Assembly (NCBI RefSeq): GCF_963676485.1
Contig: NZ_OY781114.1
Span: forward strand, 1,943,501 to 2,007,500
Direction: 5' to 3'
DNA: 64,000 nt
DNA from: an uncultured Cohaesibacter sp.
Lineage (GTDB): Bacteria > Pseudomonadota > Alphaproteobacteria > Rhizobiales > Cohaesibacteraceae
Numbering within the stretch: position 1 is the stretch's first letter; each line of letters opens with the position of its first letter. The translations under genes and the position numbers were made by a program. The notes below the pieces were generated by a model. It made no database searches. It saw only the letters and a program-made list of their open reading frames with translations, and was not told the origin of the DNA. Below, piece after piece: positions 1 to 64,000 of the stretch.

Positions 1-870
1 AAAGACATATTCATGGGTCATGGAGGCATAGACCAGATAGCCGCCGGTGGTGTGAACCACGCCCTTCGGCTTGCCGGTGGAGCCGGAGGTATAGAGGATG
101 AAGAGTGGATCTTCAGCATTCATTGGCTCTGGCGGACAGTCCGCAGACGCCTTGGCCACCATATATTCATACCAGAAGTCACGACCGCTGGTCATGGGGA
201 CATCACCGCCGGTGCGTTTGACGACAAGAGTCTTGACGTCGTGGCTGACCTTCTCAAGCGCCGTGTCCACATTGGTTTTCAGCGGGACAGTTCGTCCACC
301 GCGCAGGCCTTGATCGGCTGTGACCACCAGTTTGGCTTCGCAACCATTGACGCGGTCAGCCAGAGCATCGGGCGAAAATCCGCCAAAGACGATGGAATGA
401 ATGGCGCCGATGCGGGCTGATGCCAGCATGGCATAGGCGGCTTCCGGGATCATCGGTAGGTAAAGAATGATGCGATCACCCTTGCCAACGCCCAATTCCT
501 TGTAGGCATTGGCCAGTTTACTGACCCGCTCATGGAGCTGGTTAAAGGTGATATGCTCGTCATCAGCCGGATCATCTCCCTCCCAGATGATCGCGGTCTG
601 ATCACCCCGTTTTTCCAAGTGACGGTCGATACAGTTGGCGGCCACGTTGAGCGTGCCGTCTTCGAACCATTTGATGGAAACATTGTGATAATCGAAGGAT
701 GTGTTCTTCACCTTGGTAAAGGGTTTGATCCAATCGAGGCGTTTGCCGTGTTCTCCCCAGAAGGCTTCCGGATCTTCCACTGACTGCTTGTACATGGACA
801 AATAGGCATCGTTATCGATCAGGGCATGTGATGCCACATCCGTCGGTACAGGATAGACGTTCTCCGACAT
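1..870 (-). CDS. acsA: Acetyl-coenzyme A synthetase, N-terminal part, cut by the window edge
   Basis: AMP-forming acetate:CoA ligase, which activates acetate to acetyl-CoA in the cytoplasm. The 290 visible residues start MSENVYPVP at the ATG at 870 and contain the acetyl-CoA synthetase N-terminal segment ([17 protein letters not shown]) and the AMP-binding signature [12 protein letters not shown] near residue 265. The remaining roughly 360 residues lie left of the window. It is transcribed leftward, and a 455-bp region free of genes separates it from ocd. The family call is secure. Propionyl-CoA synthetase is a close relative, but the N-terminal residues fit Acs better. Confidence 0.93.
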
Positions 871-1325
871 GCGTTCCTCCCAGAACTCGTCTATTGAAAT
901 TGTGCACCATCCCCTTTTGAGCGTGTTTGGTGCGGTGATGCTCGGTTTGTTTTCAGACTATTATGCTTAGGCGATAGCAGAGCGTCTACGTGAGCGGTAT
1001 TGCTCTTTGGTATGTAATATGGAGGTATAATCTCGTGACATCGGAGGCAGAAACAGAAAATATTCCACCAATTGCCTAGAGAAGCATGGTGCCAAAAGGA
1101 TTCCACCAAACAATGAAGTGAAATGCAGTGGTTTATTCTTGTGTTTTTTTGAGTGGCCTTGACCACCAAAGCCATAGAAACTTGGACTATAGCTCCATTT
1201 TGGGTGATCATTCTTTCGTATAAGGGGAAAAACGGATGGTATCTATGGAACAAGAAAAGGCCCCACGCATCACGCAGAGCCTTATGTCACTTGGTTTTTG
1301 TTGGATCTGAACCTTGATGCCCTGC
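871..1325. other. Intergenic region between acsA and ocd; no gene seen
   Basis: About 455 bases without a convincing coding frame. It must hold the leftward promoter of acsA. The only long frame here (891-1253, minus) has a composition unlike a protein and no usable ribosome-binding site. I see no strong hairpin. Confidence 0.5.
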
Positions 1326-2396
1326 CTATTCAGCGGCGTTTAGGGACTTTTCTGCTCGGCGAACCATGCCATAGAGATCGCGGGGTTCGTCTGGGTCGGC
1401 CAGCATGTCGAGATTGTCGTAGAAGGGCGTTCCCTTGATGACGTCATGGATATAGCGCAGGGCCGAGAAATCCTCGATGGCAAAGCCGACGGAGTCAAAC
1501 AAGGTGATCTGGCCTTCCGATGTGCGACCTTCTTCCTGCCCCGTCATGACTTTCCAGAGTTCCTTGACCGGATGATCCGGATCCAACTGCTGGATTTCGC
1601 CTTCGACGCGGGTTTGCGGCGGATATTCAACGAAAATCTCCGAACGGCGCAGAATGTCGCCATGCAGCTCTGTCTTTCCCGGGCAATCACCGCCGATGGC
1701 GTTGATATGCTGGCCGGAGCCGACCATGTTGTCGGTCAGGATAGTGGCGCATTGTTTGTCGGCGGTGCAGGTGGTGATGATATCTGCACCGGAAACACAT
1801 TCCTGATGGCTGGAGGTTCGGATGATCTTGAGGCCGGAATCCTTGAGGTTGAACTCAGCCTTTTCGGTGGCAATCGGATCAATATCAAACAGGCGCACGG
1901 TATCAATGCCGCAGATACGCTTGAAGGCAAGGGCCTGAAACTCGCATTGCGCACCGTTCCCGATCATTGCCATGACTTTTGCGTCTTTCGGGGCGAGATA
2001 TTTGGCGGCAACGGCTGATGTGGCTGCTGTTCTGAGCGCGGTGAGGATGGTCATTTCCGTCAGTAACACCGGATATCCGGTATAGACATCGGCCAGAAGC
2101 CCGAAGGCGGTGACTGTTTGCAGGCCTTCCTTGGTGTTTTTCGGGTGGCCGTTGACATATTTGAAGCCATAGACTTCGCCGTCGCTGGTTGGCATCAGTT
2201 CGATGACGCCTTCCTTGGAGTGGGACGCGATGCGGGGTGTCTTGTCGAAGCTTTCCCACCGTTTGAAATCGCTTTCAATCTGCGCGGCTATCCCCTCAAT
2301 GGCTTCTTCCACGCCGATGGACAGGATCAGCTTCATCATATTGTCGACGCTGACAAAGGGGACAAGATTGAGAGTATCTTTCTGCGGTGCTGTCAT
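1326..2396 (-). CDS. ocd: Ornithine cyclodeaminase
   Basis: Converts L-ornithine to L-proline and ammonia, using bound NAD+, in arginine/ornithine catabolism. The 356-residue product begins MTAPQKDTLNLVPFVSVDNM. The open frame runs further upstream, but starting at 2396 gives the usual family length of about 350. Visible family features are the substrate-side segment around ELMPTSDGEVYGFKYVNGHP, LTEMTILTALRTAATSA, and the Rossmann nucleotide-binding stretch MAMIGNGAQCEFQALAF near residue 145. It is divergent from an Lrp/AsnC regulator 254 bp away, which probably controls it in response to an amino acid. The wider mu-crystallin family contains related dehydrogenases, but the long C-terminal part (FDSVGFAIEDFSALRYIHDV) fits true OCD. 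Confidence 0.9.
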   Translation of the reverse strand: MTAPQKDTLNLVPFVSVDNMMKLILSIGVEEAIEGIAAQIESDFKRWESFDKTPRIASHSKEGVIELMPTSDGEVYGFKYVNGHPKNTKEGLQTVTAFGLLADVYTGYPVLLTEMTILTALRTAATSAVAAKYLAPKDAKVMAMIGNGAQCEFQALAFKRICGIDTVRLFDIDPIATEKAEFNLKDSGLKIIRTSSHQECVSGADIITTCTADKQCATILTDNMVGSGQHINAIGGDCPGKTELHGDILRRSEIFVEYPPQTRVEGEIQQLDPDHPVKELWKVMTGQEEGRTSEGQITLFDSVGFAIEDFSALRYIHDVIKGTPFYDNLDMLADPDEPRDLYGMVRRAEKSLNAAE

Positions 2397-2649
2397 GGTG
2401 TGTGTTCCTGAAAATCCGTAAGAAGGTGGCTCTGATGGCCTTTGGGTCCATTTAAGAGGCAACTGACAGGGTGATGTCCGGTCAGCGCAGAAGATGGACC
2501 ATAGTTGTTTCATCAGAATAGCGAGACAAATTTCCAGACAAAATGGCAAAATCCTTCAAGAAATGATAAGTGATTGTCAAAATTTAAAGCGATCATTATA
2601 CAAATCGGCAGAATGAACTGAATAGGCCAGCAAGAGAGGAACAAATCGA

Positions 2650-3093
2650 ATGGTGACCCAACAGGCCAAGCATATTTTCGATCAGCTGGACCGGGATCTC
2701 ATCTCGCTTTTGCGCCATGATGGACGGGCACCCCTGTCCAAGCTGGCTGATATTTTGCAAGTCTCTCGCGGGACAGTGCAGAACAGGCTCGATCGCCTGA
2801 TGGAGTCAGGCGCGATTCTTGGCTATACCGTGCGCGTGCGAGAAGATTATGAACTGGATGGAATTCGCGCAATCATGCTGATCGAGGTGGTGGGCAAATC
2901 GACATCTCAGGTGATCAGGAAATTGCGCGGTATGCCTGAGCTCCACACGTTGCACACGACCAATGGGGCGTGGGATCTTGTGGCTGAGATCCAGACGGCA
3001 TCCCTTTCGGATTTCGATCGGGTTCTGCGTGAGGTCCGTCTGATCGAGGGGGTGATGAACAGCGAGACAAGCATTCTGCTCAGCACCATTTGA
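2650..3093 (+). CDS. Lrp/AsnC family transcriptional regulator
   Basis: DNA-binding regulator of 147 residues, the normal family length. An N-terminal winged helix-turn-helix (LDRDLISLLRHDGRAPLSKLADILQVSRGTVQNRL, written here in parts: LDRDLISLL, LADILQVSRGTVQ) is followed by a RAM/AsnC ligand domain (GIRAIMLIEVVGKS, then VAEIQTASLSDFDRVL). The ATG at 2650 follows a GAGAGGAA site. It diverges from ocd, so the likely role is an amino-acid-responsive switch for that gene; the effector cannot be read from the sequence. Its 3' end converges with the cytochrome b561 gene, with 12 bp between the stops. Confidence 0.9.
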   Translation: MVTQQAKHIFDQLDRDLISLLRHDGRAPLSKLADILQVSRGTVQNRLDRLMESGAILGYTVRVREDYELDGIRAIMLIEVVGKSTSQVIRKLRGMPELHTLHTTNGAWDLVAEIQTASLSDFDRVLREVRLIEGVMNSETSILLSTI

Positions 3094-3105
3094 AGGGGCC
3101 TTCAA

Positions 3106-3714
3106 TCAGTCCGTTTCTGATTTTTTGACCCATTTCCAACCGGTGATCATGGGTTTGATCAGGTCTTCACGCTTCCAGAGCTTGTAGAAGGCAACGGCGG
3201 CGACATGAATAATCACCAGTATGAGCAGTATGGATGCCAGAGTTTCGTGAATGTCTATGGCCAAAGAGGCATTGTCATAGCCAACGTAGCTGGCCAGTGG
3301 GCCGACATTGATATAATCGTCAGGGTCGCCCATCAGACCCGTTGCGACCTGCGCGATAAGCACGCCCAAAAGGGCAAAAACTGCCATAGCCCCAACGGGA
3401 TTATGACCGCGCCAATAGCTTGGTTTGCGCTCCATGATTTTGGAGGCATAGGAGAGCGTTGTTTTGGGGCTATAGATAAAATGGGTAAAGCGTACGGCCT
3501 TTGGGCCAACAAGCCCCCAGATCAGCCGGAAGCCGAGTAGGGCGGCGACCGCGTAGCCGAAATAAAAATGCAGCGTCATGATATCCGGGCCAAATTTGCC
3601 CAACCCCCAGGCGGCCACAACGCATATGAGCAACGCCCAATGGAATATGCGGATGGCTGGATCCCAGAGGCGGACGCGCTCCAGGTTCGGGTTCTGATCT
3701 GGCTGTTCAGTCAT
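3106..3714 (-). CDS. Cytochrome b561-family di-haem membrane protein
   Basis: Integral membrane b-type cytochrome of 202 residues with four transmembrane helices. Candidate haem ligands are visible: H25 (RIFHW), H49 (LHFYFGY), and two histidines in the last helices (DIHETLAS and IIHVAAVAFY). The ATG at 3714 (MTEQPDQ) has an AGG about 9 bases upstream; the frame could open earlier at 3762. It lies just downstream of a cytochrome c-prime gene on the same strand. This pairing is typical of a membrane cytochrome b passing electrons to a periplasmic c-type cytochrome. A strong hairpin between the two may set their ratio. The donor and acceptor cannot be read from sequence. Confidence 0.85.
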   Translation of the reverse strand: MTEQPDQNPNLERVRLWDPAIRIFHWALLICVVAAWGLGKFGPDIMTLHFYFGYAVAALLGFRLIWGLVGPKAVRFTHFIYSPKTTLSYASKIMERKPSYWRGHNPVGAMAVFALLGVLIAQVATGLMGDPDDYINVGPLASYVGYDNASLAIDIHETLASILLILVIIHVAAVAFYKLWKREDLIKPMITGWKWVKKSETD

Positions 3715-3760
3715 TTTGATAGCCTGCCATTTTGTGCTGCAAATGAAAGTCGCATAGAGC

Positions 3761-3790
3761 AAAGCCGGGTTGAAACAATCACCCGGCTTT
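3761..3790 (-). terminator. Hairpin between the cytochrome c-prime and b561 genes
   Basis: A perfect 10-bp stem, AAAGCCGGGT (3761-3770) with ACCCGGCTTT (3781-3790), and a 10-base loop. Read leftward it follows the cytochrome c-prime stop by 8 bases and has only a short T run, so it may be a leaky terminator or an mRNA-stabilising 3' hairpin rather than a full stop. Confidence 0.6.
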
Positions 3791-3797
3791 TTGTTGA

Positions 3798-4241
3798 CTA
3801 GTCGCGGAAGCTGGTGTGGCAGCTTTTGCAGGCTGCGCCAGTCTGACCAAAAGCTGCGGCCAGTTGAGCTTTTCCTTTGCCAGCTTCTGCCTTCAGGTTG
3901 GCGGCTGCCTCTCCAAGCGCCTTATATTTGGCTGCAAAGCCATCCATATCTTCCCAGATAACGGGAAGGGCTTCTGTTTTGCCGGGCATATCTGCGGTGG
4001 AGGTGCCTTCAACGAACAATCCGCTGATGTCCTTGGTTGTGAGATTTGCAATCGCATCAGCATGTTGCTGAGCGGTTGCTGCGTCATAGTCACCTTTGAG
4101 CAATTTGGCCAAGGGGCCCATATTGCCACCAAGCTGTTTGAAAAAGGCTTGACGTTCGGCAACAGCATCTTCTTTCGGTCCAGCAAGGGCTGGCGCTGCA
4201 ATCAATGACAAGGCGATGGTAACAAGAGCGATTTTATGCAT
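3798..4241 (-). CDS. Periplasmic cytochrome c-prime (class II c-type cytochrome)
   Basis: 147-residue precursor with a clear Sec signal peptide (MHKIALVTIALSLIAAPALA, cleavage after residue 20) and one haem-attachment motif CKSCH at residues 138-142, right at the C-terminus. That placement, with an otherwise helical body, is the class II (c-prime/c556) layout. The mature protein would be a four-helix bundle of about 127 residues in the periplasm. Known roles of the family are electron carriage and binding of NO. The neighbouring b561 gene suggests electron exchange with that membrane protein. Start ATG at 4241. Confidence 0.88.
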   Translation of the reverse strand: MHKIALVTIALSLIAAPALAGPKEDAVAERQAFFKQLGGNMGPLAKLLKGDYDAATAQQHADAIANLTTKDISGLFVEGTSTADMPGKTEALPVIWEDMDGFAAKYKALGEAAANLKAEAGKGKAQLAAAFGQTGAACKSCHTSFRD

Positions 4242-4552
4242 GGTTGGTCCCCATTATTGCATTATGAAATTCGGTCAAATTTGCCAAAATATATGGCCAT
4301 TGGAGTATATAGTCAGGCTTTCTACGGATTGAATGATTTTATTTCATTCATCTGATGAACTTTCCGTGAAGGTTTCTCTGTTTGACGGACGTAAGTAGAG
4401 AAGACCTTAGTTTCAGTTTTGTGAAAATTCATCAATTTTCGATTGGCAATAAGTTGGCCTGTCGCGATTTTTCAAAGAAATAGGGTGCGATAATTGCTCG
4501 CACCCTTGCTCCATGTTCAGGATTTTGCCGTCTTGCTGTATTGAGACATCTA
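4242..4552. other. Intergenic region; terminator of the saccharopine dehydrogenase gene and cytochrome promoter region
   Basis: About 310 bases without a gene. The right part carries a hairpin (listed separately); the left part must promote the leftward cytochrome genes. It is AT-rich near 4260-4360. Confidence 0.5.
4482..4506 (-). terminator. Terminator of the saccharopine dehydrogenase gene
   Basis: Perfect 9-bp stem AGGGTGCGA (4482-4490) / TCGCACCCT (4498-4506). Read leftward it is followed by TATTTCTTT. Confidence 0.7.
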
Positions 4553-5647
4553 TCAGAGATCGGCTTTTGAGCGGATTTCCTCGAATTTGGCCTTTGCATT
4601 TTTCCATTCGATTCCGTCATCAAAGCGCAAGAGCGACGTGACGAACTGATCCGAGAATTCCTCCGCGGCCTGCGCTGGCAAAAGGGAAGGCAAGTTATCG
4701 ATGGATGTGACTTCGACAGCGTCACCCGAGCCGTTCTTTGCCACTTCAATTACCGGATCTTCCCAACTGGTCGGAGCATCATAAATCGGCAATGGATTGA
4801 AATCGGAGAAGGGATCGCAGGATACATCGGAGATGACCTTCATATTGGTGCCCTCTGCCGCCAGATGGGTCTTGTTGGTGAGCAACAGGCCCGGGCCAAA
4901 CATGAGCACGCAGTTGACCATCATGTCGTGGGAGAGAAGCGTTCGCCTGTCAAGAATGCGCGTTTCCTCGATATCCCATTTGGTCACCTTCATGCCGATG
5001 GCTTCGAGGCATTCGCTGGCTCCGGTGCCGGATCGTCCTTTGGCCCCAACCACGATTGCGGTCGGTAACGCGCCTTCGCCTTCATCGGCCAATGCCTTGA
5101 GCTTGTCGATGATGGCCTCTTGGCTTTCGAATGGTGAGACACCCTTGGTGATTTCATTTCGGCCAGCACGGCGCTCCAGAAGGCGGAAAGCACCCAGCGC
5201 GGCTCCCATCCATCCAGCCCAATAGCCAAAAGCTGCAACACGTCGCCCGTTTTCGTTGGTCAGGAATTCGATGTCGTAAAGCAGACCTTCACCCTTGACG
5301 AAGCGGGCCATTTCCTTTTGCCAGCCCGTCTGATCCTTGTAGATATGCGCAAAATGGATCATGCGATGGGGTAACGCGTCCGGCGTTTCTGCCAGCTCCT
5401 TAAGGCCAAGAATAACCGTGTCCTTTGGTGCATCCACCCATGAGCGCGGCTCGGCAAGGCTACAGCCTACCGCTTCATACTCTTCATTCGCACAGACCCG
5501 TTTGCTGCTTTTCTCGACCGTGACGGTAAAGCCATTTTCGAGCAACAGCTTGGCATTCTTGGGAGTCAGGGCTGTGCGGCGTTCGGTGCTGCGATCTTCG
5601 TCGCGTAGCCAGATATGTGCTTTTTGCTCTGAAGGTGTGGGTGACAT
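4553..5647 (-). CDS. Saccharopine dehydrogenase (NAD+, L-lysine-forming type)
   Basis: 364 residues, matching the length of the fungal LYS1-type enzyme that interconverts saccharopine with lysine and 2-oxoglutarate. Characteristic stretches are IWLRDEDRSTERRTALTP at the N-terminus, MIHFAHIYKDQTGW, YDIEFLTNENGRRVAAFGYW, and VVGAKGRSGTGASECLEAIG in the alanine-dehydrogenase/PNT-like NAD domain. In bacteria this type is scattered and its direction (lysine breakdown or synthesis) is not settled by sequence. No lysine-ketoglutarate reductase is visible beside it. Start ATG at 5647; monocistronic, with its own terminator. Confidence 0.85.
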   Translation of the reverse strand: MSPTPSEQKAHIWLRDEDRSTERRTALTPKNAKLLLENGFTVTVEKSSKRVCANEEYEAVGCSLAEPRSWVDAPKDTVILGLKELAETPDALPHRMIHFAHIYKDQTGWQKEMARFVKGEGLLYDIEFLTNENGRRVAAFGYWAGWMGAALGAFRLLERRAGRNEITKGVSPFESQEAIIDKLKALADEGEGALPTAIVVGAKGRSGTGASECLEAIGMKVTKWDIEETRILDRRTLLSHDMMVNCVLMFGPGLLLTNKTHLAAEGTNMKVISDVSCDPFSDFNPLPIYDAPTSWEDPVIEVAKNGSGDAVEVTSIDNLPSLLPAQAAEEFSDQFVTSLLRFDDGIEWKNAKAKFEEIRSKADL

Positions 5648-5972
5648 GGGTGGTCTCCGTAGGCTTTATTATCTCTCGAAGCGCATTTTACTGGGCTTTG
5701 AGACACTGTGTTTGTTGTTGGTGATAATTTACCGTTTTTGGCGCAGAATGATAGGGGCGGGACTGTGAGCAAATGTTATTTGTTTGTGCCCTCTTGGCAT
5801 CCTGTATCGTTATTTGAAGGCGCGGACAGGGGTAGGCGCAAGGCAAAGGCTGCCTTTAATCCAAGCGGCGTGCGCTTTGCTTTCTGGCCAAATGCAATCG
5901 ATTTCATCCTATTGATTATGACTATTTTTAGAGTTTTGGATTAGCCTTCCAGAAACTGGGGGCTATTTATCT
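5648..5972. other. Divergent promoter region between saccharopine dehydrogenase and the diguanylate cyclase
   Basis: 325 bases. The short frames here have no ribosome-binding site and coding is unlikely. It must contain promoters in both directions; no operator-like repeat stands out. Confidence 0.45.
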
Positions 5973-7208
5973 ATGCTAAATGCGCTTGATATTGCGTCTA
6001 TTTATAGTTGTCTATTTTTATCGTTGCTCGTAGCCGCGTCTACAATGGCTGTGGTTTGGTACAGCAATACCAGGGAAATTGCTGCCCGATATTGGACACT
6101 GGCTTATGTGCTTGCTGTAGGGGCGGCTGCACTTCTCGCCCTGCAGGAAATATTGGGTCCGTTTGTTCCGGCGCTGTGCACAGCGGTGGTGCTTGCCGCA
6201 AACCTTGGAATGATCGCGGGATTTCGCGCCTTCAATGGTCTCAAAACGCCTACTTGGCCTTTCTTTGCTGCTCCAACTCTTTATTTGGTTTTGGCAGGCG
6301 CCGCTCCTTGGCTTTATTCCACTCCGAATATGAATGCGATGGTGCAGTCTCTTTTTATTATGGTCAGTGCCTTCAGCAATGCGTATCTGGTGATCAGTGG
6401 AACCGGCAACAGGGCCTTGCCAATGGCCATTCCGACAACGGTCGTGCTGGTTGTGCACGGGTTCATTCGAGCCCTCGCCATTTACTTCACGCTGACCCAG
6501 CCAGCCCCGGTGATCAATGGTCGTATGGAAGCGGGATGGTGGAAGCTGTTCTTGCTGGAGATTTTCTTCAATACGACGATGATGGCAGTCTCCACCATAA
6601 TTCTCATCAAGGACCGTACGGAACAAAAACATCGTATCGCTTCCGAAACTGATGACCTGACCGGCATTTCCAATCGCCGTGCATTCGTTCGTGACATCAA
6701 CAAGCTGCTGCCGGAAAGCGCGTCCAATTCGATTATGGCGATTCTGGATATCGATCACTTCAAGCATATCAATGACACCTATGGGCATGATGCGGGTGAC
6801 AAGGCTCTTATCGATTTCGTCAAGACAACCAAACTGCAGTTGCCAACATCCGCCCTGATGGGACGTATGGGCGGCGAGGAATTTGCCATTTATCTGAGCG
6901 GTGATGGCTATGATCACGCAGCCATTATTGAGCGAGTGCGTCGGACAGTTGAGCAGACATCGTTCGATTATAAGGGGTTGCCGATAAGATTTACCCTGAG
7001 CATCGGCTTTGCCTCCGTGAAAACGGTTGGAAAGAGCTTTGATCATCTGTTTGCCGCAGCGGATTGTGCTATGTATCTTGCCAAGAAAAACGGGCGCAAT
7101 CGCGTTCTGACCTACAGACCTTCCATGCGTATTCGTGAAGTGCTGGGAGATGGCCTCAAAACAAGTGGCGATTTTTCCGAGCCGACGATGATATTTAAGG
7201 CTATCTAG
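5973..7208 (+). CDS. Membrane-bound diguanylate cyclase (GGDEF)
   Basis: 411 residues. Residues 8-212 form about six transmembrane helices with no recognised sensory family. Residues 225-390 are a GGDEF domain: DDLTGISNRRAF near 227, DIDHFKHINDTYGHDAGD near 259, and the active-site loop GGEEF at 300-304. These residues are those of an active c-di-GMP synthase. No RxxD inhibitory I-site precedes the loop, so product feedback may be absent. The ATG at 5973 is the natural start for the first helix. The next gene starts 5 bases later and is probably co-transcribed. Confidence 0.9.
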   Translation: MLNALDIASIYSCLFLSLLVAASTMAVVWYSNTREIAARYWTLAYVLAVGAAALLALQEILGPFVPALCTAVVLAANLGMIAGFRAFNGLKTPTWPFFAAPTLYLVLAGAAPWLYSTPNMNAMVQSLFIMVSAFSNAYLVISGTGNRALPMAIPTTVVLVVHGFIRALAIYFTLTQPAPVINGRMEAGWWKLFLLEIFFNTTMMAVSTIILIKDRTEQKHRIASETDDLTGISNRRAFVRDINKLLPESASNSIMAILDIDHFKHINDTYGHDAGDKALIDFVKTTKLQLPTSALMGRMGGEEFAIYLSGDGYDHAAIIERVRRTVEQTSFDYKGLPIRFTLSIGFASVKTVGKSFDHLFAAADCAMYLAKKNGRNRVLTYRPSMRIREVLGDGLKTSGDFSEPTMIFKAI

Positions 7209-7212
7209 CCCC

Positions 7213-7875
7213 ATGATAGCCAAACCAGACAAAACAGTGGTTTTCATGACATCTCTTTTTTTCGACCTTGATGGAACCCTGACCGATCCAAAGGCGGGGA
7301 TCATCGGTTCCACGCACTATGCCCTCGAAAAGCTCGGTATTTCAGACATCCCGGACGATTTGGACTGGGTTATCGGCCCGCCTTTGCGAGAGAGTTTCGA
7401 GGTGATGGTTGGTCCTGAGCTTGCAGACAAAGGGGTCGAGGCCTATCGGGAGCATTATTCGGTAACGGGCCTGTTTGACAATGAGGTCTATGCGGGTATC
7501 CCGGAATTGTTGACCGAGTTGAAGGCTGCCGGGCATCCTCTCTATGTGGCCACGTCCAAGCCGCATGTTTTTGCCAATCCGATTCTGGAGCGGTTTGAAC
7601 TGGCCACCTATTTCGATGCTGTATTCGGCGCAGAGTTGGACGGAACGCGGGGGAACAAGGCCGATCTTCTGACCTATGCCTTGGAAAAGACAGGGGCCGA
7701 GGCAGCCAGTTCTGTGATGATCGGGGACCGCAAACATGACATTCTGGGCGGTAAGGCCAACGGTATGAAGACGGTTTCCTTGCTCTGGGGGTATGGGTCC
7801 AGAGAAGAGTTCGAAACGGCTGGAACAGACAAGATCGTCGCCACCCTTGCTGAACTGCGCGCTGAACTTTTGTAA
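7213..7875 (+). CDS. HAD-family phosphatase, phosphoglycolate-phosphatase-like
   Basis: 220 residues. The HAD motifs are clear: FFDLDGTLTD (nucleophile and acid/base aspartates), then ATSKPH (motif II), and GDRKHDILGGKANG (motif IV). A helical cap domain lies between motifs I and II, as in the Gph/YbgI-type subfamily. Substrate is unknown; such enzymes act on phosphoglycolate, nucleotides or sugar phosphates. An in-frame ATG at 7246 just before the first motif is an alternative start. It follows the diguanylate cyclase by 4 bases and is closed by a terminator. Confidence 0.85.
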   Translation: MIAKPDKTVVFMTSLFFDLDGTLTDPKAGIIGSTHYALEKLGISDIPDDLDWVIGPPLRESFEVMVGPELADKGVEAYREHYSVTGLFDNEVYAGIPELLTELKAAGHPLYVATSKPHVFANPILERFELATYFDAVFGAELDGTRGNKADLLTYALEKTGAEAASSVMIGDRKHDILGGKANGMKTVSLLWGYGSREEFETAGTDKIVATLAELRAELL

Positions 7876-7899
7876 AAAGGCCTGAAATCGGGCCTTTTC
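7876..7899 (+). terminator. Terminator of the diguanylate cyclase / HAD operon
   Basis: AAAAGGCC pairs with GGGCCTTTT directly after the stop codon. Confidence 0.75.
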
Positions 7900-7922
7900 A
7901 TAGCATTCAGCGCTGAATCCGG

Positions 7923-7951
7923 TTGACGCAGAGAGCAATATTGCGTAGAAC
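7923..7951 (+). promoter_or_regulatory. Sigma-70-like promoter before the possible small RNA
   Basis: TTGACG at 7923-7928, a 17-base spacer, then TAGAAC at 7946-7951. The -35 box is near consensus; the -10 is moderate. Confidence 0.45.
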
Positions 7952-7957
7952 CCGCTC

Positions 7958-8068
7958 ATTCTCATCACGAGACAAGACAATTTGAGCCACTGACCCGGTC
8001 CCGAAAAGGTGTAAAGAGAACCGGGAAGTCCACATCCGACAGCGCGTTGCGCCCTCGGATGTATTTTT
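7958..8068 (+). ncRNA. Possible small RNA or ffh leader transcript
   Basis: About 110 bases between a promoter-like pair and a strong terminator-like hairpin, with no coding frame. Two stems are visible: CCCGGT (7994-7999) with ACCGGG (8020-8025), and ACATCCGA (8032-8039) with TCGGATGT (8055-8062) followed by ATTTTTG. I looked for the 4.5S SRP RNA motif because ffh follows, and did not find its conserved GGAAGNAGC-type loop, so this is not called ffs. It could instead be an attenuator in the ffh leader. Pattern evidence only. Confidence 0.35.
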
Positions 8069-8166
8069 GCTATGCGGTTTTCTTTATGGCGCTGCTTGGC
8101 AGAGGTGCTGGAAAGACCCAAATTGGAATGCAGTCTTACTGATGGGAAGCAACGAAGGAGCAATGC

Positions 8167-9723
8167 ATGTTTGAATCGCTATCAGATCGCCTAAGCGGCA
8201 TTTTTGACAAGCTCTCCAAGCGCGGTGCGCTTAGCGAGTCTGATGTCAATGCTGCCCTGCGCGAAGTTCGTCGCGCCCTGATCGAAGCGGACGTTGCTCT
8301 AGATGTCGTGCGCCAGTTTACCGAACAGGTAAAACAGAAGGCTGTCGGCGTTGAGGTGATCAAGTCGGTTAGCCCGGGGCAGATGGTGATCAAGCTGGTG
8401 CATGACCAGATGGTCGAGATGCTCGGTGCTGATGCCAAGGTCATTGATCTGAATGCACCATCGCCTGTGCCCATCATGATGGTTGGTCTGCAGGGGTCTG
8501 GTAAAACGACCTCAACGGCCAAGATCGCGCTGCGCTTGCAGGGTCGTGATCGCAAGAAGGTTTTGATGGCCTCGCTCGATACGCGTCGTCCTGCCGCGCA
8601 GGAACAGCTTCGGGTGCTGGGTGAACAGAATGACATCGCGACGCTGCCGATCGTGGCTGGCCAGACGCCAACACAGATCGCAGAACGCGCCATCAATGCC
8701 GCCAAGCTCGGTGGCTATGATGTGGTTATGCTCGATACCGCGGGCCGGACCCACGTGGATGAACCTCTCATGGTCGAGATGGAAGAAATCCGCAAAGTCA
8801 CCAATCCGCACGAAATTTTGCTCGTTGCCGATAGTCTGACCGGTCAGGACGCTGTCAATGTGGCCAAAAGCTTCGACGAGCGCTGTGATGTTACCGGCAT
8901 CGTGCTGACCCGTGTTGATGGTGATGGGCGCGGCGGCGCAGCTCTTTCCATGCGAGCGGTTACCGGTAAGCCGATCAAGTTGATGGGTACCGGCGAAAAA
9001 GCCGATGCGTTGGAAGAATTCCATCCCGAACGTATTGCCGGCCGTATTCTGGGCATGGGCGATATTGTTTCGCTGGTTGAAAAAGCGGCCGAAAATATCG
9101 ACGCCGAGAAGGCTGCCGCTGCTGCAGAAAAACTGCGCAAGGGCAAATTCGATCTTGAGGATCTCAAGGATCAGTTGGGCCAGATGGCAAAGCTGGGTGG
9201 CATGAGCGGTATCATGGGCTTGATGCCGGGTATCGGCAAACTGAAAAAGCAGATGTCGGCTGCCAACCTTGATGATTCTGTCGTCAACCGTCAGGTGGCG
9301 ATCATCAATTCCATGACCCGGGCCGAGCGGCGCAATCCCAAGCTGCTCAATGCAAGCCGCAAGAAGCGCGTTGCCTCTGGTGCAGGTGTGCAGGTGTCCG
9401 AAATCAACAAGCTTCTCAAAATGCATCGCCAGATGGCGGACATGATGAAGATGCTGGGTAAGAAGAAGGGCGGCCTTGGCGGCCTGTTCGGTGGCGGCAT
9501 GCCCCAGATTGATCCTGCCCAGCTTGAAGAAATGCAGAAATCCGGCCAGATGCCCGATATGGGCGATATGGCCAAAGGAATGGGCGGTGGCCTGCCTGGT
9601 GGTGGTCTCCCCGGAGGTCTTCCAGGAGGGTTGCCTGGTGGCATGCCAGGTCTTCCCGGTTTGGGTGGCCCGAAATTTCCCGGTCTGGGCGGTATGCCCG
9701 GCAAAGGTAAGAAGAAACGTTAA
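8167..9723 (+). CDS. ffh: Signal recognition particle protein Ffh
   Basis: GTPase of the SRP; binds 4.5S RNA and signal peptides on ribosomes and hands them to FtsY at the membrane. 518 residues: N domain (1-90), G domain with GLQGSGKTT at 107-115, DTRRPAAQEQL, DTAGRTHVDEP and TRVDGDGRGGA, then a methionine-rich M domain (from about 325). The C-terminal 60 residues are a low-complexity tail of repeated LPGG/MPG units ending in GKGKKKR, longer than in E. coli Ffh (453 residues). ATG at 8167 follows AAGGAG. First gene of the ffh-rpsP-rimM-trmD block. Confidence 0.97.
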   Translation: MFESLSDRLSGIFDKLSKRGALSESDVNAALREVRRALIEADVALDVVRQFTEQVKQKAVGVEVIKSVSPGQMVIKLVHDQMVEMLGADAKVIDLNAPSPVPIMMVGLQGSGKTTSTAKIALRLQGRDRKKVLMASLDTRRPAAQEQLRVLGEQNDIATLPIVAGQTPTQIAERAINAAKLGGYDVVMLDTAGRTHVDEPLMVEMEEIRKVTNPHEILLVADSLTGQDAVNVAKSFDERCDVTGIVLTRVDGDGRGGAALSMRAVTGKPIKLMGTGEKADALEEFHPERIAGRILGMGDIVSLVEKAAENIDAEKAAAAAEKLRKGKFDLEDLKDQLGQMAKLGGMSGIMGLMPGIGKLKKQMSAANLDDSVVNRQVAIINSMTRAERRNPKLLNASRKKRVASGAGVQVSEINKLLKMHRQMADMMKMLGKKKGGLGGLFGGGMPQIDPAQLEEMQKSGQMPDMGDMAKGMGGGLPGGGLPGGLPGGLPGGMPGLPGLGGPKFPGLGGMPGKGKKKR

Positions 9724-9837
9724 GCCGGATCTGTTTCAAGATCCCGCTTGCATCCAATACAAGGCCAAGGACTGCTGGCAGTCGTTAAAAAGTTGGCCAT
9801 TGAAACAAGAATATGCCGAATTTGGAAAGGAAACTCC

Positions 9838-10233
9838 ATGGCACTGAAAATTCGTCTGGCCCGCGGCGGCTCCAAAAAACGTCCTTACTACCGCATCGTT
9901 GTTGCTGATGTGCGCGCTCCTCGTGATGGCCGTTTCATCGACAAGGTTGGTTCTTACAACCCGCTGCTTCCGAAAGATTCCGAACAGCGCGTTCAGCTCG
10001 ACGTAGAACGCATTCAGCATTGGATGGAAAAAGGCGCAAAACCGACCGATCGTGTTCTGCGCTTCCTGGATGCTGCTGGTCTGGCAACGCGTCCTGCTCG
10101 CAATAACCCGAAAAAAGCCGAGCCGGGCACAAAAGCCAAGGAACGTCTTGAAGAACAGCGCATGAAAGAAGAAGAAGCAGCTGCTGCCGCTGCTGAAGCA
10201 GAAGCTCCTGCTGAAGAAGCAAGCGCTGAGTAA
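9838..10233 (+). CDS. rpsP: 30S ribosomal protein S16
   Basis: Small-subunit protein of 131 residues, starting [20 protein letters not shown] at the ATG at 9838 (GGAAAGGAAA site upstream; the open frame begins earlier but that part is leader). The S16 core ends near residue 85; the rest is a lysine/glutamate/alanine-rich tail ([17 protein letters not shown]) common in alphaproteobacterial S16. It follows ffh by 114 bases and ends in its own terminator before rimM. Confidence 0.97.
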
Positions 10234-10246
10234 TCTTCGCTTTTTT

Positions 10247-10283
10247 AAGGGAGTGCGGCCCGCTATGGCCGGACTCCCTTTTT
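10247..10283 (+). terminator. Strong hairpin between rpsP and rimM
   Basis: GGGAGT-G-CGGCC pairs with GGCCG-G-ACTCCC (one mismatch, short loop) followed by TTTTT. It fits an intrinsic terminator and would lower rimM-trmD expression relative to the ribosomal protein. Confidence 0.8.
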
Positions 10284-10327
10284 GATTCCGGCTTCATAAA
10301 ATCCGTTAGTCGGCAAGGAGTAATGTT

Positions 10328-10939
10328 ATGGCCAAGGGTCCTATAGATCCTCAGGGCAAGGTTTGTATTGCCCAGTTTGGCGCTGCGCACGGGATACGCG
10401 GCGAGGTGCGGGTCAAGCTTTTTGCTGAAGATCCCGACGCTTTGTTTGCCTATGGACCTCTGGAAACAGCGGACGGTGCACGCCGGTTCGAATTTCTGTC
10501 GGCGCGCGAATCCAAAACCATTTTTGTTTGTCGCGTCAAAGGTCTCAACAATCGCAATGATGTCGAGGCTCTTACCGGTACCCGGCTTTATGTCGATCGG
10601 GACCAGTTGCCCGAGCTTGAGGAAGAGGAATTTTATCATTCCGATCTCATCGGGCTGGATGTGCGGCTTGAAGATGGCTCTTCGATTGGTTCCATCGTGG
10701 CGATCCACGATTTTGGCTCAGGCGACATGCTGGACGTGATGCCCAAGCGCGGAAAAGGCTACTATATTCCTTTCACTCGCGCCGTTGTGCCTGAGGTAAA
10801 AGTCTCGCAAGGCTATGTTCTGGTCACCCCTCCTGAAGGGCTGCTGGACGAGCCGGACGAGGACGAGAGGGCTCAGGAAGGGGAGGGTGTCGATTTTTCC
10901 GAGGCGCCTGAACTGCTGGATGGGCTCAAGAAAGAATAG
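10328..10939 (+). CDS. rimM: 16S rRNA processing / 30S maturation factor RimM
   Basis: Assembly factor that binds S19 and helps mature the 30S head. 203 residues: the N-terminal RimM domain ([24 protein letters not shown]), the segment [26 protein letters not shown], then a PRC-barrel domain ([28 protein letters not shown]). An acidic tail of 30 residues is extra relative to E. coli. ATG at 10328 follows AAGGAG. trmD begins 14 bases after the stop. Confidence 0.96.
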
Positions 10940-10953
10940 GAATTGAACGGATC

Positions 10954-11706
10954 ATGTCGGAAGCGAATCCAACTGAAACGGATGAGCCGGAAGGCTTGGC
11001 AGCGCCTTGGCGCGCCAGCGTTCTGACCCTTTATCCCGATATGTTCCCCGGGCCTCTGGGCACGTCTCTTGCGGGACGGGCGCTGGAGAATGAAATCTGG
11101 TCTCTGGAGGCTGTTCATATCCGCGACTTTGCTGAAGGCAAGCATCGCAATGTGGATGATACGCCTGCCGGCGGTGGAGCCGGCATGGTGTTGCGGCCCG
11201 ATGTGGTTTCCCGCGCGATTGACCATGTAACCACCGAAGGGGATACCCGTCCCCGGATTCTGCTGTCACCCCGTGGCAAACCGCTGACGCAGGAAAAGGT
11301 GCACCAGCTTAAAGAGGCTGGCGGTGTCATACTGCTTTGCGGTCGGTTTGAAGGGGTGGATCAGCGGGTGATCGACGGGCGTGATCTGGAAGAGATCTCC
11401 ATTGGCGATTATATCCTTTCTGGCGGCGAGTTGGGCGCAATGGTTTTGATGGATGCTGTTGTGCGTCTTCTGCCCGGCGTCATGGGCAAGATTGCCTCCG
11501 GGGAAGAGGAAAGCTTTGAGAGCGGCTTGCTGGAATATCCTCATTATACGCGCCCGACTGAATGGGAAGGACGGGAAATCCCCCAAATTCTTACCTCTGG
11601 GCATCATGGCAAGATCTCCCAATGGCGGCAGGAACAAGCCATCGAGCTGACGCAAGAACGGCGCCCTGACCTTTATGAAGCCTGGCTTGAAAAGAAGGAG
11701 CGCTGA
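10954..11706 (+). CDS. trmD: tRNA (guanine-37-N1)-methyltransferase TrmD
   Basis: SPOUT-class methyltransferase that makes m1G37 and prevents +1 frameshifting. 250 residues. Visible motifs: [38 protein letters not shown], the knot region [15 protein letters not shown], and [20 protein letters not shown]. An N-terminal extension of about 20 residues precedes the core. It forms an operon with rimM, 14 bases upstream. Confidence 0.97.
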
Positions 11707-11951
11707 GCGCTTCCTTGGCGTTCATAGCGCAACAACTTCAGAGCCTCATTGAGGACTGCCTCGCCGTCTGGAGCGGCGAATGTTGTTTCCCAATAGCTGA
11801 CGTTGGTTGCTGCCTGCGGGCTTTGCCTTGCTTGCATTTTCGAAAAACATGCATACGTCATTGAAACAAGATTTCTGGCGTCAGGCTGCTGGTTTCTCTT
11901 ACGAGTTGCCGCAAGTTTGGGCATGTTGGGCATAAGCGAGGCGGTGATTTT

Positions 11952-12926
11952 ATGGCAGAAAATACGACAAAAGCATCCAATCGTGAGAATGGCAAATTTC
12001 AAAATCCGCCAGGAAGCCCCAAAGGCGGTGCGACATTTGGCGATTTTGTCCGCTTTCTGTATCGGCAGACCTTCAAGACCAAGGCGCCGGAGGTTCCTGC
12101 CTGGCATGTCATGGACAGCCAAGAGAAGCACGCGCAGCTTTCTGCTGCCGGAAATCCAAGCGTAACATGGTTGGGTCATGCGTCTTTTCTCATCAGAACT
12201 GGTGGCAAGATTCTCCTCACGGATCCTTTTTTACAGGAAACTGCAGGGATAATGGGCATGGGCCCGAAGCGCTTCGTGCCAGCAGCGCTTGGCGTGGAGC
12301 AATTGCCCAAAGTTGATATCCTGCTGATGAGCCACAATCATTATGACCATCTGGATGAAAAGACCATTGAAGCCTATCCTTACAAGGAGGAAACACAGGT
12401 GATCGTCCCGCTGGGGCTGGGCTCTTTCTTCACCCGCCGTGGTTATAAGAAAGTGGTCGAGCAGGACTGGTGGGATGAATGGATGATGCCGGGCTTGTCG
12501 ATCAAGACGCTCCCTGCGGTGCATTTTTCCGGCCGTGGCCTGTTTGATCGCAAGTCAACCTTGTGGGCCAGCTTTGCGATTGAAACAGCTGATGGCAAGA
12601 TCTGGTTTTCCGGAGATACAGCCAACGGTGAGATCTTCAAGGAGGTGGGTGAAAAGGCCGGGCCGTTTGATTGTGCCATTGTCGGCATCGGCGCCTATGA
12701 GCCCGCGTCCATCATGGTAGAGGTGCATGCAACGCCCGAGGAGGCGATTTCCATCGCCCGGGCCGTCGGCGCCCGCAAGGCCATCGGTATGCATTGGGGT
12801 ACGATCATGCTGACCCCGGAAGATCCGTTTGAAGCGCCGGTTCGCTTCCGTCAGGCTGCCATAGATCAAGGATTTGGTGAGGAAAATGCTCTGATTTTGA
12901 AGATCGGTGAAACCCGTGCCCTTTGA
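11952..12926 (+). CDS. Metallo-beta-lactamase-fold hydrolase, NAPE-PLD/UlaG-like
   Basis: 324-residue zinc hydrolase. The metal-binding signature is SHNHYDHLD with H128, H130, D132 and H133; further ligands are likely H in TLPAVHFSGRG, D in FSGDTANGE, and H in IGMHWGT. The region WLGHASFLIRTGGKILLTDPF is typical of the UlaG/NAPE-phospholipase D branch of the fold. The substrate is not predictable. It has a Lys/Asn-rich N-terminus without a signal peptide, so it is probably cytoplasmic. It sits alone between trmD and rplS, where many relatives have no gene. Confidence 0.85.
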   Translation: MAENTTKASNRENGKFQNPPGSPKGGATFGDFVRFLYRQTFKTKAPEVPAWHVMDSQEKHAQLSAAGNPSVTWLGHASFLIRTGGKILLTDPFLQETAGIMGMGPKRFVPAALGVEQLPKVDILLMSHNHYDHLDEKTIEAYPYKEETQVIVPLGLGSFFTRRGYKKVVEQDWWDEWMMPGLSIKTLPAVHFSGRGLFDRKSTLWASFAIETADGKIWFSGDTANGEIFKEVGEKAGPFDCAIVGIGAYEPASIMVEVHATPEEAISIARAVGARKAIGMHWGTIMLTPEDPFEAPVRFRQAAIDQGFGEENALILKIGETRAL

Positions 12927-13192
12927 GCGCTATTTGTGCCGATGGGGTACATGATCCGGCTTAAACGGAGACAAAAGCGAGGCCATTTTGGCCCTCATTG
13001 CAATTAGTACCGAAAACCACCGATTTGAGTCACTTTTGGGGGTGACAAACGGTGCTGCATTGGGTATAGACCCCCAAATCTGATTTCCAACAAGTACGGC
13101 GAAACGGGCCTTTGTGGCGAGGCGGGCATCAATGAGCCCAACGGGACTGCTTAGGACGCTCTGGTCGTAGTGATACAACAAGAGTGAACATC

Positions 13193-13651
13193 ATGAACAT
13201 CATTGAAGAGCTCGAAAAAGAGCAAATGGCCGAAATCGCAGCAAAACGCGTGATCCCGGAATTCTCCGCTGGCGACACTGTTCGCGTTAACGTGCGCGTG
13301 ACTGAAGGTACCCGTACCCGTGTGCAGGCCTATGAAGGCGTTTGCATCGCTCGTACCGGCGGCGGCCTGAACGAAGCCTTCACCGTTCGCAAGATTTCTT
13401 ATGGCGAAGGTGTTGAGCGTGTATTCCCGGTTTTCAGCCCGATGCTTGAAAGCGTTGAAGTTATTCGCCGCGGTAAAGTCCGTCGTGCGAAGCTCTACTA
13501 TCTGCGTGGTCGTCGCGGCAAGTCTGCGCGTATCGCTGAAGCTACCAACTCTCGTGCACGCAAGCTGAATGACATCACCAAGGCAAAGGTTGCCGAAGCA
13601 CGCGCTGCCAAGAAAGCAGAAGCTGCTGCAGTCAAGGCTGAGGCTGAATAA
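13193..13651 (+). CDS. rplS: 50S ribosomal protein L19
   Basis: Large-subunit protein at the subunit interface. The product starts [11 protein letters not shown] at the ATG at 13193; a GTG nine bases earlier is in frame, but the ATG matches the family N-terminus. L19 core: [31 protein letters not shown], written here in part, and [16 protein letters not shown] basic/alanine-rich tail ([21 protein letters not shown]) extends past the normal 115 residues, as in other alphaproteobacteria. It is closed by a terminator. Confidence 0.97.
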
Positions 13652-13683
13652 GCCCAGTAGTCTGGTTTGACTGTTAATTTATG

Positions 13684-13719
13684 AAGAAGCCCGATACCAT
13701 GCTGGTGTCGGGCTTTTTT
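13684..13719 (+). terminator. Terminator of rplS
   Basis: GAAGCCCGATACC pairs with GGTGTCGGGCTTTT around a short loop, followed by a T run. Confidence 0.85.
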
Positions 13720-13929
13720 GTATCGAAATTGCGCCTGATCGGAATTTTTCATTAGAATATTGCTTGACCTTGACCACCGATCTATCGCAATACAAACACA
13801 ATCCACATTTGGGCGTGTCTGGCAACACCGGTCTATCTCGCTGAAGAGCGTTATTTGCCGCCAGTCTTTTGACCGAAAAGTCAGGTGACAGGCGCGGCCC
13901 ATTTTCGAAATCGTTTGTTAAGAGGACTG

Positions 13930-15345
13930 ATGACGAGCATGTCTGCACCTAAGACCCTTTATGACAAAATCTGGGACTCCCATGTGGCCGATCAACAGGA
14001 AGACGGCACATGTCTTCTCTATATCGATCGCCATCTCGTTCATGAAGTAACCTCGCCGCAGGCCTTCGAAGGGCTGCGCATGGCAAACCGCAAGGTACGC
14101 GCGCCGCAGCGCACGCTGGCTGTTGTTGACCACAATGTGCCAACGACCGACCGCACCAAGGGCATCGATGATCCGCAGTCCAAACTGCAGGTGGAAACGC
14201 TGGCAGCGAATGCGGCTGAATTTGGCGTGGAATATTATGACGAGCTGGATAACCGTCAAGGCGTTGTTCATATCGTTGGCCCTGAGCAAGGCTTCACGCT
14301 GCCGGGCATGACCATCGTTTGCGGTGACTCGCACACATCCACGCATGGCGCCTTTGGGTCTCTGGCCCATGGTATCGGCACCTCGGAGGTCGAGCATGTT
14401 CTGGCGACCCAGACTTTGGTGCAGACAAAAGCCAAGAATATGAAGGTCGAAGTCAATGGCAAGCTGGGCGAAGGCGTGACCGCCAAAGACATCGTTCTGG
14501 CCATTATCGGCAAGATCGGCACGGCGGGTGGTACCGGCCATGTGATTGAATTCTGTGGCGAGGCCATTCGTGACTTGTCCATGGAAGGCCGCATGACGGT
14601 GTGCAACATGGCGATTGAGGGCGGCGCTCGCGCAGGTCTGATCGCGCCGGATGAGACCACATTCAACTATATCAAGGGTCGTCCGAAAGCACCGAAAGGC
14701 GCTGATTGGGACAAGGCCATGGCCTTCTGGAAAACCCTTTATACCGATGAGGACGCGGTATTTGATACGGTTGTCACGTTGGATGCGGCATCGCTGCCGC
14801 CAATCGTCTCCTGGGGCACCAGCCCGGAAAACGTGACCACCATTGATGGTTCTACGCCGGATCCGGACAAGATTGAAGATGAAAGCCGCCGGAATGCTGT
14901 CCTTCGTGCGCTTGACTATATGGGACTTGAGCCGAACACCAAGATGACCGACATTGCCGTTGATCGCATCTTCATTGGTTCCTGCACCAATGGCCGCATT
15001 GAAGATTTGCGCGCTGCTGCCGATGTGTTCAAGGGCCGCAAGGTCAAGGAAGGCATCAATGCGATGATCGTGCCGGGCTCCGGTCTGGTCAAGGTGCAGG
15101 CAGAAGAGGAAGGTCTCGATAAGATTTTCATCGAAGCCGGTTGCGAATGGCGTGAGCCGGGTTGTTCCATGTGCCTTGCCATGAATGCCGACAAGCTGGC
15201 TCCGGGTGAGCGCTGTGCATCCACATCCAACCGCAACTTTGAAGGCCGTCAGGGCTTCAAGGGCCGCACGCATCTGGTTTCACCGGCGATGGCTGCTGCT
15301 GCCGCTGTTGCGGGTCACTTTGTTGATGTGCGAGATCTGGACTGA
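13930..15345 (+). CDS. leuC: 3-isopropylmalate dehydratase large subunit
   Basis: Catalyses, with LeuD, the isomerisation of 2- to 3-isopropylmalate in leucine synthesis; a 4Fe-4S aconitase-family enzyme. 471 residues. Motifs: [42 protein letters not shown] in segments ([12 protein letters not shown]), and the cluster cysteines in FIGSCTNGR and [12 protein letters not shown] at 13930 follows AAGAGGA; an ATG at 13939 is possible. leuD is not adjacent: the next gene is an acetyltransferase-like protein. The rplS-leuC neighbourhood is common in Rhizobiales. Confidence 0.97.
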
Positions 15346-15410
15346 TTGGCTATCGGCAGGTTTGGGACCGCAGTCTGGTTTGCTGGATTTCCAGCCTGTT
15401 TTTATGGACG

Positions 15411-15441
15411 AAAGGCCGGGTCGCACGATCCGGCTTTTTTT
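15411..15441 (+). terminator. Terminator of leuC
   Basis: A GCCGG/CCGGC stem with further inner pairs, followed by TTTTTTT. Confidence 0.75.
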
Positions 15442-15628
15442 GTTCCTATGCTTTGGTTTGGAACGGCTTGGATAAATGGGGAAGGTGCGGCACAATGGAT
15501 TGTGTAATTTGCTGCACTATTTACCATAGAGATAGTCTTATGAATTGATCGCTGCTTGATACAAGGCAAACAGGCATGTTTTTGTCAGCCAAGACGTTTA
15601 GTAGCCTTAAATCGATACGGGAGTGAGA

Positions 15629-16096
15629 ATGACCGAATTTTTGACCAAGATCCTGGAACTGGATTCAGCTCTTGAGCTGGCTCCGTTGATTTCGTCTTAT
15701 GCACAGGAGCGTAAACGCGGGGCGCCTCGTCAGCCAGATATGTTTTACGCAGAAACCTTGCTGACCGATCGGACTGCCGAGGTTATGGGCGCTTACGTGA
15801 ACGGCAAGTTGAGTGCTTTCTGCACTTTCTTTGATTTGCCGGAAACCATTTCCGGCAAACGGGTCGGGCATGTTGATATTCTTTATGTCGATTATGATGC
15901 GCGTGGCATCGGCGTTACCAAGTCGGTCATCGAAGCATTGGTGAAAATCGGCTATGAGCGCAATTGGCTCGAGCTACAGTGGAATGATCCAAATGCGGTG
16001 CAGCAGGAGAAGATTGCGGAAATTTCCCATCTTTCCACGACGGCATCGATTCGCCTCAGCATTGGCATTCACGAAGAGCATACCAAGGTGCAATGA
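15629..16096 (+). CDS. GNAT-like acetyltransferase
   Basis: 155 residues. The middle part has the GNAT arrangement: a beta strand VGHVDILYVD, then the acetyl-CoA loop/helix region DARGIGVTKSVIEALVKIGYERNW, and a following strand with LELQWNDPN. The classical Q/RxxGxG/A loop is present only in a relaxed form (ARGIGV). ATG at 15629 follows ACGGGAG; a GTG six bases earlier is in frame. The substrate is unknown. Its first 60 residues resemble nothing I recognise. Confidence 0.6.
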   Translation: MTEFLTKILELDSALELAPLISSYAQERKRGAPRQPDMFYAETLLTDRTAEVMGAYVNGKLSAFCTFFDLPETISGKRVGHVDILYVDYDARGIGVTKSVIEALVKIGYERNWLELQWNDPNAVQQEKIAEISHLSTTASIRLSIGIHEEHTKVQ

Positions 16097-16123
16097 TCGG
16101 CATGACCCCCTTTCGTTTGGGGC

Positions 16124-16726
16124 TTATGTCTCACTATTGGCGAGCATTCTGATATGCTCGTCAATTGTCTCATCGAGCCGATTGTTGAGCAATCTTTGCC
16201 ACATTAGGCCGATGAGCAGTTCGGCTCTTGTGGCGGGATCTTCTTTTTGAGAGATCTCTCCGCGCAATTGAGCGCGCTCGACTACAGTTGCCAAGGCTTC
16301 CAGTCGTTCGGCATGATAGTCTTTGAGCTTCTCTGCGACATCCGGGTCTGATTGTGATTCTGCAATTATGGCTTTGAAAAAGAGCCCGGTTTCTCCCTGC
16401 CAAATCTCTGTGAGATCCTTTGCAAAATGCAGAAAATCCTCATGGAGCGATCCAGTGTTGCTATAACACATCGATGGTTTGTTGCGTTGGTAGACAGCCA
16501 ACAAGAGGGCTCCTCGGCTGGGCCACCATCTGTAGAGCGTTGCCTTGCCGGCCTTGGCCTTGCGGGCGACCGCTTCCATGCGCAAGCCACCAATGCCTTT
16601 TTCAGCGATGATTTCTGCCGCTGCATCCAGAATAGCCATCTCGGTATCTGGATTTTTTCTGGCCCCAATTGATTGGCGTGTTTTGCTTTTTTCTTTTGGG
16701 TCTTGTTCTTCTGCTTCAGCGCTCAT
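16124..16726 (-). CDS. TetR family transcriptional regulator
   Basis: 200 residues. N-terminal TetR helix-turn-helix: EMAILDAAAEIIAEKGIGG, RMEAVARKAKAGKATLYRWWPSRGALL in segments (AKAGKATLYRWW). The C-terminal domain has the TetR_C-type helices seen in multidrug or catabolic repressors. ATG at 16726 (MSAEAEEQ) has AGAGGAAAATT just upstream, better than the earlier in-frame codons. It diverges from a small membrane protein 82 bp away; palindromes in the gap suggest it represses both. Confidence 0.88.
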   Translation of the reverse strand: MSAEAEEQDPKEKSKTRQSIGARKNPDTEMAILDAAAEIIAEKGIGGLRMEAVARKAKAGKATLYRWWPSRGALLLAVYQRNKPSMCYSNTGSLHEDFLHFAKDLTEIWQGETGLFFKAIIAESQSDPDVAEKLKDYHAERLEALATVVERAQLRGEISQKEDPATRAELLIGLMWQRLLNNRLDETIDEHIRMLANSET

Positions 16727-16747
16727 AATTTTCCTCTTGACGAAACG

Positions 16748-16791
16748 GAACGTATCGTTCATATAAGGATCTATTAAATGGAACGGACCGT
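16748..16791. promoter_or_regulatory. Probable TetR operators in the divergent promoter
   Basis: GAACGtatCGTTC (16748-16760) is a perfect 5-3-5 palindrome; ACGGACCGT (16783-16791) is a second, shorter one sharing GAACGG on its left edge. The first lies between TTGACG (16737-16742) and CATATA (16760-16765), a rightward promoter-like pair with 17-base spacing. Confidence 0.5.
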
Positions 16792-16808
16792 CTCGAAAGG
16801 AAGGTCGC

Positions 16809-17039
16809 ATGAATAACAGCTCTCGTAAACCGTCCCGCGCTCGTTTTGCGCTGATGATTCTGCTTTTTGTCTATCCTCTGGTCACACTATTGCTTTACGG
16901 CATCGCAGCGATAACGCCGCAATGGCATCTTTGGCAACGGGCTTTGATCATGGTGCCGCTTGTGGTGATCGCGATGGTGTATCTGATCATTCCGTTCATA
17001 CAGCAGCGTATGCAGGCCTTGATCACAGTCAGGGCATGA
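16809..17039 (+). CDS. Small two-helix membrane protein
   Basis: 76 residues: a basic N-terminus (NNSSRKPSRARF), a first transmembrane helix about 14-36, a short periplasmic loop (PQWHLWQR), and a second helix about 45-63. I do not recognise the family. ATG at 16809 follows AAAGGAAGG. Its divergence from a TetR regulator resembles an arrangement where a stress- or drug-responsive repressor controls a small inner-membrane protein; function unknown. Confidence 0.65.
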   Translation: MNNSSRKPSRARFALMILLFVYPLVTLLLYGIAAITPQWHLWQRALIMVPLVVIAMVYLIIPFIQQRMQALITVRA

Positions 17040-17106
17040 ATGAGGGGTCGCTGGTGTGTGGTGGCCAGCCGTCTTTGCCAATAATGATTTGATTGAGCAT
17101 TGAAAC

Positions 17107-17142
17107 AAAAGGGGGAAGCTGGATGAACCAGCTTCCCCCTTT
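17107..17142. terminator. Bidirectional terminator
   Basis: Perfect 15-bp stem AAAGGGGGAAGCTGG / CCAGCTTCCCCCTTT with T runs on both strands. It lies between the small membrane-protein gene (rightward) and the EVE gene (leftward). Confidence 0.88.
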
Positions 17143-17163
17143 TCATTTGATATGCTGCTCCGC

Positions 17164-17583
17164 TCAGGGGGCAACGCCAGCCATCTCGCAGACGATTTTC
17201 CATTCTTCGTCTGATACGGGCTGAACGGAGAGGCGCGAGTTATTGACCAGAATCATATTGCCAAGCTCGGGATGATTCTTGCAATCTTCAAGAGTAACGG
17301 GGGTCTTGACCGGTTTGATGGCCTTGATGTCAACGCATTCCCATTTGCCGGTGTCATCGGTCGTGTCCGGATGGACCTCAGCGCATATTTCAACGATGCC
17401 GACAATCTGTTTTTCATTTACCGAGTGATAGAAAAAGCCTTTTTCGCCAAGCTTCATTTTGCGCATGTTGTTGCGTGCCTGATAGTTGCGCACGCCATCC
17501 CATTGTTCACCTTGCTCGCCTTTTGCCATTTGCTGATCCCAACCCCAGGTGTTGGGCTCGGATTTGAAAAGCCAGTAAGCCAT
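17164..17583 (-). CDS. EVE domain protein (PUA-like)
   Basis: 139 residues forming one EVE domain: MAYWLFKSEPNTWGWDQQ, WDGVRNYQARNNMRKMKLGEKGFFYHS in part (GVRNYQARNNMR), and the C-terminal ILVNNSRLSVQPVSDEEW. EVE domains bind modified bases in nucleic acids and are common as single-domain proteins. In Rhizobiales this gene sits beside the YciI and gpsA genes, as here. Partner substrate unknown. ATG at 17583. Confidence 0.9.
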   Translation of the reverse strand: MAYWLFKSEPNTWGWDQQMAKGEQGEQWDGVRNYQARNNMRKMKLGEKGFFYHSVNEKQIVGIVEICAEVHPDTTDDTGKWECVDIKAIKPVKTPVTLEDCKNHPELGNMILVNNSRLSVQPVSDEEWKIVCEMAGVAP

Positions 17584-17616
17584 TTGCCTCTCCGGTTGAT
17601 GTGATTGCTTTTGCGG

Positions 17617-17901
17617 TTATTCCGGTTTGCCCAAAACCCATTTCCAAGGCTGGGAGTTAACAGATTCAAACAGACCTGCCTTTGCATAGGGATCTTTCGC
17701 CAGGAATGCATCAAGGGCTGCCTTGTCTTCCACTTCGCAAATGAGGCAGGAACCGATCATTTCACCTTCATCAGACAGGACAGGACCACCAACTTTGATG
17801 GTGTCGGCATTGGCATGAGCGAATTCAAGGTGCGCGTCGCGGTTTGCCTTGCGGATTTCCAATGCGCCCTTTTTGTCTGTGCAGTTTACGATGAAATACA
17901 T
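17617..17901 (-). CDS. YciI-family protein
   Basis: 94 residues, the normal YciI length: MYFIVNCTDKKGALEIRKANR, GGPVLSDEGEMIGSCLICEVEDKAALDAFLAKDPYAKAGLF in parts (LAKDPYAKAGLF). The fold is a ferredoxin-like dimer; the conserved Asp of the DPY segment is thought to sit in the active-site cleft, and no general function is established. Between EVE and gpsA on the same strand, with 23-33 base gaps: probably one operon with tsaD and gpsA. Confidence 0.85.
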   Translation of the reverse strand: MYFIVNCTDKKGALEIRKANRDAHLEFAHANADTIKVGGPVLSDEGEMIGSCLICEVEDKAALDAFLAKDPYAKAGLFESVNSQPWKWVLGKPE

Positions 17902-17924
17902 GGGAGTTCTCCTGTTCTTGGAAT

Positions 17925-18977
17925 TTACGAAATTGGCTTGGAAAGGACTTCGCTTTCAGCGCGTAGCGGCCTGCTCATCAGCTTGGTCACCGCTTCGTCG
18001 ATGCTGTCCTTTTGCTCCAGAACGTCGGCAACAGCCTGTGCGACTGGCAGTTCAACACCGTGGTTGCTGGCCAGTTCACAGGCCACACGGGCGCTATAGG
18101 CCCCTTCGGAAAGCTTGGCGCCCGGTGCCATAAGATCGGACAGCGCTTTGCCATCGCCAAGGGCATAGCCGAAAGCAAAGTTGCGGCTCTGATGATTGGA
18201 GCAGGAAAGCGCTACATCGCCAAAGCCTGAAAGACCCATCAGGGTATCGGCGCGCGCGCCCAGCTTGAGGGCGAGGCGCTGCATTTCGGCAAAGCCACGG
18301 GTCATGAGCGCTGCGTGGGCGCTGGCACCAAGTTGTTTGCCAAGCACGATACCGCAGGCGATGGCGAGAATATTCTTGAGTGCTCCGCCCAGCTGGACGC
18401 CAATCATATCTGTGCTGGCATAGGGGCGGAAGGACTGGCTTGAGAGGGTCGCGCAGAGTTTGTCAGCAAGAAGAGCGTGCGGCGCGGCGATGGTTACGGC
18501 GGTGGGAAGTCCGCGTGCGACATCAGCGGCAAAGGATGGGCCGGACAGAATGGCCGGCGCTGCTTGTGGCAGATAGTCGGCCAGAACTTCGCTCATCATG
18601 CGCTGGGTGCCTTTTTCAAGACCCTTTGCAGCCAGCACTACCGGTGTGCCTTTACGGACATAAAGCCCGATGGTTTCTGCGATGCTTGCCGTCATCTGGG
18701 CCGGGGCGACCAGCAGAATGCAATCAGCGTCAGCGGCCTGGGTGATATCCGTTGTGGTTTCCAGCGGCTGGTCGAAGGTGATGCCTGGCAGATAGGCGGG
18801 CAACTGGCGTCTTGCGCTGATGGATTCAAGGCTTTCGCTGCTTCGGCCCCAAAGCACCACATCGCGGCCGGCGCGGGCTGCATTGAGCGCCAGCGCTGTG
18901 CCCCATGCGCCTGCTCCCAGAACGGAGACGCGCTGGAAGATCTTTGATGTGTCGATGCTTTCTTCCGGCTTGCTCAT
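17925..18977 (-). CDS. gpsA: Glycerol-3-phosphate dehydrogenase, NAD(P)+
   Basis: Makes sn-glycerol-3-phosphate from dihydroxyacetone phosphate for phospholipid synthesis. 350 residues. Rossmann motif [20 protein letters not shown], then [43 protein letters not shown] with the catalytic lysine, and [12 protein letters not shown] at 18977 follows GGGAG and overlaps the tsaD stop by ATGA, indicating translational coupling. Together with glpD further right, the window holds both the biosynthetic and catabolic G3P dehydrogenases. Confidence 0.95.
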
Positions 18978-20074
18978 GCTTTGGCTCCCTTTCTTCCTGC
19001 GCCGATCTTGGCTTGGGCATCCTTGTCCAGCGGCCAGCGCGGGCGTGCCGGAGCATTCAGCGGATCGCTCATGCCCAGCGCAAAGCGTTCGGCTCCGGCC
19101 CATGCAATCATGACGCCATTGTCCGTGCATAGCTTGATCGGTGGCGCGACCAGTTCGGCATTGCGCTTGGACAGAACCGAATCCAGTGTTGCCCGAATGG
19201 CTTTGTTGGAAGCAACACCTCCAGCGACAACCAATTGAGGCTTTTCCCTTTCAGGGAAGCGCGCGCGGAAGGCAACAAGGGCCTTGTCGATCCGATCGGC
19301 CAGAATATCGCAAATGGCAGCCTGAAAAGAGGCGCACAGATCGGCGATGTCCTGATCACTGAGGGGAGCAATTTTTTCCGCTTCCCGTCGCACCGCGCTC
19401 TTCAGGCCAGAGAAGGAAAAATCATAGCCATCGCGGCCCTTCATGGATCGAGGCAAGGCAAAGCGTTTGCTGTCGCCGTTAAGGGCGGCCTTTTCCACTT
19501 CCGGCCCGCCGGGATAAGGCAAGCCAAGCAGCTTAGCCGTTTTGTCGAAGGCTTCGCCCAGCGCGTCATCGATGGTGGTGCCCCAGCGTTCATAATCGCC
19601 CACGCCCTTGACCAGCAGGATCTGGCTGTGCCCACCCGAGACCAGCAAGATGAGGTGGGGGAAGGGGGCATTGTTGGTCAGACGGGCTGTGAGCGCGTGA
19701 CCTTCCAGATGATTGACTGCGATGAGAGGCAGATTATGCGCGGCGGCAATGGCCTTGGCGCTCATCAGGCCGATCAGCACGCCGCCAATGAGCCCGGGGC
19801 CTGAGGTCGCTGCCACGGCATCGAGCTGATCAAAGCGAAGACCTGCCTCTGCCATGGCTCTCTTGATGATGCCATCAAGCGCTTCCACATGGGCACGGGC
19901 CGCGATTTCGGGAACGACACCGCCATAGGCTGCGTGATCTTCAATCTGGCTAAGGACAATATTGGAAAGAATTTCGCCCTGTCCGCTGCCTTCTTCACCC
20001 GATATATCATCATATCGTCTAACCACCGCGGCTGCGGTTTCGTCACAACTTGTTTCTATGCCTAAAACGATCAT
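18974..20074 (-). CDS. tsaD: tRNA N6-threonylcarbamoyladenosine synthase subunit TsaD
   Basis: Transfers threonylcarbamoyl to A37 of ANN-decoding tRNAs; works with TsaB and TsaE. 366 residues, starting [18 protein letters not shown] at 20074; the longer open frame upstream is antisense to hemC and not coding. Motifs: the metal-binding [34 protein letters not shown], and [13 protein letters not shown]. First gene of the leftward group with gpsA, divergent from hemC. Confidence 0.95.
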
Positions 20075-20260
20075 TGCGCGGACTACTTTATTGCCTTTAT
20101 TGTGCCTCTCGAAGGCGATGCTTGCAGCGACATGCCGCATGGCCTGACTTTTAGAGCAAAGAGAGATCATTGGCATCCCCTTTTTTTGCCCTGTTTGCGG
20201 GGCTTCGCTTGAAGGCGAAACGGGGATGGACACCGCAACAAGAGCATGAAGGCCCGTTCG

Positions 20261-21202
20261 ATGCAATCCAAACTCATCAAAATCGGCACTCGAGGCAGTA
20301 AACTTGCATTGGCACAGGCCTATGAGACGCGCAACCGGCTGATGGCTACCCACGGGATGGGAGAGGATGACTTCGAGATTGTGATGATAAAGACCACGGG
20401 AGATCGAATTTTGGATCGGCCCCTCTCGGAAGCGGGAGGCAAAGGCCTTTTTACCAAGGAAATCGAGGAAGCGCTGCTGGATGGGCGAATCGATATAGCG
20501 GTGCATTCCTCCAAGGACATGCCGACATGGCTGCCGGACGGGCTTGAGCTCAGTTGCTTTTTGCCGCGCGAAGATGTGCGCGATGCCTTCATTTCACGCA
20601 AATATGCCTGTCTCACCGATATGCCTGAGGGAGCCGTGGTCGGAACCTCTTCTCTACGCCGGCAAGCCCTGGTGAAGAAGCTGCGCCCGGATCTCAAGGT
20701 GATAACCTATCGGGGTAACGTTCAACGCCGTTTGCAAAAGCTTGATGAAGGAGTAGCCGATGCGACCCTTCTGGCTTGTGCGGGCTTGAAGCGGCTGGGT
20801 GATGAAGATGTGATCACGGCACCGATTGAGGTGGAGCATTTCCTCCCGGCCGTGGGGCAGGGAGCCATTACCATCGAATCTCGTGTCGGAGACGAAATGA
20901 TTTCCGATCTGCTTGCTGCTATTCATCATGAAGCAACAGCCAGGGCTCTGGCCTGTGAGCGCGCTTTTCTCCGCGTGCTGGATGGTTCTTGCCGAACACC
21001 GATCGCAGGCCTTGCGGAAGTGGATGGTGACCGGCTGACTTTTTCGGGCCTTGTGCTGATGCCAGATGGCAGCGAACATTATGACATCACCGCTGCGGGC
21101 TCTGCCGATGAAGCCGAAGCGATTGGTGTGAATGCTGCCAACAAGCTGAAGGAAAAGGCCGGGGATGCCTTTTTTGCTGCCATATTGGCGGCTTGCCAGT
21201 AG
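20261..21202 (+). CDS. hemC: Porphobilinogen deaminase (hydroxymethylbilane synthase)
   Basis: Joins four porphobilinogens into hydroxymethylbilane in tetrapyrrole synthesis. 313 residues from the ATG at 20261, which has GAAGG 8 bases upstream; an ATG at 20246 is also in frame. Motifs: [41 protein letters not shown] in parts ([15 protein letters not shown]), [20 protein letters not shown], and [11 protein letters not shown] whose cysteine carries the dipyrromethane cofactor. hemD follows after 42 bases. Confidence 0.96.
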
Positions 21203-21244
21203 GGTGGAGGCCTTTAAGGACTAAGCGCATGGAAGGAGAGGCTG

Positions 21245-21958
21245 TTGAAAATTCTGGTCACACGACCTGAAATCGATCAGCAACAAACCATCAAGGCTCT
21301 TGAAACGCTCGGACTGGAGGGGATCGCGTCTCCGGTCATGGAGATCGTGCCGCTGCCCTTTTCTCTTCCCGATGATATATGGCAAGCACTCGTTGTGACA
21401 TCTCGCAATGGTCTGCGCATGGTGGCTGGTGATCAGCTTGAGCGATTGAAAGGCCTTCCTCTATATTGCGTCGGTAACCGCACGGCGGATCTGGCTGATG
21501 CGCTCGGATTCGCAAAAATTGTCGTTGTTGCGCCCAATGTTGCCGTGTTGAAAAGGCGGCTGATAGCCGAGATGGATCCGCAAAAGGGAGGGATTCTCTA
21601 TCTGGCGGGAAAGGTGCGCTCGGGAGCTCTTGATGCGGCGCTGTTGGCTCATGGCTTTTCCATCAGCTTGTGCGAAGTCTATGAAAGCAGACCGCTTACG
21701 GGCTTCAGCGCAGCTGTTTGCGAGATAATCCAAAGCGAGCAATTGGATGGAATTTTGCTCTATTCGCAGCGCAGCTGTCGGCTTTTTCTTTCACTCGTTG
21801 AAAAAACGGGTCTGTCTGAACACTTACACAGCGCTATTTTCTATTGCCTTTCCCCTGCCGTTGCGCTTCCATTGGAGCGCTTGGGCTATCCTTTGGTTGT
21901 GGCCGAGGCACCAAATGAACGATCTTTGCTTGCATGCGTGCAAAATGGCCATAACTAA
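21245..21958 (+). CDS. hemD: Uroporphyrinogen-III synthase
   Basis: Closes and inverts ring D of hydroxymethylbilane. 237 residues, a poorly conserved family recognised by KILVTRPEIDQQQTIKALETLG at the start (seen in part), VVTSRNGLRMV, LYCVGNRTADLADALGF, YESRPL and ILLYSQRSCRLFLSL. The start codon is a TTG at 21245 preceded by GGAAGGAGAGG. Position directly after hemC supports the call. The next gene, mitofilin-like, starts 279 bases on. Confidence 0.85.
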   Translation: MKILVTRPEIDQQQTIKALETLGLEGIASPVMEIVPLPFSLPDDIWQALVVTSRNGLRMVAGDQLERLKGLPLYCVGNRTADLADALGFAKIVVVAPNVAVLKRRLIAEMDPQKGGILYLAGKVRSGALDAALLAHGFSISLCEVYESRPLTGFSAAVCEIIQSEQLDGILLYSQRSCRLFLSLVEKTGLSEHLHSAIFYCLSPAVALPLERLGYPLVVAEAPNERSLLACVQNGHN

Positions 21959-22237
21959 TTAATCTAATAGTGCTTATTTTTTTGTGGCAGCTATGTTGCC
22001 GTAAGGCACAAGATTGTACCCTGAGTAGGCTTTGTGGCTTCCGTGGCCGCAAAAAAGACATCAGATCGCCGTAAGGTTGGAGGCTTGAGGTTGGGTTTTG
22101 CTTATATTTACACCTGACCGGACCCTAGTGGCCGATCGATGCCGCATAGGAAGATTTATTGAATCTGACCCTTGATCAAGACCCAGAGGGCAGAGCTGAG
22201 AAGTGATTGTCCCGTCTCGCGGGAATTGAGGAATGGT

Positions 22238-23851
22238 ATGACAACTCGCAAATCCAATAATAGGGCCGAGGCTAAAGGCAAGCCGGTCAAAACCATTGAT
22301 CTGACCGCAGAAGAGGTGACCAAATCTGAAGCGCCTGAGACTGATATGTCGTCTACAGAAGCGCCGGAGACGCAATCCGATTCTGACGATTCTGCAAAGG
22401 TCGAGCAGGGCGTTTCAGAAGACAAGTCAGAAGAGCCCACTATAGCTTCGGATGGACCCGATGAGAAAACCTCCGGCAAGGACCCGGTGGATGAAGAGGC
22501 TCGCAGCGCTGTTGAGGAGAGCGCCGCTTCTGATGATGGGCACTCAGCTAGTGATATAGGAGTTGGCGAGAAAAACAACGGCGGAGACAGTGGTGCGCCT
22601 CCTGCTTCAGCGCCCCGATCCGCTGATGCGCCCAAGAGCGGCGGTTTCGCCGGTGGTTTTGTGGGTGGTTTGCTCGGTGGCGTCGCGATTATCGCCTTGG
22701 GCTATGTGGGTTTGCAGCAAGGCTGGGTTTCCCTGCCCAATGTTGATGCGCAGCTAGAGGCCAACGCCGGCAAGATCGATTCGATGCAATCTGAATTGGC
22801 CAGCGTCAAGGAAAGCCTGTCGAACATTCCAACTGCAGATCTTGCGGACGTCAGTGCTCGCATTGAAGCGCTTGAAACCAAGCTTGCTTCTCTGGGGACT
22901 GCTCCTGATGGAGCAATGGCACCTGAAGACGGAGCCAGCGACGCAGAGGCCGCTCCGGTGGATAGTAACAGTCCGGTTGGCTTGCAGCTGGAAGCGCTTG
23001 CCGGTCGCATCAATGAATTGAAGGAAAGCGTAGCTGCCATTGATTCCTTGCAGACAGAATTGCTCGACGCCAAGGCTCAACTGGCGACATTGCAGTCTCA
23101 GTCCGCAGAGCAGGGCGCGTTGATCGAAAGCAAGGCTGCCGAAGAGGCCGCAAAGCTTGAAGCGGACCTGAAGGCGGCAAGGGATGATATTATGTCGTCT
23201 ACTGATCGCCGCATCAATGATGTGGTTGTCGATCTTGCCAATTTCTCGAAAAAGATGACGAGCGAAACGTCATCCCTGAGCGATCGGGTAACTGCGCTTG
23301 AAGAGAATAACCTTTCTGCAAAAATGCAAAGCTCAGCCCGCATGATTGCTCTGGCTGGGCTGGAAAATGCCGTTGCATCCGGGGCGAATTATGAATTGGC
23401 CCTCAAGACGTTTGCCAATGTGGTTGGAAATCATGAAGCGGTGACCTCGCTTAAGGAATATGCAGCAACAGGCGCTCCGACGGCAAAGCAGCTGGCATCA
23501 CGCTTCCGCGCCAAATATGACGATATTCTGCGGGAAGCCGAGGGGGCTGGCGCTACGACATTGCTTGATAAATTCCTGATCAGCGCACAGAGCATGGTCA
23601 AAGTTCGCTCCCTGAATGGCGAACAGAAAGGCGATAGCCTGACCAGTCGGCTCGGCGTTATCGAATTTCATGTCAAACACGGCAATCTGGTGAAGGCCGC
23701 AGAAGAATGGGATGCCTTGCCTGAAGCGGCCCGTACTTCAAAGGCGGGTGCTGACTGGATTGAAGGATTGAAGGCTCGCATTGCGGTGGATGCGGCAATG
23801 GACACCATTCGCGCTGAGTTTGGCACAGGCGCCAGCAATACTGCGAGTTAA
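22238..23851 (+). CDS. Mitofilin-like inner-membrane protein (COG4223 type)
   Basis: 537 residues from the ATG at 22238 (GAGGAA site). Residues 1-135 are acidic and low in complexity (Asp/Glu/Ser/Ala); 140-170 hold a glycine-rich transmembrane helix (GGFAGGFVGGLLGGVAIIALG, seen in part); then a long coiled coil; the C-terminal 200 residues are helical (ARMIALAGLENAVASGANYELALKTF). This is the alphaproteobacterial relative of mitochondrial Mic60, which shapes intracytoplasmic membranes and contacts outer-membrane proteins. The hemCD-mitofilin-hemY order is the usual one in this class. Confidence 0.88.
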   Translation: MTTRKSNNRAEAKGKPVKTIDLTAEEVTKSEAPETDMSSTEAPETQSDSDDSAKVEQGVSEDKSEEPTIASDGPDEKTSGKDPVDEEARSAVEESAASDDGHSASDIGVGEKNNGGDSGAPPASAPRSADAPKSGGFAGGFVGGLLGGVAIIALGYVGLQQGWVSLPNVDAQLEANAGKIDSMQSELASVKESLSNIPTADLADVSARIEALETKLASLGTAPDGAMAPEDGASDAEAAPVDSNSPVGLQLEALAGRINELKESVAAIDSLQTELLDAKAQLATLQSQSAEQGALIESKAAEEAAKLEADLKAARDDIMSSTDRRINDVVVDLANFSKKMTSETSSLSDRVTALEENNLSAKMQSSARMIALAGLENAVASGANYELALKTFANVVGNHEAVTSLKEYAATGAPTAKQLASRFRAKYDDILREAEGAGATTLLDKFLISAQSMVKVRSLNGEQKGDSLTSRLGVIEFHVKHGNLVKAAEEWDALPEAARTSKAGADWIEGLKARIAVDAAMDTIRAEFGTGASNTAS

Positions 23852-23869
23852 GGTGGGGAACGGAACGTT

Positions 23870-25675
23870 ATGATTAAAGCACTCATCTTTTTTGCTGTCT
23901 TGCTGGCCATCGCGTTTGGCGGTGCCTGGCTGGCTGATCGCCCAGGGGAAATCATTATCAACTGGCCTTGGCTCGATATGGGGTTCGAGGTTTCCTTGCT
24001 CATGGGTTTTCTGCTCATCGTGGCAGCGATGGGCGTTGCCGTGGTTTTGTGGATTGTCATCAAGGGTATCTGGAATTCACCCCGTTCGGTGACCGGCTTC
24101 TTTTCCTCGCGTCGACGGGACAAGGGTTATAAAGCGCTTTCCACCGGCATGATTGCCGTGGGCGTTGGGGATCTGGCTCTGGCCCGAAAGCAGGCGGCCA
24201 AGGCACGCAAGCTCATCGGGCAGGAACCGATGACGCTGATGCTGGAAGCGCAGACAGCGCAGCTGGCAGGTGAGCCGACCAAAGCACGCCAGAGCTTTGA
24301 AGCCATGCTGGATACCGATGAAACCCGTGCGCTTGGTCGTCGTGGGCTTTATATCGAAGCGCAACGGCGCGGCGATATGGAAGAAGCTTTGCAAATGGCC
24401 AAGGCGGCAACGGACGAAAGCAAAAAGGCACCAGGTTGGGCTGGCGCTGCTCTGTTTGATATGCAGACGGCCGGTGAAGATTGGCAGGGCGCTCTGGTGA
24501 CTCTCTCGCAGAATTATGCCAACAAGCATATCGAAAAGGCTGACTTCCGCCGCCAGCGTGCTGTGATCCTGACCGCTCAGGCCATGGAACTGGAAGGGGA
24601 AGATGACGCGGATCTATCCATGCGGCCATTGCTGAGCGAAGCCTGCAAACTGGCGCCGGGGCTTGTTCCTGCCGTTACGCGGCAGGCTCGTATTCTCAAT
24701 GATGCTCGGGATTTCCGCAAAGCTTCCAAACTGGTTGAAGCGGCGTGGCGCATTGAGCCCCATCCGGATCTGGCCGAAGCCTATGCTTATATCAAGGACG
24801 GGGATACGGCTCTGGATCGGCTCAAGCGTATTCGGGTTCTGTTTGGCCTCATGCCGGACCATGTCGAATCCAAACTCGCCATGGCGCGTGCTTTCATTGA
24901 TGCGCGCGAATGGGCCGAAGCGCGCAGTTTGCTGCAGCCTATGGCTGAGAGCCATCTGACGCCGCGTATCTGCATGTTGATGGCGGAACTGGAAGAAGGC
25001 GAGAAGAATGATTTCGGTCTTGTGCGCCAGTGGCTGGCCCGGTCGGTGGGTGCCCATCGTGATCCGGCATGGACGGCTGACGGGCAGGTCAGTGATATCT
25101 GGCAGCCGATTTCCCCTGTAACAGGCAAGATCGATGCCTATGAGTGGAAAGTGCCTGTACGCGAAGCCGCGCAAGCTGAACAGCCCGTTCTCGATAGCAG
25201 CGAACTGGAAAGCAGCTCGGAAGAGAAAATGGTTCTGATTCCATCCGAAGGGTCGGAAGACAAAGCCAAGGCTTTTGTGGTTTCTGAAGATGCAGTCGAG
25301 GAAATCACCCCTGAAGAGCCTGATCAGGAAGAGACTGCTGAAGAAACCGAGCCTGAAGGGCAGAGCGAAGCTGCGACTGGTTCTGTTGTGGAAGAGGTGG
25401 CAGTAAAAGATGCTGAACCGACGGCTCCTGCAGCACTTCATGAGCATGATAATGTCAAATCTGAAGAGCCTGTAGAAGAGGAAAAGCCGGAGGTTGTCGT
25501 CAAGCAGGCAGAACCGGCAGATCTAAAGGCCGATAGCGCTGATAAAACCGCCGAAAAGGTGGAAATCGAGAAACCGAAAGAGGTCGAATTCCCAATGCCG
25601 TTTCCTCCTGATGATCCAGGACCCAAGAAGGATGGCGTTGCGCGCAAACCGGAAAAGCGGTTCAAGCTTTTCTGA
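23870..25675 (+). CDS. hemY: HemY N-terminal domain protein
   Basis: 601 residues. Two transmembrane helices (about 1-22 and 42-64) enclose the HemY_N motif region DRPGEIIINWPWLDMGFEVSL in part; TPR-like helices follow (EPTKARQSFEAMLDTDETRALGRRGLYIEA in part, RLKRIRVLFGLMPDHVESKLAMA). The C-terminal 170 residues are acidic and disordered. HemY-type proteins are linked genetically to haem synthesis, but the biochemical role is not known. 18 bases after the mitofilin-like gene; same operon. Confidence 0.9.
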   Translation: MIKALIFFAVLLAIAFGGAWLADRPGEIIINWPWLDMGFEVSLLMGFLLIVAAMGVAVVLWIVIKGIWNSPRSVTGFFSSRRRDKGYKALSTGMIAVGVGDLALARKQAAKARKLIGQEPMTLMLEAQTAQLAGEPTKARQSFEAMLDTDETRALGRRGLYIEAQRRGDMEEALQMAKAATDESKKAPGWAGAALFDMQTAGEDWQGALVTLSQNYANKHIEKADFRRQRAVILTAQAMELEGEDDADLSMRPLLSEACKLAPGLVPAVTRQARILNDARDFRKASKLVEAAWRIEPHPDLAEAYAYIKDGDTALDRLKRIRVLFGLMPDHVESKLAMARAFIDAREWAEARSLLQPMAESHLTPRICMLMAELEEGEKNDFGLVRQWLARSVGAHRDPAWTADGQVSDIWQPISPVTGKIDAYEWKVPVREAAQAEQPVLDSSELESSSEEKMVLIPSEGSEDKAKAFVVSEDAVEEITPEEPDQEETAEETEPEGQSEAATGSVVEEVAVKDAEPTAPAALHEHDNVKSEEPVEEEKPEVVVKQAEPADLKADSADKTAEKVEIEKPKEVEFPMPFPPDDPGPKKDGVARKPEKRFKLF

Positions 25676-25699
25676 TTCTGATCATCTGAAGAATGCGAA

Positions 25700-25729
25700 G
25701 GGCGCGGTGTCAGACCGGGCCCTTTTTTC
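25700..25729 (+). terminator. Terminator of the haem operon
   Basis: GGGCGCGGT pairs with ACCGGGCCC, followed by TTTTTT. Confidence 0.8.
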
Positions 25730-25941
25730 GTCTGGAAGGATTTTCTAGCCAGATCTGTTCATGCCTTTTGGAATTTCCACCACAAAGCGATTTTGCCTCT
25801 TGCTCTCGTTCATGGAATTGGCTAAGAGAGGCCACCCCGTTTTTGATCGATTGATCAGTGGCTTTGCGTTGAATTTAACTTTTGATGCAGGCATGCTTCG
25901 GGGACCAGAGGTTGATCGGTCTTGTGATCGGACACTGGTAA

Positions 25942-26017
<76 letters not shown>

Positions 26018-26074
26018 TTCCTTCTTTTGAAAATATCGTTAGATCAATAATTTCAACATTTTGCTTATGATCTG

Positions 26075-26105
26075 AGTACACCATAGAGTACACGGAGTAG
26101 TACAC
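26075..26105 (+). repeat. Three AGTACAC repeats at 12-bp spacing
   Basis: AGTACAC begins at 26075, 26087 and 26099, exactly 12 bases apart, between attL and the integrase start. The exact heptamer recurs near the right end (35141-35147), with a variant AGTCCAC at 35164-35170. This resembles arm-type binding sites of an integrase or excisionase, placed on one face of the helix; it also covers the integrase promoter region. Confidence 0.65.
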
Positions 26106-26107
26106 TT

Positions 26108-27513
26108 ATGGAGTTGATGTTGAAGTATACGCAGCAGTTCCGCAATGGCTGGAGGTATCGACGCAGGGTGCCTCTCTCGCTCCAGCCCATCATCGAAAAG
26201 AACGAAATCACTAGGGCACTGGGTGCTACCCAAGAGGAAGCTGCAGTCAATTGGCACAGAGTTCACAGGGAAGTTGAAACTCTGTTCTTGAAGGCCAAGC
26301 AAGCCAAGGCTGCCTCTGATTTGCTCCCTGTTGATGCTGATCATCCGAAGACACCGCTAGAGATCTACGAGGAGCTGCGAAAGATGCTTCTTGACTATGG
26401 CTTTAGCGAAAAGCTCAAGGATGACTTTGAGGATAAGATGACTTTGAGGATAAGCAGTGGCTTAGGGATGTAGCTGCAGACATTGAGTTGGAAAAAGCGG
26501 GGGAAGATCTGAGTTCGGGTGAGCCTCTGCCAGCTTCCGATTTTCAACGACAGAAGATTAACGCTTTGAGGAACGGTTTGGGCAAACGTCCAGAGCCTAC
26601 CCTTTCAGATGCCAAGAGCCTCTATATTGAAGAGCGAATTAATGATGACGCCAGACGAGAGGACAATATTGCTCGCTTTGAGAGGGCGTTGGAATTCTTG
26701 ACCGAAATACGAGGAGACAATCCAAAAATTCGGGAAATTCGCAGGGCTGATGCTCGGGCTGTCGTAAAGGCGATGCTTGAGACAGGAACAAAGTCTCCAG
26801 CTACCATTGAACGTCAGCTTCGGCCTGTCGCCGCAATGTTTGCTTTGGCAATACGTGAGTTTGAGATTGAGGGCTACACAAACCCCTTTAGCAGCCTAAG
26901 CATCAAAGATGATGGTCGGCCTAAAGACAAACGAAAATCTTTACCCGATGATTTGCTCTTGAAGATGAATACAAATCTCGGTGCGTTAAGAAAGAAGGAT
27001 CTTGGCTTAATCTGGATCATTGTTGCTTGTACCGGATGTCGCCTTGGGGAGGTGTCTGGTGCGAGAAAAGATGATGTTGTTTTGGATCATGAGATCCCGC
27101 ATCTGGTGATTCGACCAAATGAGATGCGCGGAATTAAGACCGGATCTTCTTTGCGGAAGGTGCCGCTACGTGGTGACGCGCTTGATGCGGTAAAAAAGGT
27201 TCTTGCTTTTGGGGGCAAGTCAGATGGCTTATTCGAGAGGTATTATAAGCCGAGGGGAAATGATTTTGCGTCAGCGGCCATCCTTAAGCACTTAAGAAAA
27301 CTCACAGACGATCCTAAGATTACGACACACTCATTGCGCCACAGAATGACTGACTTGCTCCGGCTTGCCCACGTCCCAAAAGACACCGAGGATGCAATTC
27401 TTGGTCATGCGAGCAGAGATATTTCCTCACAGTACTATGGAGGCGAAGCGGCCGCTCTGAAGTTAGCCGCTGAAGCGATTGATAAGGCATTGGGAATGAG
27501 GTTGGACAGCTGA
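26108..27513 (+). pseudogene. Tyrosine recombinase (phage-type integrase), frameshifted
   Basis: The first frame (26108-26473, 121 residues) and second frame (from 26488) together make one integrase. Catalytic residues survive in the second part: CRLGEVSGAR (Arg), HSLRHRM (His-x-x-Arg), GHASRDISSQYYGG (His and Tyr). The break is a perfect tandem copy of 17 bases at 26420-26436 and 26437-26453. Removing one copy joins the frames as FEDKQWLRDVAADIELEKAG and gives 462 residues. As it stands translation stops after GLGM at 26473. The product should be inactive unless the duplication reverts or the second part starts at the TTG at 26488, which would lack the arm-binding domain. Confidence 0.85.
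26420..26453 (+). repeat. 17-bp tandem duplication that breaks the integrase
   Basis: GATGACTTTGAGGATAA occurs twice in a row with no base between. 17 is not a multiple of three, so the second copy shifts the frame. Confidence 0.9.
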
Positions 27514-27649
27514 GGGTTAAATGAAAGGTATGTTATTTACTGGATGTTGTCGGTAATGCGTTCGGGTGATCGTTCATCGGCTTTTTTGAGCTTTAATCGT
27601 TTTTTGTTTCATCGATAATTCTTCGAATTGGATCAAGGGATGCTGAAAC

Positions 27650-28357
27650 ATGAGCAAGCAGAAACTCAACCTGAGAACTGCCCAACAAAGAATTAAGAAA
27701 AGGAGTAGTGCAACTCTATCCTCTGTTGGAAAAGAGACTGTCGGTTGGAAGGGAAAAGCAAAGCGAGCATTAAAATTCGGTGGTGTTATCTACTTTTCAC
27801 TTGGCCTAGTTGTCGGTTTGGCTGTTGATGTGTTGAGCTTCCCCAAATTGATATCAGACTTTAAAAGTCATGCCGCAGAGGCCAGAGAATACCTAGTTGC
27901 ACTAGCATTTCGTCCCCAAATTTGGACAGGTATATTTGACACATTCCCAGACGGCTTTGTCGACATGATTGATATGAAGATATCGAGTGATGTTGAGGCT
28001 GCACTGCAAATCGCAGTCGTTGATGACAATCTTATCGACGGGCGAGTTTGGTGGGCTAACTCATGCCAATACGGCAGCATCTATCGGGGCCTCTTAATAG
28101 AAGGACGTATAAATTTGGGAGGCTCATCGGCGGACGTTCAAATTTATGACTTCATAAATGGCCATCGAACCGAGTTTATGCATGGGCATCTAGAAAATGA
28201 CGGGATACTGATCAAGTTTTCAGATTTTCCATCTTCCTCGCAGCTGAATGGAAGTAGCATCGCAAAAAATCCTGAGCCTGCGAGAATTGAGCAGTGGAGT
28301 AAACTATATTGTGATTGGTTCTCCAGCTATACCGGGGAAAAGCTAGGTCTCCGGTGA
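27650..28357 (+). CDS. Unrecognised single-pass membrane protein of the island
   Basis: 235 residues. A basic N-terminus (RTAQQRIKKRSS, KGKAKRALK) precedes one transmembrane helix at about 43-64 (GGVIYFSLGLVVGLAVDVL). The remaining 170 residues are soluble and by the positive-inside rule probably outside. No motif is recognised. ATG at 27650 has AAGGGA about 10 bases upstream. 136 bases after the integrase, same direction. Its C-terminal part has several tryptophans (VWWANSCQYG, WSKLYCDWF). The gene may be cargo of the element. Confidence 0.6.
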   Translation: MSKQKLNLRTAQQRIKKRSSATLSSVGKETVGWKGKAKRALKFGGVIYFSLGLVVGLAVDVLSFPKLISDFKSHAAEAREYLVALAFRPQIWTGIFDTFPDGFVDMIDMKISSDVEAALQIAVVDDNLIDGRVWWANSCQYGSIYRGLLIEGRINLGGSSADVQIYDFINGHRTEFMHGHLENDGILIKFSDFPSSSQLNGSSIAKNPEPARIEQWSKLYCDWFSSYTGEKLGLR

Positions 28358-28660
28358 TCTCTGGTGAGAGCCAAGCCTCCATAATTGGGGGCATTAGGGT
28401 TATTTCCGCTGATCATTACGCCTCTCATCCACACCCCTCTGAAAAAAGTTTTGTGGCATATTTGGCCTGAAATGTCACAAGCCACGACGTAAACCATTGA
28501 AATCCATAAATGGGAACAGGACTTTTGGTCTAGTGTAAAAAATTGTTGTTTTTCAATAGGTTGACGTTTTTGCAGTTCGGTCCCATATTGATGGCATGGA
28601 ATGTAAAACCATGATGTTTCCGCATCAGAGCTTTTCATTCGGTGGCGAGGTTTGCCATCT
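28358..28660. other. Intergenic region with the promoter of the ATPase gene
   Basis: About 300 bases without a gene. A promoter-like pair stands near its right end (28561-28589). The stretch 28440-28560 is AT-rich. Confidence 0.5.
28561..28589 (+). promoter_or_regulatory. Promoter-like pair before the island ATPase
   Basis: TTGACG (28561-28566), 17 bases, CATATT (28584-28589). The 12 bases AGGTTGACGTTT (28558-28569) recur at 32976-32987 before the DUF4365 gene. Confidence 0.5.
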
Positions 28661-29740
28661 GTGACTGGCTCAGTTGTGGAGCTGACCCCACCCGCTCATA
28701 AGGCGGATGAACTGAGAATTAGAACTGCTGGTGATCTGATTGATCTACAGCTTGAACCAAGAGAAGACCTGATTGCACCTTGGCTGCGTCAAGGGGAGAG
28801 CCTACTGCTCTGGTCTGCATCGGGTCTTGGAAAGACATGGTTGACCCTGTCGATGGCAATCGCGATGGCAGGTGGTGGAAAGGTAGGAAACTGGAAGTGT
28901 CCGAAGCCGCGTAGAGTGCTGCTCATCGATGGTGAAATGCACCTGCAGGATTTGAAGGAGCGTATCGAAACTCTCACTCTGGGTGATGTCGTCCAAGAGG
29001 GAGATGCCGATGCAGCAGCTTCAAATCTGTCGATCATTGCTCGGCAGGACCAAGATCCAAACGTTGAATTTTTCGACATTACAAAGTCTGCGTCACAAAA
29101 GCAGTTGCGGCAGAAGTGCGAAGATCTCGATGTTGACGTCTTGATCATCGACAACCTGTCAACGGTGGCTGATGGACTGCAGGACGAGAATTCTGCAACG
29201 GCTTTTAAACCAGTACAGAAATTCCTGCTGTCTATGAAGCAGATGGGCATTGCGACCATTCTAGTTCATCATGCGCGGAAAGACGGAAAGGAAGCGCGAG
29301 GGTCTTCTGCTATGCAGACGACTTTTGAGGTGATGATCGGACTAGAAGAGCCAGCTAACCCTCCAATAGGGAAGGCGAGTTTTAGGCTGAGCTTCGGTAA
29401 ATTTCGTGCCAAAGGCGATGAAACGCTGGCTCCGATGACTTGGACGTTGGAAGAGCACGGTTGGAAGATTGAAGAAGACAGTGACACTACGAATAGGCGC
29501 GTCAAAAGCGGTCTTCAGTCGCTGAATTATATCAATCAGAAGGAGCTGGCAAAAGGCCTTGGGATGGTGCAGTCGACCGTCAGCAAGGCACTTAAGAGAT
29601 TGATTGCGGAAGAGCTGATTACGCAGGAGGAAATCAAGCAGCTTTTCAAGAAAGCAAAGGCGATCCGTGAGGATGATGGGCAAGATGTCCAAGTCGAGAC
29701 CCCTGATGAACCTGAGGAGGATCTCGAACCGGACTTCTGA
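28661..29740 (+). CDS. RepA-like AAA/RecA-fold ATPase with a C-terminal winged helix
   Basis: About 359 residues from the GTG at 28661 (GGCGAGG 10 bases upstream); a TTG at 28652 is in frame but too close to that site. Walker A WSASGLGKTW near residue 58, a LIDGEMH strand, Walker B VLIIDNLS near 166, and VHHARKDGKEARGSS, the AAA_25/RepA hexameric-helicase pattern. The C-terminal 70 residues contain a helix-turn-helix (NQKELAKGLGMVQSTVSKALKRL in part) and an acidic end. Such proteins serve replication of plasmids, satellites and integrative elements. (Residue numbers count from the TTG.). Confidence 0.8.
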   Translation: MTGSVVELTPPAHKADELRIRTAGDLIDLQLEPREDLIAPWLRQGESLLLWSASGLGKTWLTLSMAIAMAGGGKVGNWKCPKPRRVLLIDGEMHLQDLKERIETLTLGDVVQEGDADAAASNLSIIARQDQDPNVEFFDITKSASQKQLRQKCEDLDVDVLIIDNLSTVADGLQDENSATAFKPVQKFLLSMKQMGIATILVHHARKDGKEARGSSAMQTTFEVMIGLEEPANPPIGKASFRLSFGKFRAKGDETLAPMTWTLEEHGWKIEEDSDTTNRRVKSGLQSLNYINQKELAKGLGMVQSTVSKALKRLIAEELITQEEIKQLFKKAKAIREDDGQDVQVETPDEPEEDLEPDF

Positions 29741-29803
29741 TGACAAAGGCAGCTAGAGGGGATTATCGCCCTTTGGCTGCTCTCTCCACCCATCAAATTT
29801 CCA

Positions 29804-29828
29804 TATTCCAACCACTAAGGCAGGAATA
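29804..29828. promoter_or_regulatory. Inverted repeat upstream of the KilAC-like gene
   Basis: TATTCC (29804-29809) and GGAATA (29823-29828), in a 205-base gap. Possible operator; weak evidence. Confidence 0.3.
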
Positions 29829-29945
29829 CGGAATATTTCTCGAACGAATGATTTTTTGCAAACGCAGTCGCGGTCGAGCTAGGAGGCACAGAAGGATAAG
29901 CCTCAGGTCGCTCACCGCGCCAATTTCTTATGAAAGAGAATTCCA

Positions 29946-30419
29946 ATGAACGATATCTCGGCAACTCCAATTATCACCGTTGAGATCAGGGCCATGTTCG
30001 AAGTGCTGAAAAAAGCATGCCTTAACGCAGGAAGCGAAGCCATGGAAGCTCTAAGCAAGCTTGAACATGTTCTGCCCCTGCTCTCTGTCGCGAGCTTTGT
30101 TGTCAGTGCGGAGAGAAGTGTGTTTGCTCTGTCCAAGAAAATGCCTGGGGTGAACCAGAACCTAGTGCTTAAAACATTGGCTGATAGGGGATACCTCTAT
30201 AAGCAAGAGGGAAGCTGGAGCGCAAAAGCTCCCCATCGCCATCTATTTGAAGAGCGCTTTATCAATGATGAGCGGGGAAGCTCCAAGATAGTGGCCACAA
30301 AGGCTGGTTTCCTGTTGTTGGCGGAAATGTATCTCAAAGGTGAGCTGCCTATGCGTAAGGGCTGCAAGCCGATAGAACTTGATGTGTTCTCGATTAGCAA
30401 GGCGTATGAGCCGGAATAA
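29946..30419 (+). CDS. KilAC/antirepressor-like protein
   Basis: 157 residues. Residues 40-135 read like the C-terminal domain of phage antirepressors (KilAC/ANT): a helix-turn-helix-like FALSKKMPGVNQNLVLKTLADRGYL in part, then HRHLFEERFINDERGSS and the ending VATKAGFLLLAEMYLKGE, comparable to the usual ITPKGLxxLAELL. The N-terminal 40 residues are not a recognised Bro-N. ATG at 29946 after AAAGAG. It may regulate the element's switch. Identification is by pattern only. Confidence 0.45.
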   Translation: MNDISATPIITVEIRAMFEVLKKACLNAGSEAMEALSKLEHVLPLLSVASFVVSAERSVFALSKKMPGVNQNLVLKTLADRGYLYKQEGSWSAKAPHRHLFEERFINDERGSSKIVATKAGFLLLAEMYLKGELPMRKGCKPIELDVFSISKAYEPE

Positions 30420-31316
30420 AATTTCGCATTTGATAGCAGCAAAGCGAGGATGAGGAACACGTGGCCTTCAGGAGTACCTGAAGGCCTCTTTGGTTCGCCT
30501 CCGAAATGATGTCTATCGTTGATAATGCAGCCAAGTCTTTTCTGCTGGATGGAGGCTGCAAAAGCCTTTCGAGGGGCGCTCTGGACGCAATCGGGTCGGC
30601 GCTTGGGTGGTTGTCTATTTCAGCGAGGGATGCCTCTCCAGCGGCTGCTGTGAGGCGTTCATGCGTGCTCTATTGAAGGGCGGACGCAGCGGCATTATGG
30701 CGCGGGGTTGAGATCTCTGTGATCCTCTGCTGCCCATTTATATTTCAATCCAGAATTTGACGATATTTCAGTGGCTTGTGAGTGGCTCGATAAAAGGTTG
30801 CGTCCCCGACAACCCCGGTGGGCGAAGCCTCTCTCTGTTCTCTTAAGGTTTAACTATAGCCATCTCTTGTCTACCTAATGATGCACCTATAGGTGCCACT
30901 TTAAGCTACCCCCATGGTTTGCGCTGTTTGACCAAGGCTGTTACCACCAACACCACTTCCCTTGATCAAGACCTTATTGCATTCCCGTTGTGCCGAACAG
31001 CGATGGAACGCCAAGCAGGTCTGTCTTTATGATCAACTCCCCGTCTTCCCAATGGTCATCTTCTATGGCGCTTTTGATGCTCCTTCATCGAAGCCGTGAG
31101 AGATGACCACGCACCATCACCACCTTCAAGAACAACCTGATTGAGATCCCTTTGAGGCTGATCCTTTCCAGCCAGTCCTGCATGGGTTGATCTCTCAGGT
31201 TTCCCCTATCTCGTCTTCCCGCAGCGCTCTTGCTGCATTCCTTCCTGCTCCTCTTGGAAAACTGTCTCGGCAGTGAGGGGCGCTCAACTCACCACTTTCA
31301 TCGAAAGGAAATACCA
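30420..31316. other. 0.9-kb region of the island without a gene
   Basis: No frame of 60 codons or more has a usable start. Visible structures: a hairpin at 30463-30486 and a perfect 14-base palindrome GCACCTATAGGTGC at 30883-30896. From about 30900 the plus strand is rich in C and T. It might hold an origin, a packaging site, RNA or decayed genes; I cannot tell which. Confidence 0.5.
30463..30486 (+). terminator. Hairpin after the KilAC-like gene
   Basis: GGCCTTCAG pairs with CTGAAGGCC around GAGTAC, followed by TCTTTGG; the T run is weak. Confidence 0.55.
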
Positions 31317-31724
31317 ATGAAACATATGATCGATATTCACTCTGCGACTTCCATGTATGGTCCTCTGCACTTCTTTTTGCACTTCGAGGCCGATGGTACA
31401 GCTCAACTTCTACACTCCACGGAAGAGCTGCGCCTGATTGTGTGCGGTGGGGAAAACAGCCCCTTCTTCAATCGTCTCGAAGAGAGAGAACGGGTTCTTG
31501 GCGTATATGAGCAAATCATGTCTAACGGGAAGCGAGAATATCGTGTTGCCGAGACCAAGAATATTCTGGACGTTATGCTGGAGGCAAAACGGCTGGGCTG
31601 GCTGCCTGAAGCTGTCGAGGACTGGGTCGGTGAGACTTGGGCTGATGCCTCGGACAAAGCTTACGAACATCAGGAAATGTTGATGGAACTCACCCAGATC
31701 AAAGCGGAAAGCGGCGCATTCTAA
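31317..31724 (+). CDS. Small acidic protein of unknown function
   Basis: 135 residues from the ATG at 31317, preceded by GAAAGGAAA; the open frame extends upstream but without a second site. Acidic and helical in its second half (AVEDWVGETWADASDKAYEHQEMLMELTQIKAE in part). I do not recognise the family. The segment GGENSPFFNRLEERERVLGVYEQI suggests a compact domain of the type found in plasmid or phage accessory genes. Confidence 0.55.
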   Translation: MKHMIDIHSATSMYGPLHFFLHFEADGTAQLLHSTEELRLIVCGGENSPFFNRLEERERVLGVYEQIMSNGKREYRVAETKNILDVMLEAKRLGWLPEAVEDWVGETWADASDKAYEHQEMLMELTQIKAESGAF

Positions 31725-31730
31725 TCAATT

Positions 31731-31757
31731 TCTGGGGCCTCGGAGTAGTCCGGGGTC
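31731..31757 (+). terminator. Hairpin after the small acidic protein gene
   Basis: GGGCCTCGGA and TCCGGGGTCC pair over ten positions with two G-T wobbles, loop GTAG. No clear T run. Confidence 0.45.
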
Positions 31758-32024
31758 CTACCTCTGAAGGAGATCAAGGCTGCTCTCTGGTGATGGCCAA
31801 GGATGACTCCAGGAATTTCAGACATAATTTTCTGAGCGACCAATCGGATTAACAACTCGCGCGACTACCCCCGTACCGGTCCCCGAACTGACACAGACCG
31901 GCAGGAAGCATCACCAAGGCAGCCCCTTCAATTCCCCAAGCTTGCCACCTCTGTCCTTTTGAGAGGTGACGTGAAGGGAAGGTCAAAGGCTGTTTCGCTC
32001 TCGTGTGGGGAGGGGGCTGCCTTG

Positions 32025-32657
32025 CTACACGCCCCACAAAGCCAGCGATCTCTCGCAGGTCTCCGGGGTATCCTTGATGCGATAGATGGTCTGCCTCGTC
32101 AGGCCGGTCTCCTTGGAGATGTTGGAGATAGTGGCGGAGCTGGCCAGCATGTCTTGCACCCGCGTGAACTGTTCCCTGCTGTATGTTGGTTTCCTTCCCC
32201 TGTACTTGTCTTCCTTCTGCTTGGCAGCCTCGATACCAGCTCTTTGGGCAGCCTTGCGGGTCTCTGTCTCGGCTTGTGCCATCGCAGCCATGAAGCCAAT
32301 CAGGGCGTCCCTCACAGCTACCGTCATGGGATCATCCTTGGAGCCGTCAAAGGTCATCCCGTTGATAACCGTCTTGATGGTTACGCCACGTCTGAGCAGT
32401 TCTCGCATGGTGTCGGTCACGTCGTCGTAATTGCGGCCAAGACGGTCAACCCAACGGACAACAAGGGTGTCACCAGATCGGAGGAGGTCGAACAGCCTCT
32501 TGCCTTCTCGTCGCTCACAGAGCCGGGTTGAGACACCAGACACGCCATGGTCAGACACCACCTCATCAATCTTGAACCCGGCGTCTTTGGCTTGGGTAAT
32601 CTGGTGGTCTAGGGTCTGGTCTGCGGTGGAGACACGAGCATAGAAGATGGTGGTCAT
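32025..32657 (-). CDS. Serine recombinase (resolvase/invertase family)
   Basis: 210 residues. Catalytic Ser10 in MTTIFYARVSTADQ; further family motifs LRSGDTLVVRWVDRLGRNYDDV and AMAQAETETRKAAQRAGIEAAK in part; C-terminal helix-turn-helix ATISNISKETGLTRQTIYRI. The size is that of Tn3-type resolvases and DNA invertases. It is the only island gene on the minus strand. Inverted repeats just upstream of its start could be its recombination site. No transposase is nearby, so it probably resolves multimers or inverts a segment of the element. Confidence 0.9.
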   Translation of the reverse strand: MTTIFYARVSTADQTLDHQITQAKDAGFKIDEVVSDHGVSGVSTRLCERREGKRLFDLLRSGDTLVVRWVDRLGRNYDDVTDTMRELLRRGVTIKTVINGMTFDGSKDDPMTVAVRDALIGFMAAMAQAETETRKAAQRAGIEAAKQKEDKYRGRKPTYSREQFTRVQDMLASSATISNISKETGLTRQTIYRIKDTPETCERSLALWGV

Positions 32658-32736
32658 GGCGTCCTCTTGTTTTGTCCATAGGGATCATGACCATATAAAT
32701 ACATGTCCAGAACAGAAAATCAACCCTAGAGGACGC
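32651..32736. repeat. Inverted repeats upstream of the serine recombinase (candidate res site)
   Basis: Two pairs: TGGTCATG (32651-32658) with CATGACCA (32686-32693), and GCGTCCTCT (32659-32667) with AGAGGACGC (32728-32736). They cover the recombinase start and promoter, where resolvases of this family often have their site. Confidence 0.5.
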
Positions 32737-33058
32737 ACTTTAGTGGCCACATCGGTATGTACGCACAGGTATGGGCTAAAGGACAATTAGGTTTGGTATG
32801 AGTGCATCAGATGTGAAAGAACGATAGACGAATATACAACAGCTGTCTTGTCGACTGAGTTAATTGAATGCCTGAGTTGCAAGATGGAGAATTCAGTGTT
32901 TCGGTTATGAGTATTTGGGCCTAGAAATTTCTAAAAAATCGGGACTACTATTGATTTATAAAAATTTTATTTGCAAGGTTGACGTTTGCAGAGACAAGTG
33001 GTGGTGCAATGTTGACGAAAGCAGCAAAGTAAACCTGCTCGTTTAAGGGTTTTATTTT
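32658..33058. other. Divergent promoter region between the recombinase and the DUF4365 gene
   Basis: 401 bases. The left 80 hold the inverted repeats. The right side carries TTGACG at 32979-32984 within the 12-base word shared with the ATPase promoter, but no good -10 box at 17 bases. The region 32930-32975 is AT-rich. Confidence 0.5.
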
Positions 33059-34900
33059 ATGCCAAAGCGTACGAGATCCCATCGACTTGAAGATGAGTCG
33101 ATCCGTTGGTTTGAAAGCTTGTTGCCGACGGAGTGGGCCTGTCGGAGAAAAGACAAAGACTATGGCGTGGATTTGGAAATTGAAATTTTTGAAGAGGCAG
33201 AAAACTCAACAGGTTTGATGTTCTATGTTCAATTAAAGGCTACGGATGATGTTAAGAAAGAAAAGACCGTTAGCATGAAATGGGATCGGCTTGAGTATCA
33301 AGCTAGCTTAGAATGTCCATCGATTGTGGCTCGATATTGCTCCCCGACAAAGCAGATTTACTGGAGGTGGGTAAGTGACATATTTGCAAGGACGTCCAGA
33401 GACAATAACGCGACTAGTGTTTCTGTAAGCTTTACAGAAGATAACCTGTGGTCTTCGGTGACGACAAAGGCACTGATTCAGACTTTACGCATTTATAGAA
33501 CCATTCGACACATGTCAAAGCGAGCTCCGATAGGCTTATCCGTCAAACAAGATTGTCCAAAGAGCCAATCCAACTTTGATCTCCAGTGTGCCGTCTTGCA
33601 AATTCGAAAACAGAGCCAACTGATCTCTGGCGAACTTGATCCAGAAAAGTGCATACCAGTGACAGTTTGCCTAGAAGATGACAGTGTAATCGCAGCTATT
33701 GATGTAGTTTCGTCCGTTCGGATACATCTGGAGAGTATGACCCGAGAAGAGATTTTCTCGCAGCTAGTGTATGCCATCGGTTTTATGTCCGCCTATTTTG
33801 AATTCTCACGTCAGGCAAATGATTTAGCTAACATAATTTGCGAAAAAAAACTTGTGTGCTACAGCCGGGATGTCGCTGCAAAATTTGCTTGCCGGTTGAT
33901 TGACAGCCTGAGACTGTCTTCGGAGATTGCGAGTTTAAACAAGCTTCATGAAAAGCAAGATGGGCCGTGCTATATGTATTTACTCTTTTTGCTTCAAAGT
34001 AAATCTAACAATGAGGAAAGGTCAAAGGCGATTGAACGCTTCTATGATGAAGCGATACGGTTTTGTCGAATTAATTCTGTTATTAGTCTATCTACATTGC
34101 ACTATTCATTCGGCAATTTCTTTCACACGAACGGTCAATTTTTTGATGCAGTCAAGCAATACAATTTAGCGCGAAAGTCAGGTTCTGAATACTGTCAGAG
34201 AGACTATTTTCTTTCTGAACTTGCCGGATCGCTCTATTTCAGAAGGCGTTACCGTCTTTCTGCAAGATGTTATGAATTATCGTTTAATATTTCTGGTTCC
34301 GATAGGGCTGCTATTTGTGCTGGTGATGCTTTTCTATTTTCCGGAGATTTAGAGAAAGCATTAGAGTTTTTCGAGCGGGTAAACTCCTCTTGTGATGAGC
34401 TTCTCAGAATTGAAGCCTCACTGAAGTATCGAATAACTCGATGGTGCGTTGAATTTTATGCCGAACGTGAAGCCGATGAAAAGATGCAGACGGTTAGCAG
34501 CGTCTCATTCTGGGCAGACGCATACAACTACTTTATTTCAGAGGAAGAACCGTTAAACGCTTTTGCGTCGTGTGTGATGTTAGGCTTTTTGCTTGTAGAT
34601 GTAGAAGATGTGTGGATGAATGCGGTAGTTTATTCTTCACAAATGTCTGATCCTTCTCTGTTCTATGAGGCATTTGCTTGCGGGATGAGAGGCTGTGGGT
34701 ATGAGTTATACGCGAAACTTCGTGATACCCTTTGTTCAGTGGGTGTTGAAGCGAACGAACTTGAATCCCTCGATGCAATTGCAGAGCATCTCAATACACT
34801 ATTTCAAAGCGTCGGCAGCGATGAACCCACTATTAGGCTGGTGGACGGAACTCAGGTGTTAGAATTGCCAAAGGATCTAAAAGCCCCAATGAGTAGTTGA
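33059..34900 (+). CDS. DUF4365 PD-(D/E)XK nuclease-like protein with a TPR-like C-terminal region
   Basis: 613 residues. Residues 1-160 match DUF4365, a PD-(D/E)XK nuclease-like family: conserved N-terminal helix (LEDESIRWFESLLP), D38 in DYGVDLEIEIFE, and the Q58-L-K60 pair in MFYVQLKAT. Residues about 300-520 are repeated helix pairs of TPR type (SFGNFFHTNGQFFDAVKQYNLA in part, AICAGDAFLFSGDLEKALEFFERV in part). DUF4365 domains recur in bacterial defence loci; here the nuclease-like domain would cut and the repeats sense or recruit. ATG at 33059 follows TAAGGG. The gene is AT-richer than the chromosomal genes nearby. No toxin-antitoxin partner is beside it. Confidence 0.75.
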   Translation: MPKRTRSHRLEDESIRWFESLLPTEWACRRKDKDYGVDLEIEIFEEAENSTGLMFYVQLKATDDVKKEKTVSMKWDRLEYQASLECPSIVARYCSPTKQIYWRWVSDIFARTSRDNNATSVSVSFTEDNLWSSVTTKALIQTLRIYRTIRHMSKRAPIGLSVKQDCPKSQSNFDLQCAVLQIRKQSQLISGELDPEKCIPVTVCLEDDSVIAAIDVVSSVRIHLESMTREEIFSQLVYAIGFMSAYFEFSRQANDLANIICEKKLVCYSRDVAAKFACRLIDSLRLSSEIASLNKLHEKQDGPCYMYLLFLLQSKSNNEERSKAIERFYDEAIRFCRINSVISLSTLHYSFGNFFHTNGQFFDAVKQYNLARKSGSEYCQRDYFLSELAGSLYFRRRYRLSARCYELSFNISGSDRAAICAGDAFLFSGDLEKALEFFERVNSSCDELLRIEASLKYRITRWCVEFYAEREADEKMQTVSSVSFWADAYNYFISEEEPLNAFASCVMLGFLLVDVEDVWMNAVVYSSQMSDPSLFYEAFACGMRGCGYELYAKLRDTLCSVGVEANELESLDAIAEHLNTLFQSVGSDEPTIRLVDGTQVLELPKDLKAPMSS

Positions 34901-35263
34901 GTGGGAAGCTGGTTCTGGTAGGTCAATTAAACAATCTTGAGCTTGGAACGAAATATAGCATTACTCAATAGAAATTGCTTATGGTGATATAGGAACAGGG
35001 TCTTCATCGCGATCGAACCAACATCCAACATTCATTGCTACATGTTAGTCACTGCCCGTGTCGATCAGTGTCTTTTCCTAGGTAGTCCCGAGTTGTCCTT
35101 GAAGTGGCTCTCATGCTACGGTGAGGCTGTCAATGAATTGAGTACACGGTAATTGACAAACTGAGTCCACATGAAAATTTGGTGTGCCCAATTGTTCATT
35201 TTAATTTGTTGATAATACTGACTAATTTTTATTTTCGTGGTGTCTGAATCTGGTGTGGTTTCG
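34901..35263. other. Right end of the island, no gene
   Basis: About 360 bases. It holds one AGTACAC (35141-35147) and a variant AGTCCAC (35164-35170) like the repeats at the left end. No terminator with a clear T run is seen after the DUF4365 gene. Confidence 0.5.
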
Positions 35264-35281
35264 CCTATCAGCGGCACCATT
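35264..35281 (+). repeat. Right attachment site (attR core) of the island
   Basis: An exact copy of the 18 bases at 26002-26019, without the rest of a tRNA. It marks the boundary to the chromosome. Confidence 0.9.
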
Positions 35282-35569
35282 TTATTATTCGTAAAATAAT
35301 ATGTTTGCTGTCAATGGTGTGAGCTAGCCCACCATCTGTTTCGCATGAGATTGAGATGGGCGTCTATTTCAGCTTTGGGGACCTATAAAAGAGGTCCACT
35401 TTTCATAATTTTGAAGTCTGATTTGTTTGCAAACGCCTATCGAGTGCCGCCCCGCTGATTCCGTGGAGTTTTGTAGCGTTCGAGGCGCTGACCATTGCAG
35501 GTCTCTTCATCTCTGGTGCGTGCGAAGAGATGCGGGTGTATGGCTGATGCAGGAGAGGGCGCCCGCTCC

Positions 35570-36226
35570 CTATCCGTGATTGTCGATATAGCCCAGATTT
35601 TTGCCAAGATAGTTTAGGAGTTTATTGAAGCGTCGGGTGATCTTGCGACGCCGGAAGCCGGCAAATAATGTTGATACTGGAATGAGCTCTTTATTCAGGC
35701 GCAGTTTGAGGTCGTAAGACACCAGACGCAGGCCTTTGTTGTCGCGTACGAATCCCAAGTTGCCTGGTTCGTCACAGGACGCCAATATTCCAAATTGCGC
35801 GCAGAAACAGGAAAACTTGATGACCTCCTGCAGGATGTATTTTGTATCGAACTGAGCGCTATTCCGGGAGGTGACGATCTCTTCCAAGCTAATTGGCATC
35901 TCTCCATTGGAGCCACGCACCAATTCCAAACAAACGCCTGTGCCAAGATCTGTGTCGACAAGCCCGTACATTTTGGGAAAGTAGCAGTGCAGCGGAATGC
36001 CTGTACCCAGCAGCTTCCGGTAATGTTCATATTCACGGATGTTGGGGTCAGGTTCGTATCTGCCTATAATACGGTCAACTTTCCCCACATGGTTTGGAGT
36101 GTTGGGTCGTTTGACCTTTATGCATTTTCCGGCATCTTTCGGGTGCTGATAACAGTCGCGAAATGAGCCTGACGACAGGGGACGCGTCCCCTTTAGCTCG
36201 ATAGTCAATTTGATACTCGTTCTCAT
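35570..36226 (-). CDS. YrbL-family protein (PhoP regulatory network protein type)
   Basis: 218 residues. The segment SFRDCYQHPKDAGKCIKVKR corresponds to the kinase-like N-terminus of YrbL; YGLVDTDLGTGVCLELV and the later GNLGFVRDN / VSYDLKLRLN align with the middle and the catalytic-like region. YrbL is a PhoP-regulated protein of kinase-like fold with no proven activity. ATG at 36226 has only a weak site. It lies 288 bases outside the island; the 35282-35569 gap shows no gene. Confidence 0.7.
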   Translation of the reverse strand: MRTSIKLTIELKGTRPLSSGSFRDCYQHPKDAGKCIKVKRPNTPNHVGKVDRIIGRYEPDPNIREYEHYRKLLGTGIPLHCYFPKMYGLVDTDLGTGVCLELVRGSNGEMPISLEEIVTSRNSAQFDTKYILQEVIKFSCFCAQFGILASCDEPGNLGFVRDNKGLRLVSYDLKLRLNKELIPVSTLFAGFRRRKITRRFNKLLNYLGKNLGYIDNHG

Positions 36227-36677
36227 TTGCGCGACACAATAAAGAATTACCGATTATTCCGAAAAATAGATAGGCATGCAAATGAAAACCGGAGAGTAAT
36301 CCTCAATTTAGTGTTGGTGTGGAACGCAGATCTATTGTGACATGGTAGTTTTTACTAGTTGACTTTACCTACTTAAGACACGTCTCTCAGGGTTTTTATG
36401 CTTCAGCGCGCATTCCGATTCTATAGACAGTTCTCCATTGGGGTCCTTATAACTTTGGAAACTTGATTTCCCTTTGTTATCCATTGTCTGGCAATTCTGG
36501 CATAGAAGGGCCAGCTCGCTTCCGCTATGAGTTCAAACAAAGGCATCACCGCAGAAATCTAGTAGGCTTTTCTGGATCGGATGAGCAATACACCGCCAAG
36601 CGCAATGATCTTTGCAAAGTGGCTGCGGTCATTGCGCTAGGCAAAGAAGGACAGGGACGTGCAGCAAAGCCACAAGA
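36227..36677. other. Intergenic region, no gene seen
   Basis: 451 bases between the YrbL-like gene and a hydrolase, both leftward. Short frames only. AT-rich before 36380, as expected for the promoter of the YrbL-like gene. Confidence 0.45.
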
Positions 36678-37412
36678 TTAAAAACGGGAGATCTCATCCT
36701 GAAGAGCCCGCTCTGGCAACTCATGTCCGCCGTCGAATACAACCAGCGTCGCATTGGCATGAAGAAAGCGGAGATGGTCATAAAAAGCCAGCGCGTGCTT
36801 ATAGTGGTATCTGTCGTTTCGCCCTATGATCAAAGTGATCGGCGAGCAAGAAGAAAGCGACTTGTCATCGTCTCCCCAAGAGCCTGCACTCCCGATGGAC
36901 ATGACCCATTGTGTTTTTTCTAAAAGACAGTACTGGACCCACTTGTTCACGAGGTAGCCCCCGTTGGAAAATCCAATGAACCCAGTTATCTGATCGGGAG
37001 TGTCCAATTTAAGGGACGCCAGAACCCCAGCAAGCGAGGTTGTCACATCCTTATCCGTTTTCTGGCGCCAGCAGATCTGTCGGTGGTCTTGCGGGCAGGG
37101 TTCCGAGGCTCTTGGGAGAAGGATTTTGATCGACAATGCTTTGCCGATAGCATCCAGCTTTGTCCGATTGGCGATCTCCTGTGTTGAAGGAGAGGGCAAA
37201 TCCATTCCATGCAGATAAACAACCACCTTATGGCTCTGTTCATCGCCCACAACATGCGCTTGGGCCAGCCTGCGGTTCTGCTGCTCTCGATAAGCTGTCA
37301 CAAGCACCAGACCCAGAATAACGATGATCGAGGCTATCAAGAGCTTCAATTTCAAAACCGATATGACCTTTGAGCTGACTGGGAGCGATTTGATTCCATT
37401 CACTTCTTTCAC
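36678..37412 (-). CDS. Membrane-anchored alpha/beta hydrolase
   Basis: 244 residues from a GTG at 37412. A transmembrane helix at about 22-40 (LKLLIASIIVILGLVLVTA) would anchor it, with the hydrolase domain outside. Catalytic features: VVVYLHGMDLP (oxyanion side), GFSNGG (nucleophile serine), IIGRNDRY (acid), and DGGHELP (histidine). The substrate is unknown. Six cysteines in the outer domain could form disulphides. Confidence 0.7.
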   Translation of the reverse strand: MKEVNGIKSLPVSSKVISVLKLKLLIASIIVILGLVLVTAYREQQNRRLAQAHVVGDEQSHKVVVYLHGMDLPSPSTQEIANRTKLDAIGKALSIKILLPRASEPCPQDHRQICWRQKTDKDVTTSLAGVLASLKLDTPDQITGFIGFSNGGYLVNKWVQYCLLEKTQWVMSIGSAGSWGDDDKSLSSCSPITLIIGRNDRYHYKHALAFYDHLRFLHANATLVVFDGGHELPERALQDEISRF

Positions 37413-37499
37413 TGTTCCAATAGCCCATCAGTGTCGACTATCGCAAGATAATCGATGCTCCGGAGATATCGATCGACTGTCTGTTCCAGGACAAAGGCA

Positions 37500-37545
37500 A
37501 ACGGCCGGAAGGAACCACTGCTGCGTGACGTTCCTTCCGGCCGTT
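37500..37545. terminator. Long perfect inverted repeat after the secreted-protein gene
   Basis: AACGGCCGGAAGGAAC (37500-37515) and its exact reverse complement (37530-37545), 14-base loop. It starts 26 bases past the stop of the leftward gene at 37572. The T run is missing, so termination may be Rho-assisted or the structure may be a processing hairpin. Confidence 0.6.
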
Positions 37546-37571
37546 GCCCGCTCACCAATTATGATGGAGGC

Positions 37572-38111
37572 TTATCGCGTGGAATATGAAATGATGAAGC
37601 CGGTTCTGCCGTTTGTCTGCTTGAAGGGTTTTTGGGTATATTGAACAAAGACGGTGCCCAGTTTCATGCCTTCGATTTCCAGATTCTCGATGGAACCGGA
37701 CATGGCTTCCTTGTCTGCCCAGATTTCTCCCCGATAGCCCCACTCGCTATTGGGCTGGTCATAGATGTTGCCGTTCACGCCGAACATATTTAGCAGTATG
37801 TCATGAACCGACTGATAGGTCTGGGTCGGTGCTTCGGGCAGGTTCACATCACACACCTTCTCGCCGAACTGTTCACCGGTAAAAAGCAAAGCCTTTTGGC
37901 CATCGATTTCGCCCTCATAGGCGTCGGTCATGAAGGGGACTTCCTTTTCCATTTGAAAGGCTGTGAATCCCATCTCTTCAAGAGAATTGCCGTCGAATGC
38001 ACCAAAGCAAAGCTGGTTCGTCTTTTCGAGCAGGCTATCTCCTGCAACAGCATTGGAGGAGGCCAGGGCAAGGGCCACAAGCGCCAAAGTCGTCGTTATC
38101 TTCATTTTCAT
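37572..38111 (-). CDS. Secreted protein of unknown function
   Basis: 179-residue precursor with a signal peptide (MKMKITTTLALVALALASSNAVAG, cleavage near residue 23). The mature part has two cysteines (NQLCFGAF and KVCDVN) that could pair. I recognise no family. It follows the hydrolase gene at 38133 by 21 bases on the same strand and is likely in one operon with it. Second in-frame ATG at 38105. Confidence 0.65.
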   Translation of the reverse strand: MKMKITTTLALVALALASSNAVAGDSLLEKTNQLCFGAFDGNSLEEMGFTAFQMEKEVPFMTDAYEGEIDGQKALLFTGEQFGEKVCDVNLPEAPTQTYQSVHDILLNMFGVNGNIYDQPNSEWGYRGEIWADKEAMSGSIENLEIEGMKLGTVFVQYTQKPFKQTNGRTGFIISYSTR

Positions 38112-38132
38112 TTCTTTCTTGTCTTCAGAGTC

Positions 38133-39305
38133 TTATTCGAAATGGCGTAAGATCCAGTCGAAAGCCTTAGCATGCCAGAGGGAGGTTGCGCCAACCTGAC
38201 AATGTTCCCCACCCCCTGATGCTTCGCTGAATATGACGCTTTCCACAGAGTGGGCATTGGTGAGGCTCTTCTTGAAATCATCCACTTGGGACAGGGGAAC
38301 GAAGTGGTCGATCTCACCGGCAAGGATCAGAACGTCTCCCTTGATCTGATGGGCGACATGCGCAAGCGTGAACGGGCGTGCCGCGTCGATGAAGGCTTCC
38401 GGGCTCTGCACTCCAAAGACCCATTGTCCATTCTGAAGCGCCCATGAAATGCCCGGCAGTTTGGAATAGATGGGATGATTGATCATGGGGCGAAATTTCT
38501 CGGCCACAGCGCCAAAGTCATACATCACATCAAAGGCGATGACGCCGTCGATCCGGTCATCAAAGGCAGCCGCTCTTGGCGCAAGATAGCCGCCAAGACT
38601 GATGCCCGTCAGGATGATCCGGTCATAGGCAGGATGCTTTTGAAGAAAATCATCGATGATGGCACTGGTTGGTTTTTCCCACTCATGCGTGAAATACATT
38701 TGTTGCTCGCGCACCGGGCCGGACTGACCGGGGCCCTCGTAGAGCAGCACGCTATATCCACGCTCATTGGCATCCTTGCCCATCATGAAATAAAGCTCTT
38801 CCAAGGTGCCGTCGAACCCGCCAACAATTATCATCAAGGGACGCTTCTCCCCCCCTTCCACGGGGAAGAAGATGCTCTTCAGCGACCCGTTTTCATATGG
38901 GGTTTCATAGCGATGATAAGCGATGGAATGATCAGTCAGCCCCCGATCAAAGCTGTCTATCTGTCTTTCCCAAGCAATGGCGCGTCTTTTATCTGTGGAA
39001 GACAGGAAGAACTCGGCCGTTCTCCAATAGGTATGGGCGCGAAACCGGGCAAGCCCTCTGCTTTTGGCATCGCCGCATGTCTCTGCCAGCTTTTCATTGG
39101 TCTGGGCAATGCGCGAAAAGGCATCATACCAAGCATCCGCATCGCCAGATGGAATGGTTGCGATCGCCTGCAACACTTCGGCCATATCTGCGGCACCGAC
39201 GCCAGCATCGCTCAGAACGCGCAAAGCCTGAAAGTGGTAGGTTTGATCATCAAAGAGATGACGGATGCCGAATGAAGGGGCTGAATTTTCTCTAGAGCCT
39301 GACAT
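38133..39305 (-). CDS. Alpha/beta hydrolase, FrsA / dihydropseudooxynicotine-hydrolase-like
   Basis: 390 residues. A helical N-terminal domain (about 150 residues) precedes an alpha/beta-hydrolase domain with LMIIVGGFDGTLEELYF, the nucleophile in LTGISLGGYLAPR, the acid in ILAGEIDHFVP, and the histidine in GGGEHCQVG. This two-domain layout is that of the FrsA/2,6-dihydropseudooxynicotine hydrolase group, which includes C-C and ester hydrolases. ATG at 39305 (MSGSREN) has GGAGG 7 bases away; the ATG at 39311 sits too close. Divergent from an AraC regulator. Confidence 0.8.
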   Translation of the reverse strand: MSGSRENSAPSFGIRHLFDDQTYHFQALRVLSDAGVGAADMAEVLQAIATIPSGDADAWYDAFSRIAQTNEKLAETCGDAKSRGLARFRAHTYWRTAEFFLSSTDKRRAIAWERQIDSFDRGLTDHSIAYHRYETPYENGSLKSIFFPVEGGEKRPLMIIVGGFDGTLEELYFMMGKDANERGYSVLLYEGPGQSGPVREQQMYFTHEWEKPTSAIIDDFLQKHPAYDRIILTGISLGGYLAPRAAAFDDRIDGVIAFDVMYDFGAVAEKFRPMINHPIYSKLPGISWALQNGQWVFGVQSPEAFIDAARPFTLAHVAHQIKGDVLILAGEIDHFVPLSQVDDFKKSLTNAHSVESVIFSEASGGGEHCQVGATSLWHAKAFDWILRHFE

Positions 39306-39440
39306 GGTCATGCCTCCGTATTACAGAAAAAAGGTTGCCTACTTTACGCAAATACTGCAGGCATTTTTTGATAATTCACGCCATATTTTTGATTATTTCC
39401 GCCATGTCGCGTATAGTCGAAATCAGGCACAACAAAATAG

Positions 39441-40484
39441 ATGCTTAAAATGCTCTCACTCAAAGCCCAGACTTCTGCTGCCCTGCTCGATGCGCTTGTC
39501 GATCTTGCCTTAAAGGAAGATCTGATTTCCACTTCGGAAGCGGCGCGTTTCCATAAAGCCACTGCATACAGGCGGGATAGCGCCTCCATTTCTCAAATAG
39601 AGGAAAAGCTCGTGCTCGAGCTAAGGCCGCTTCTTATCGAGCGTTGGGGCGGGCCAGAGGTAGGGGCGGTGTTGGCCTTGCGCGTGGATCTTTCCCGTCT
39701 TGGCACCATTGGCGAGCTGATCATGCGCAGCGAGACGCCCCAGTCTGCTTTCTATCAGTTGTCGCGCTTCAATCGCTTGCTCTACCAGCGCTCCTCCTTT
39801 GAGATGCGGAATATGCCTCATCGCTTGATCATGACCCACAGGCATGTCTCGACGGAAGAGAAGGCAAATGCTGAAATCCAGTTCGGAACGATCTGGGCTC
39901 TGGCCAATGTTGCTCTGATTCCCGCGCAGGTCTTTGGCGCCTCATTGGTTCCGCTTTCGACCAGCTTTGACTTCCCGGCCCCTGAAAATCTTGAGCCGAT
40001 CCATCAGGTCTTTGGCCCTTCGGTGCTTTTCGACCAGCCGAGCTCATCGGTCACCTTTGATCAGGCCCGCCTGAAGGATCTCCGCAATCCCGTTTCTGTT
40101 CCTCTTGTCACCGCGCTGGAGACGGTCGCTGAAAAGGCGCTCGATCAGGTTCCAGCGCTCGACAGCGTGGCCGCTTATGTGCGCTACCATGTCAAGGAAC
40201 AGATGGCAGGCTCGATCCTTTCTCAAAGCTCGGTGGCGTCTCTGTTGGGCCTGTCTGTGCGCAGTCTGCAAAGAAAACTGATGCGGGAGGGGACCTCTTT
40301 TAGACAGATCGTGGATGACGTGCGTGCGGAAACAGCCCGTCATCTTTTGGCTGATGACCGGATCTCCTTATCGGAAGTCGCCTTCCGGCTCGGCTATAGC
40401 GAGCAAGCGGCTTTCAATCACGCGGCAGTGCGTTGGTTTGGAAAGCCTCCAAGAGCGGTGCGGAAAATGAGAGCAAAAGAATAA
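39441..40484 (+). CDS. AraC family transcriptional regulator
   Basis: 347 residues: an N-terminal arabinose-binding-type (Arabinose_bd/OruR-like) domain of about 200 residues, then a C-terminal AraC double helix-turn-helix: SQSSVASLLGLSVRSLQRKLMREGTSF in part (GLSVRSLQRKL), and SLSEVAFRLGYSEQAAFNHAAVRWFGKPPRAVR in part (FRLGYSEQAAFNHA). Divergent from the hydrolase at 38133-39305, with 135 bases between; likely its regulator. Confidence 0.88.
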   Translation: MLKMLSLKAQTSAALLDALVDLALKEDLISTSEAARFHKATAYRRDSASISQIEEKLVLELRPLLIERWGGPEVGAVLALRVDLSRLGTIGELIMRSETPQSAFYQLSRFNRLLYQRSSFEMRNMPHRLIMTHRHVSTEEKANAEIQFGTIWALANVALIPAQVFGASLVPLSTSFDFPAPENLEPIHQVFGPSVLFDQPSSSVTFDQARLKDLRNPVSVPLVTALETVAEKALDQVPALDSVAAYVRYHVKEQMAGSILSQSSVASLLGLSVRSLQRKLMREGTSFRQIVDDVRAETARHLLADDRISLSEVAFRLGYSEQAAFNHAAVRWFGKPPRAVRKMRAKE

Positions 40485-40706
40485 GGCTCAAACCGGCATG
40501 GTCCGGCGGGGTGGATGTTTGACGTCCCTGATGGCAAATCCTAGCATTGGTAACGCCCTTGTACGTTGCCCGAGAGGCTTTGAGCATTGCCTGAATGTGG
40601 GGCGTCATTTCTTCCCGGCGGACACCAAGAGATTTCTCTGTAGATTTTGGCCGGGAAGAGGATGCTCATTTATTGCCGACAGCATCAGCAAACGGGCGTC
40701 CGCAGC

Positions 40707-41270
40707 TTACGAAGCAACCGTTTTTACGTTGAAAAGAGCTTGCGGTTCGGCCGCCATCAGCTTGGCAACCATGCCATGCTTGAATGCTTGATAGGCGGCC
40801 TGGCCAGCTTCATCGCCCTTGCGCGGCTGGAACTGTTTGACCATGGAGCGGAACTCATCCGTGAAATAACCATCCACGGGCCAGAGAGCGACGCGCTTGC
40901 CACGATATTCAAACTCGAAATAGAACCGCCCGATGAGCGCCTCGGGGGCCTTCATGGGTAGGTCTTCGGTTTTGACCGTGATGTTATGGGCGTTGCGAGT
41001 GCTCCCTCGCAGCACCAGCTCGATGATGTCGGTGACGCCCGGGCCGGGGAAGCCGACCTGAATCTTCAGCTCATTGCGTTCGATCAGGTTGTCAGGTGAC
41101 AGCGCCGCACTGGCACAAGTCAGCATCTGGAACATCAGCGCCGAGGCAATGATCTGATCCGGACCGGCATAGCGGATGAAGTCATCGCGGGTGAAGGCGA
41201 GAGGGCAATCGCTCTCTTTCAACTCGACGACAGGTGCGTGTCTTGGCTGTATGCCATAAGGATTTGACAT
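40707..41270 (-). CDS. Unrecognised protein, last gene of the ABC transporter operon
   Basis: 187 residues from the ATG at 41270 (GGAG 8 bases upstream), beginning 4 bases after the stop of the substrate-binding protein. No signal peptide or transmembrane helix. I do not recognise the family; a central block PDQIIASALMFQMLTCASAALSP and GVTDIIELVLRGSTRNAHNITV (both seen in parts) suggests a mixed alpha/beta enzyme or binding fold. Its place at the end of the operon suggests it handles the imported compound. Confidence 0.6.
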   Translation of the reverse strand: MSNPYGIQPRHAPVVELKESDCPLAFTRDDFIRYAGPDQIIASALMFQMLTCASAALSPDNLIERNELKIQVGFPGPGVTDIIELVLRGSTRNAHNITVKTEDLPMKAPEALIGRFYFEFEYRGKRVALWPVDGYFTDEFRSMVKQFQPRKGDEAGQAAYQAFKHGMVAKLMAAEPQALFNVKTVAS

Positions 41271-41274
41271 GGGG

Positions 41275-42237
41275 CTACTCCGTTGCACTTGGGGCAAGGA
41301 TATCGTTGAGATCAACCGGCCCCTTGATCAGGTCGTTGGCGATCAGGAACTGCATGTCGTCTTGCATGCTGGCAAGGTCATTCTGATCGAGTTTTGTGGT
41401 GAATCCAGCCCAGTCGGCAAGCTTGGTGGCGTCCGCTATCGCGATATTCTGCTCTTTGGCACCAAGTGCGATGGCTTCTTCACGATGCGCGTTGATATAG
41501 CCTTGGGCTTCCTTATGCACCTTGATGACGCGGGCCACCAGATCGGGATGCCCGGCAACAAAGTCCGGACGCGCGGCAAGCACGAGCTTGGGCGTGACAA
41601 GGCCCTTGGCGGTGGTGATGACATGCGCGCCTTCTTCCTCGGACTTGATGACGAGGGAGGCGGCCAGCAGGGCGGCATCCACATTGCCGGACAGCATTGC
41701 AGCGCGGGCCTTGGGCAGATCCATGGAAACAAGCTTCACATCACCCGGCTGAAGTCCGGCTTTGGCGACAGCAGCCACCAACATCTGATGCAAAACAGTA
41801 CCCTTTGGACCGGCAACCGTTTTGCCCTTGAGTTCGGCAACGCTGGAAGGGCCATCTTTGGCGGCGACCAGGGCAAAGGTTTCGGATGGGCGGGATACCG
41901 CGGAGATGATCTTGATCGGGTTGCCTGCCGCATTGGCCATGAGCACAGAGGTTGAGTTCATCACCATACCGAAGTCGAGCGATCCGGCGGCCAGTGCCTG
42001 CGCCTGTTTGGCACCGGAAGTGATCTCGTGCCAATTGATGGTTATGCCGTCTTTTGCAAATTCCTTCTCAAGCCGGCCCTGCAGCTTGGTGACCATGACT
42101 TGCAGGTTGAAGGGCGAGGTCACATAGGAAACGTTGATTTCCTTGACCTCATCGGCAAAGGCTGATGCTGCGGACAAGGCAAGGCCAAAGGCCGCCGCCG
42201 CCAGGGCTGCGATACCGGTTTGAAGTGACTTCAGCAT
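41275..42237 (-). CDS. ABC transporter periplasmic substrate-binding protein (nitrate/sulfonate/taurine type)
   Basis: 320-residue precursor with a signal peptide (to about residue 28, ASAFADE). The mature part has the SsuA/TauA/NrtA fold: INVSYVTSPFNLQVMVTKLQ, a GSLDFGMVMNSTSVLMANAAG block, and the GKTVAGPKGTVLHQML hinge strand, in parts. The ligand cannot be predicted: sulfonates, taurine, nitrate or pyrimidine precursors are all carried by this family. ATG at 42237 overlaps the ATPase end by 7 bases. Confidence 0.85.
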   Translation of the reverse strand: MLKSLQTGIAALAAAAFGLALSAASAFADEVKEINVSYVTSPFNLQVMVTKLQGRLEKEFAKDGITINWHEITSGAKQAQALAAGSLDFGMVMNSTSVLMANAAGNPIKIISAVSRPSETFALVAAKDGPSSVAELKGKTVAGPKGTVLHQMLVAAVAKAGLQPGDVKLVSMDLPKARAAMLSGNVDAALLAASLVIKSEEEGAHVITTAKGLVTPKLVLAARPDFVAGHPDLVARVIKVHKEAQGYINAHREEAIALGAKEQNIAIADATKLADWAGFTTKLDQNDLASMQDDMQFLIANDLIKGPVDLNDILAPSATE

Positions 42238-43055
42238 GCGCTGACTCCTCCGTTTATAGGGTTGGTTGAATGCGATTGGAACGCGCTGCTTTCGCGATGG
42301 CTGACCAGTTCGCGTAAATGGCGCTGGATGGAGCGGATTGCCTCTCCGTCAAGATCGCGAGGGCGCGGGAGGGGGATCGGGACATCCTCTTGTATCTGGC
42401 CATGGGCCATGACCACCACGCGATCAGCCAGCTTGACGGCTTCTTCCAGATCGTGGGTCACAAACAGGATTGTGCGAGGGCTCTTGGCCTGAATGGCCAT
42501 GAGCAGGTCATGCATGTCCGAGCGTGTCAGGGCATCAAGCGAGGCGAAGGGCTCATCCATCAGCAACAGGGCAGGGTCCTGCAGCAATGCACGCCCAAGA
42601 GCGGCCCGCTGGGCCATGCCCCCCGACAGGGCAGATGGTCTGCTTTCGGCAAATGTTGCCAGATCAAGCGCCGAAAGCATGTCCGCCACACGTGCGCGTT
42701 TTTCTGCCTTGTCGAGTGACTTTTTCGCCCTTAAGGCAAGCAGTAAATTCTGTTCCAGACTTGCCCATGGCAACAGGCGGTGATCCTGAAAGACGACGGC
42801 ACATTGTGCGGCAAGATCTGGGGGATGAATTCTCCCCACATCCGGCGCAACAAGGCCAGCAAGGCAATGCAGAAGCGTCGTCTTGCCGCATCCGGACCGC
42901 CCGATCAGCGCGACAATTTCATTGGGTGCAAGGCTGAGAGAAAGCTCATTGATGACCGGATGGCTCGCAAGCTTTGCCCCATTATCTGTGGCTTGCACAA
43001 AGCGCTTGCTCAGCCCCTTGATCTCAATCGGAGTGGTCGGGCTTCTCATGTCCAT
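42231..43055 (-). CDS. ABC transporter ATP-binding protein (SsuB/TauB type)
   Basis: 274 residues. Walker A GRSGCGKTTLLHCL, Q-loop CAVVFQDHRLLPW, signature LSGGMAQRAALGRAL, Walker B LLLMDEPFASLDALT, and the switch histidine in ILFVTHDLEEAVKL. These are all intact. The TauB-like H-R-L-L-P-W at the Q-loop is typical of this subfamily. The ATG at 43055 shares its A with the permease stop codon; a second ATG lies at 43049. Confidence 0.93.
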   Translation of the reverse strand: MDMRSPTTPIEIKGLSKRFVQATDNGAKLASHPVINELSLSLAPNEIVALIGRSGCGKTTLLHCLAGLVAPDVGRIHPPDLAAQCAVVFQDHRLLPWASLEQNLLLALRAKKSLDKAEKRARVADMLSALDLATFAESRPSALSGGMAQRAALGRALLQDPALLLMDEPFASLDALTRSDMHDLLMAIQAKSPRTILFVTHDLEEAVKLADRVVVMAHGQIQEDVPIPLPRPRDLDGEAIRSIQRHLRELVSHRESSAFQSHSTNPINGGVSAC

Positions 43056-43915
43056 CAGAAAATGCCTCCGAGCATATGCTGTCGATCATCGGTGGGAAGG
43101 AGGCGGCGGAAGATGGCATCAAGCGCCATACCTGTCACTGCGATGACGACGATGCCAACGAAGATCCGGTCTGTGCGCGCCAGTTGTTCGGAATCGAGAA
43201 TGAGATAGCCAAGCCCAGCGCTGGCGGCGATCAGCTCGGCGCCAACGAGTGCCCGCCAGGCATAGCCGAAGCCAAGCCGCAACCCAGTCGACAAGCCAGC
43301 GCTTGCTCCGGGCACAAGCACAAACCGAACGGTTTCAAGCTTACTGAGATTGAGGGTCTTGGCCATCTGTAAAAGCTTGGGCTCGACCGTTTGAAGGGCG
43401 GTCAAGGCCGAGAGATAGACGGGGAAGAAGCTGGCAAGGATGATGACCGCCAGTTTTGACCCTTCCCCAATGCCGAACCAGAGAATGAGCAAGGGAACCA
43501 ATGCCAGAGGTGGGATCACCCGGATTGCCTCAAAAGGCAAGAAAGTCATGCGCCGGACGAGCGGGAAGCGATAGTTTAGCGCTGCCAAGAGCAGGGCTGA
43601 AGCGCCAGACAAGGCAAAGCCTGCCAGCACCCGCATCAAGCTCACCTTAATATGTTCTGCGAGCAACCCCTTGCCCCATAGATCAACCGCGGCCGCCCAT
43701 ACCTCCAGAGGCGGGGGTAGAAGATAGGCGTTGAACCAGTTTCGTGTAGAGCCAAAGTGCCAAATAGCTATACCAAGAACCGGCAATGCCAGAACAGTCA
43801 CTAGGGCAAGAATTCTTTGCCTGGAAGCAAAGCCATTGAGGACGGGGAAGCTCATGAAGGGTAGGGCTTTTGATCGCGTGAACGGCTTGGTTCTGACAAA
43901 TGAGCCGCATTGCAT
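43055..43915 (-). CDS. ABC transporter permease (SsuC/TauC type)
   Basis: 286 residues with about six transmembrane helices. The EAA-type loop that contacts the ATPase is LLQMAKTLNLSKLETVRFVLVPGASAGLSTGLRLGFGYAWRALVGAELI, seen in parts (SAGLSTGLRLGFGYAW). First gene of the four-gene leftward operon. The start is uncertain: 43915 is the longest; an ATG at 43855 (MSFPVLN) is also possible; neither has a good ribosome-binding site. Confidence 0.88.
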   Translation of the reverse strand: MQCGSFVRTKPFTRSKALPFMSFPVLNGFASRQRILALVTVLALPVLGIAIWHFGSTRNWFNAYLLPPPLEVWAAAVDLWGKGLLAEHIKVSLMRVLAGFALSGASALLLAALNYRFPLVRRMTFLPFEAIRVIPPLALVPLLILWFGIGEGSKLAVIILASFFPVYLSALTALQTVEPKLLQMAKTLNLSKLETVRFVLVPGASAGLSTGLRLGFGYAWRALVGAELIAASAGLGYLILDSEQLARTDRIFVGIVVIAVTGMALDAIFRRLLPTDDRQHMLGGIF

Positions 43916-44355
43916 TAAAGTTGAGAATTTAACTCATGTATATACAAAATAATTCTTGAGTCAATTACTCAAAATTAAATTTGGACGATCCTGCTATGGT
44001 GCTCGCATCCCTATTTGGGCGCACAGGTTTACGCCCTGAACACACATCGCGTATGGGGGCTCTGATTGGCGTAGCCGTGTTGAAGAGGGATGACCAAAGC
44101 AGGCCAAGTTATGCCGCTTGGTGCTTCACAATGCTTCTGGTCGGATATGTCATGGCTATTTGATCCGAACCGCGCATGTGCAGGAAGGTAATCTGAAACC
44201 GGCCTATGGAAGGCTTTGATCCCAGTGCGGATTTCAGAGAAACCAGTCACCTATTCCGATATAATAGCTTCTATCCAATAGCGCTGGCTTATTGGGTAGA
44301 GGTCGCGACCAAGGTCTGGTTAGTCGCGACGCTCTTGGTGTCGTGCTGAGGAATT
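43916..44355. other. Intergenic region, no convincing gene
   Basis: 440 bases between the ABC operon promoter and the thiolase 3' end. A 60-codon frame at 43981-44163 has no site or family resemblance. 43920-43980 is AT-rich and probably promotes the ABC operon. Confidence 0.45.
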
Positions 44356-45564
44356 TCAGGAAATCCGGCGTAAAATAACAGCCGTTCCCATGCCGCCTCC
44401 GATGCAAAGAGAGGCAAGGCCGTAGTCAAGACCGTCTCGCAGCATGCCGTAAAGCAGGGTGGTTGTGATGCGGCCACCGGATGCGCCCAACGGATGTCCG
44501 AGTGCAATGGCCCCGCCAGTCACATTGGTTTTGTCTTCAAACCAGCTCATGGGCACATCATGATCCTTGCTGAGACCCTTCATGACGGCAAGTGATTGCG
44601 CTGCAAATGCTTCGTTAAGCTCGAGCCGTTGCATGCTTTCCAGTTTCATGTCTGCGCGTGACAGGGCTTGGGCAATGGCGGGGACTGGGCCATATCCCAT
44701 GATGGCGGGATCGACACCGCCTTGACCATAGCTGACAAGCTCTGCCAACGGTGTGAGGTTATGTGCTTTGACAGCATCTTCTGACGCGAGAACAAATGCG
44801 ACACCGCCGTCATTGATGCCCGAAGCATTGCCTGCTGTCACCGTTCCTTCTGGCTTGAAGGCGGGCTTGAGCTTGGCCAATCCTTCCATCGAAGCATCGG
44901 CACGCGGGAATTCGTCGCGTTTGAAAATCAATGTCTGTTTGCGGCTTTTGACCTCAACAGGGGTGATCTCGTCGTCAAACAGGCCTTCTTGAACCGCAGC
45001 ATAGGCACGCTGCTGGCTTTTGAGCGCAAAAGCGTCCTGCTCCTTGCGGGAAATGTCGAATTTCTCGGCAAGGTTTTCTGCTGTGATGCCCATGTGATAA
45101 TTGTTGAAGACGTCGGTTAGGCCATCGACGACCATGGTGTCGGTCAAGGACTGAGGGCCCATCTTGTGCCCCGAGCGGCTCGATCCCGGCAAGGCGAAGG
45201 GTGCCTGCGACATGCATTCCATGCCAGCCGCAACTGCCAACCCTGCATCTCCTGCCTTGATATGAGAGGCGGCTTCCATGATGGTTTTCATGCCGCTGCC
45301 ACAAATCATGTTGACGGTATACGCAGGAACTGTTTCAGGAATGCCTGCATAGATGGCTGCCTGCCGACCTGGTCCCATACCTTGGTTTGCGCCAAGCACG
45401 TTGCCAACGATCACCTCATCAAGAAGGGCCGGATTGACTTTGGCTTGGTCCAGAGCAGAGGCGATGGCTGCTGCGCCGAGGCGTGCTGCTGGAACGCTGG
45501 AGAGAGAGCCAAGAAAACTGCCCATTGCTGTGCGTTTGGCCCCTACGATAAAGACTTTTGTCAT
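44356..45564 (-). CDS. phaA: Acetyl-CoA C-acetyltransferase (biosynthetic thiolase)
   Basis: Condenses two acetyl-CoA to acetoacetyl-CoA. 402 residues. Catalytic residues visible: C88 in [11 protein letters not shown]357 in [10 protein letters not shown] and C387 in SLCIGGGMG, matching the C89/H348/C378 set of Zoogloea thiolase. Followed on the same strand, upstream by 10 bases, by the reductase gene, the phaB-phaA pairing used for PHB and for butyrate-type pathways. The gene name is by role; a separate atoB-like function is possible. Confidence 0.93.
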
Positions 45565-45574
45565 GATTGGCCCT

Positions 45575-46309
45575 TCAGATTACCAGACCGCCGTCGATCT
45601 TCAGCACTTGGCCTGTGATGAAGCGCGCACGATCACTGGCCAGGAACAGAACGCCTTGTGCGATGTCTTCTGCTTCGCCCATGTGGCCAAGAGGGGTTTT
45701 GCTTTCCATGTAGGAGATGACTTTTTCCGGAAGATCCTTGGTCATTGGCGTCTTGATGAAGCCGGGAGCGACGCAGTTGGCGCGGACCTGAGCGCCCTTG
45801 CGAGAGAATTCCTTGGCCCAGCTCTTGGTCATGGCAATGACACCAGCCTTGGTGGCTGCATAGTTGGTCTGGCCGATGTTGCCATCGGTGCCGACAACGG
45901 AGGACATGGTAACAATGGATCCGGAGCCATTTGCGATCATCACCGGGGAGACCGCTTGAGTCATGTTGAAGACGCCCTTCAGATTGACGTCGATGACCAT
46001 ATCCCAGTCCTTCTCACTCATGCGATCAAGCAGGTTGTCGCGCGTGACGCCTGCATTGTTGACAAGGACGTCTATTTTTTCGTGCTCTTGTTTGATTTTC
46101 TCAATGAAGGCGTGAATGGCATCACGATCACACACGTTGAGTTCTACTGCCTCGATGTTTGAAAATCTGTCTTTGTAGTCGCTCATAGCGTCCAGATTCA
46201 TGTCGCAGGCAAATACTTTTGCCGCACCTTCTGTTGCGAATGTTTCAACAGTACAACGGCCGATGCCCTGTGCTCCGCCAGTTACAATGCACACCTTGTC
46301 TTTAAGCAT
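45575..46309 (-). CDS. phaB: Acetoacetyl-CoA reductase (SDR family)
   Basis: 244 residues, short-chain dehydrogenase. NAD(P) motif TGGAQGIG at 10-17; NNAGVTRD; catalytic S137, Y150, K154 (NYAATKAG). FabG and PhaB are alike in sequence. The position directly in front of a thiolase favours acetoacetyl-CoA reductase giving (R)-3-hydroxybutyryl-CoA, the isomer needed by the R-specific hydratase found nearby. Aspartate 36 (ACDMN) after the second strand would favour NADH, a detail that suits fermentation but is only an inference. First gene of the leftward pair. Confidence 0.87.
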   Translation of the reverse strand: MLKDKVCIVTGGAQGIGRCTVETFATEGAAKVFACDMNLDAMSDYKDRFSNIEAVELNVCDRDAIHAFIEKIKQEHEKIDVLVNNAGVTRDNLLDRMSEKDWDMVIDVNLKGVFNMTQAVSPVMIANGSGSIVTMSSVVGTDGNIGQTNYAATKAGVIAMTKSWAKEFSRKGAQVRANCVAPGFIKTPMTKDLPEKVISYMESKTPLGHMGEAEDIAQGVLFLASDRARFITGQVLKIDGGLVI

Positions 46310-46608
46310 GATTCCACCTTCTATTCTTGTTTGGTTTGCGACATTTGCATGCGAACATGTCGTTGGTCAGAATTATTGACATGAAAGGACGCGAATGATT
46401 ATAGACAGCTAGGCAAAACTCTAATGAAGATATGGGATTGTCTTTTGCTCGCCTGACTCGTTATGGAGCGAGGCCTATGGGCAGGCCGCCGGGCCTGGAG
46501 CGCACGCTCCGTGTGGCTATCGACTATTCGCAACCGGTTTTTCCCGTTTTGGTTTCACTGCAGTGCTATCTATCTATGGGTACGCATGTGAGAAAGAAAG
46601 CTCTAACC
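46310..46608. other. Divergent region between phaB and the LysR gene
   Basis: 299 bases. It contains GC-rich near-repeats around GGCCTATGGGCAGGCC (46471-46486) and the promoters of both directions. The open frame of the LysR gene extends into it from 46432, but that part reads as leader. Confidence 0.45.
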
Positions 46609-47532
46609 ATGCTCGACAAGATGGTTTATTTTCTGAATGTTGTTCGTACCGGCTCCTTTTCCGATGCGGCGCGGCTTTATGGTATCTCCGCCAGTGCAGG
46701 CAGCCGCTGGATCATCGAATTGGAGGAAAAGCTTGGCGTGAGCCTTCTGAAGCGGTCGACCCGCAAAGTGGTTGCGACCGAAGCTGGGCAGCATCTCTAT
46801 GATCGTTTCAGCGGGGTCAACGGGGAAATTGAGGATATCTTTTCGGAGCTGCAGCGGTTTGGTCAGGAAGAGCGCGGCACCATCGTGGTTGCCTCCACGC
46901 CGCTCTTTGCCAAGCATTTTCTTGCCCGGATCGTGGGGGAATATCTGCTTGAGCATCCCCGCGTAAATTTTCGCATCATCGAGACGGCCTATGACGTCGA
47001 TATGGTGGAGAATGTGGACTTCTTCATTCGCGCCAACGCCACCTATGACGGGTTCCAAGAGAAGGATAGCCTTCTTATTCGCCGTTCCCTGTTGCGCTGT
47101 CCATTGGTTGCCTGTTGTTCCCCGCAATATGCCGAGCGCTATGGCATTCCGCATATGCCTGAGGAATTGGCAAAGCATAGCTGCCTGTATGCTCACACGT
47201 TGGTGGGGGGGAACAAATGGGTGTTCGAAAACAAGGGTGATTATACCACGGTAAAAATCTCTCGTACGGTAGAGGTCGAGGATAGTGAGATCATCAAGTC
47301 CATCGCCCTTACTGGTGGCGGGATTGCTTATTTGCCGCTCAGCATCTTGCGCAAGGAGCTGGCGGACGGGCAGTTGATTTCCATTCTTGGTGATTATCTG
47401 GACGCGGAATTCGAGCTCAACCTCTATTTTCGGCAGCGGCGGCAGATGCCGGTCCTTTGCACCAATTTCAAGGATTATCTCATTCAAAGAACGAAGGAAA
47501 TGGCGGAAGGGGACGTAAACTGGTCCCGGTAA
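46609..47532 (+). CDS. LysR family transcriptional regulator
   Basis: 307 residues from the ATG at 46609, the normal family length. N-terminal helix-turn-helix MVYFLNVVRTGSFSDAARLYGISASAGSRW in part (GSFSDAARLYG), then LGVSLLKRSTRKVVATEAGQ. The remainder is a LysR substrate-binding domain (IVVASTPLFAKHFLARIV, GGGIAYLPLSIL). It lies between the leftward phaB-phaA pair and the rightward CoA-transferase, hydratase and FabV genes, so it is placed to regulate both. Effector unknown; an acyl-CoA intermediate would be natural. Confidence 0.88.
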   Translation: MLDKMVYFLNVVRTGSFSDAARLYGISASAGSRWIIELEEKLGVSLLKRSTRKVVATEAGQHLYDRFSGVNGEIEDIFSELQRFGQEERGTIVVASTPLFAKHFLARIVGEYLLEHPRVNFRIIETAYDVDMVENVDFFIRANATYDGFQEKDSLLIRRSLLRCPLVACCSPQYAERYGIPHMPEELAKHSCLYAHTLVGGNKWVFENKGDYTTVKISRTVEVEDSEIIKSIALTGGGIAYLPLSILRKELADGQLISILGDYLDAEFELNLYFRQRRQMPVLCTNFKDYLIQRTKEMAEGDVNWSR

Positions 47533-47689
47533 TCTCTATTCTTGCGCAAAAGCCACTTATTGTCCCATTTCAGCAATTCTGTTTTGGATGATTGTCTGTT
47601 TCATCCCAAAGAAAACTTTCTTAGCATTGACCCATGAAATATGGGCATATGTGTGTTTTTACTTGTGCCCTAAATAAAGGGTCAAAAAA

Positions 47690-49258
47690 ATGCAAGTAAA
47701 AATTCTGACCCCAGAACAAGCTGCTGATCTTATCGAAGACAGAGACCGTGTTATTCTGGGAGGATTTATTGGCGCTGTTGTTCCTGAAGCAATAGAAATA
47801 GCTTTGAAAAACCGGTATCTGAGCACGGGAAGCCCTAGAAATATTGAGTTATATTTCACTGCGGGGCAGGGCGACGGCAAAGATCGAGCCAATAACCATC
47901 TCGCTCAAGAAGGCTTGGTGAAGCGTGTGATCGGTGGTCACTGGGGCCTTATCCCGAAATTGCAGGATCTGGCAAACCGTGATTTGATCGAGGCTTATAA
48001 TCTGCCGCAAGGTGTGATCGCCCATTTGATCCGAGATAGTGCTGCGGGAAAACCGGGTACGTTGACCCATGTCGGTCTGGGAACATTCGTTGATCCGCGC
48101 ATCGAAGGTGGCAAGATCAACACGATCACCAATGAGGACATCGTGTCCCTCATGAAGGTGGGAGGCAAGGACTATCTGTTCTATAAAAGGCTTGAAGCCA
48201 ATGTGGCGTTGTTGCGCGGCACCACTGCTGATAAGCATGGCAACATCACGATGGAAGATGAGTGCCTGACGCTCGAAAATCTGGCGGCGGCCCAGCTGGT
48301 CTCCAATCTTGGCGGCAAGGTCATTGTTCAGGTCAAGCGGCTGGTTGAGCATGGGGAGCTCGATCCCCAACAGGTTCGCATTCCGGGCATTCTGGTGGAT
48401 GCCATCGTGATCGCAAGCGGTGACGAACATCGGCAGACCTTTGCCGAGAGTTACAATCCGGCTTATTGCGGGCGCGGCAAGCGCGGGGAAAAGACCACGG
48501 CTCCGCGGCCGCTGGATGTCAAGAAGATCATTGCCCGGCGCGCTGCGCAGCAATTGCGCGAAGGGGCTATTCTCAACTATGGCATTGGTGTGCCTGAGGT
48601 CATCGCAGAGGTGACCGATGAAGAGGGCGTGACCGACAAGATGATTGCCACGGTGGAGCCGGGCGCCATTGGCGGCACGCCTGCTGGCGGGCAGAGCTTT
48701 GGTGCGGCGTCTTTCCCCGATGCAATCATAACGCAGGATCAGATGTTCGATTTCTATGACGGTGGTGGCGTGGATCAGGCGTTTCTCGGGTTGGCCGAGG
48801 CCGATGCGTTTGGCAATATCAACGTGTCTCGTTTCGGGCCAACCATTGCCGGGTGTGGCGGATTTATCAACATTACGCAGAATGCCAAGGAGGTCTATTT
48901 TTGTGGCACCTTCACTGCGGCCGGACTCAAATGCCAGGCCGGAGACGGCAAGCTGACAATCATAAAAGAAGGCAAGGTGAAGAAGTTTCTCAAGTCTGTG
49001 CAGCAGATCACATTTTCGGGGGACCAGGCGCGCCAGAATGGGAAGCAGGTTTTCTATTTCACCGAACGGGCTGTGTTCCAGCTGGTTGAAGATGGCATTG
49101 AGCTGATTGAGATTGCCCCCGGTGTTGACCTTGAAACGGATGTGCTTGGGCAGATGGATTTCAAGCCCAAAATCAGCCCCGATCTCAAGGAAATGGATGC
49201 CCACCTGTTTGTTGACGCTCCTCTCGGTCTCACCCTTCGTCCCCCAGTATCCTTATAA
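47690..49258 (+). CDS. Acyl-CoA:acetate/propionate CoA-transferase (YdiF/Pct type)
   Basis: 522 residues, a family I CoA-transferase with both halves fused. Catalytic glutamate E323 in ATVEPGAIGG; the oxyanion/CoA glycine stretch is GGTPAGGQSFGAA. N-terminal half: DRVILGGFIGAVVPEAIEIAL in part. Members exchange CoA between acetate, propionate, butyrate and acetoacetate. With the neighbouring genes it could release butyrate from butyryl-CoA using acetate, recovering acetyl-CoA. 157 bases after the LysR gene; the hydratase follows. Confidence 0.9.
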   Translation: MQVKILTPEQAADLIEDRDRVILGGFIGAVVPEAIEIALKNRYLSTGSPRNIELYFTAGQGDGKDRANNHLAQEGLVKRVIGGHWGLIPKLQDLANRDLIEAYNLPQGVIAHLIRDSAAGKPGTLTHVGLGTFVDPRIEGGKINTITNEDIVSLMKVGGKDYLFYKRLEANVALLRGTTADKHGNITMEDECLTLENLAAAQLVSNLGGKVIVQVKRLVEHGELDPQQVRIPGILVDAIVIASGDEHRQTFAESYNPAYCGRGKRGEKTTAPRPLDVKKIIARRAAQQLREGAILNYGIGVPEVIAEVTDEEGVTDKMIATVEPGAIGGTPAGGQSFGAASFPDAIITQDQMFDFYDGGGVDQAFLGLAEADAFGNINVSRFGPTIAGCGGFINITQNAKEVYFCGTFTAAGLKCQAGDGKLTIIKEGKVKKFLKSVQQITFSGDQARQNGKQVFYFTERAVFQLVEDGIELIEIAPGVDLETDVLGQMDFKPKISPDLKEMDAHLFVDAPLGLTLRPPVSL

Positions 49259-49351
49259 GGTTATCTGGTAATCGGGAAACCCCGCTTCTTTCTTCTCCTC
49301 CTTATGGGAGCGGGGCCCCGATATTCCCTTCACCAATGTGGGAGGCTCCCT

Positions 49352-49771
49352 ATGAGTTACACCTTGGAACAACTATCTATAGGCCAGTCAGCGTTCTTCG
49401 AGAAAACGATCTCAGAAGCCGATATTCAAATGTTTTGCGGCATCAGCGGTGATATCAATCCGGTGCATGTCAGCGCGTTGGCTGCAGAAAAAAGTGTATT
49501 TGGCAAACGCGTTGCGCACGGCATTCTTGTTTCCGGTCTGACGTCAGCGGTTCTGGGCATGCAACTGCCTGGTCCGGGGACGATTTATCTGGGGCAAGAG
49601 TTGCGTTTTGTGGCTCCTGTTTATATCGGAGATACGATCCGCGCTGAAGTTGAAGTGGTTGAAATCATCCCCGAGAAGAAGCTCGTCAAGCTTAAGACGA
49701 CAAGTACCAATCAAGATGGTAAGGTCGTCATTTCTGGTGTCGCAACCGTCCGTCCCCCGCAATCCTCTTGA
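49352..49771 (+). CDS. phaJ: (R)-specific enoyl-CoA hydratase, MaoC family
   Basis: 139 residues with the hydratase 2 motif SGDINPVHV, giving D34 and H39 as catalytic residues, and the hot-dog fold strands (FVAPVYIGDTIRAEVEVVEI). ATG at 49352 follows GGGAGG by 7 bases. It interconverts (R)-3-hydroxybutyryl-CoA and crotonyl-CoA, and so links the phaB product to the FabV substrate. Same direction as the CoA-transferase before it and fabV 57 bases after it. Confidence 0.9.
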   Translation: MSYTLEQLSIGQSAFFEKTISEADIQMFCGISGDINPVHVSALAAEKSVFGKRVAHGILVSGLTSAVLGMQLPGPGTIYLGQELRFVAPVYIGDTIRAEVEVVEIIPEKKLVKLKTTSTNQDGKVVISGVATVRPPQSS

Positions 49772-49828
49772 GGGTTCACCCAAACACCAAGGCCAATTCC
49801 TCTTTTCCCCGTACATCAGAGAATATCA

Positions 49829-51025
49829 ATGATCATTCAACCCATCATCAAAGGTCAGGTGGCCAAATCCTGCCATCCCATCGGCTGTGGCAAGGCGGTC
49901 GCAGACCAAATTGACTATGTTCGTCAAGCCCGGCAAATAGAGGCTGGCCCCAAGAAGGTGCTTGTCTTGGGGGCTTCCTCCGGTTTTGGTCTGGCTTCGC
50001 GTATCTCCCTGGCCTTTGGCGGCGCCAATGCCGACACGATCGGCGTTGCATTCGAACGCGGGCCGTCCGAGAGAGGCGTCGGAACCGCTGGCTGGTACAA
50101 CCTCATTCAATTCAAGCAAGAGGCCGAAAAACAGGGCCTCGTTGCCAAGAATTTCGTTGGCGATGCCTTCTCTCCTGATATGCGCCGGAGCGTTGCCGAT
50201 TACATCAAGACCGAGTTCGGCGGTTCTGTTGATCTGGTGGTCTATTCGCTGGCAACTGGCGTGCGCCCCGATCCCAAAACCGGAAAGCTGATCCGCTCCT
50301 CAATCAAGACTGTCGGGGAACCGATGACCGGTTATACCGTCAATCTGGAGAAGGATTGTCTGGAGGAAAGTGTGCTGGAAGCGGCGAGCGAGCAGGAAAT
50401 AGCCGACACCGTGAAGGTCATGGGTGGGGAAGACTGGGAAGAATGGATCGATTTCCTGTCTGGTGAAGGGGTTCTGGCCAAGGGATGCCAGACCCTTGCC
50501 TATTCCTATATTGGCTCTGACATCACCTACCAGATCTATCACGAAGGCACGCTTGGTCACGCCAAGACGCATTTGCAGGCAACGGCTGATAAACTCGACG
50601 CCAAGCTCAAGGCCGTTGGCGGGCAGGCTCATGTCGCCGTATGCAAAGCTTTGATTACCAAGGCAAGCGTGTTTATTCCGGCTTTCTCACCCTATATTCT
50701 GGCGCTCTTCAAGGTGATGAAGGATATGGGGCTGCATGAAGGATGTATCGAACAGATGCAGCGACTTTATGCCGATTGTATCTACCAAGCCGATGGTGAA
50801 GTTCGCGTCGATGAGCATCGCCTTGTGCGGGTTGATGATTGGGAACTGCGTGAAGATGTGCAGGAAAAGGTCCGAGCCATTCTGGACAAGATGACGCCTG
50901 ACAATTTCAAGACGTTGGGTGACTATGAAGGCTATAAGACCGACTTCATGAAACTGAACGGTTTTGGGCTTGATCATGTAGATTATGCCCAGGATGTCGA
51001 TCTGGAAAGTTTAAGAAAAGGCTGA
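49829..51025 (+). CDS. fabV: Trans-2-enoyl-CoA/ACP reductase, NADH-dependent
   Basis: 398 residues, the FabV/Ter family. NADH-binding start KVLVLGASSGFGLASRIS, the family block GPSERGVGTAGWYN, and the catalytic Tyr-x8-Lys pair as Y237 and K246 (YHEGTLGHAK). FabV is an enoyl-ACP reductase in some bacteria and reduces crotonyl-CoA to butyryl-CoA as Ter in others. In this cluster the crotonyl-CoA role is more likely; a housekeeping fatty-acid role cannot be excluded. Confidence 0.93.
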   Translation: MIIQPIIKGQVAKSCHPIGCGKAVADQIDYVRQARQIEAGPKKVLVLGASSGFGLASRISLAFGGANADTIGVAFERGPSERGVGTAGWYNLIQFKQEAEKQGLVAKNFVGDAFSPDMRRSVADYIKTEFGGSVDLVVYSLATGVRPDPKTGKLIRSSIKTVGEPMTGYTVNLEKDCLEESVLEAASEQEIADTVKVMGGEDWEEWIDFLSGEGVLAKGCQTLAYSYIGSDITYQIYHEGTLGHAKTHLQATADKLDAKLKAVGGQAHVAVCKALITKASVFIPAFSPYILALFKVMKDMGLHEGCIEQMQRLYADCIYQADGEVRVDEHRLVRVDDWELREDVQEKVRAILDKMTPDNFKTLGDYEGYKTDFMKLNGFGLDHVDYAQDVDLESLRKG

Positions 51026-51061
51026 TTGCTTCACGATTGATGAGGCTGTTTGAAAGACAAT

Positions 51062-51093
51062 AAGGATCCAGTACTTTGTGCTGGGTCCTTTCT
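51062..51093 (+). terminator. Terminator of fabV
   Basis: AAGGATCCAG pairs with CTGGGTCCTT (one wobble/mismatch) and is followed by TCTTG. Confidence 0.65.
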
Positions 51094-51236
51094 TGCGTTC
51101 TGTTTCATAATTTCTTGGTTTTATTTTGCTTTTTACATTACACCTTCCCAAAATCGGGAAAATGAACTGTATGAAAACAGGCTATCCTCCCTCATGAATT
51201 TAAAAAAGCGGAATCAAGCCTAGGGAGGTTCCTTAA

Positions 51237-52439
51237 ATGCTTCGAAAGCCAATCATTGAATTTGTTGTCTTCACGACATATGCGTTGTTCGCCATGTCGT
51301 GGGTTGCTGGCAACATGATGACCAAGGACATCATGTCCTACTATCACGTCGATGGCGTTGCTGCGGCGACCTGGATGACGAATGCGATTACGATAGCGAA
51401 AATCATCGGTAACCTGATCGCGGCTTGGTTCCTGACCAAGCTTGGCCCGAAAAAAGCTTTTGCCTTTGCTTCTGTCCTGATTTTTCTGGGCATTCTTGGG
51501 GCTTTTGCGTCCAACTATCCGATGTATGTCGCAACACGCCTGATTATGGGATTTGGCGGTGCTTTCGTGATCGTTTATATGAACCCGGTCGTGATGAACT
51601 ATTTCACATCTGCAGAATTGCCGATCGTGAATGGCATCAACGCAGCCGCGTTCAATATGGGCAACCTGCTGGCTATTCTCTTCACCGGCGCCTTGCTCTC
51701 CAAGCTCGGATCCTGGCAGAATGTGGTAATCGGCATTTCTGTTGTCAGTTTTGTTCTGTTGATCCTGTGGATGCTGTTCTCAGAAGATTTCTCTCTCTCC
51801 GGCAAGGCAGAAGATGGTAAGGCGGTTGAGGCCTATACCTTCAAGCAAGGCGTCAAGGAACCGGTTAACTGGTTGTTGCCATTTGCTTATTCTGGAATTT
51901 TGTTCTGCTATATTTCCGTATTCGCCATCTTTCCTATGGTCCCGAATTTTGCAGCGGAAGCAAAATACCTTTCGTCCATCATGATCACTGCGGGCATGGT
52001 CGGCACGGTTGTTGGCATTATCGTTGCCAAACGCTTCACCCTGCGTGTTCCGGTTTTGCGCTGGTGTGGTTTGTTTATGACAATCTTTGCCGCGATCATG
52101 GCTTTTACCAGCAATGCAACCATCGCCTATGTCTGCGCTTTCATTGCCGGCTTCCTGATGTTTGTGCCGATGACCAGCCTTGTGACGCTGCCATATGAAT
52201 TGCCCGGCATGACTCCGGGGCGCATCGCAGTTGTGTTCGCCATGTTCTGGTCCTTTTCCTATCTGGTTGAAACGATCCTGATGTATATCTCCGGCGTTAT
52301 CGCTGACCGCACGGGGGACATTATGATTTCAGCCATTTTTGCAATTGTCTGCTCTGCGACTCTCTTTGTCGCCAGCTTCCTGTTGCCTGAGCCGAGTAAG
52401 AAGAAGGCTCAAATGGAAGCTGCTGGAAAAACCGCGTAA
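51237..52439 (+). CDS. Major facilitator superfamily transporter
   Basis: 400 residues with twelve predicted transmembrane helices. MFS marks: the loop 2-3 segment WFLTKLGPKKAFAF and RLIMGFGGAFVIVYMNPVVM. No substrate subfamily stands out. A 15-base gap to the esterase gene means they are probably one transcript. Located beside the butyrate-type cluster but separated from it by a terminator, so a link to short-chain acids is only a possibility. ATG at 51237, after GGGAGG. Confidence 0.85.
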   Translation: MLRKPIIEFVVFTTYALFAMSWVAGNMMTKDIMSYYHVDGVAAATWMTNAITIAKIIGNLIAAWFLTKLGPKKAFAFASVLIFLGILGAFASNYPMYVATRLIMGFGGAFVIVYMNPVVMNYFTSAELPIVNGINAAAFNMGNLLAILFTGALLSKLGSWQNVVIGISVVSFVLLILWMLFSEDFSLSGKAEDGKAVEAYTFKQGVKEPVNWLLPFAYSGILFCYISVFAIFPMVPNFAAEAKYLSSIMITAGMVGTVVGIIVAKRFTLRVPVLRWCGLFMTIFAAIMAFTSNATIAYVCAFIAGFLMFVPMTSLVTLPYELPGMTPGRIAVVFAMFWSFSYLVETILMYISGVIADRTGDIMISAIFAIVCSATLFVASFLLPEPSKKKAQMEAAGKTA

Positions 52440-52454
52440 GCAAGAGGTGATGAA

Positions 52455-53390
52455 ATGCGAGAAGTCAGTCCTAAACTTGTTGCCTATCTGGATGATCTCA
52501 ACACGCTTGTTGCCAAGCTGGTCGCTGGAGGGTTCAAGCCAAACGCCACCAACGCGCGCGAGGGGCTAGCCAACTTAACCAAGACCTATGTAACCACGAT
52601 CCCCGATGTGGCCCTCATTCAGGATGATATTATTCCGGCAGAAGGCTATCAGGTGCCGGTTCGCATCTACAATCCGGCTCCAGAGGAAGCGTTGCCGGTG
52701 CTGATCAATTATCATGGTGGCGGCCACATGGCTGGGAGCGTGACGGTTTATGATCCAATCTGTCGCAAGATTGCCTTGGCAACCAGACATATCGTGATCG
52801 CACCAGACTATCGGCTGGCTCCCGAGTGTCCTTATCCGGCTGGCGTCAATGATGCTTACGCCACACTGAAGGGCGCATTTGGTGTGCTTGACGGGCGAGG
52901 CATGAACTATAAGCGCTCAATTTCCATAGCAGGGGATTCGGGGGGCGGCGCCCTGTGTGGAGCGGTCGCGGGCAAGGCGCAGTATGACTATAGCGTCAAA
53001 ATCGCCAAGCAATTCCTGATCTATCCGAGTTTGGATTACACCATGGATTCCAGGTCCATGGAAGAAAACGCGGTTGGGTATTTGCTGCAGGCTGGCAAGG
53101 TTGCGTGGTATTTCGACAATTATTTCAAGAATGGCGAATGTCGCAAATCTGCTTCTCCACTCTATGGTGATTTTACGGACAAATTGCCAGAAACCTTTGT
53201 TGTCACCGCAGAATTCTGTCCGCTGAGGGATGAGGGCAAGGCCTATTGTGAGAAATTGGCTGCAGCTGGTGTGCCTGTCGAGCATCTCAATATGGACAGC
53301 ATGATTCATACCTTCATGAATATGGAAGATCTGGTCAAGGAAGAATGCGAGCTTGTTTATTCGCGCATGTCGGCATTTCTGAATAAATAG
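52455..53390 (+). CDS. Alpha/beta hydrolase, hormone-sensitive-lipase (family IV) esterase
   Basis: 311 residues. HGGG oxyanion motif at 87-90 (NYHGGGHMAGS), nucleophile S162 in GDSGGG, and an acid and histidine near the C-terminus (FVVTAEFCPLRDEG, MIHTFM). The layout is that of family IV bacterial esterases. Cytoplasmic. ATG at 52455 follows CAAGAGGTGA. Co-transcribed with the transporter at 51237, which suggests that the transported compound is an ester or its product. Confidence 0.9.
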   Translation: MREVSPKLVAYLDDLNTLVAKLVAGGFKPNATNAREGLANLTKTYVTTIPDVALIQDDIIPAEGYQVPVRIYNPAPEEALPVLINYHGGGHMAGSVTVYDPICRKIALATRHIVIAPDYRLAPECPYPAGVNDAYATLKGAFGVLDGRGMNYKRSISIAGDSGGGALCGAVAGKAQYDYSVKIAKQFLIYPSLDYTMDSRSMEENAVGYLLQAGKVAWYFDNYFKNGECRKSASPLYGDFTDKLPETFVVTAEFCPLRDEGKAYCEKLAAAGVPVEHLNMDSMIHTFMNMEDLVKEECELVYSRMSAFLNK

Positions 53391-53780
53391 CTTTCATAAA
53401 TTGATGCATCAAAAAGGGGCTCAATTGAGCCCCTTTTTATTATGTCTATCGTCCACGGCTGTGGATTTGAAAATGCTTATCTTTAAAGAATAAACATGTG
53501 AGGGCAGGCAGCCAATTTCGCCCGGTTGCAATCACGTAAACCCACAGATAAACCCACAGACTTTCAAAGCGCCAGGTTGGGCGCGTTTGGGTCTGCGTCA
53601 GATGGACGCTGCCTTGAGATGGTGCGAAATGTCGGAGGGCTTTGTATGCTGCCAGCAGAAGCGCCTTCGGATTAATCCCGTATTGCTACCCATTATCGGT
53701 AGAACCGTTTCACCCATCCGGTGTATAAGGGAAGCAGATATGCTTGGAATAATCAGGCTTTATCAAATTGGAGAAGAAAA
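53391..53780. other. Intergenic region before glpR
   Basis: 390 bases. It starts with the perfect terminator of the esterase gene. Further right are two adjacent copies of TAAACCCACAGA (53537-53548 and 53549-53560). No gene seen. Confidence 0.55.
53411..53438. terminator. Terminator of the transporter/esterase operon
   Basis: A perfect 28-base palindrome: AAAAAGGGGCTCAA with TTGAGCCCCTTTTT; T runs on both strands. Confidence 0.88.
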
Positions 53781-54581
53781 ATGGTAACCGGCCAGAATGC
53801 CAGCTTGCCCCAGAAGGGACTCAACCAAAGACAAGAAAAGATCGTTGAGATTGCCCGGTCTGAAGGCTTTGTTGGCATTGAGAAACTGGCGGCTCTTTTC
53901 GATATCACGCCGCAGACCATTCGGCGGGATATTGCTCTCTTGTGTGATCATGGCATTTTACGTCGGTATCACGGGGGAGCGAGCCTGATATCCAACACGC
54001 GCAACGTCGACTATACCGAACGGCGCGAGGTGATGAAGGATGAGAAAGCCAGAATCGGTCAAATGGTTGCCGCGCATATTCCTGATGGCGCATCACTTTT
54101 TCTCAATATAGGCACGACAACCGAAGCGGTGGCAGATGCCTTGCTCAATCACAAGAATCTCAATGTGGTGACGAACAATATCAATGTCGCCGCCAAGCTG
54201 AGCCAGCAGGAAAGCTTTGACGTTTCTATCGCGCCGGGGCATGTGCGCCCGCGTGATCTGGCCGTGATCGGTGAAGCGACCATCGATTTCATCAAGCAGT
54301 TCAAGGTTGATTTCGGTGTCATCGGCATCTCCGGCATCGATGAAGACGGAACGTTGCTGGATTTTGACTATCGGGAGGTTCGTGTCGCCCAAACGATCAT
54401 AGAGAATTCGCGCACCACTTTTCTGGCGACCGATCATACAAAGTTCGGGCGGCGCGCCATGGTCAAACTCGGTAATATCACAGATCTTGATGGTCTGTTT
54501 CTGGATCGTTTGCCCCCAGCGCCCTATGACGAGCTGATCAAATCGTCCAGTGTGACCGCGCATCTGGTATCTGATGACTAA
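53781..54581 (+). CDS. glpR: DeoR-family repressor of the glycerol-3-phosphate regulon
   Basis: 266 residues from the ATG at 53781 (GGAG 7 bases upstream). DeoR helix-turn-helix: EKLAALFDITPQTIRRDIALLCDHGILRRYHGGA in part (FDITPQTIRRDI); DeoR_C sensor domain after residue 80 (FLNIGTTTEAVADALL). In E. coli GlpR binds glycerol-3-phosphate and represses glpD, glpFK. Here it is directly upstream of glpD-glpF-glpK, supporting the same role. TTCG/CGAA half-sites occur in the glpR-glpD gap. Confidence 0.92.
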   Translation: MVTGQNASLPQKGLNQRQEKIVEIARSEGFVGIEKLAALFDITPQTIRRDIALLCDHGILRRYHGGASLISNTRNVDYTERREVMKDEKARIGQMVAAHIPDGASLFLNIGTTTEAVADALLNHKNLNVVTNNINVAAKLSQQESFDVSIAPGHVRPRDLAVIGEATIDFIKQFKVDFGVIGISGIDEDGTLLDFDYREVRVAQTIIENSRTTFLATDHTKFGRRAMVKLGNITDLDGLFLDRLPPAPYDELIKSSSVTAHLVSDD

Positions 54582-55018
54582 GGGCGTCTGAACCAATTCT
54601 TCTTTCTGGTGCTATCGACCTTTTATGTTTGGTGGTGCGAAAATGTTCGTTTTTTTTCAAACGAAAATTTCACACTTGGTATTTTTACGCCCTCCTTTCG
54701 AATAACTCCTTCTTCTTTGATCGAGAGCCCCACATTAACTTTCCAATCAAGTCCCTTCTTTTTGTGCCTTTCTCTTAAGAAAACCCGCTTTTTGGCTTAA
54801 CTCCTAAGTTTTTGTTTCAATGCTGAAATTTTAAGGATTTTTGTCACTTCTGCACAGAGCATTCGAATGATCTTATTCTTTCGTTTAATGTTGCGAAAAT
54901 ACTCAATTGAACATTATCCTACGAAATGCTATATATAACGAAAGAAAAGATACAAAAACGAATATCGTGGGTTCTGCCTAACAATACCAGACCTTGTCGG
55001 TTTATTCGGGAGGAAGAG
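54582..55018. promoter_or_regulatory. glpR-glpD intergenic region with GlpR-like half-sites
   Basis: 437 bases, AT-rich. CGAA/TTCG elements like those of E. coli GlpR operators occur as CGAAaatgTTCG (54639-54650), CTTTCGTT (54878-54885) paired with AACGAAAG (54937-54944), and TTCG-CGAA at 54880-54897. No gene is seen. Probable glpD operator region. Confidence 0.5.
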
Positions 55019-56635
55019 ATGAGATCCGAAACTCTGAAAAAATTGCATGACGACACCCCATTTGATGTGCTTGTGATTGGTGGTGGCGCGACAGGGTGTG
55101 GCATTGCACTGGATGCGGCAACACGCGGCCTGAGAACGGCTCTTGTTGAACGCTATGACTTCTGCGAAGGCACGTCCAGCCGCTGCACCAAACTGGTGCA
55201 TGGTGGTGTGCGTTATCTTGAGGCTGCCGTCAAAAGACTCGACAAGGAACAGTATAATCTGGTGCGCGAAGCACTGCATGAACGCGGTGCCTTTCTGCGC
55301 AATGCGCCTCATCTGTCCAACCGGTTGCCGTTGATTACGCCGGTCTATTCCTGGTGGCAGGTTCCCTATCTTTTTGCTGGCCTCAAGATGTATGACATTC
55401 TGTCTGGCAAGATGAATATCGGCCACAGCAAGATCATCAGCGCCAAGGAAGCCATACGGCGCTTCCCGATGCTGCATGCCAAGGGTTTGAAGGCCTGTAT
55501 TCTCTATTATGATGGCCAGTTTGTTGACGTGCGCATGGCCATTTCCATTGCCATGACAGCTGAACGAGCTGGTGCCGTTCTGGCCAACCATGTAGAAGTT
55601 GTCTCTCTTCTGCATGATGAAGCGAAGAATGTAGCCGGCGCGCGGGTTCGTGATGCCTATACCGGCGAAGAATGGGATGTCAAAGCCAAGAAGGTCATCA
55701 ATGCGACCGGCCCGTTTGCAGATGGCGTTCGCAAAATGGACGATGCGGCAGCAAAGCCCATTCTGAAGGTCAGCTCCGGCATTCACATGATCCTTGATGC
55801 CAACTTCGTGCCTCCGGATGGCGGTTTGTTGATCCCGAAAACCGATGATGGTCGCGTGCTGTTCATTCTGCCATGGCAGGGACAGGCTCTTGTCGGTACC
55901 ACGGACAATGAATGCAAGGTGGAATCCCATCCTGAAGTTTCTCCGGAAGATATCAGCTATCTGTTGAGTTATGTGCGTCGTTATTTCGATATTGATGTGA
56001 CCGAAAAGGATGTGAAGTCTGCCTGGAGCGGTATCCGGCCTCTGGTTTTCAATCCAAATGCCAAAGACACCTCGCAGCTGGCTCGTGACCATGTGATTAT
56101 TGAAGACGCTTCCGGCCTCGTTACCATTTCGGGTGGCAAATGGACGACCTACCGTCTGATGGCCGAGCAGGCCGTGGATACGGTTGTCAAAAGCGGTGCC
56201 TTCGGATCGGTGGGCGGTAGCCGCACGCATGACATGAAAGTCATTGGGGCAGAAGCTTTCTCTCCAGATCAGGCTGGCGTGATCGCCAAAAACTATGATC
56301 TCGATGATGATGTTGCCAAGCACCTGAATGAAGCATATGGCGATCAGGCAGAACATGTTGCCCGCATCGCCAAGGATAAGGGTATGAACCAACGCCTGCA
56401 TCCTGACTACGCCTTTATTGAGGCTGAAGTGCCCTATGCCATTGAAAAGGAAGCTGCAGTTTCTGCATCTGACTTCTTGTGCGGGCGCATCACTCTTACA
56501 TTGATCGATAAAAATGCGGCTGCGTCTGCTGCTCCGAGAGTTGTGGCTCTTATGGCCGAACTTTTGGGCTGGGATCAAGCGCGCATCACGAATGAAACTC
56601 AGGCCGTTATGAAGCGCATCGAGGTTGCGTTCTGA
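55019..56635 (+). CDS. glpD: Aerobic glycerol-3-phosphate dehydrogenase
   Basis: FAD enzyme at the inner membrane; oxidises glycerol-3-phosphate to dihydroxyacetone phosphate and passes electrons to quinone. 538 residues from the ATG at 55019 (GGAGGAAGAG). FAD motif FDVLVIGGGATGCGIALDAATRG in part; GTSSRCTKLVHGGVRYLE and ISGGKWTTYRLMAEQ are family marks. It precedes glpF and glpK; a gap of 265 bases follows. Confidence 0.95.
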   Translation: MRSETLKKLHDDTPFDVLVIGGGATGCGIALDAATRGLRTALVERYDFCEGTSSRCTKLVHGGVRYLEAAVKRLDKEQYNLVREALHERGAFLRNAPHLSNRLPLITPVYSWWQVPYLFAGLKMYDILSGKMNIGHSKIISAKEAIRRFPMLHAKGLKACILYYDGQFVDVRMAISIAMTAERAGAVLANHVEVVSLLHDEAKNVAGARVRDAYTGEEWDVKAKKVINATGPFADGVRKMDDAAAKPILKVSSGIHMILDANFVPPDGGLLIPKTDDGRVLFILPWQGQALVGTTDNECKVESHPEVSPEDISYLLSYVRRYFDIDVTEKDVKSAWSGIRPLVFNPNAKDTSQLARDHVIIEDASGLVTISGGKWTTYRLMAEQAVDTVVKSGAFGSVGGSRTHDMKVIGAEAFSPDQAGVIAKNYDLDDDVAKHLNEAYGDQAEHVARIAKDKGMNQRLHPDYAFIEAEVPYAIEKEAAVSASDFLCGRITLTLIDKNAAASAAPRVVALMAELLGWDQARITNETQAVMKRIEVAF

Positions 56636-56900
56636 TTGGAGTGATTTTCAAATGAAGTTTCAGCACACGACTAGATTTGCCTCTGTATAGGGTTGAGCCG
56701 TTTGCTGTTCTCTTTCTTCGGAGTTCCGGGGTTGGGCAGGTATTTTGGAAACACCTGCTTTTCTCCGTCCAAGGAAAGAAATCCTTCGTCTGCGCTTAGG
56801 CATTGTTTGGGAGGATAATGCCAGCCAGCCTGCCGGGGGGAAGGAAAAGAGCGACGCTTAGCGCTCTTGACAGTTTGCAGAAGTACATGTGGAGGAAGAA

Positions 56901-57608
56901 TTGCAAAACTTTATTGGCGAATTGATTGGCACCATGCTGCTGATCATTTTCGGGGCTGGTGTGTGTGCAAACACATCTCTGGAAAAATCTTATGGCAAAG
57001 GTGCTGGCTGGATCGTGATTGCCTTCGGCTGGGGCTTTGCTGTTGCTATGGCGGTCTATGTGACCGGTAAATTCACCGGTGCGCACATCAACCCTGCTGT
57101 TACCATTGGGTTGGCTGCCGTTGGAGCATTCCCCTGGGCTTTGGTGCCCGAATATATTGCCGGTCAGATGGTTGGCGGTTTCCTTGGTGCTGCCATAATC
57201 GTGCTGATGTATGGTCCTCATTGGGCCGAAACCAAAGATGCTGGCACCAAGCTTGGCGTCTTTTCGACCGGTCCTGCAATCAAAAGCCCTGTTGCCAACT
57301 TTATCAGCGAGTTTATCGGAACGGCCGTGTTGCTATTCTGCCTGCAGGGCATCGGGGCCAACCAGTTTGCCGATGGGGTTAACCCGTTGATCGTCGGCTT
57401 CCTGATTGTTGCGATCGGTTTGTCACTGGGTGGCACAACGGGCTACGCCATCAACCCGGCTCGTGATTTGGGCCCACGGATCGCTCATGCTCTTCTGCCA
57501 ATTCCCGGCAAGGGCGGCAGCAACTGGGGCTATGCCTGGATCCCCGTGCTCGGTCCGATTTGCGGCGGTATTTGTGGCGCCGCGCTCTATCAGGTTCTCT
57601 TTGCCTGA
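56901..57608 (+). CDS. glpF: Glycerol uptake facilitator (aquaglyceroporin)
   Basis: 235 residues in six helices plus two half-helices. The two NPA boxes are HINPAVTIG and AINPARDLGPR; the aspartate after the second box is the glycerol-channel mark. The start is a TTG at 56901 placed 5 bases after GGAGGAAG; the GTG at 56889 in the same frame lies before the site and would add EEEL. glpK follows after 75 bases. Confidence 0.93.
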   Translation: MQNFIGELIGTMLLIIFGAGVCANTSLEKSYGKGAGWIVIAFGWGFAVAMAVYVTGKFTGAHINPAVTIGLAAVGAFPWALVPEYIAGQMVGGFLGAAIIVLMYGPHWAETKDAGTKLGVFSTGPAIKSPVANFISEFIGTAVLLFCLQGIGANQFADGVNPLIVGFLIVAIGLSLGGTTGYAINPARDLGPRIAHALLPIPGKGGSNWGYAWIPVLGPICGGICGAALYQVLFA

Positions 57609-57629
57609 TTGTGAGAGCGAAAAACATAA

Positions 57630-59177
<1,548 letters not shown>

Positions 59178-59228
59178 GGCAATATTCCCCTCTAATAATA
59201 TGTACCCTCTACCTTGACTGAGCTGATG

Positions 59229-59260
59229 GGGCGCCCGAACCGGTGCCCCACTTTTTTTGC
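59229..59260 (+). terminator. Terminator of the glp operon
   Basis: GGGGC with GCCCC and some inner pairing, followed by ACTTTTTTT. Confidence 0.7.
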
Positions 59261-59309
59261 TTGCTGCCTGCTTCCTTGCGAGAGGGAAGCAAAAGGCGGT
59301 GATAGATTC

Positions 59310-60086
59310 TCAGATATCCGATGCTTCAGACGGGATTTCCAACGCGGCGCCGGGCTGCAATGAACCACTTTGCAAGGGCATCAGATGAATGCCGCAGTCG
59401 CAATGGTCGAAATGGGTCATCAGCAGCTTCGGGATATTCTGGTCCCTTTCGCCTGTGGTCGGGTTGGCGTTGGTGGCCGCACAGCGTTTGGTGCGTTTGC
59501 GGACATGGAAGCGGAGATTTCCGATGACCAAATCCTTGCCGACCCAGTCATGCTCCTGCCAAGGCTCTGCCCCTTCGATATAGAAGTTGCCGCGGAACCG
59601 TAAGGGATCAAGTGCGTTGCCTGCCTTTTCGCTGATGGCATCAACAGAGGCCAGATTGATGAGCGTGATATCTTGGGTTTTGGAATCGGTGAAGGCAAAA
59701 TTCTCCGCATGCAGAAGGCTTGGCGTGCCGCGCAAGGGTTTGGCGCAATAGCTGGATAAATAGTCCAGCGCAGTCTGCATGGATTCGGGTTTGAACAGAT
59801 TGCCCTCGGCCACCCTTTGTCCATCTTTGGCTATGGTAAGGGCACCGGTTTCGGGATTGAACTCGGTTTTCAGTGCTGCCAGCTCGGGTTGCTTCATCAG
59901 CATCAGGAAATGAATCTTGGAAAGATGAGCGGGGGTTTGGCTATCAAATCCGCTTGATCCATTTTCTATGGCAAAGGCACGATCCCATGGCAGTGGCTTG
60001 CCTTCATAAATTTCGGCGCTTCCGAGCAGTTGCGGGGTAAAACCCTTGATTGGATAGCGATAAATGGCCTTGAGAAAAATGGTCAT
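59310..60086 (-). CDS. MOSC domain protein (YcbX-like)
   Basis: 258 residues from the ATG at 60086 (AAGGAAG site upstream). N-terminal MOSC beta barrel (LKAIYRYPIKGFTPQLLGSAEI in part), then a C-terminal MOSC domain: LRFRGNFYIEGAEPWQEHDWVGKDLVIG in part and the conserved cysteine in KRTKRCAATNANPTTG. MOSC proteins bind the molybdenum cofactor and detoxify N-hydroxylated bases in the case of YcbX. No molybdenum genes are nearby. Confidence 0.88.
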   Translation of the reverse strand: MTIFLKAIYRYPIKGFTPQLLGSAEIYEGKPLPWDRAFAIENGSSGFDSQTPAHLSKIHFLMLMKQPELAALKTEFNPETGALTIAKDGQRVAEGNLFKPESMQTALDYLSSYCAKPLRGTPSLLHAENFAFTDSKTQDITLINLASVDAISEKAGNALDPLRFRGNFYIEGAEPWQEHDWVGKDLVIGNLRFHVRKRTKRCAATNANPTTGERDQNIPKLLMTHFDHCDCGIHLMPLQSGSLQPGAALEIPSEASDI

Positions 60087-60362
60087 GGGGTGCGCTTCCT
60101 TTGGGAAAAGGCCCGCAATGTCGGGGCAAGGTAGAAGGGGGAATATCAATTGGAAATTAATTCATACTTGCCTCTTTTGTTGCGCAAATGCAACACCATA
60201 TTGAGGGGGAGACCTTTCTGGCTTTTTATAGCAGGGAGGCTGGCTGGCTCATCGTCCTGCTCGCTGGAACAGATCAGGGGCTTGTGCGATAGTCAAATTC
60301 AAGGGTGGCATCTCGATCATGCCAAGGTTGGATGATCAGGACTGTGCACAAGGAGAGTGACA

Positions 60363-62948
60363 ATGAATTTGGAACGCTATACGGAGCGTGCGCGCGGCTT
60401 CATGCAGTCAGCGCAAACCTATGCAATCGGGCAGGGGCATCAGGCCTTTTTGCCGGAGCATATTCTCAAAATCCTGATGGACGACAAGGAAGGCATGGCC
60501 TCTGGCCTGATCGACCGGTCTGGTGGCCAGTCGGCGCAGGTGCGCCTGCTTCTGGAAGATCATCTTAAATCCCTTCCCTCCGTTTCCGGCACGGGAGCGG
60601 GGCAGCTTTATCTGTCTCCAGATATGGCCAAGCTGTTTGAAAAGGCCGAAGAGATTGCCAAGAAGGCAGGCGATTCATTCGTGACCGTCGAACGGTTGCT
60701 GCTGGCTATCAGTTTGCTGACAGAGAGCGATGCGGGCAAAATCCTGAACAAGGCTGGCGTCTCGCCACAGAATCTCAATCGCGCCATCGAGGAAATCCGC
60801 AAAGGCCGGACCGCCCATTCGGCGTCGGCAGAGGATGGCTATGATGCGCTCAAGAAATATGCCCGTGATCTGACCCAGGATGCCCGCGATGGCAAGCTGG
60901 ACCCAGTGATTGGGCGTGATGATGAAATCCGCCGGACTATTCAGGTGCTGTCGCGCCGGACAAAGAACAACCCTGTTCTGATCGGTGAGCCCGGCGTGGG
61001 TAAAACGGCCATAGCAGAAGGATTGGCGCTCCGGATCATCAATGGCGATGTGCCCGAATCCCTTAAAGACAAGCGTCTTCTGGCGCTGGATATGGGGGCC
61101 TTGATCGCCGGTGCGAAATATCGTGGTGAATTTGAAGAGCGCCTTAAAGCCGTGCTCAGTGAGGTGGAAGCGGCCAGTGGTGAACTGATCCTCTTTATCG
61201 ACGAGATGCACACGCTGGTTGGCGCCGGCAAGTCTGATGGTGCCATGGATGCCTCCAATCTGCTCAAACCGGCTTTGGCGCGTGGTGAGCTGCACTGCGT
61301 TGGTGCTACGACGCTTGATGAGTATCGTAAATATGTCGAGAAGGACGCGGCTTTGGCCCGCCGGTTCCAGCCTGTTCTGGTCAATGAGCCAACAGTGACG
61401 GATACGGTATCCATTCTGCGTGGTCTCAAGGAGAAATATGAACTCCATCATGGAGTGCGCATCAGCGACAACGCGCTGGTTTCGGCTGCCACGCTATCGG
61501 ATCGCTATATTACCGACCGGTTCTTGCCCGATAAGGCAATCGACTTGATGGATGAGGCGGCTTCAAGGCTGCGTATGCAGGTGGATTCCAAACCCGAAGA
61601 ACTGGATGAATTGGACCGACGCATCATTCAGCTCAAGATCGAGCGCGAAGCGCTCAAGAAAGAGGATGATGATGCCTCCCGGGATCGGCTTGGAAAGCTG
61701 GAAGAAGAATTGGCCGGGCTTGAAGAGGAATCGGCAGGTCTGACCCAGCGTTGGCAGGCGGAAAAGGACAAGCTTTCCGATGCGACGAAGTTGAAGGAAC
61801 AGCTTGATGATGCCCGCGTTCAGCTTGAGCAGGCGCAGCGTCGAGGTGATCTGGCCAAGGCCGGTGAATTGGCCTATGGCGAAATTCCTCGTCTGGAAGC
61901 CACGCTTGCAAAGGTTGAAGAGCGCACCCAGCAAAGCGGTGCCATGGTCGACCGGTCTGTTCAGTCAGACCATATTGCCCATGTCATTTCGCGTTGGACC
62001 GGCATTCCGGTTGACAAGATGCTGGAAGGCGAACGGGACAAGCTGTTGCGCATGGAAACCGAGCTTGGCGAGCGGGTGATCGGGCAGGCGGATGCGGTTG
62101 CTGCTGTTTCCAAGGCGGTGCGTCGAGCACGGGCCGGCCTGCAAGATCCAAATCGCCCGATCGGGTCGTTCATGTTCCTTGGACCAACCGGTGTCGGCAA
62201 GACCGAACTGACCAAGTCTCTGGCGGACTTCTTGTTCGATGACGAGCATGCCATGGTTCGGCTTGATATGTCCGAGTTCATGGAGAAACATTCGGTGGCG
62301 CGGCTTATCGGTGCTCCTCCGGGCTATGTGGGCTATGAAGAGGGTGGCGTTTTGACCGAAGCTGTTCGGCGGCGTCCTTATCAGGTGATCCTGTTTGATG
62401 AGATCGAAAAGGCGCATCCGGATGTCTTCAACATTCTTTTGCAGGTGCTTGACGACGGTCGATTGACTGATGGGCATGGGCGTACAGTGGATTTCCGCAA
62501 CACTCTGATCATCATGACCTCGAACCTTGGGGCTGAATTCCTGCTTGGCAAGGAAGAAACCGACCTCAGCGAGGCGGACAGGGAGCGGGTTCTGGATGTT
62601 GTCCGGTCTGCCTTCCGGCCCGAGTTCCTCAACAGGATCGATGAGATCATCATCTTCCATCGCCTGATGCGTGAGCATATGGCGTCCATTGTGGCCATTC
62701 AGATGAAGCATCTGGCCAATCTTCTGGCGGACCGCAAGATCGAGCTGGTATTGGATGATGAGGCAACCCAATGGGTGGCCAACAAGGGGTATGATCCGGC
62801 TTATGGTGCTCGTCCGCTCAAGCGGGTGATCCAGCGCTATATCCAGGACCCTCTGGCTGAAGAGCTGCTCTCGGGCGGCATTCTGGATGGATCCCGCGTG
62901 CATGTTGTGGTCAAGGATGATGCTCTGACCTTCGGCGTTGAAGAATAG
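60363..62948 (+). CDS. clpB: ATP-dependent disaggregase ClpB
   Basis: Hsp100 chaperone that rescues aggregated proteins with DnaK. 861 residues from the ATG at 60363, with AAGGAG 7-8 bases upstream. Clp N-domain ([16 protein letters not shown]), nucleotide-binding domain 1 with [13 protein letters not shown], a coiled-coil middle domain (about 410-525; absent in ClpA, so this is ClpB), domain 2 with [13 protein letters not shown], and a C-terminal small domain. It is flanked by its own terminator. Confidence 0.97.
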
Positions 62949-62983
62949 GAGCTTCTCGGTTCGCTTCATTGCGAGCAAGAAAG

Positions 62984-63028
62984 AATCAAAAAGCCCCGGC
63001 AGCTTGGCTGTCGGGGCTTTTTGATTCT
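62984..63028. terminator. Bidirectional terminator between clpB and the M23 peptidase
   Basis: GAATCAAAAAGCCCCG-G-CAG pairs with CTG-T-CGGGGCTTTTTGATTC (one mismatch), giving a 20-position stem with A and T runs for both strands. Confidence 0.9.
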
Positions 63029-63045
63029 TGCTGTTGGCGGCGTCC

Positions 63046-64000
63046 TTAGTCCGTATCGTTCTGGGCGACTTGTATGTCACTTGGTTTGCCCAGAAGATCG
63101 TTGATGCGTTCCCGTTCCTGCGAGAAGCTTGCGAGCATGTCACCGCTCAGGGTGCGTCCACGCGGCAGGCGAATGCGCATCGGATCCACATGACGCCCAT
63201 TCACCGTGACCTCATAGTGCAGGTGCGGGCCGGTTGAAAGGCCAGTGGAGCCGACATAGCCGATGATCTGCCCTTGGTGGACATAGTCCCCAACTTCCAG
63301 ACCTGGCTCGAAGCGTGTCATGTGCGCATAGCCGGTCGCATAGCCGTTGGTATGCTGGATCTGGATGAATTTGCCGTAGCCGCTGGACCATTTGCGTGTG
63401 ATCAGGCGACCGTTGCCAGAAGCAAGAATTGGCGTTCCACGCGGTGCAGACCAGTCAACACCCTTGTGCAGGCGCATGATCTTGAGAATCGGATGACGGC
63501 GCCATCCGAAGGGCGAGCGGAATTTGGCACCCGGCACCGGCTTGCGCATCAGGAACTTCTTGGCACTGCGGCCATTCTCGTCATAATAGTCAACGATGCC
63601 ATCGTCTTGGGTCCGGTAGCGATAATAGCGTTTGGTTTCGCCATTGAGCTGAATCTCAATGAACATGATCTCGGCTTTTTCCGCATCTCCATCTGCCGGT
63701 ACGGAATGGAAGAGCTGCAGCGAGTCGCCCGGTTTCACCTTCGCATTGAAGTCGACATCAAAGGAAAGAATCTTGATCATTTCGTCGATCATTTCCGGAG
63801 CGATGCCATTGTTAAGCGCCGTCTGATAAACCGAATCATAAACCGACAGGCGTGGTCCGCTCTGGAGATTGGTCAGGTTTTCTGCGGCAGCAGAAAGAGA
63901 CAGTGTGCTTTCCACTGGCTCATCAGCAACCTGAAACGTGCCCTGATCCGAGCGTGCGACCGTGATCTGATGTTCTTCGCCTAGATAGAGGCTGATGCGC
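63046..64000 (-). CDS. M23-family zinc metallopeptidase, cut by the window edge
   Basis: The open frame continues past 64000, so only the C-terminal 317 residues are seen. Peptidase M23 (LytM) motifs: RLHKGVDWSAPRGTPI with the first metal ligands H and D, and LHYEVTVNGRHVDPM after HLH. Upstream is an LysM/OapA-like region (PGDSLQLFHSV). Such proteins act on cell-wall peptides or activate amidases in the periplasm. The missing N-terminus presumably carries the signal or membrane anchor. Confidence 0.88.
   Translation of the reverse strand, partial: RISLYLGEEHQITVARSDQGTFQVADEPVESTLSLSAAAENLTNLQSGPRLSVYDSVYQTALNNGIAPEMIDEMIKILSFDVDFNAKVKPGDSLQLFHSVPADGDAEKAEIMFIEIQLNGETKRYYRYRTQDDGIVDYYDENGRSAKKFLMRKPVPGAKFRSPFGWRRHPILKIMRLHKGVDWSAPRGTPILASGNGRLITRKWSSGYGKFIQIQHTNGYATGYAHMTRFEPGLEVGDYVHQGQIIGYVGSTGLSTGPHLHYEVTVNGRHVDPMRIRLPRGRTLSGDMLASFSQERERINDLLGKPSDIQVAQNDTD

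Follow-up and report, generated by a model that had tools for sequence, protein, structure and literature searches.

The Gene Block and Its Conservation

Eight genes occupy positions 44356–53390 of the window, by which we mean the whole 64-kb stretch of DNA analyzed here (Table 1). An earlier note on this DNA had described a complete set of genes for converting acetyl-CoA to butyrate in an alphaproteobacterium. The host does belong to an alphaproteobacterial genus, Cohaesibacter, and the named genes (thiolase, reductase, LysR, CoA-transferase, PhaJ and FabV) are all open and in place. The block is larger than described, because genes for an MFS transporter and an esterase had been missed. The start of the LysR gene was placed at ORF residue 60, where a homologue begins.

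Table 1. Genes and putative regulatory features of the block (window coordinates).
Feature	Position	Strand	Evidence
Thiolase (acetyl-CoA acetyltransferase)	44356..45564	-	Thiolase_N and Thiolase_C; TIGR01930, 463 vs. 240.55 bits
FabG-kind (R)-3-oxoacyl-CoA reductase/3-hydroxybutyryl-CoA dehydrogenase, NAD(H) type	45575..46309	-	PDB matches, Asp36
Putative lysR promoter, TTGACA-N18-TATAGA	46376..46405	+	Aligned across three Cohaesibacter genomes; read by eye
LysR-type regulator	46609..47532	+	HTH_1 and LysR_substrate; conserved start
Putative LysR operator, ATTRTCCC-N6-GCAAT	47559..47577	+	Recurrence upstream of CoA-transferase
Fused acyl-CoA:carboxylate CoA-transferase, YdiF/FadX kind	47690..49258	+	YdiF 2ahu, E = 4.6e-142
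PhaJ/MaoC (R)-specific enoyl-CoA hydratase	49352..49771 (conserved start 49352)	+	MaoC domain, PDB matches
FabV/TER-family NADH-dependent trans-2-enoyl reductase	49829..51025	+	PF12241, PF12242, PF07055
Inverted repeat TTCCC-N6-GGGAA, upstream of MFS gene	51145..51160	.	Near-invariant in three Cohaesibacter
MFS transporter, probable importer	51237..52439	+	MFS_1
HSL-family esterase	52455..53390	+	Abhydrolase_3

The unit is kept in relatives, a check that the earlier note had proposed. It is present in 3 of 18 Cohaesibacter genomes, all three with FabV, and complete with its order unchanged in at least 7 of 329 genomes of one family from another class. Two congeners (G012 and G014) match the window at the DNA level from 44348 to 53360, so that the homology starts and stops with the block. 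This excludes as members both the ABC-transporter genes upstream (41275–43915) and the glp-like genes downstream. The block genes are under purifying selection (dN/dS of 0.03–0.08, with dS near saturation and, for FabV, saturated). Given the coincident edges, the purifying selection and the order kept in another class, the block is more than a chance arrangement. GC content gave no hint of recent transfer through foreign base composition (52.0% in the block, 52.4% in the remaining window).

By genome grouping, the other family belongs to the same phylum and a different class. We call it "gamma" or "Vibrionaceae-like" provisionally, because megablast of three of its loci returned distant matches (Pseudoalteromonas dnaK, 75.6%; Vibrio campbellii, 71.6%), a short Vibrio alginolyticus match covering 2% of the query, or no match. 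The block is probably a transferable island and may move between Alpha- and Gammaproteobacteria.

Assignment of the Enzymes

The Cys, His and Cys motifs of the thiolase, which we take to hold its catalytic residues, are conserved in all 16 aligned copies. The best PDB matches of the reductase, an SDR, are 4nbu and 4nbt, both listed as NAD-bound in a passage of PMC5264612. Of the 19 cluster copies aligned, 18 have Asp36 after strand beta-2, and the Ilyobacter sequence has a gap at that position; the residue is missing from the canonical PhaB of the same genome. Among the matches listed (25 of 236 NCBIfam models), the reductase scored below both acetoacetyl-CoA reductase/PhaB cut-offs (TIGR01829, 229.6 vs. 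302.1; NF042966, 199.2 vs. 436) and narrowly under that of TIGR01830 (291.6 vs. 297.75), and exceeded that of one FabG subfamily (NF009466, 241.7 vs. 222). A different SDR encoded in the genome does pass TIGR01829, scoring 366.2. The name PhaB is thus a loose one for the block enzyme. The reductive direction is common among FabG-type reductases, which counts against the oxidative role proposed below. We rejected a PHB biosynthesis operon: no PHA synthase lies in the cluster, the sole PhaC_N match (class I) is at G000:C1:4572721, and a phaB over its cut-off is also located elsewhere.

The CoA-transferase falls under the FadX model cut-off (414.6 vs. 750 bits). Of the 22 rows, 21 carry its motif TVEPGA[IV]GG, which includes the presumably catalytic Glu323; the exception is the two-subunit Ilyobacter enzyme, unaligned at this point. 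For PhaJ, the best PDB matches were the (R)-specific enoyl-CoA hydratases 5cpg and 1iq6, and no NCBIfam model reached its cut-off. We judged the hydratase by GDxNPxH, which we take to be the PhaJ/MaoC motif: Asp and His are conserved in 14 of 14 copies, and Gly is absent from two fusobacterial ones.

The MFS gene is present in 11 of the 13 closest gamma loci, and no NCBIfam model scored over its cut-off with the protein. The esterase is under the LipP1 cut-off (257.1 vs. 350) and shows no signal peptide by eye; its HGGG and GDS[GA]GG motifs, together with Asp and His, are intact across all 17 copies. In some gamma loci a 420-aa protein is encoded 3' of the esterase; it has no Pfam or PDB match, so the label "outer-membrane" for it is a guess.

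FabV and the Trans-2-Enoyl Reductases

FabV, of the FabV/TER family (EC 1.3.1.9/1.3.1.44), exceeds both NCBIfam FabV cut-offs (582.9 vs. 403 and 508.3 vs. 400 bits). Its best PDB chain is the trans-2-enoyl reductase (TER) of Clostridium acetobutylicum (4eue, 411.6 bits), with FabV 5xi0 close behind (410.3 bits). Identity is 51.5% to that TER (CA_C0462), 48.1% to Treponema denticola TER (TdTER) and 49.7–50.4% to two FabV enzymes. In a tree it groups with C. acetobutylicum TER, apart from two FabV structures (support 100/99), though TdTER falls on the FabV side and the C. acetobutylicum branch is long and oddly composed. The family, the Y-x8-K pair (Y237-x8-K246, catalytic) and the NADH-type Glu are common to the block enzyme and both TERs. 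Glu76 aligns at the NADH-selecting position; a passage of PMC6652007 describes E75 of Spirochaeta Ter as the Glu that selects NADH over NADPH. The earlier reading of an NADH-type FabV/TER enzyme standing where other clusters hold acyl-CoA dehydrogenase and Etf is supported. At TdTER position 287, presumably a pocket residue, the block enzyme has Phe, as does C. acetobutylicum TER. This is weak proof of a TER because the FabV of Photobacterium DA100, which has no surrounding cluster, also carries Phe.

FabV could instead be an additional, triclosan-tolerant enoyl-ACP reductase for fatty-acid synthesis that sits in a catabolic cluster by chance. The passed FabV cut-offs and the nearly equal scores of TER and FabV structures are compatible with this, as are Treponema relatives that lie within apparent fatty-acid synthesis clusters (read from ORF starts). 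According to passages of PMC3198815, FabV is functional in the fabI(Ts) background of E. coli. However, two FabI genes of the genome score over their cut-off, which also removes the concern in the earlier note that FabV might be the sole enoyl-ACP reductase. The position of FabV in the block is held across two classes, and Cetobacterium has acyl-CoA dehydrogenase-EtfBA there, which would have no role in fatty-acid synthesis. We regard this explanation as very improbable.

Putative Regulatory Sites

The operator-like site occurs as an exact match 129–143 bp 5' of the CoA-transferase gene in 13 of 21 loci, with one mismatch in 2 more, and has a single exact match within the window. Allowing at most one mismatch, it also precedes the reductase in 8 of 11 gamma loci and the MFS gene in 9 of 11, where the denominators are the scanned gamma loci having the gene concerned. 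For Cohaesibacter, the site is clear only ahead of the CoA-transferase gene. The repeat TTCCC-N6-GGGAA is exact in G000 and G012 and has one change in G014; most gamma genomes have a LysR-type box in the interval upstream of the MFS gene. The recurrence of a LysR-type site before the CoA-transferase, reductase and MFS genes places the transporter and esterase in the unit. The eight-gene set is probably co-regulated, with LysR predicted to bind at the putative operator.

The earlier note had looked to co-regulation under low oxygen, which draws no support from any conserved FNR-type site. G014 carries one such motif 22 bp before its reductase. In G012, one lies within the final part of fabV, and a loose one precedes the CoA-transferase. 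The window has none at the corresponding places.

Comparison with Known Pathways and Clusters

The clostridial butyrate pathway is Thl-Hbd-Crt-Bcd/Etf and passes through (S)-3-hydroxybutyryl-CoA. The intermediates of the block would be the same except for the stereochemistry of 3-hydroxybutyryl-CoA, as it would follow the (R) route, with FabV for Bcd/Etf. The FabV/TER step is taken to be practically irreversible, which would suit a pathway that starts, as the earlier note proposed, at acetyl-CoA. In that case thiolase, the NADH reductase, PhaJ and FabV would convert acetyl-CoA derived from sugar or pyruvate into butyryl-CoA. The CoA-transferase would then exchange this with acetate and release butyrate, the whole serving as an NADH sink. 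The full enzyme set is present, both reductases look NADH-linked, and three PFL-family glycyl-radical enzymes are encoded in the genome. An engineered PhaA-PhaB-PhaJ-Ter C4 pathway with the same four reaction types gave butanol in C. thermocellum, according to a passage of PMC6652007. It ends in butanol, whereas the block is natural, LysR-linked and accompanied by a CoA-transferase, an MFS gene and an esterase. Among the titles and abstract openings listed by searches of openly licensed PMC papers, none reported a natural thiolase-PhaB-PhaJ-FabV cluster, or butyrate, fermentation or PHB in Cohaesibacter.

Two clusters from other bacteria resemble the block. That of Cetobacterium somerae plasmid p2, known from annotation only, encodes a hydrolase (58% identical to the esterase), an MFS protein (35%), a fused CoA-transferase (54%), a thiolase (57%), an SDR (61%) and a MaoC protein (53%), then acyl-CoA dehydrogenase-EtfB-EtfA where the block has FabV; it also has TetR and an extra GntP permease. 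The Ilyobacter polytropus pILYOP01 cluster shares thiolase (59%), SDR (51%) and MaoC (54%), includes a CoA-transferase and lies near a short-chain fatty-acid transporter. It differs in having a two-subunit CoA-transferase and TetR rather than the fused enzyme and LysR, and acyl-CoA dehydrogenase with EtfA/Etf rather than FabV; no esterase or MFS homologue was found within the 24 kb read. By family and homology, the block thus combines the CoA-transferase, 3-hydroxybutyryl-CoA dehydrogenase, hydratase and thiolase of the Ilyobacter type but has FabV in the position of acyl-CoA dehydrogenase and Etf. Across these homologous clusters, the same slot is filled either by acyl-CoA dehydrogenase-Etf or by FabV. 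The pILYOP01 cluster would carry the 3-hydroxybutyrate/crotonate fermentation of Ilyobacter, which, in a literature passage, makes butyrate from hydroxybutyrate or crotonate and not from glucose or fructose.

Related Loci in Other Genomes

The CoA-transferase and NAD-type reductase occur together in 21 of 24 related loci, and TRAP uptake genes adjoin in 15 of the 24. One TRAP-locus binding protein examined resembles ketoacid binders; one sensor resembles MctS, below the cut-off. In two loci the pair is accompanied by LysR and esterase alone. As a control, 11 loci around CoA-transferases of 50–57% identity had none of the other block genes except a 23% SDR and ABC ATPases. Some gamma loci depart from the full block, which counts against the function favored below. 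In G875 and G1010, no gene for thiolase, reductase or PhaJ lies near FabV and the CoA-transferase; G975 lacks FabV but retains the esterase, MFS, CoA-transferase and reductase genes.

The block might alternatively serve respiration, as a catabolic island for a hydroxyacyl ester in which import, hydrolysis, CoA transfer, oxidation and thiolysis yield acetyl-CoA, while PhaJ and FabV just handle crotonate or divert carbon to butyryl-CoA. Reduced loci without FabV (CoA-transferase and reductase, with thiolase and TRAP or with esterase) fit this, and two related loci adjoin apparent valine-degradation genes (read from ORF starts). However, FabV accompanies the CoA-transferase in 11 of the 13 closest gamma loci and is in all three Cohaesibacter blocks, and aerobic oxidation needs none. 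We consider a respiratory role unlikely.

Proposed Function

A start at acetyl-CoA does not account for the co-regulated esterase and MFS gene; the CoA-transferase/reductase core adjoins uptake systems at many related loci, and Ilyobacter, with related genes, does not make butyrate from sugars. This start is therefore not supported as stated. On the same enzymes, it is still a serious alternative, less likely than the dismutation described next but more likely than a respiratory role. The co-regulated esterase and transporter, the uptake systems at related modules and the homologous cluster of a known fermenter suggest instead that the substrate is a C4 acid or ester taken up from outside. On balance, we somewhat favor an island that ferments imported (R)-3-hydroxybutyrate, crotonate, or short esters or oligomers of these by dismutation, with FabV as the NADH sink.

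Under this dismutation model, the MFS protein would import the compound and the HSL esterase would free the acid inside the cell (the esterase may, however, act on some other ester). The CoA-transferase would load the acid with CoA from butyryl-CoA or acetyl-CoA. In the oxidative part, the NAD-type reductase would yield acetoacetyl-CoA and the thiolase acetyl-CoA; in the reductive part, PhaJ would form crotonyl-CoA, which FabV/TER would reduce to butyryl-CoA with the NADH of the oxidative part. In line with this, passages of PMC3198815 describe crotonyl-CoA reduction by FabV enzymes using NADH. The net reaction would be 2 hydroxybutyrate to 2 acetate and butyrate, with LysR turning the units on together. 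Substrate, direction, products and anaerobic use are read from gene content and comparison.

It is an even call whether this is a natural 3-hydroxybutyrate/crotonate dismutation that dispenses with the flavin complex Bcd-Etf, in which FabV/TER has replaced Bcd-EtfAB in an island mobile between Alpha- and Gammaproteobacteria and lets facultative marine bacteria live anaerobically on breakdown products of PHB, a storage polymer, and release butyrate. If so, the FabV/TER bypass of Bcd/Etf used by engineers occurs naturally in a co-regulated, transferable island, and the genes for such a fermentation of PHB breakdown products by these bacteria can be named. The combination CoA-transferase-PhaJ-FabV-MFS-esterase would provide a search marker, and it would become possible to test directly which way flux runs through genes that could serve either direction. 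It would also caution that enzyme names alone are insufficient to infer an acetyl-CoA-to-butyrate fermentation.

An anaerobic phase fits with the three PFL-family genes. Ccr, of the ethylmalonyl-CoA pathway, scores over its cut-off in all 5 Cohaesibacter genomes examined and in none of the 3 gamma genomes, so crotonyl-CoA has a second possible exit.

Gene content and limits of the block

All of the genes named in the earlier note (thiolase, reductase, LysR regulator, CoA-transferase, PhaJ and FabV) are open at their assigned coordinates in the 5.08-Mb, two-contig genome, and the enzyme set it proposed stands. The extent was drawn too short, however, as an MFS transporter and an esterase also belong to the unit. 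Homologues place the most likely start of the LysR gene at 46609 and that of phaJ at 49352. DNA homology between the window and two congeners carrying the block (G012 and G014) begins at 44348 and stops at 53360, interrupted only in the reductase-LysR stretch. The unit is therefore sharply bounded, and we rejected the ABC genes upstream and the glp-like genes downstream as members because they fall outside these limits.

Genes added to the unit (window coordinates)
Gene	Position	Status
MFS transporter	51237-52439	added to unit
HSL-type esterase	52455-53390	added to unit

The ABC genes immediately before the block (41275-43915) encode a transporter that has a binding protein of the NMT1 type, and they are missing from the congeners' blocks. 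After it, outside the unit, come a DeoR/GlpR-like regulator, a glycerol-3-phosphate dehydrogenase-like gene and a glycerol kinase (53721-59177). Between G012 and G014, the thiolase-reductase half with its flank is 91.6% identical and the LysR-to-esterase half 77% (loci L062 14260-18674 vs L063 1567-5986), a split that suggests recombination.

Enzymes of the block

The thiolase has two thiolase domains, with three of three motifs present. Judged by curated cut-offs, the block reductase is FabG-like and not PhaB. An Asp after beta-strand 2 of an SDR favours NAD(H), and this residue is found in 18 of 19 aligned copies of the reductase, the Ilyobacter row being gapped at that position; it is missing in another SDR of the genome, one that scores over the acetoacetyl-CoA reductase cut-off. 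The closest solved structures, 4nbu and 4nbt, appear as NAD-bound dehydrogenases in a PMC5264612 table. The CoA-transferase, a YdiF/FadX-type enzyme, scores below the FadX cut-off, and PhaJ matches solved (R)-specific hydratases.

Both Y237-x8-K246 and a Glu of the NADH type are retained in FabV. Among solved chains it scores highest with the TER of C. acetobutylicum (411.6 bits), FabV 5xi0 being near-tied at 410.3 bits. A tree of 29 rows places the cluster enzymes, their relatives and C. acetobutylicum TER on one side of a split (support 100/99), and two FabV structures, T. denticola TER and spirochaete rows on the other. The C. acetobutylicum row has a long branch and odd composition, so this grouping is supportive only. 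The residue at TdTER position 287 is Phe in all seven cluster copies of the tree and in C. acetobutylicum TER, Leu in seven second-locus FabVs of Cohaesibacter, and Met in the two FabV structures. Phe also occupies this position in the FabV of Photobacterium DA100, where the 25 kb read held no other block gene. For X. oryzae FabV with crotonyl-CoA and NADH, the values given in PMC3198815 are a kcat of 1335 per min and a Km of 293 µM. The window genome has two FabI genes over the FabI cut-offs.

Another FabV occurs in eight Cohaesibacter genomes (L064 9355-10551, L065, L066, L068-L072), in seven of them 1-2 kb from a FabI-like SDR. In L064, the only one of these loci read gene by gene, it adjoins genes resembling histidine utilisation. 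The G012 copy has an internal TAG and no FabI-like SDR close by, and the window genome retains the FabI-like SDR (L021/L073) without this other-locus FabV. FabV/TER relatives in Treponema MAGs lie in an apparent fatty-acid synthesis cluster, read from ORF starts (L057, L059, L060, L061); the family can therefore also serve lipid synthesis.

Fusobacterial counterparts and the proposed pathway

A PhaJ search of plasmid records found related clusters in Ilyobacter polytropus and Cetobacterium somerae. The Cetobacterium cluster, on p2, has homologues of the window's esterase (a hydrolase, 58%), MFS transporter (35%), CoA-transferase (54%), thiolase (57%) and reductase (61%) and a homologous MaoC (53%), but differs in its GntP permease, TetR, acyl-CoA dehydrogenase, EtfB and EtfA. 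That of Ilyobacter shares the thiolase (59%), reductase (51%) and MaoC (54%), and differs in a short-chain fatty-acid transporter, TetR, a two-subunit CoA-transferase, acyl-CoA dehydrogenase and EtfA, with a gap in our gene table between the last two. Both sets include acyl-CoA dehydrogenase-Etf, which we took as Bcd-Etf. FabV thus occupies that position in the window, and the earlier proposal that it replaces Bcd/Etf holds.

The same proposal had acetyl-CoA as the start of the pathway. This is possible, but dismutation of imported hydroxybutyrate, crotonate or an ester to acetate and butyrate is more likely; we infer the substrate, the direction of flux and the product. Dismutation by this gene set would be NADH-balanced because, from the known reactions of the two enzymes, the reductase would make one NADH and FabV use one. 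For 2 hydroxybutyrate to 2 acetate + butyrate, PMC10096456 gives a dG0' of -59.34 kJ/mol.

Distribution

The full block with a CoA-transferase of this type (at least 83% identity) is present in 3 of 18 Cohaesibacter genomes. Among the remainder of this sample, in which two of the 18 genomes are less than 91% complete, no such CoA-transferase exceeds 39% over its full length. Of the 385 genomes sampled from the class, only the window genome gave a FabV match; among 101 nearer relatives, strong matches were found in 10, nine of them Cohaesibacter. Across the phylum, CoA-transferase matches at E ≤ 1e-80 occur in 60 of 398 sampled genomes; besides the window's own, only four, all of one genus, reach at least 62% identity. 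In a control that covered the surroundings of 11 of the 50-57% CoA-transferases, the other block genes were absent except for one 23% SDR and ABC ATPases.

The family to which that genus belongs is most likely the gammaproteobacterial Vibrionaceae, to judge by the two large replicons of several genomes; a CoA-transferase match at E ≤ 1e-220 was obtained for 13 of its 329 genomes. Reading these 13 showed the complete set of eight genes in unchanged order in seven (G790, G851, G896, G971, G1066, G1092, G1147), a minimum for the family. The MFS of the G851 block is at 46%. The G967 and G1020 blocks are cut by contig ends, G875 has only CoA-transferase-PhaJ-FabV-MFS-esterase, and G1010 has LysR, CoA-transferase, FabV, MFS and esterase. 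FabV is present in 11 of these 13 closest genomes and absent from G975 and G1119.

In G896, an apparent IS3-type transposase pair lies between the MFS gene and the esterase gene (L210 13251-14401, by eye). A 420-aa protein, perhaps of the outer membrane, follows the esterase in five gammaproteobacterial blocks (L164 14443-15705; counterparts in L209, L248, L250, L254). Neither Pfam nor PDB gave a match for it; in L211, a relative at 40% is found past the thiolase.

The CoA-transferase/reductase core

In the G790 genus, a related CoA-transferase (E ≤ 1e-150) occurs at 24 loci, spread over 23 of 118 genomes. The NAD-type reductase is close by at 21 of these loci, and 15 of the 24 adjoin a TRAP transporter, nearly all of these also a two-component system (from ORF starts). 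One TRAP-associated binding protein that we examined best matched a ketoacid binder, and one sensor matched MctS below the cut-off (422 vs 700 bits). FabV occurs only in the four loci at 68-70% identity (G790, G875, G896, G851), and the G934 and G856 loci have CoA-transferase, reductase, esterase and LysR without thiolase, PhaJ, FabV or MFS. Judged by these neighbourhoods, the core of CoA-transferase and reductase has the look of a catabolic unit acting on an imported monocarboxylate, and FabV and PhaJ look like an add-on to it.

In gammaproteobacterial loci L218 and L219, the CoA-transferase/reductase pair adjoins apparent valine-degradation genes (from ORF starts).

Regulation

The operator-like site ATTRTCCC-N6-GCAAT lies 129-143 bp upstream of the CoA-transferase as an exact match in 13 of 21 scanned loci, including all three of Cohaesibacter; G1010 and G1020 have it at one mismatch. 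The other six have no exact match: G1119, G934 and G856 lack it even at one mismatch, and G774, G768 and G559 were scanned for the exact site only. Allowing at most one mismatch, and among scanned gammaproteobacterial loci, the site precedes the reductase in 8 of 11 that have this gene (G790, G896, G1092, G1147, G1066, G851, G971, G975; none in G1119, G934, G856). It precedes the MFS gene in 9 of the 11 that have one (G875, G896, G1092, G1147, G1066, G967, G971, G975, G1010; none in G790, G851). Three transcription units are plausibly under one LysR protein, and their sharing of the site would tie the transporter and esterase to the enzymes.

The evidence for this site is its conservation across genomes. 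Taken by itself, the window shows no excess over chance for the loose pattern (two mismatches; 5 vs 3.66 expected), and it has a single match at fewer than two mismatches. The two additional sites (reductase, MFS) are not clear in Cohaesibacter; an inverted repeat, TTCCC-N6-GGGAA, lies upstream of the MFS gene in the window genome and G012.

Genome context

The genome context fits a facultative life style. There are three PFL-family matches in the window genome, and at least one in 13 of the 14 Cohaesibacter genomes examined from the 18. Ccr scored over its cut-off in five of five Cohaesibacter examined, so crotonyl-CoA also has a possible ethylmalonyl-CoA exit. A class I phaC lies elsewhere in the window genome, and an SDR that passes the cut-off for acetoacetyl-CoA reductase adjoins a PhaR-like gene (by eye). 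At another locus of this genome (L231 4553-8602), a two-subunit CoA-transferase has as neighbours an SDR and, both identified by eye, a 3-hydroxyacyl-CoA-dehydrogenase-like gene and a transporter.
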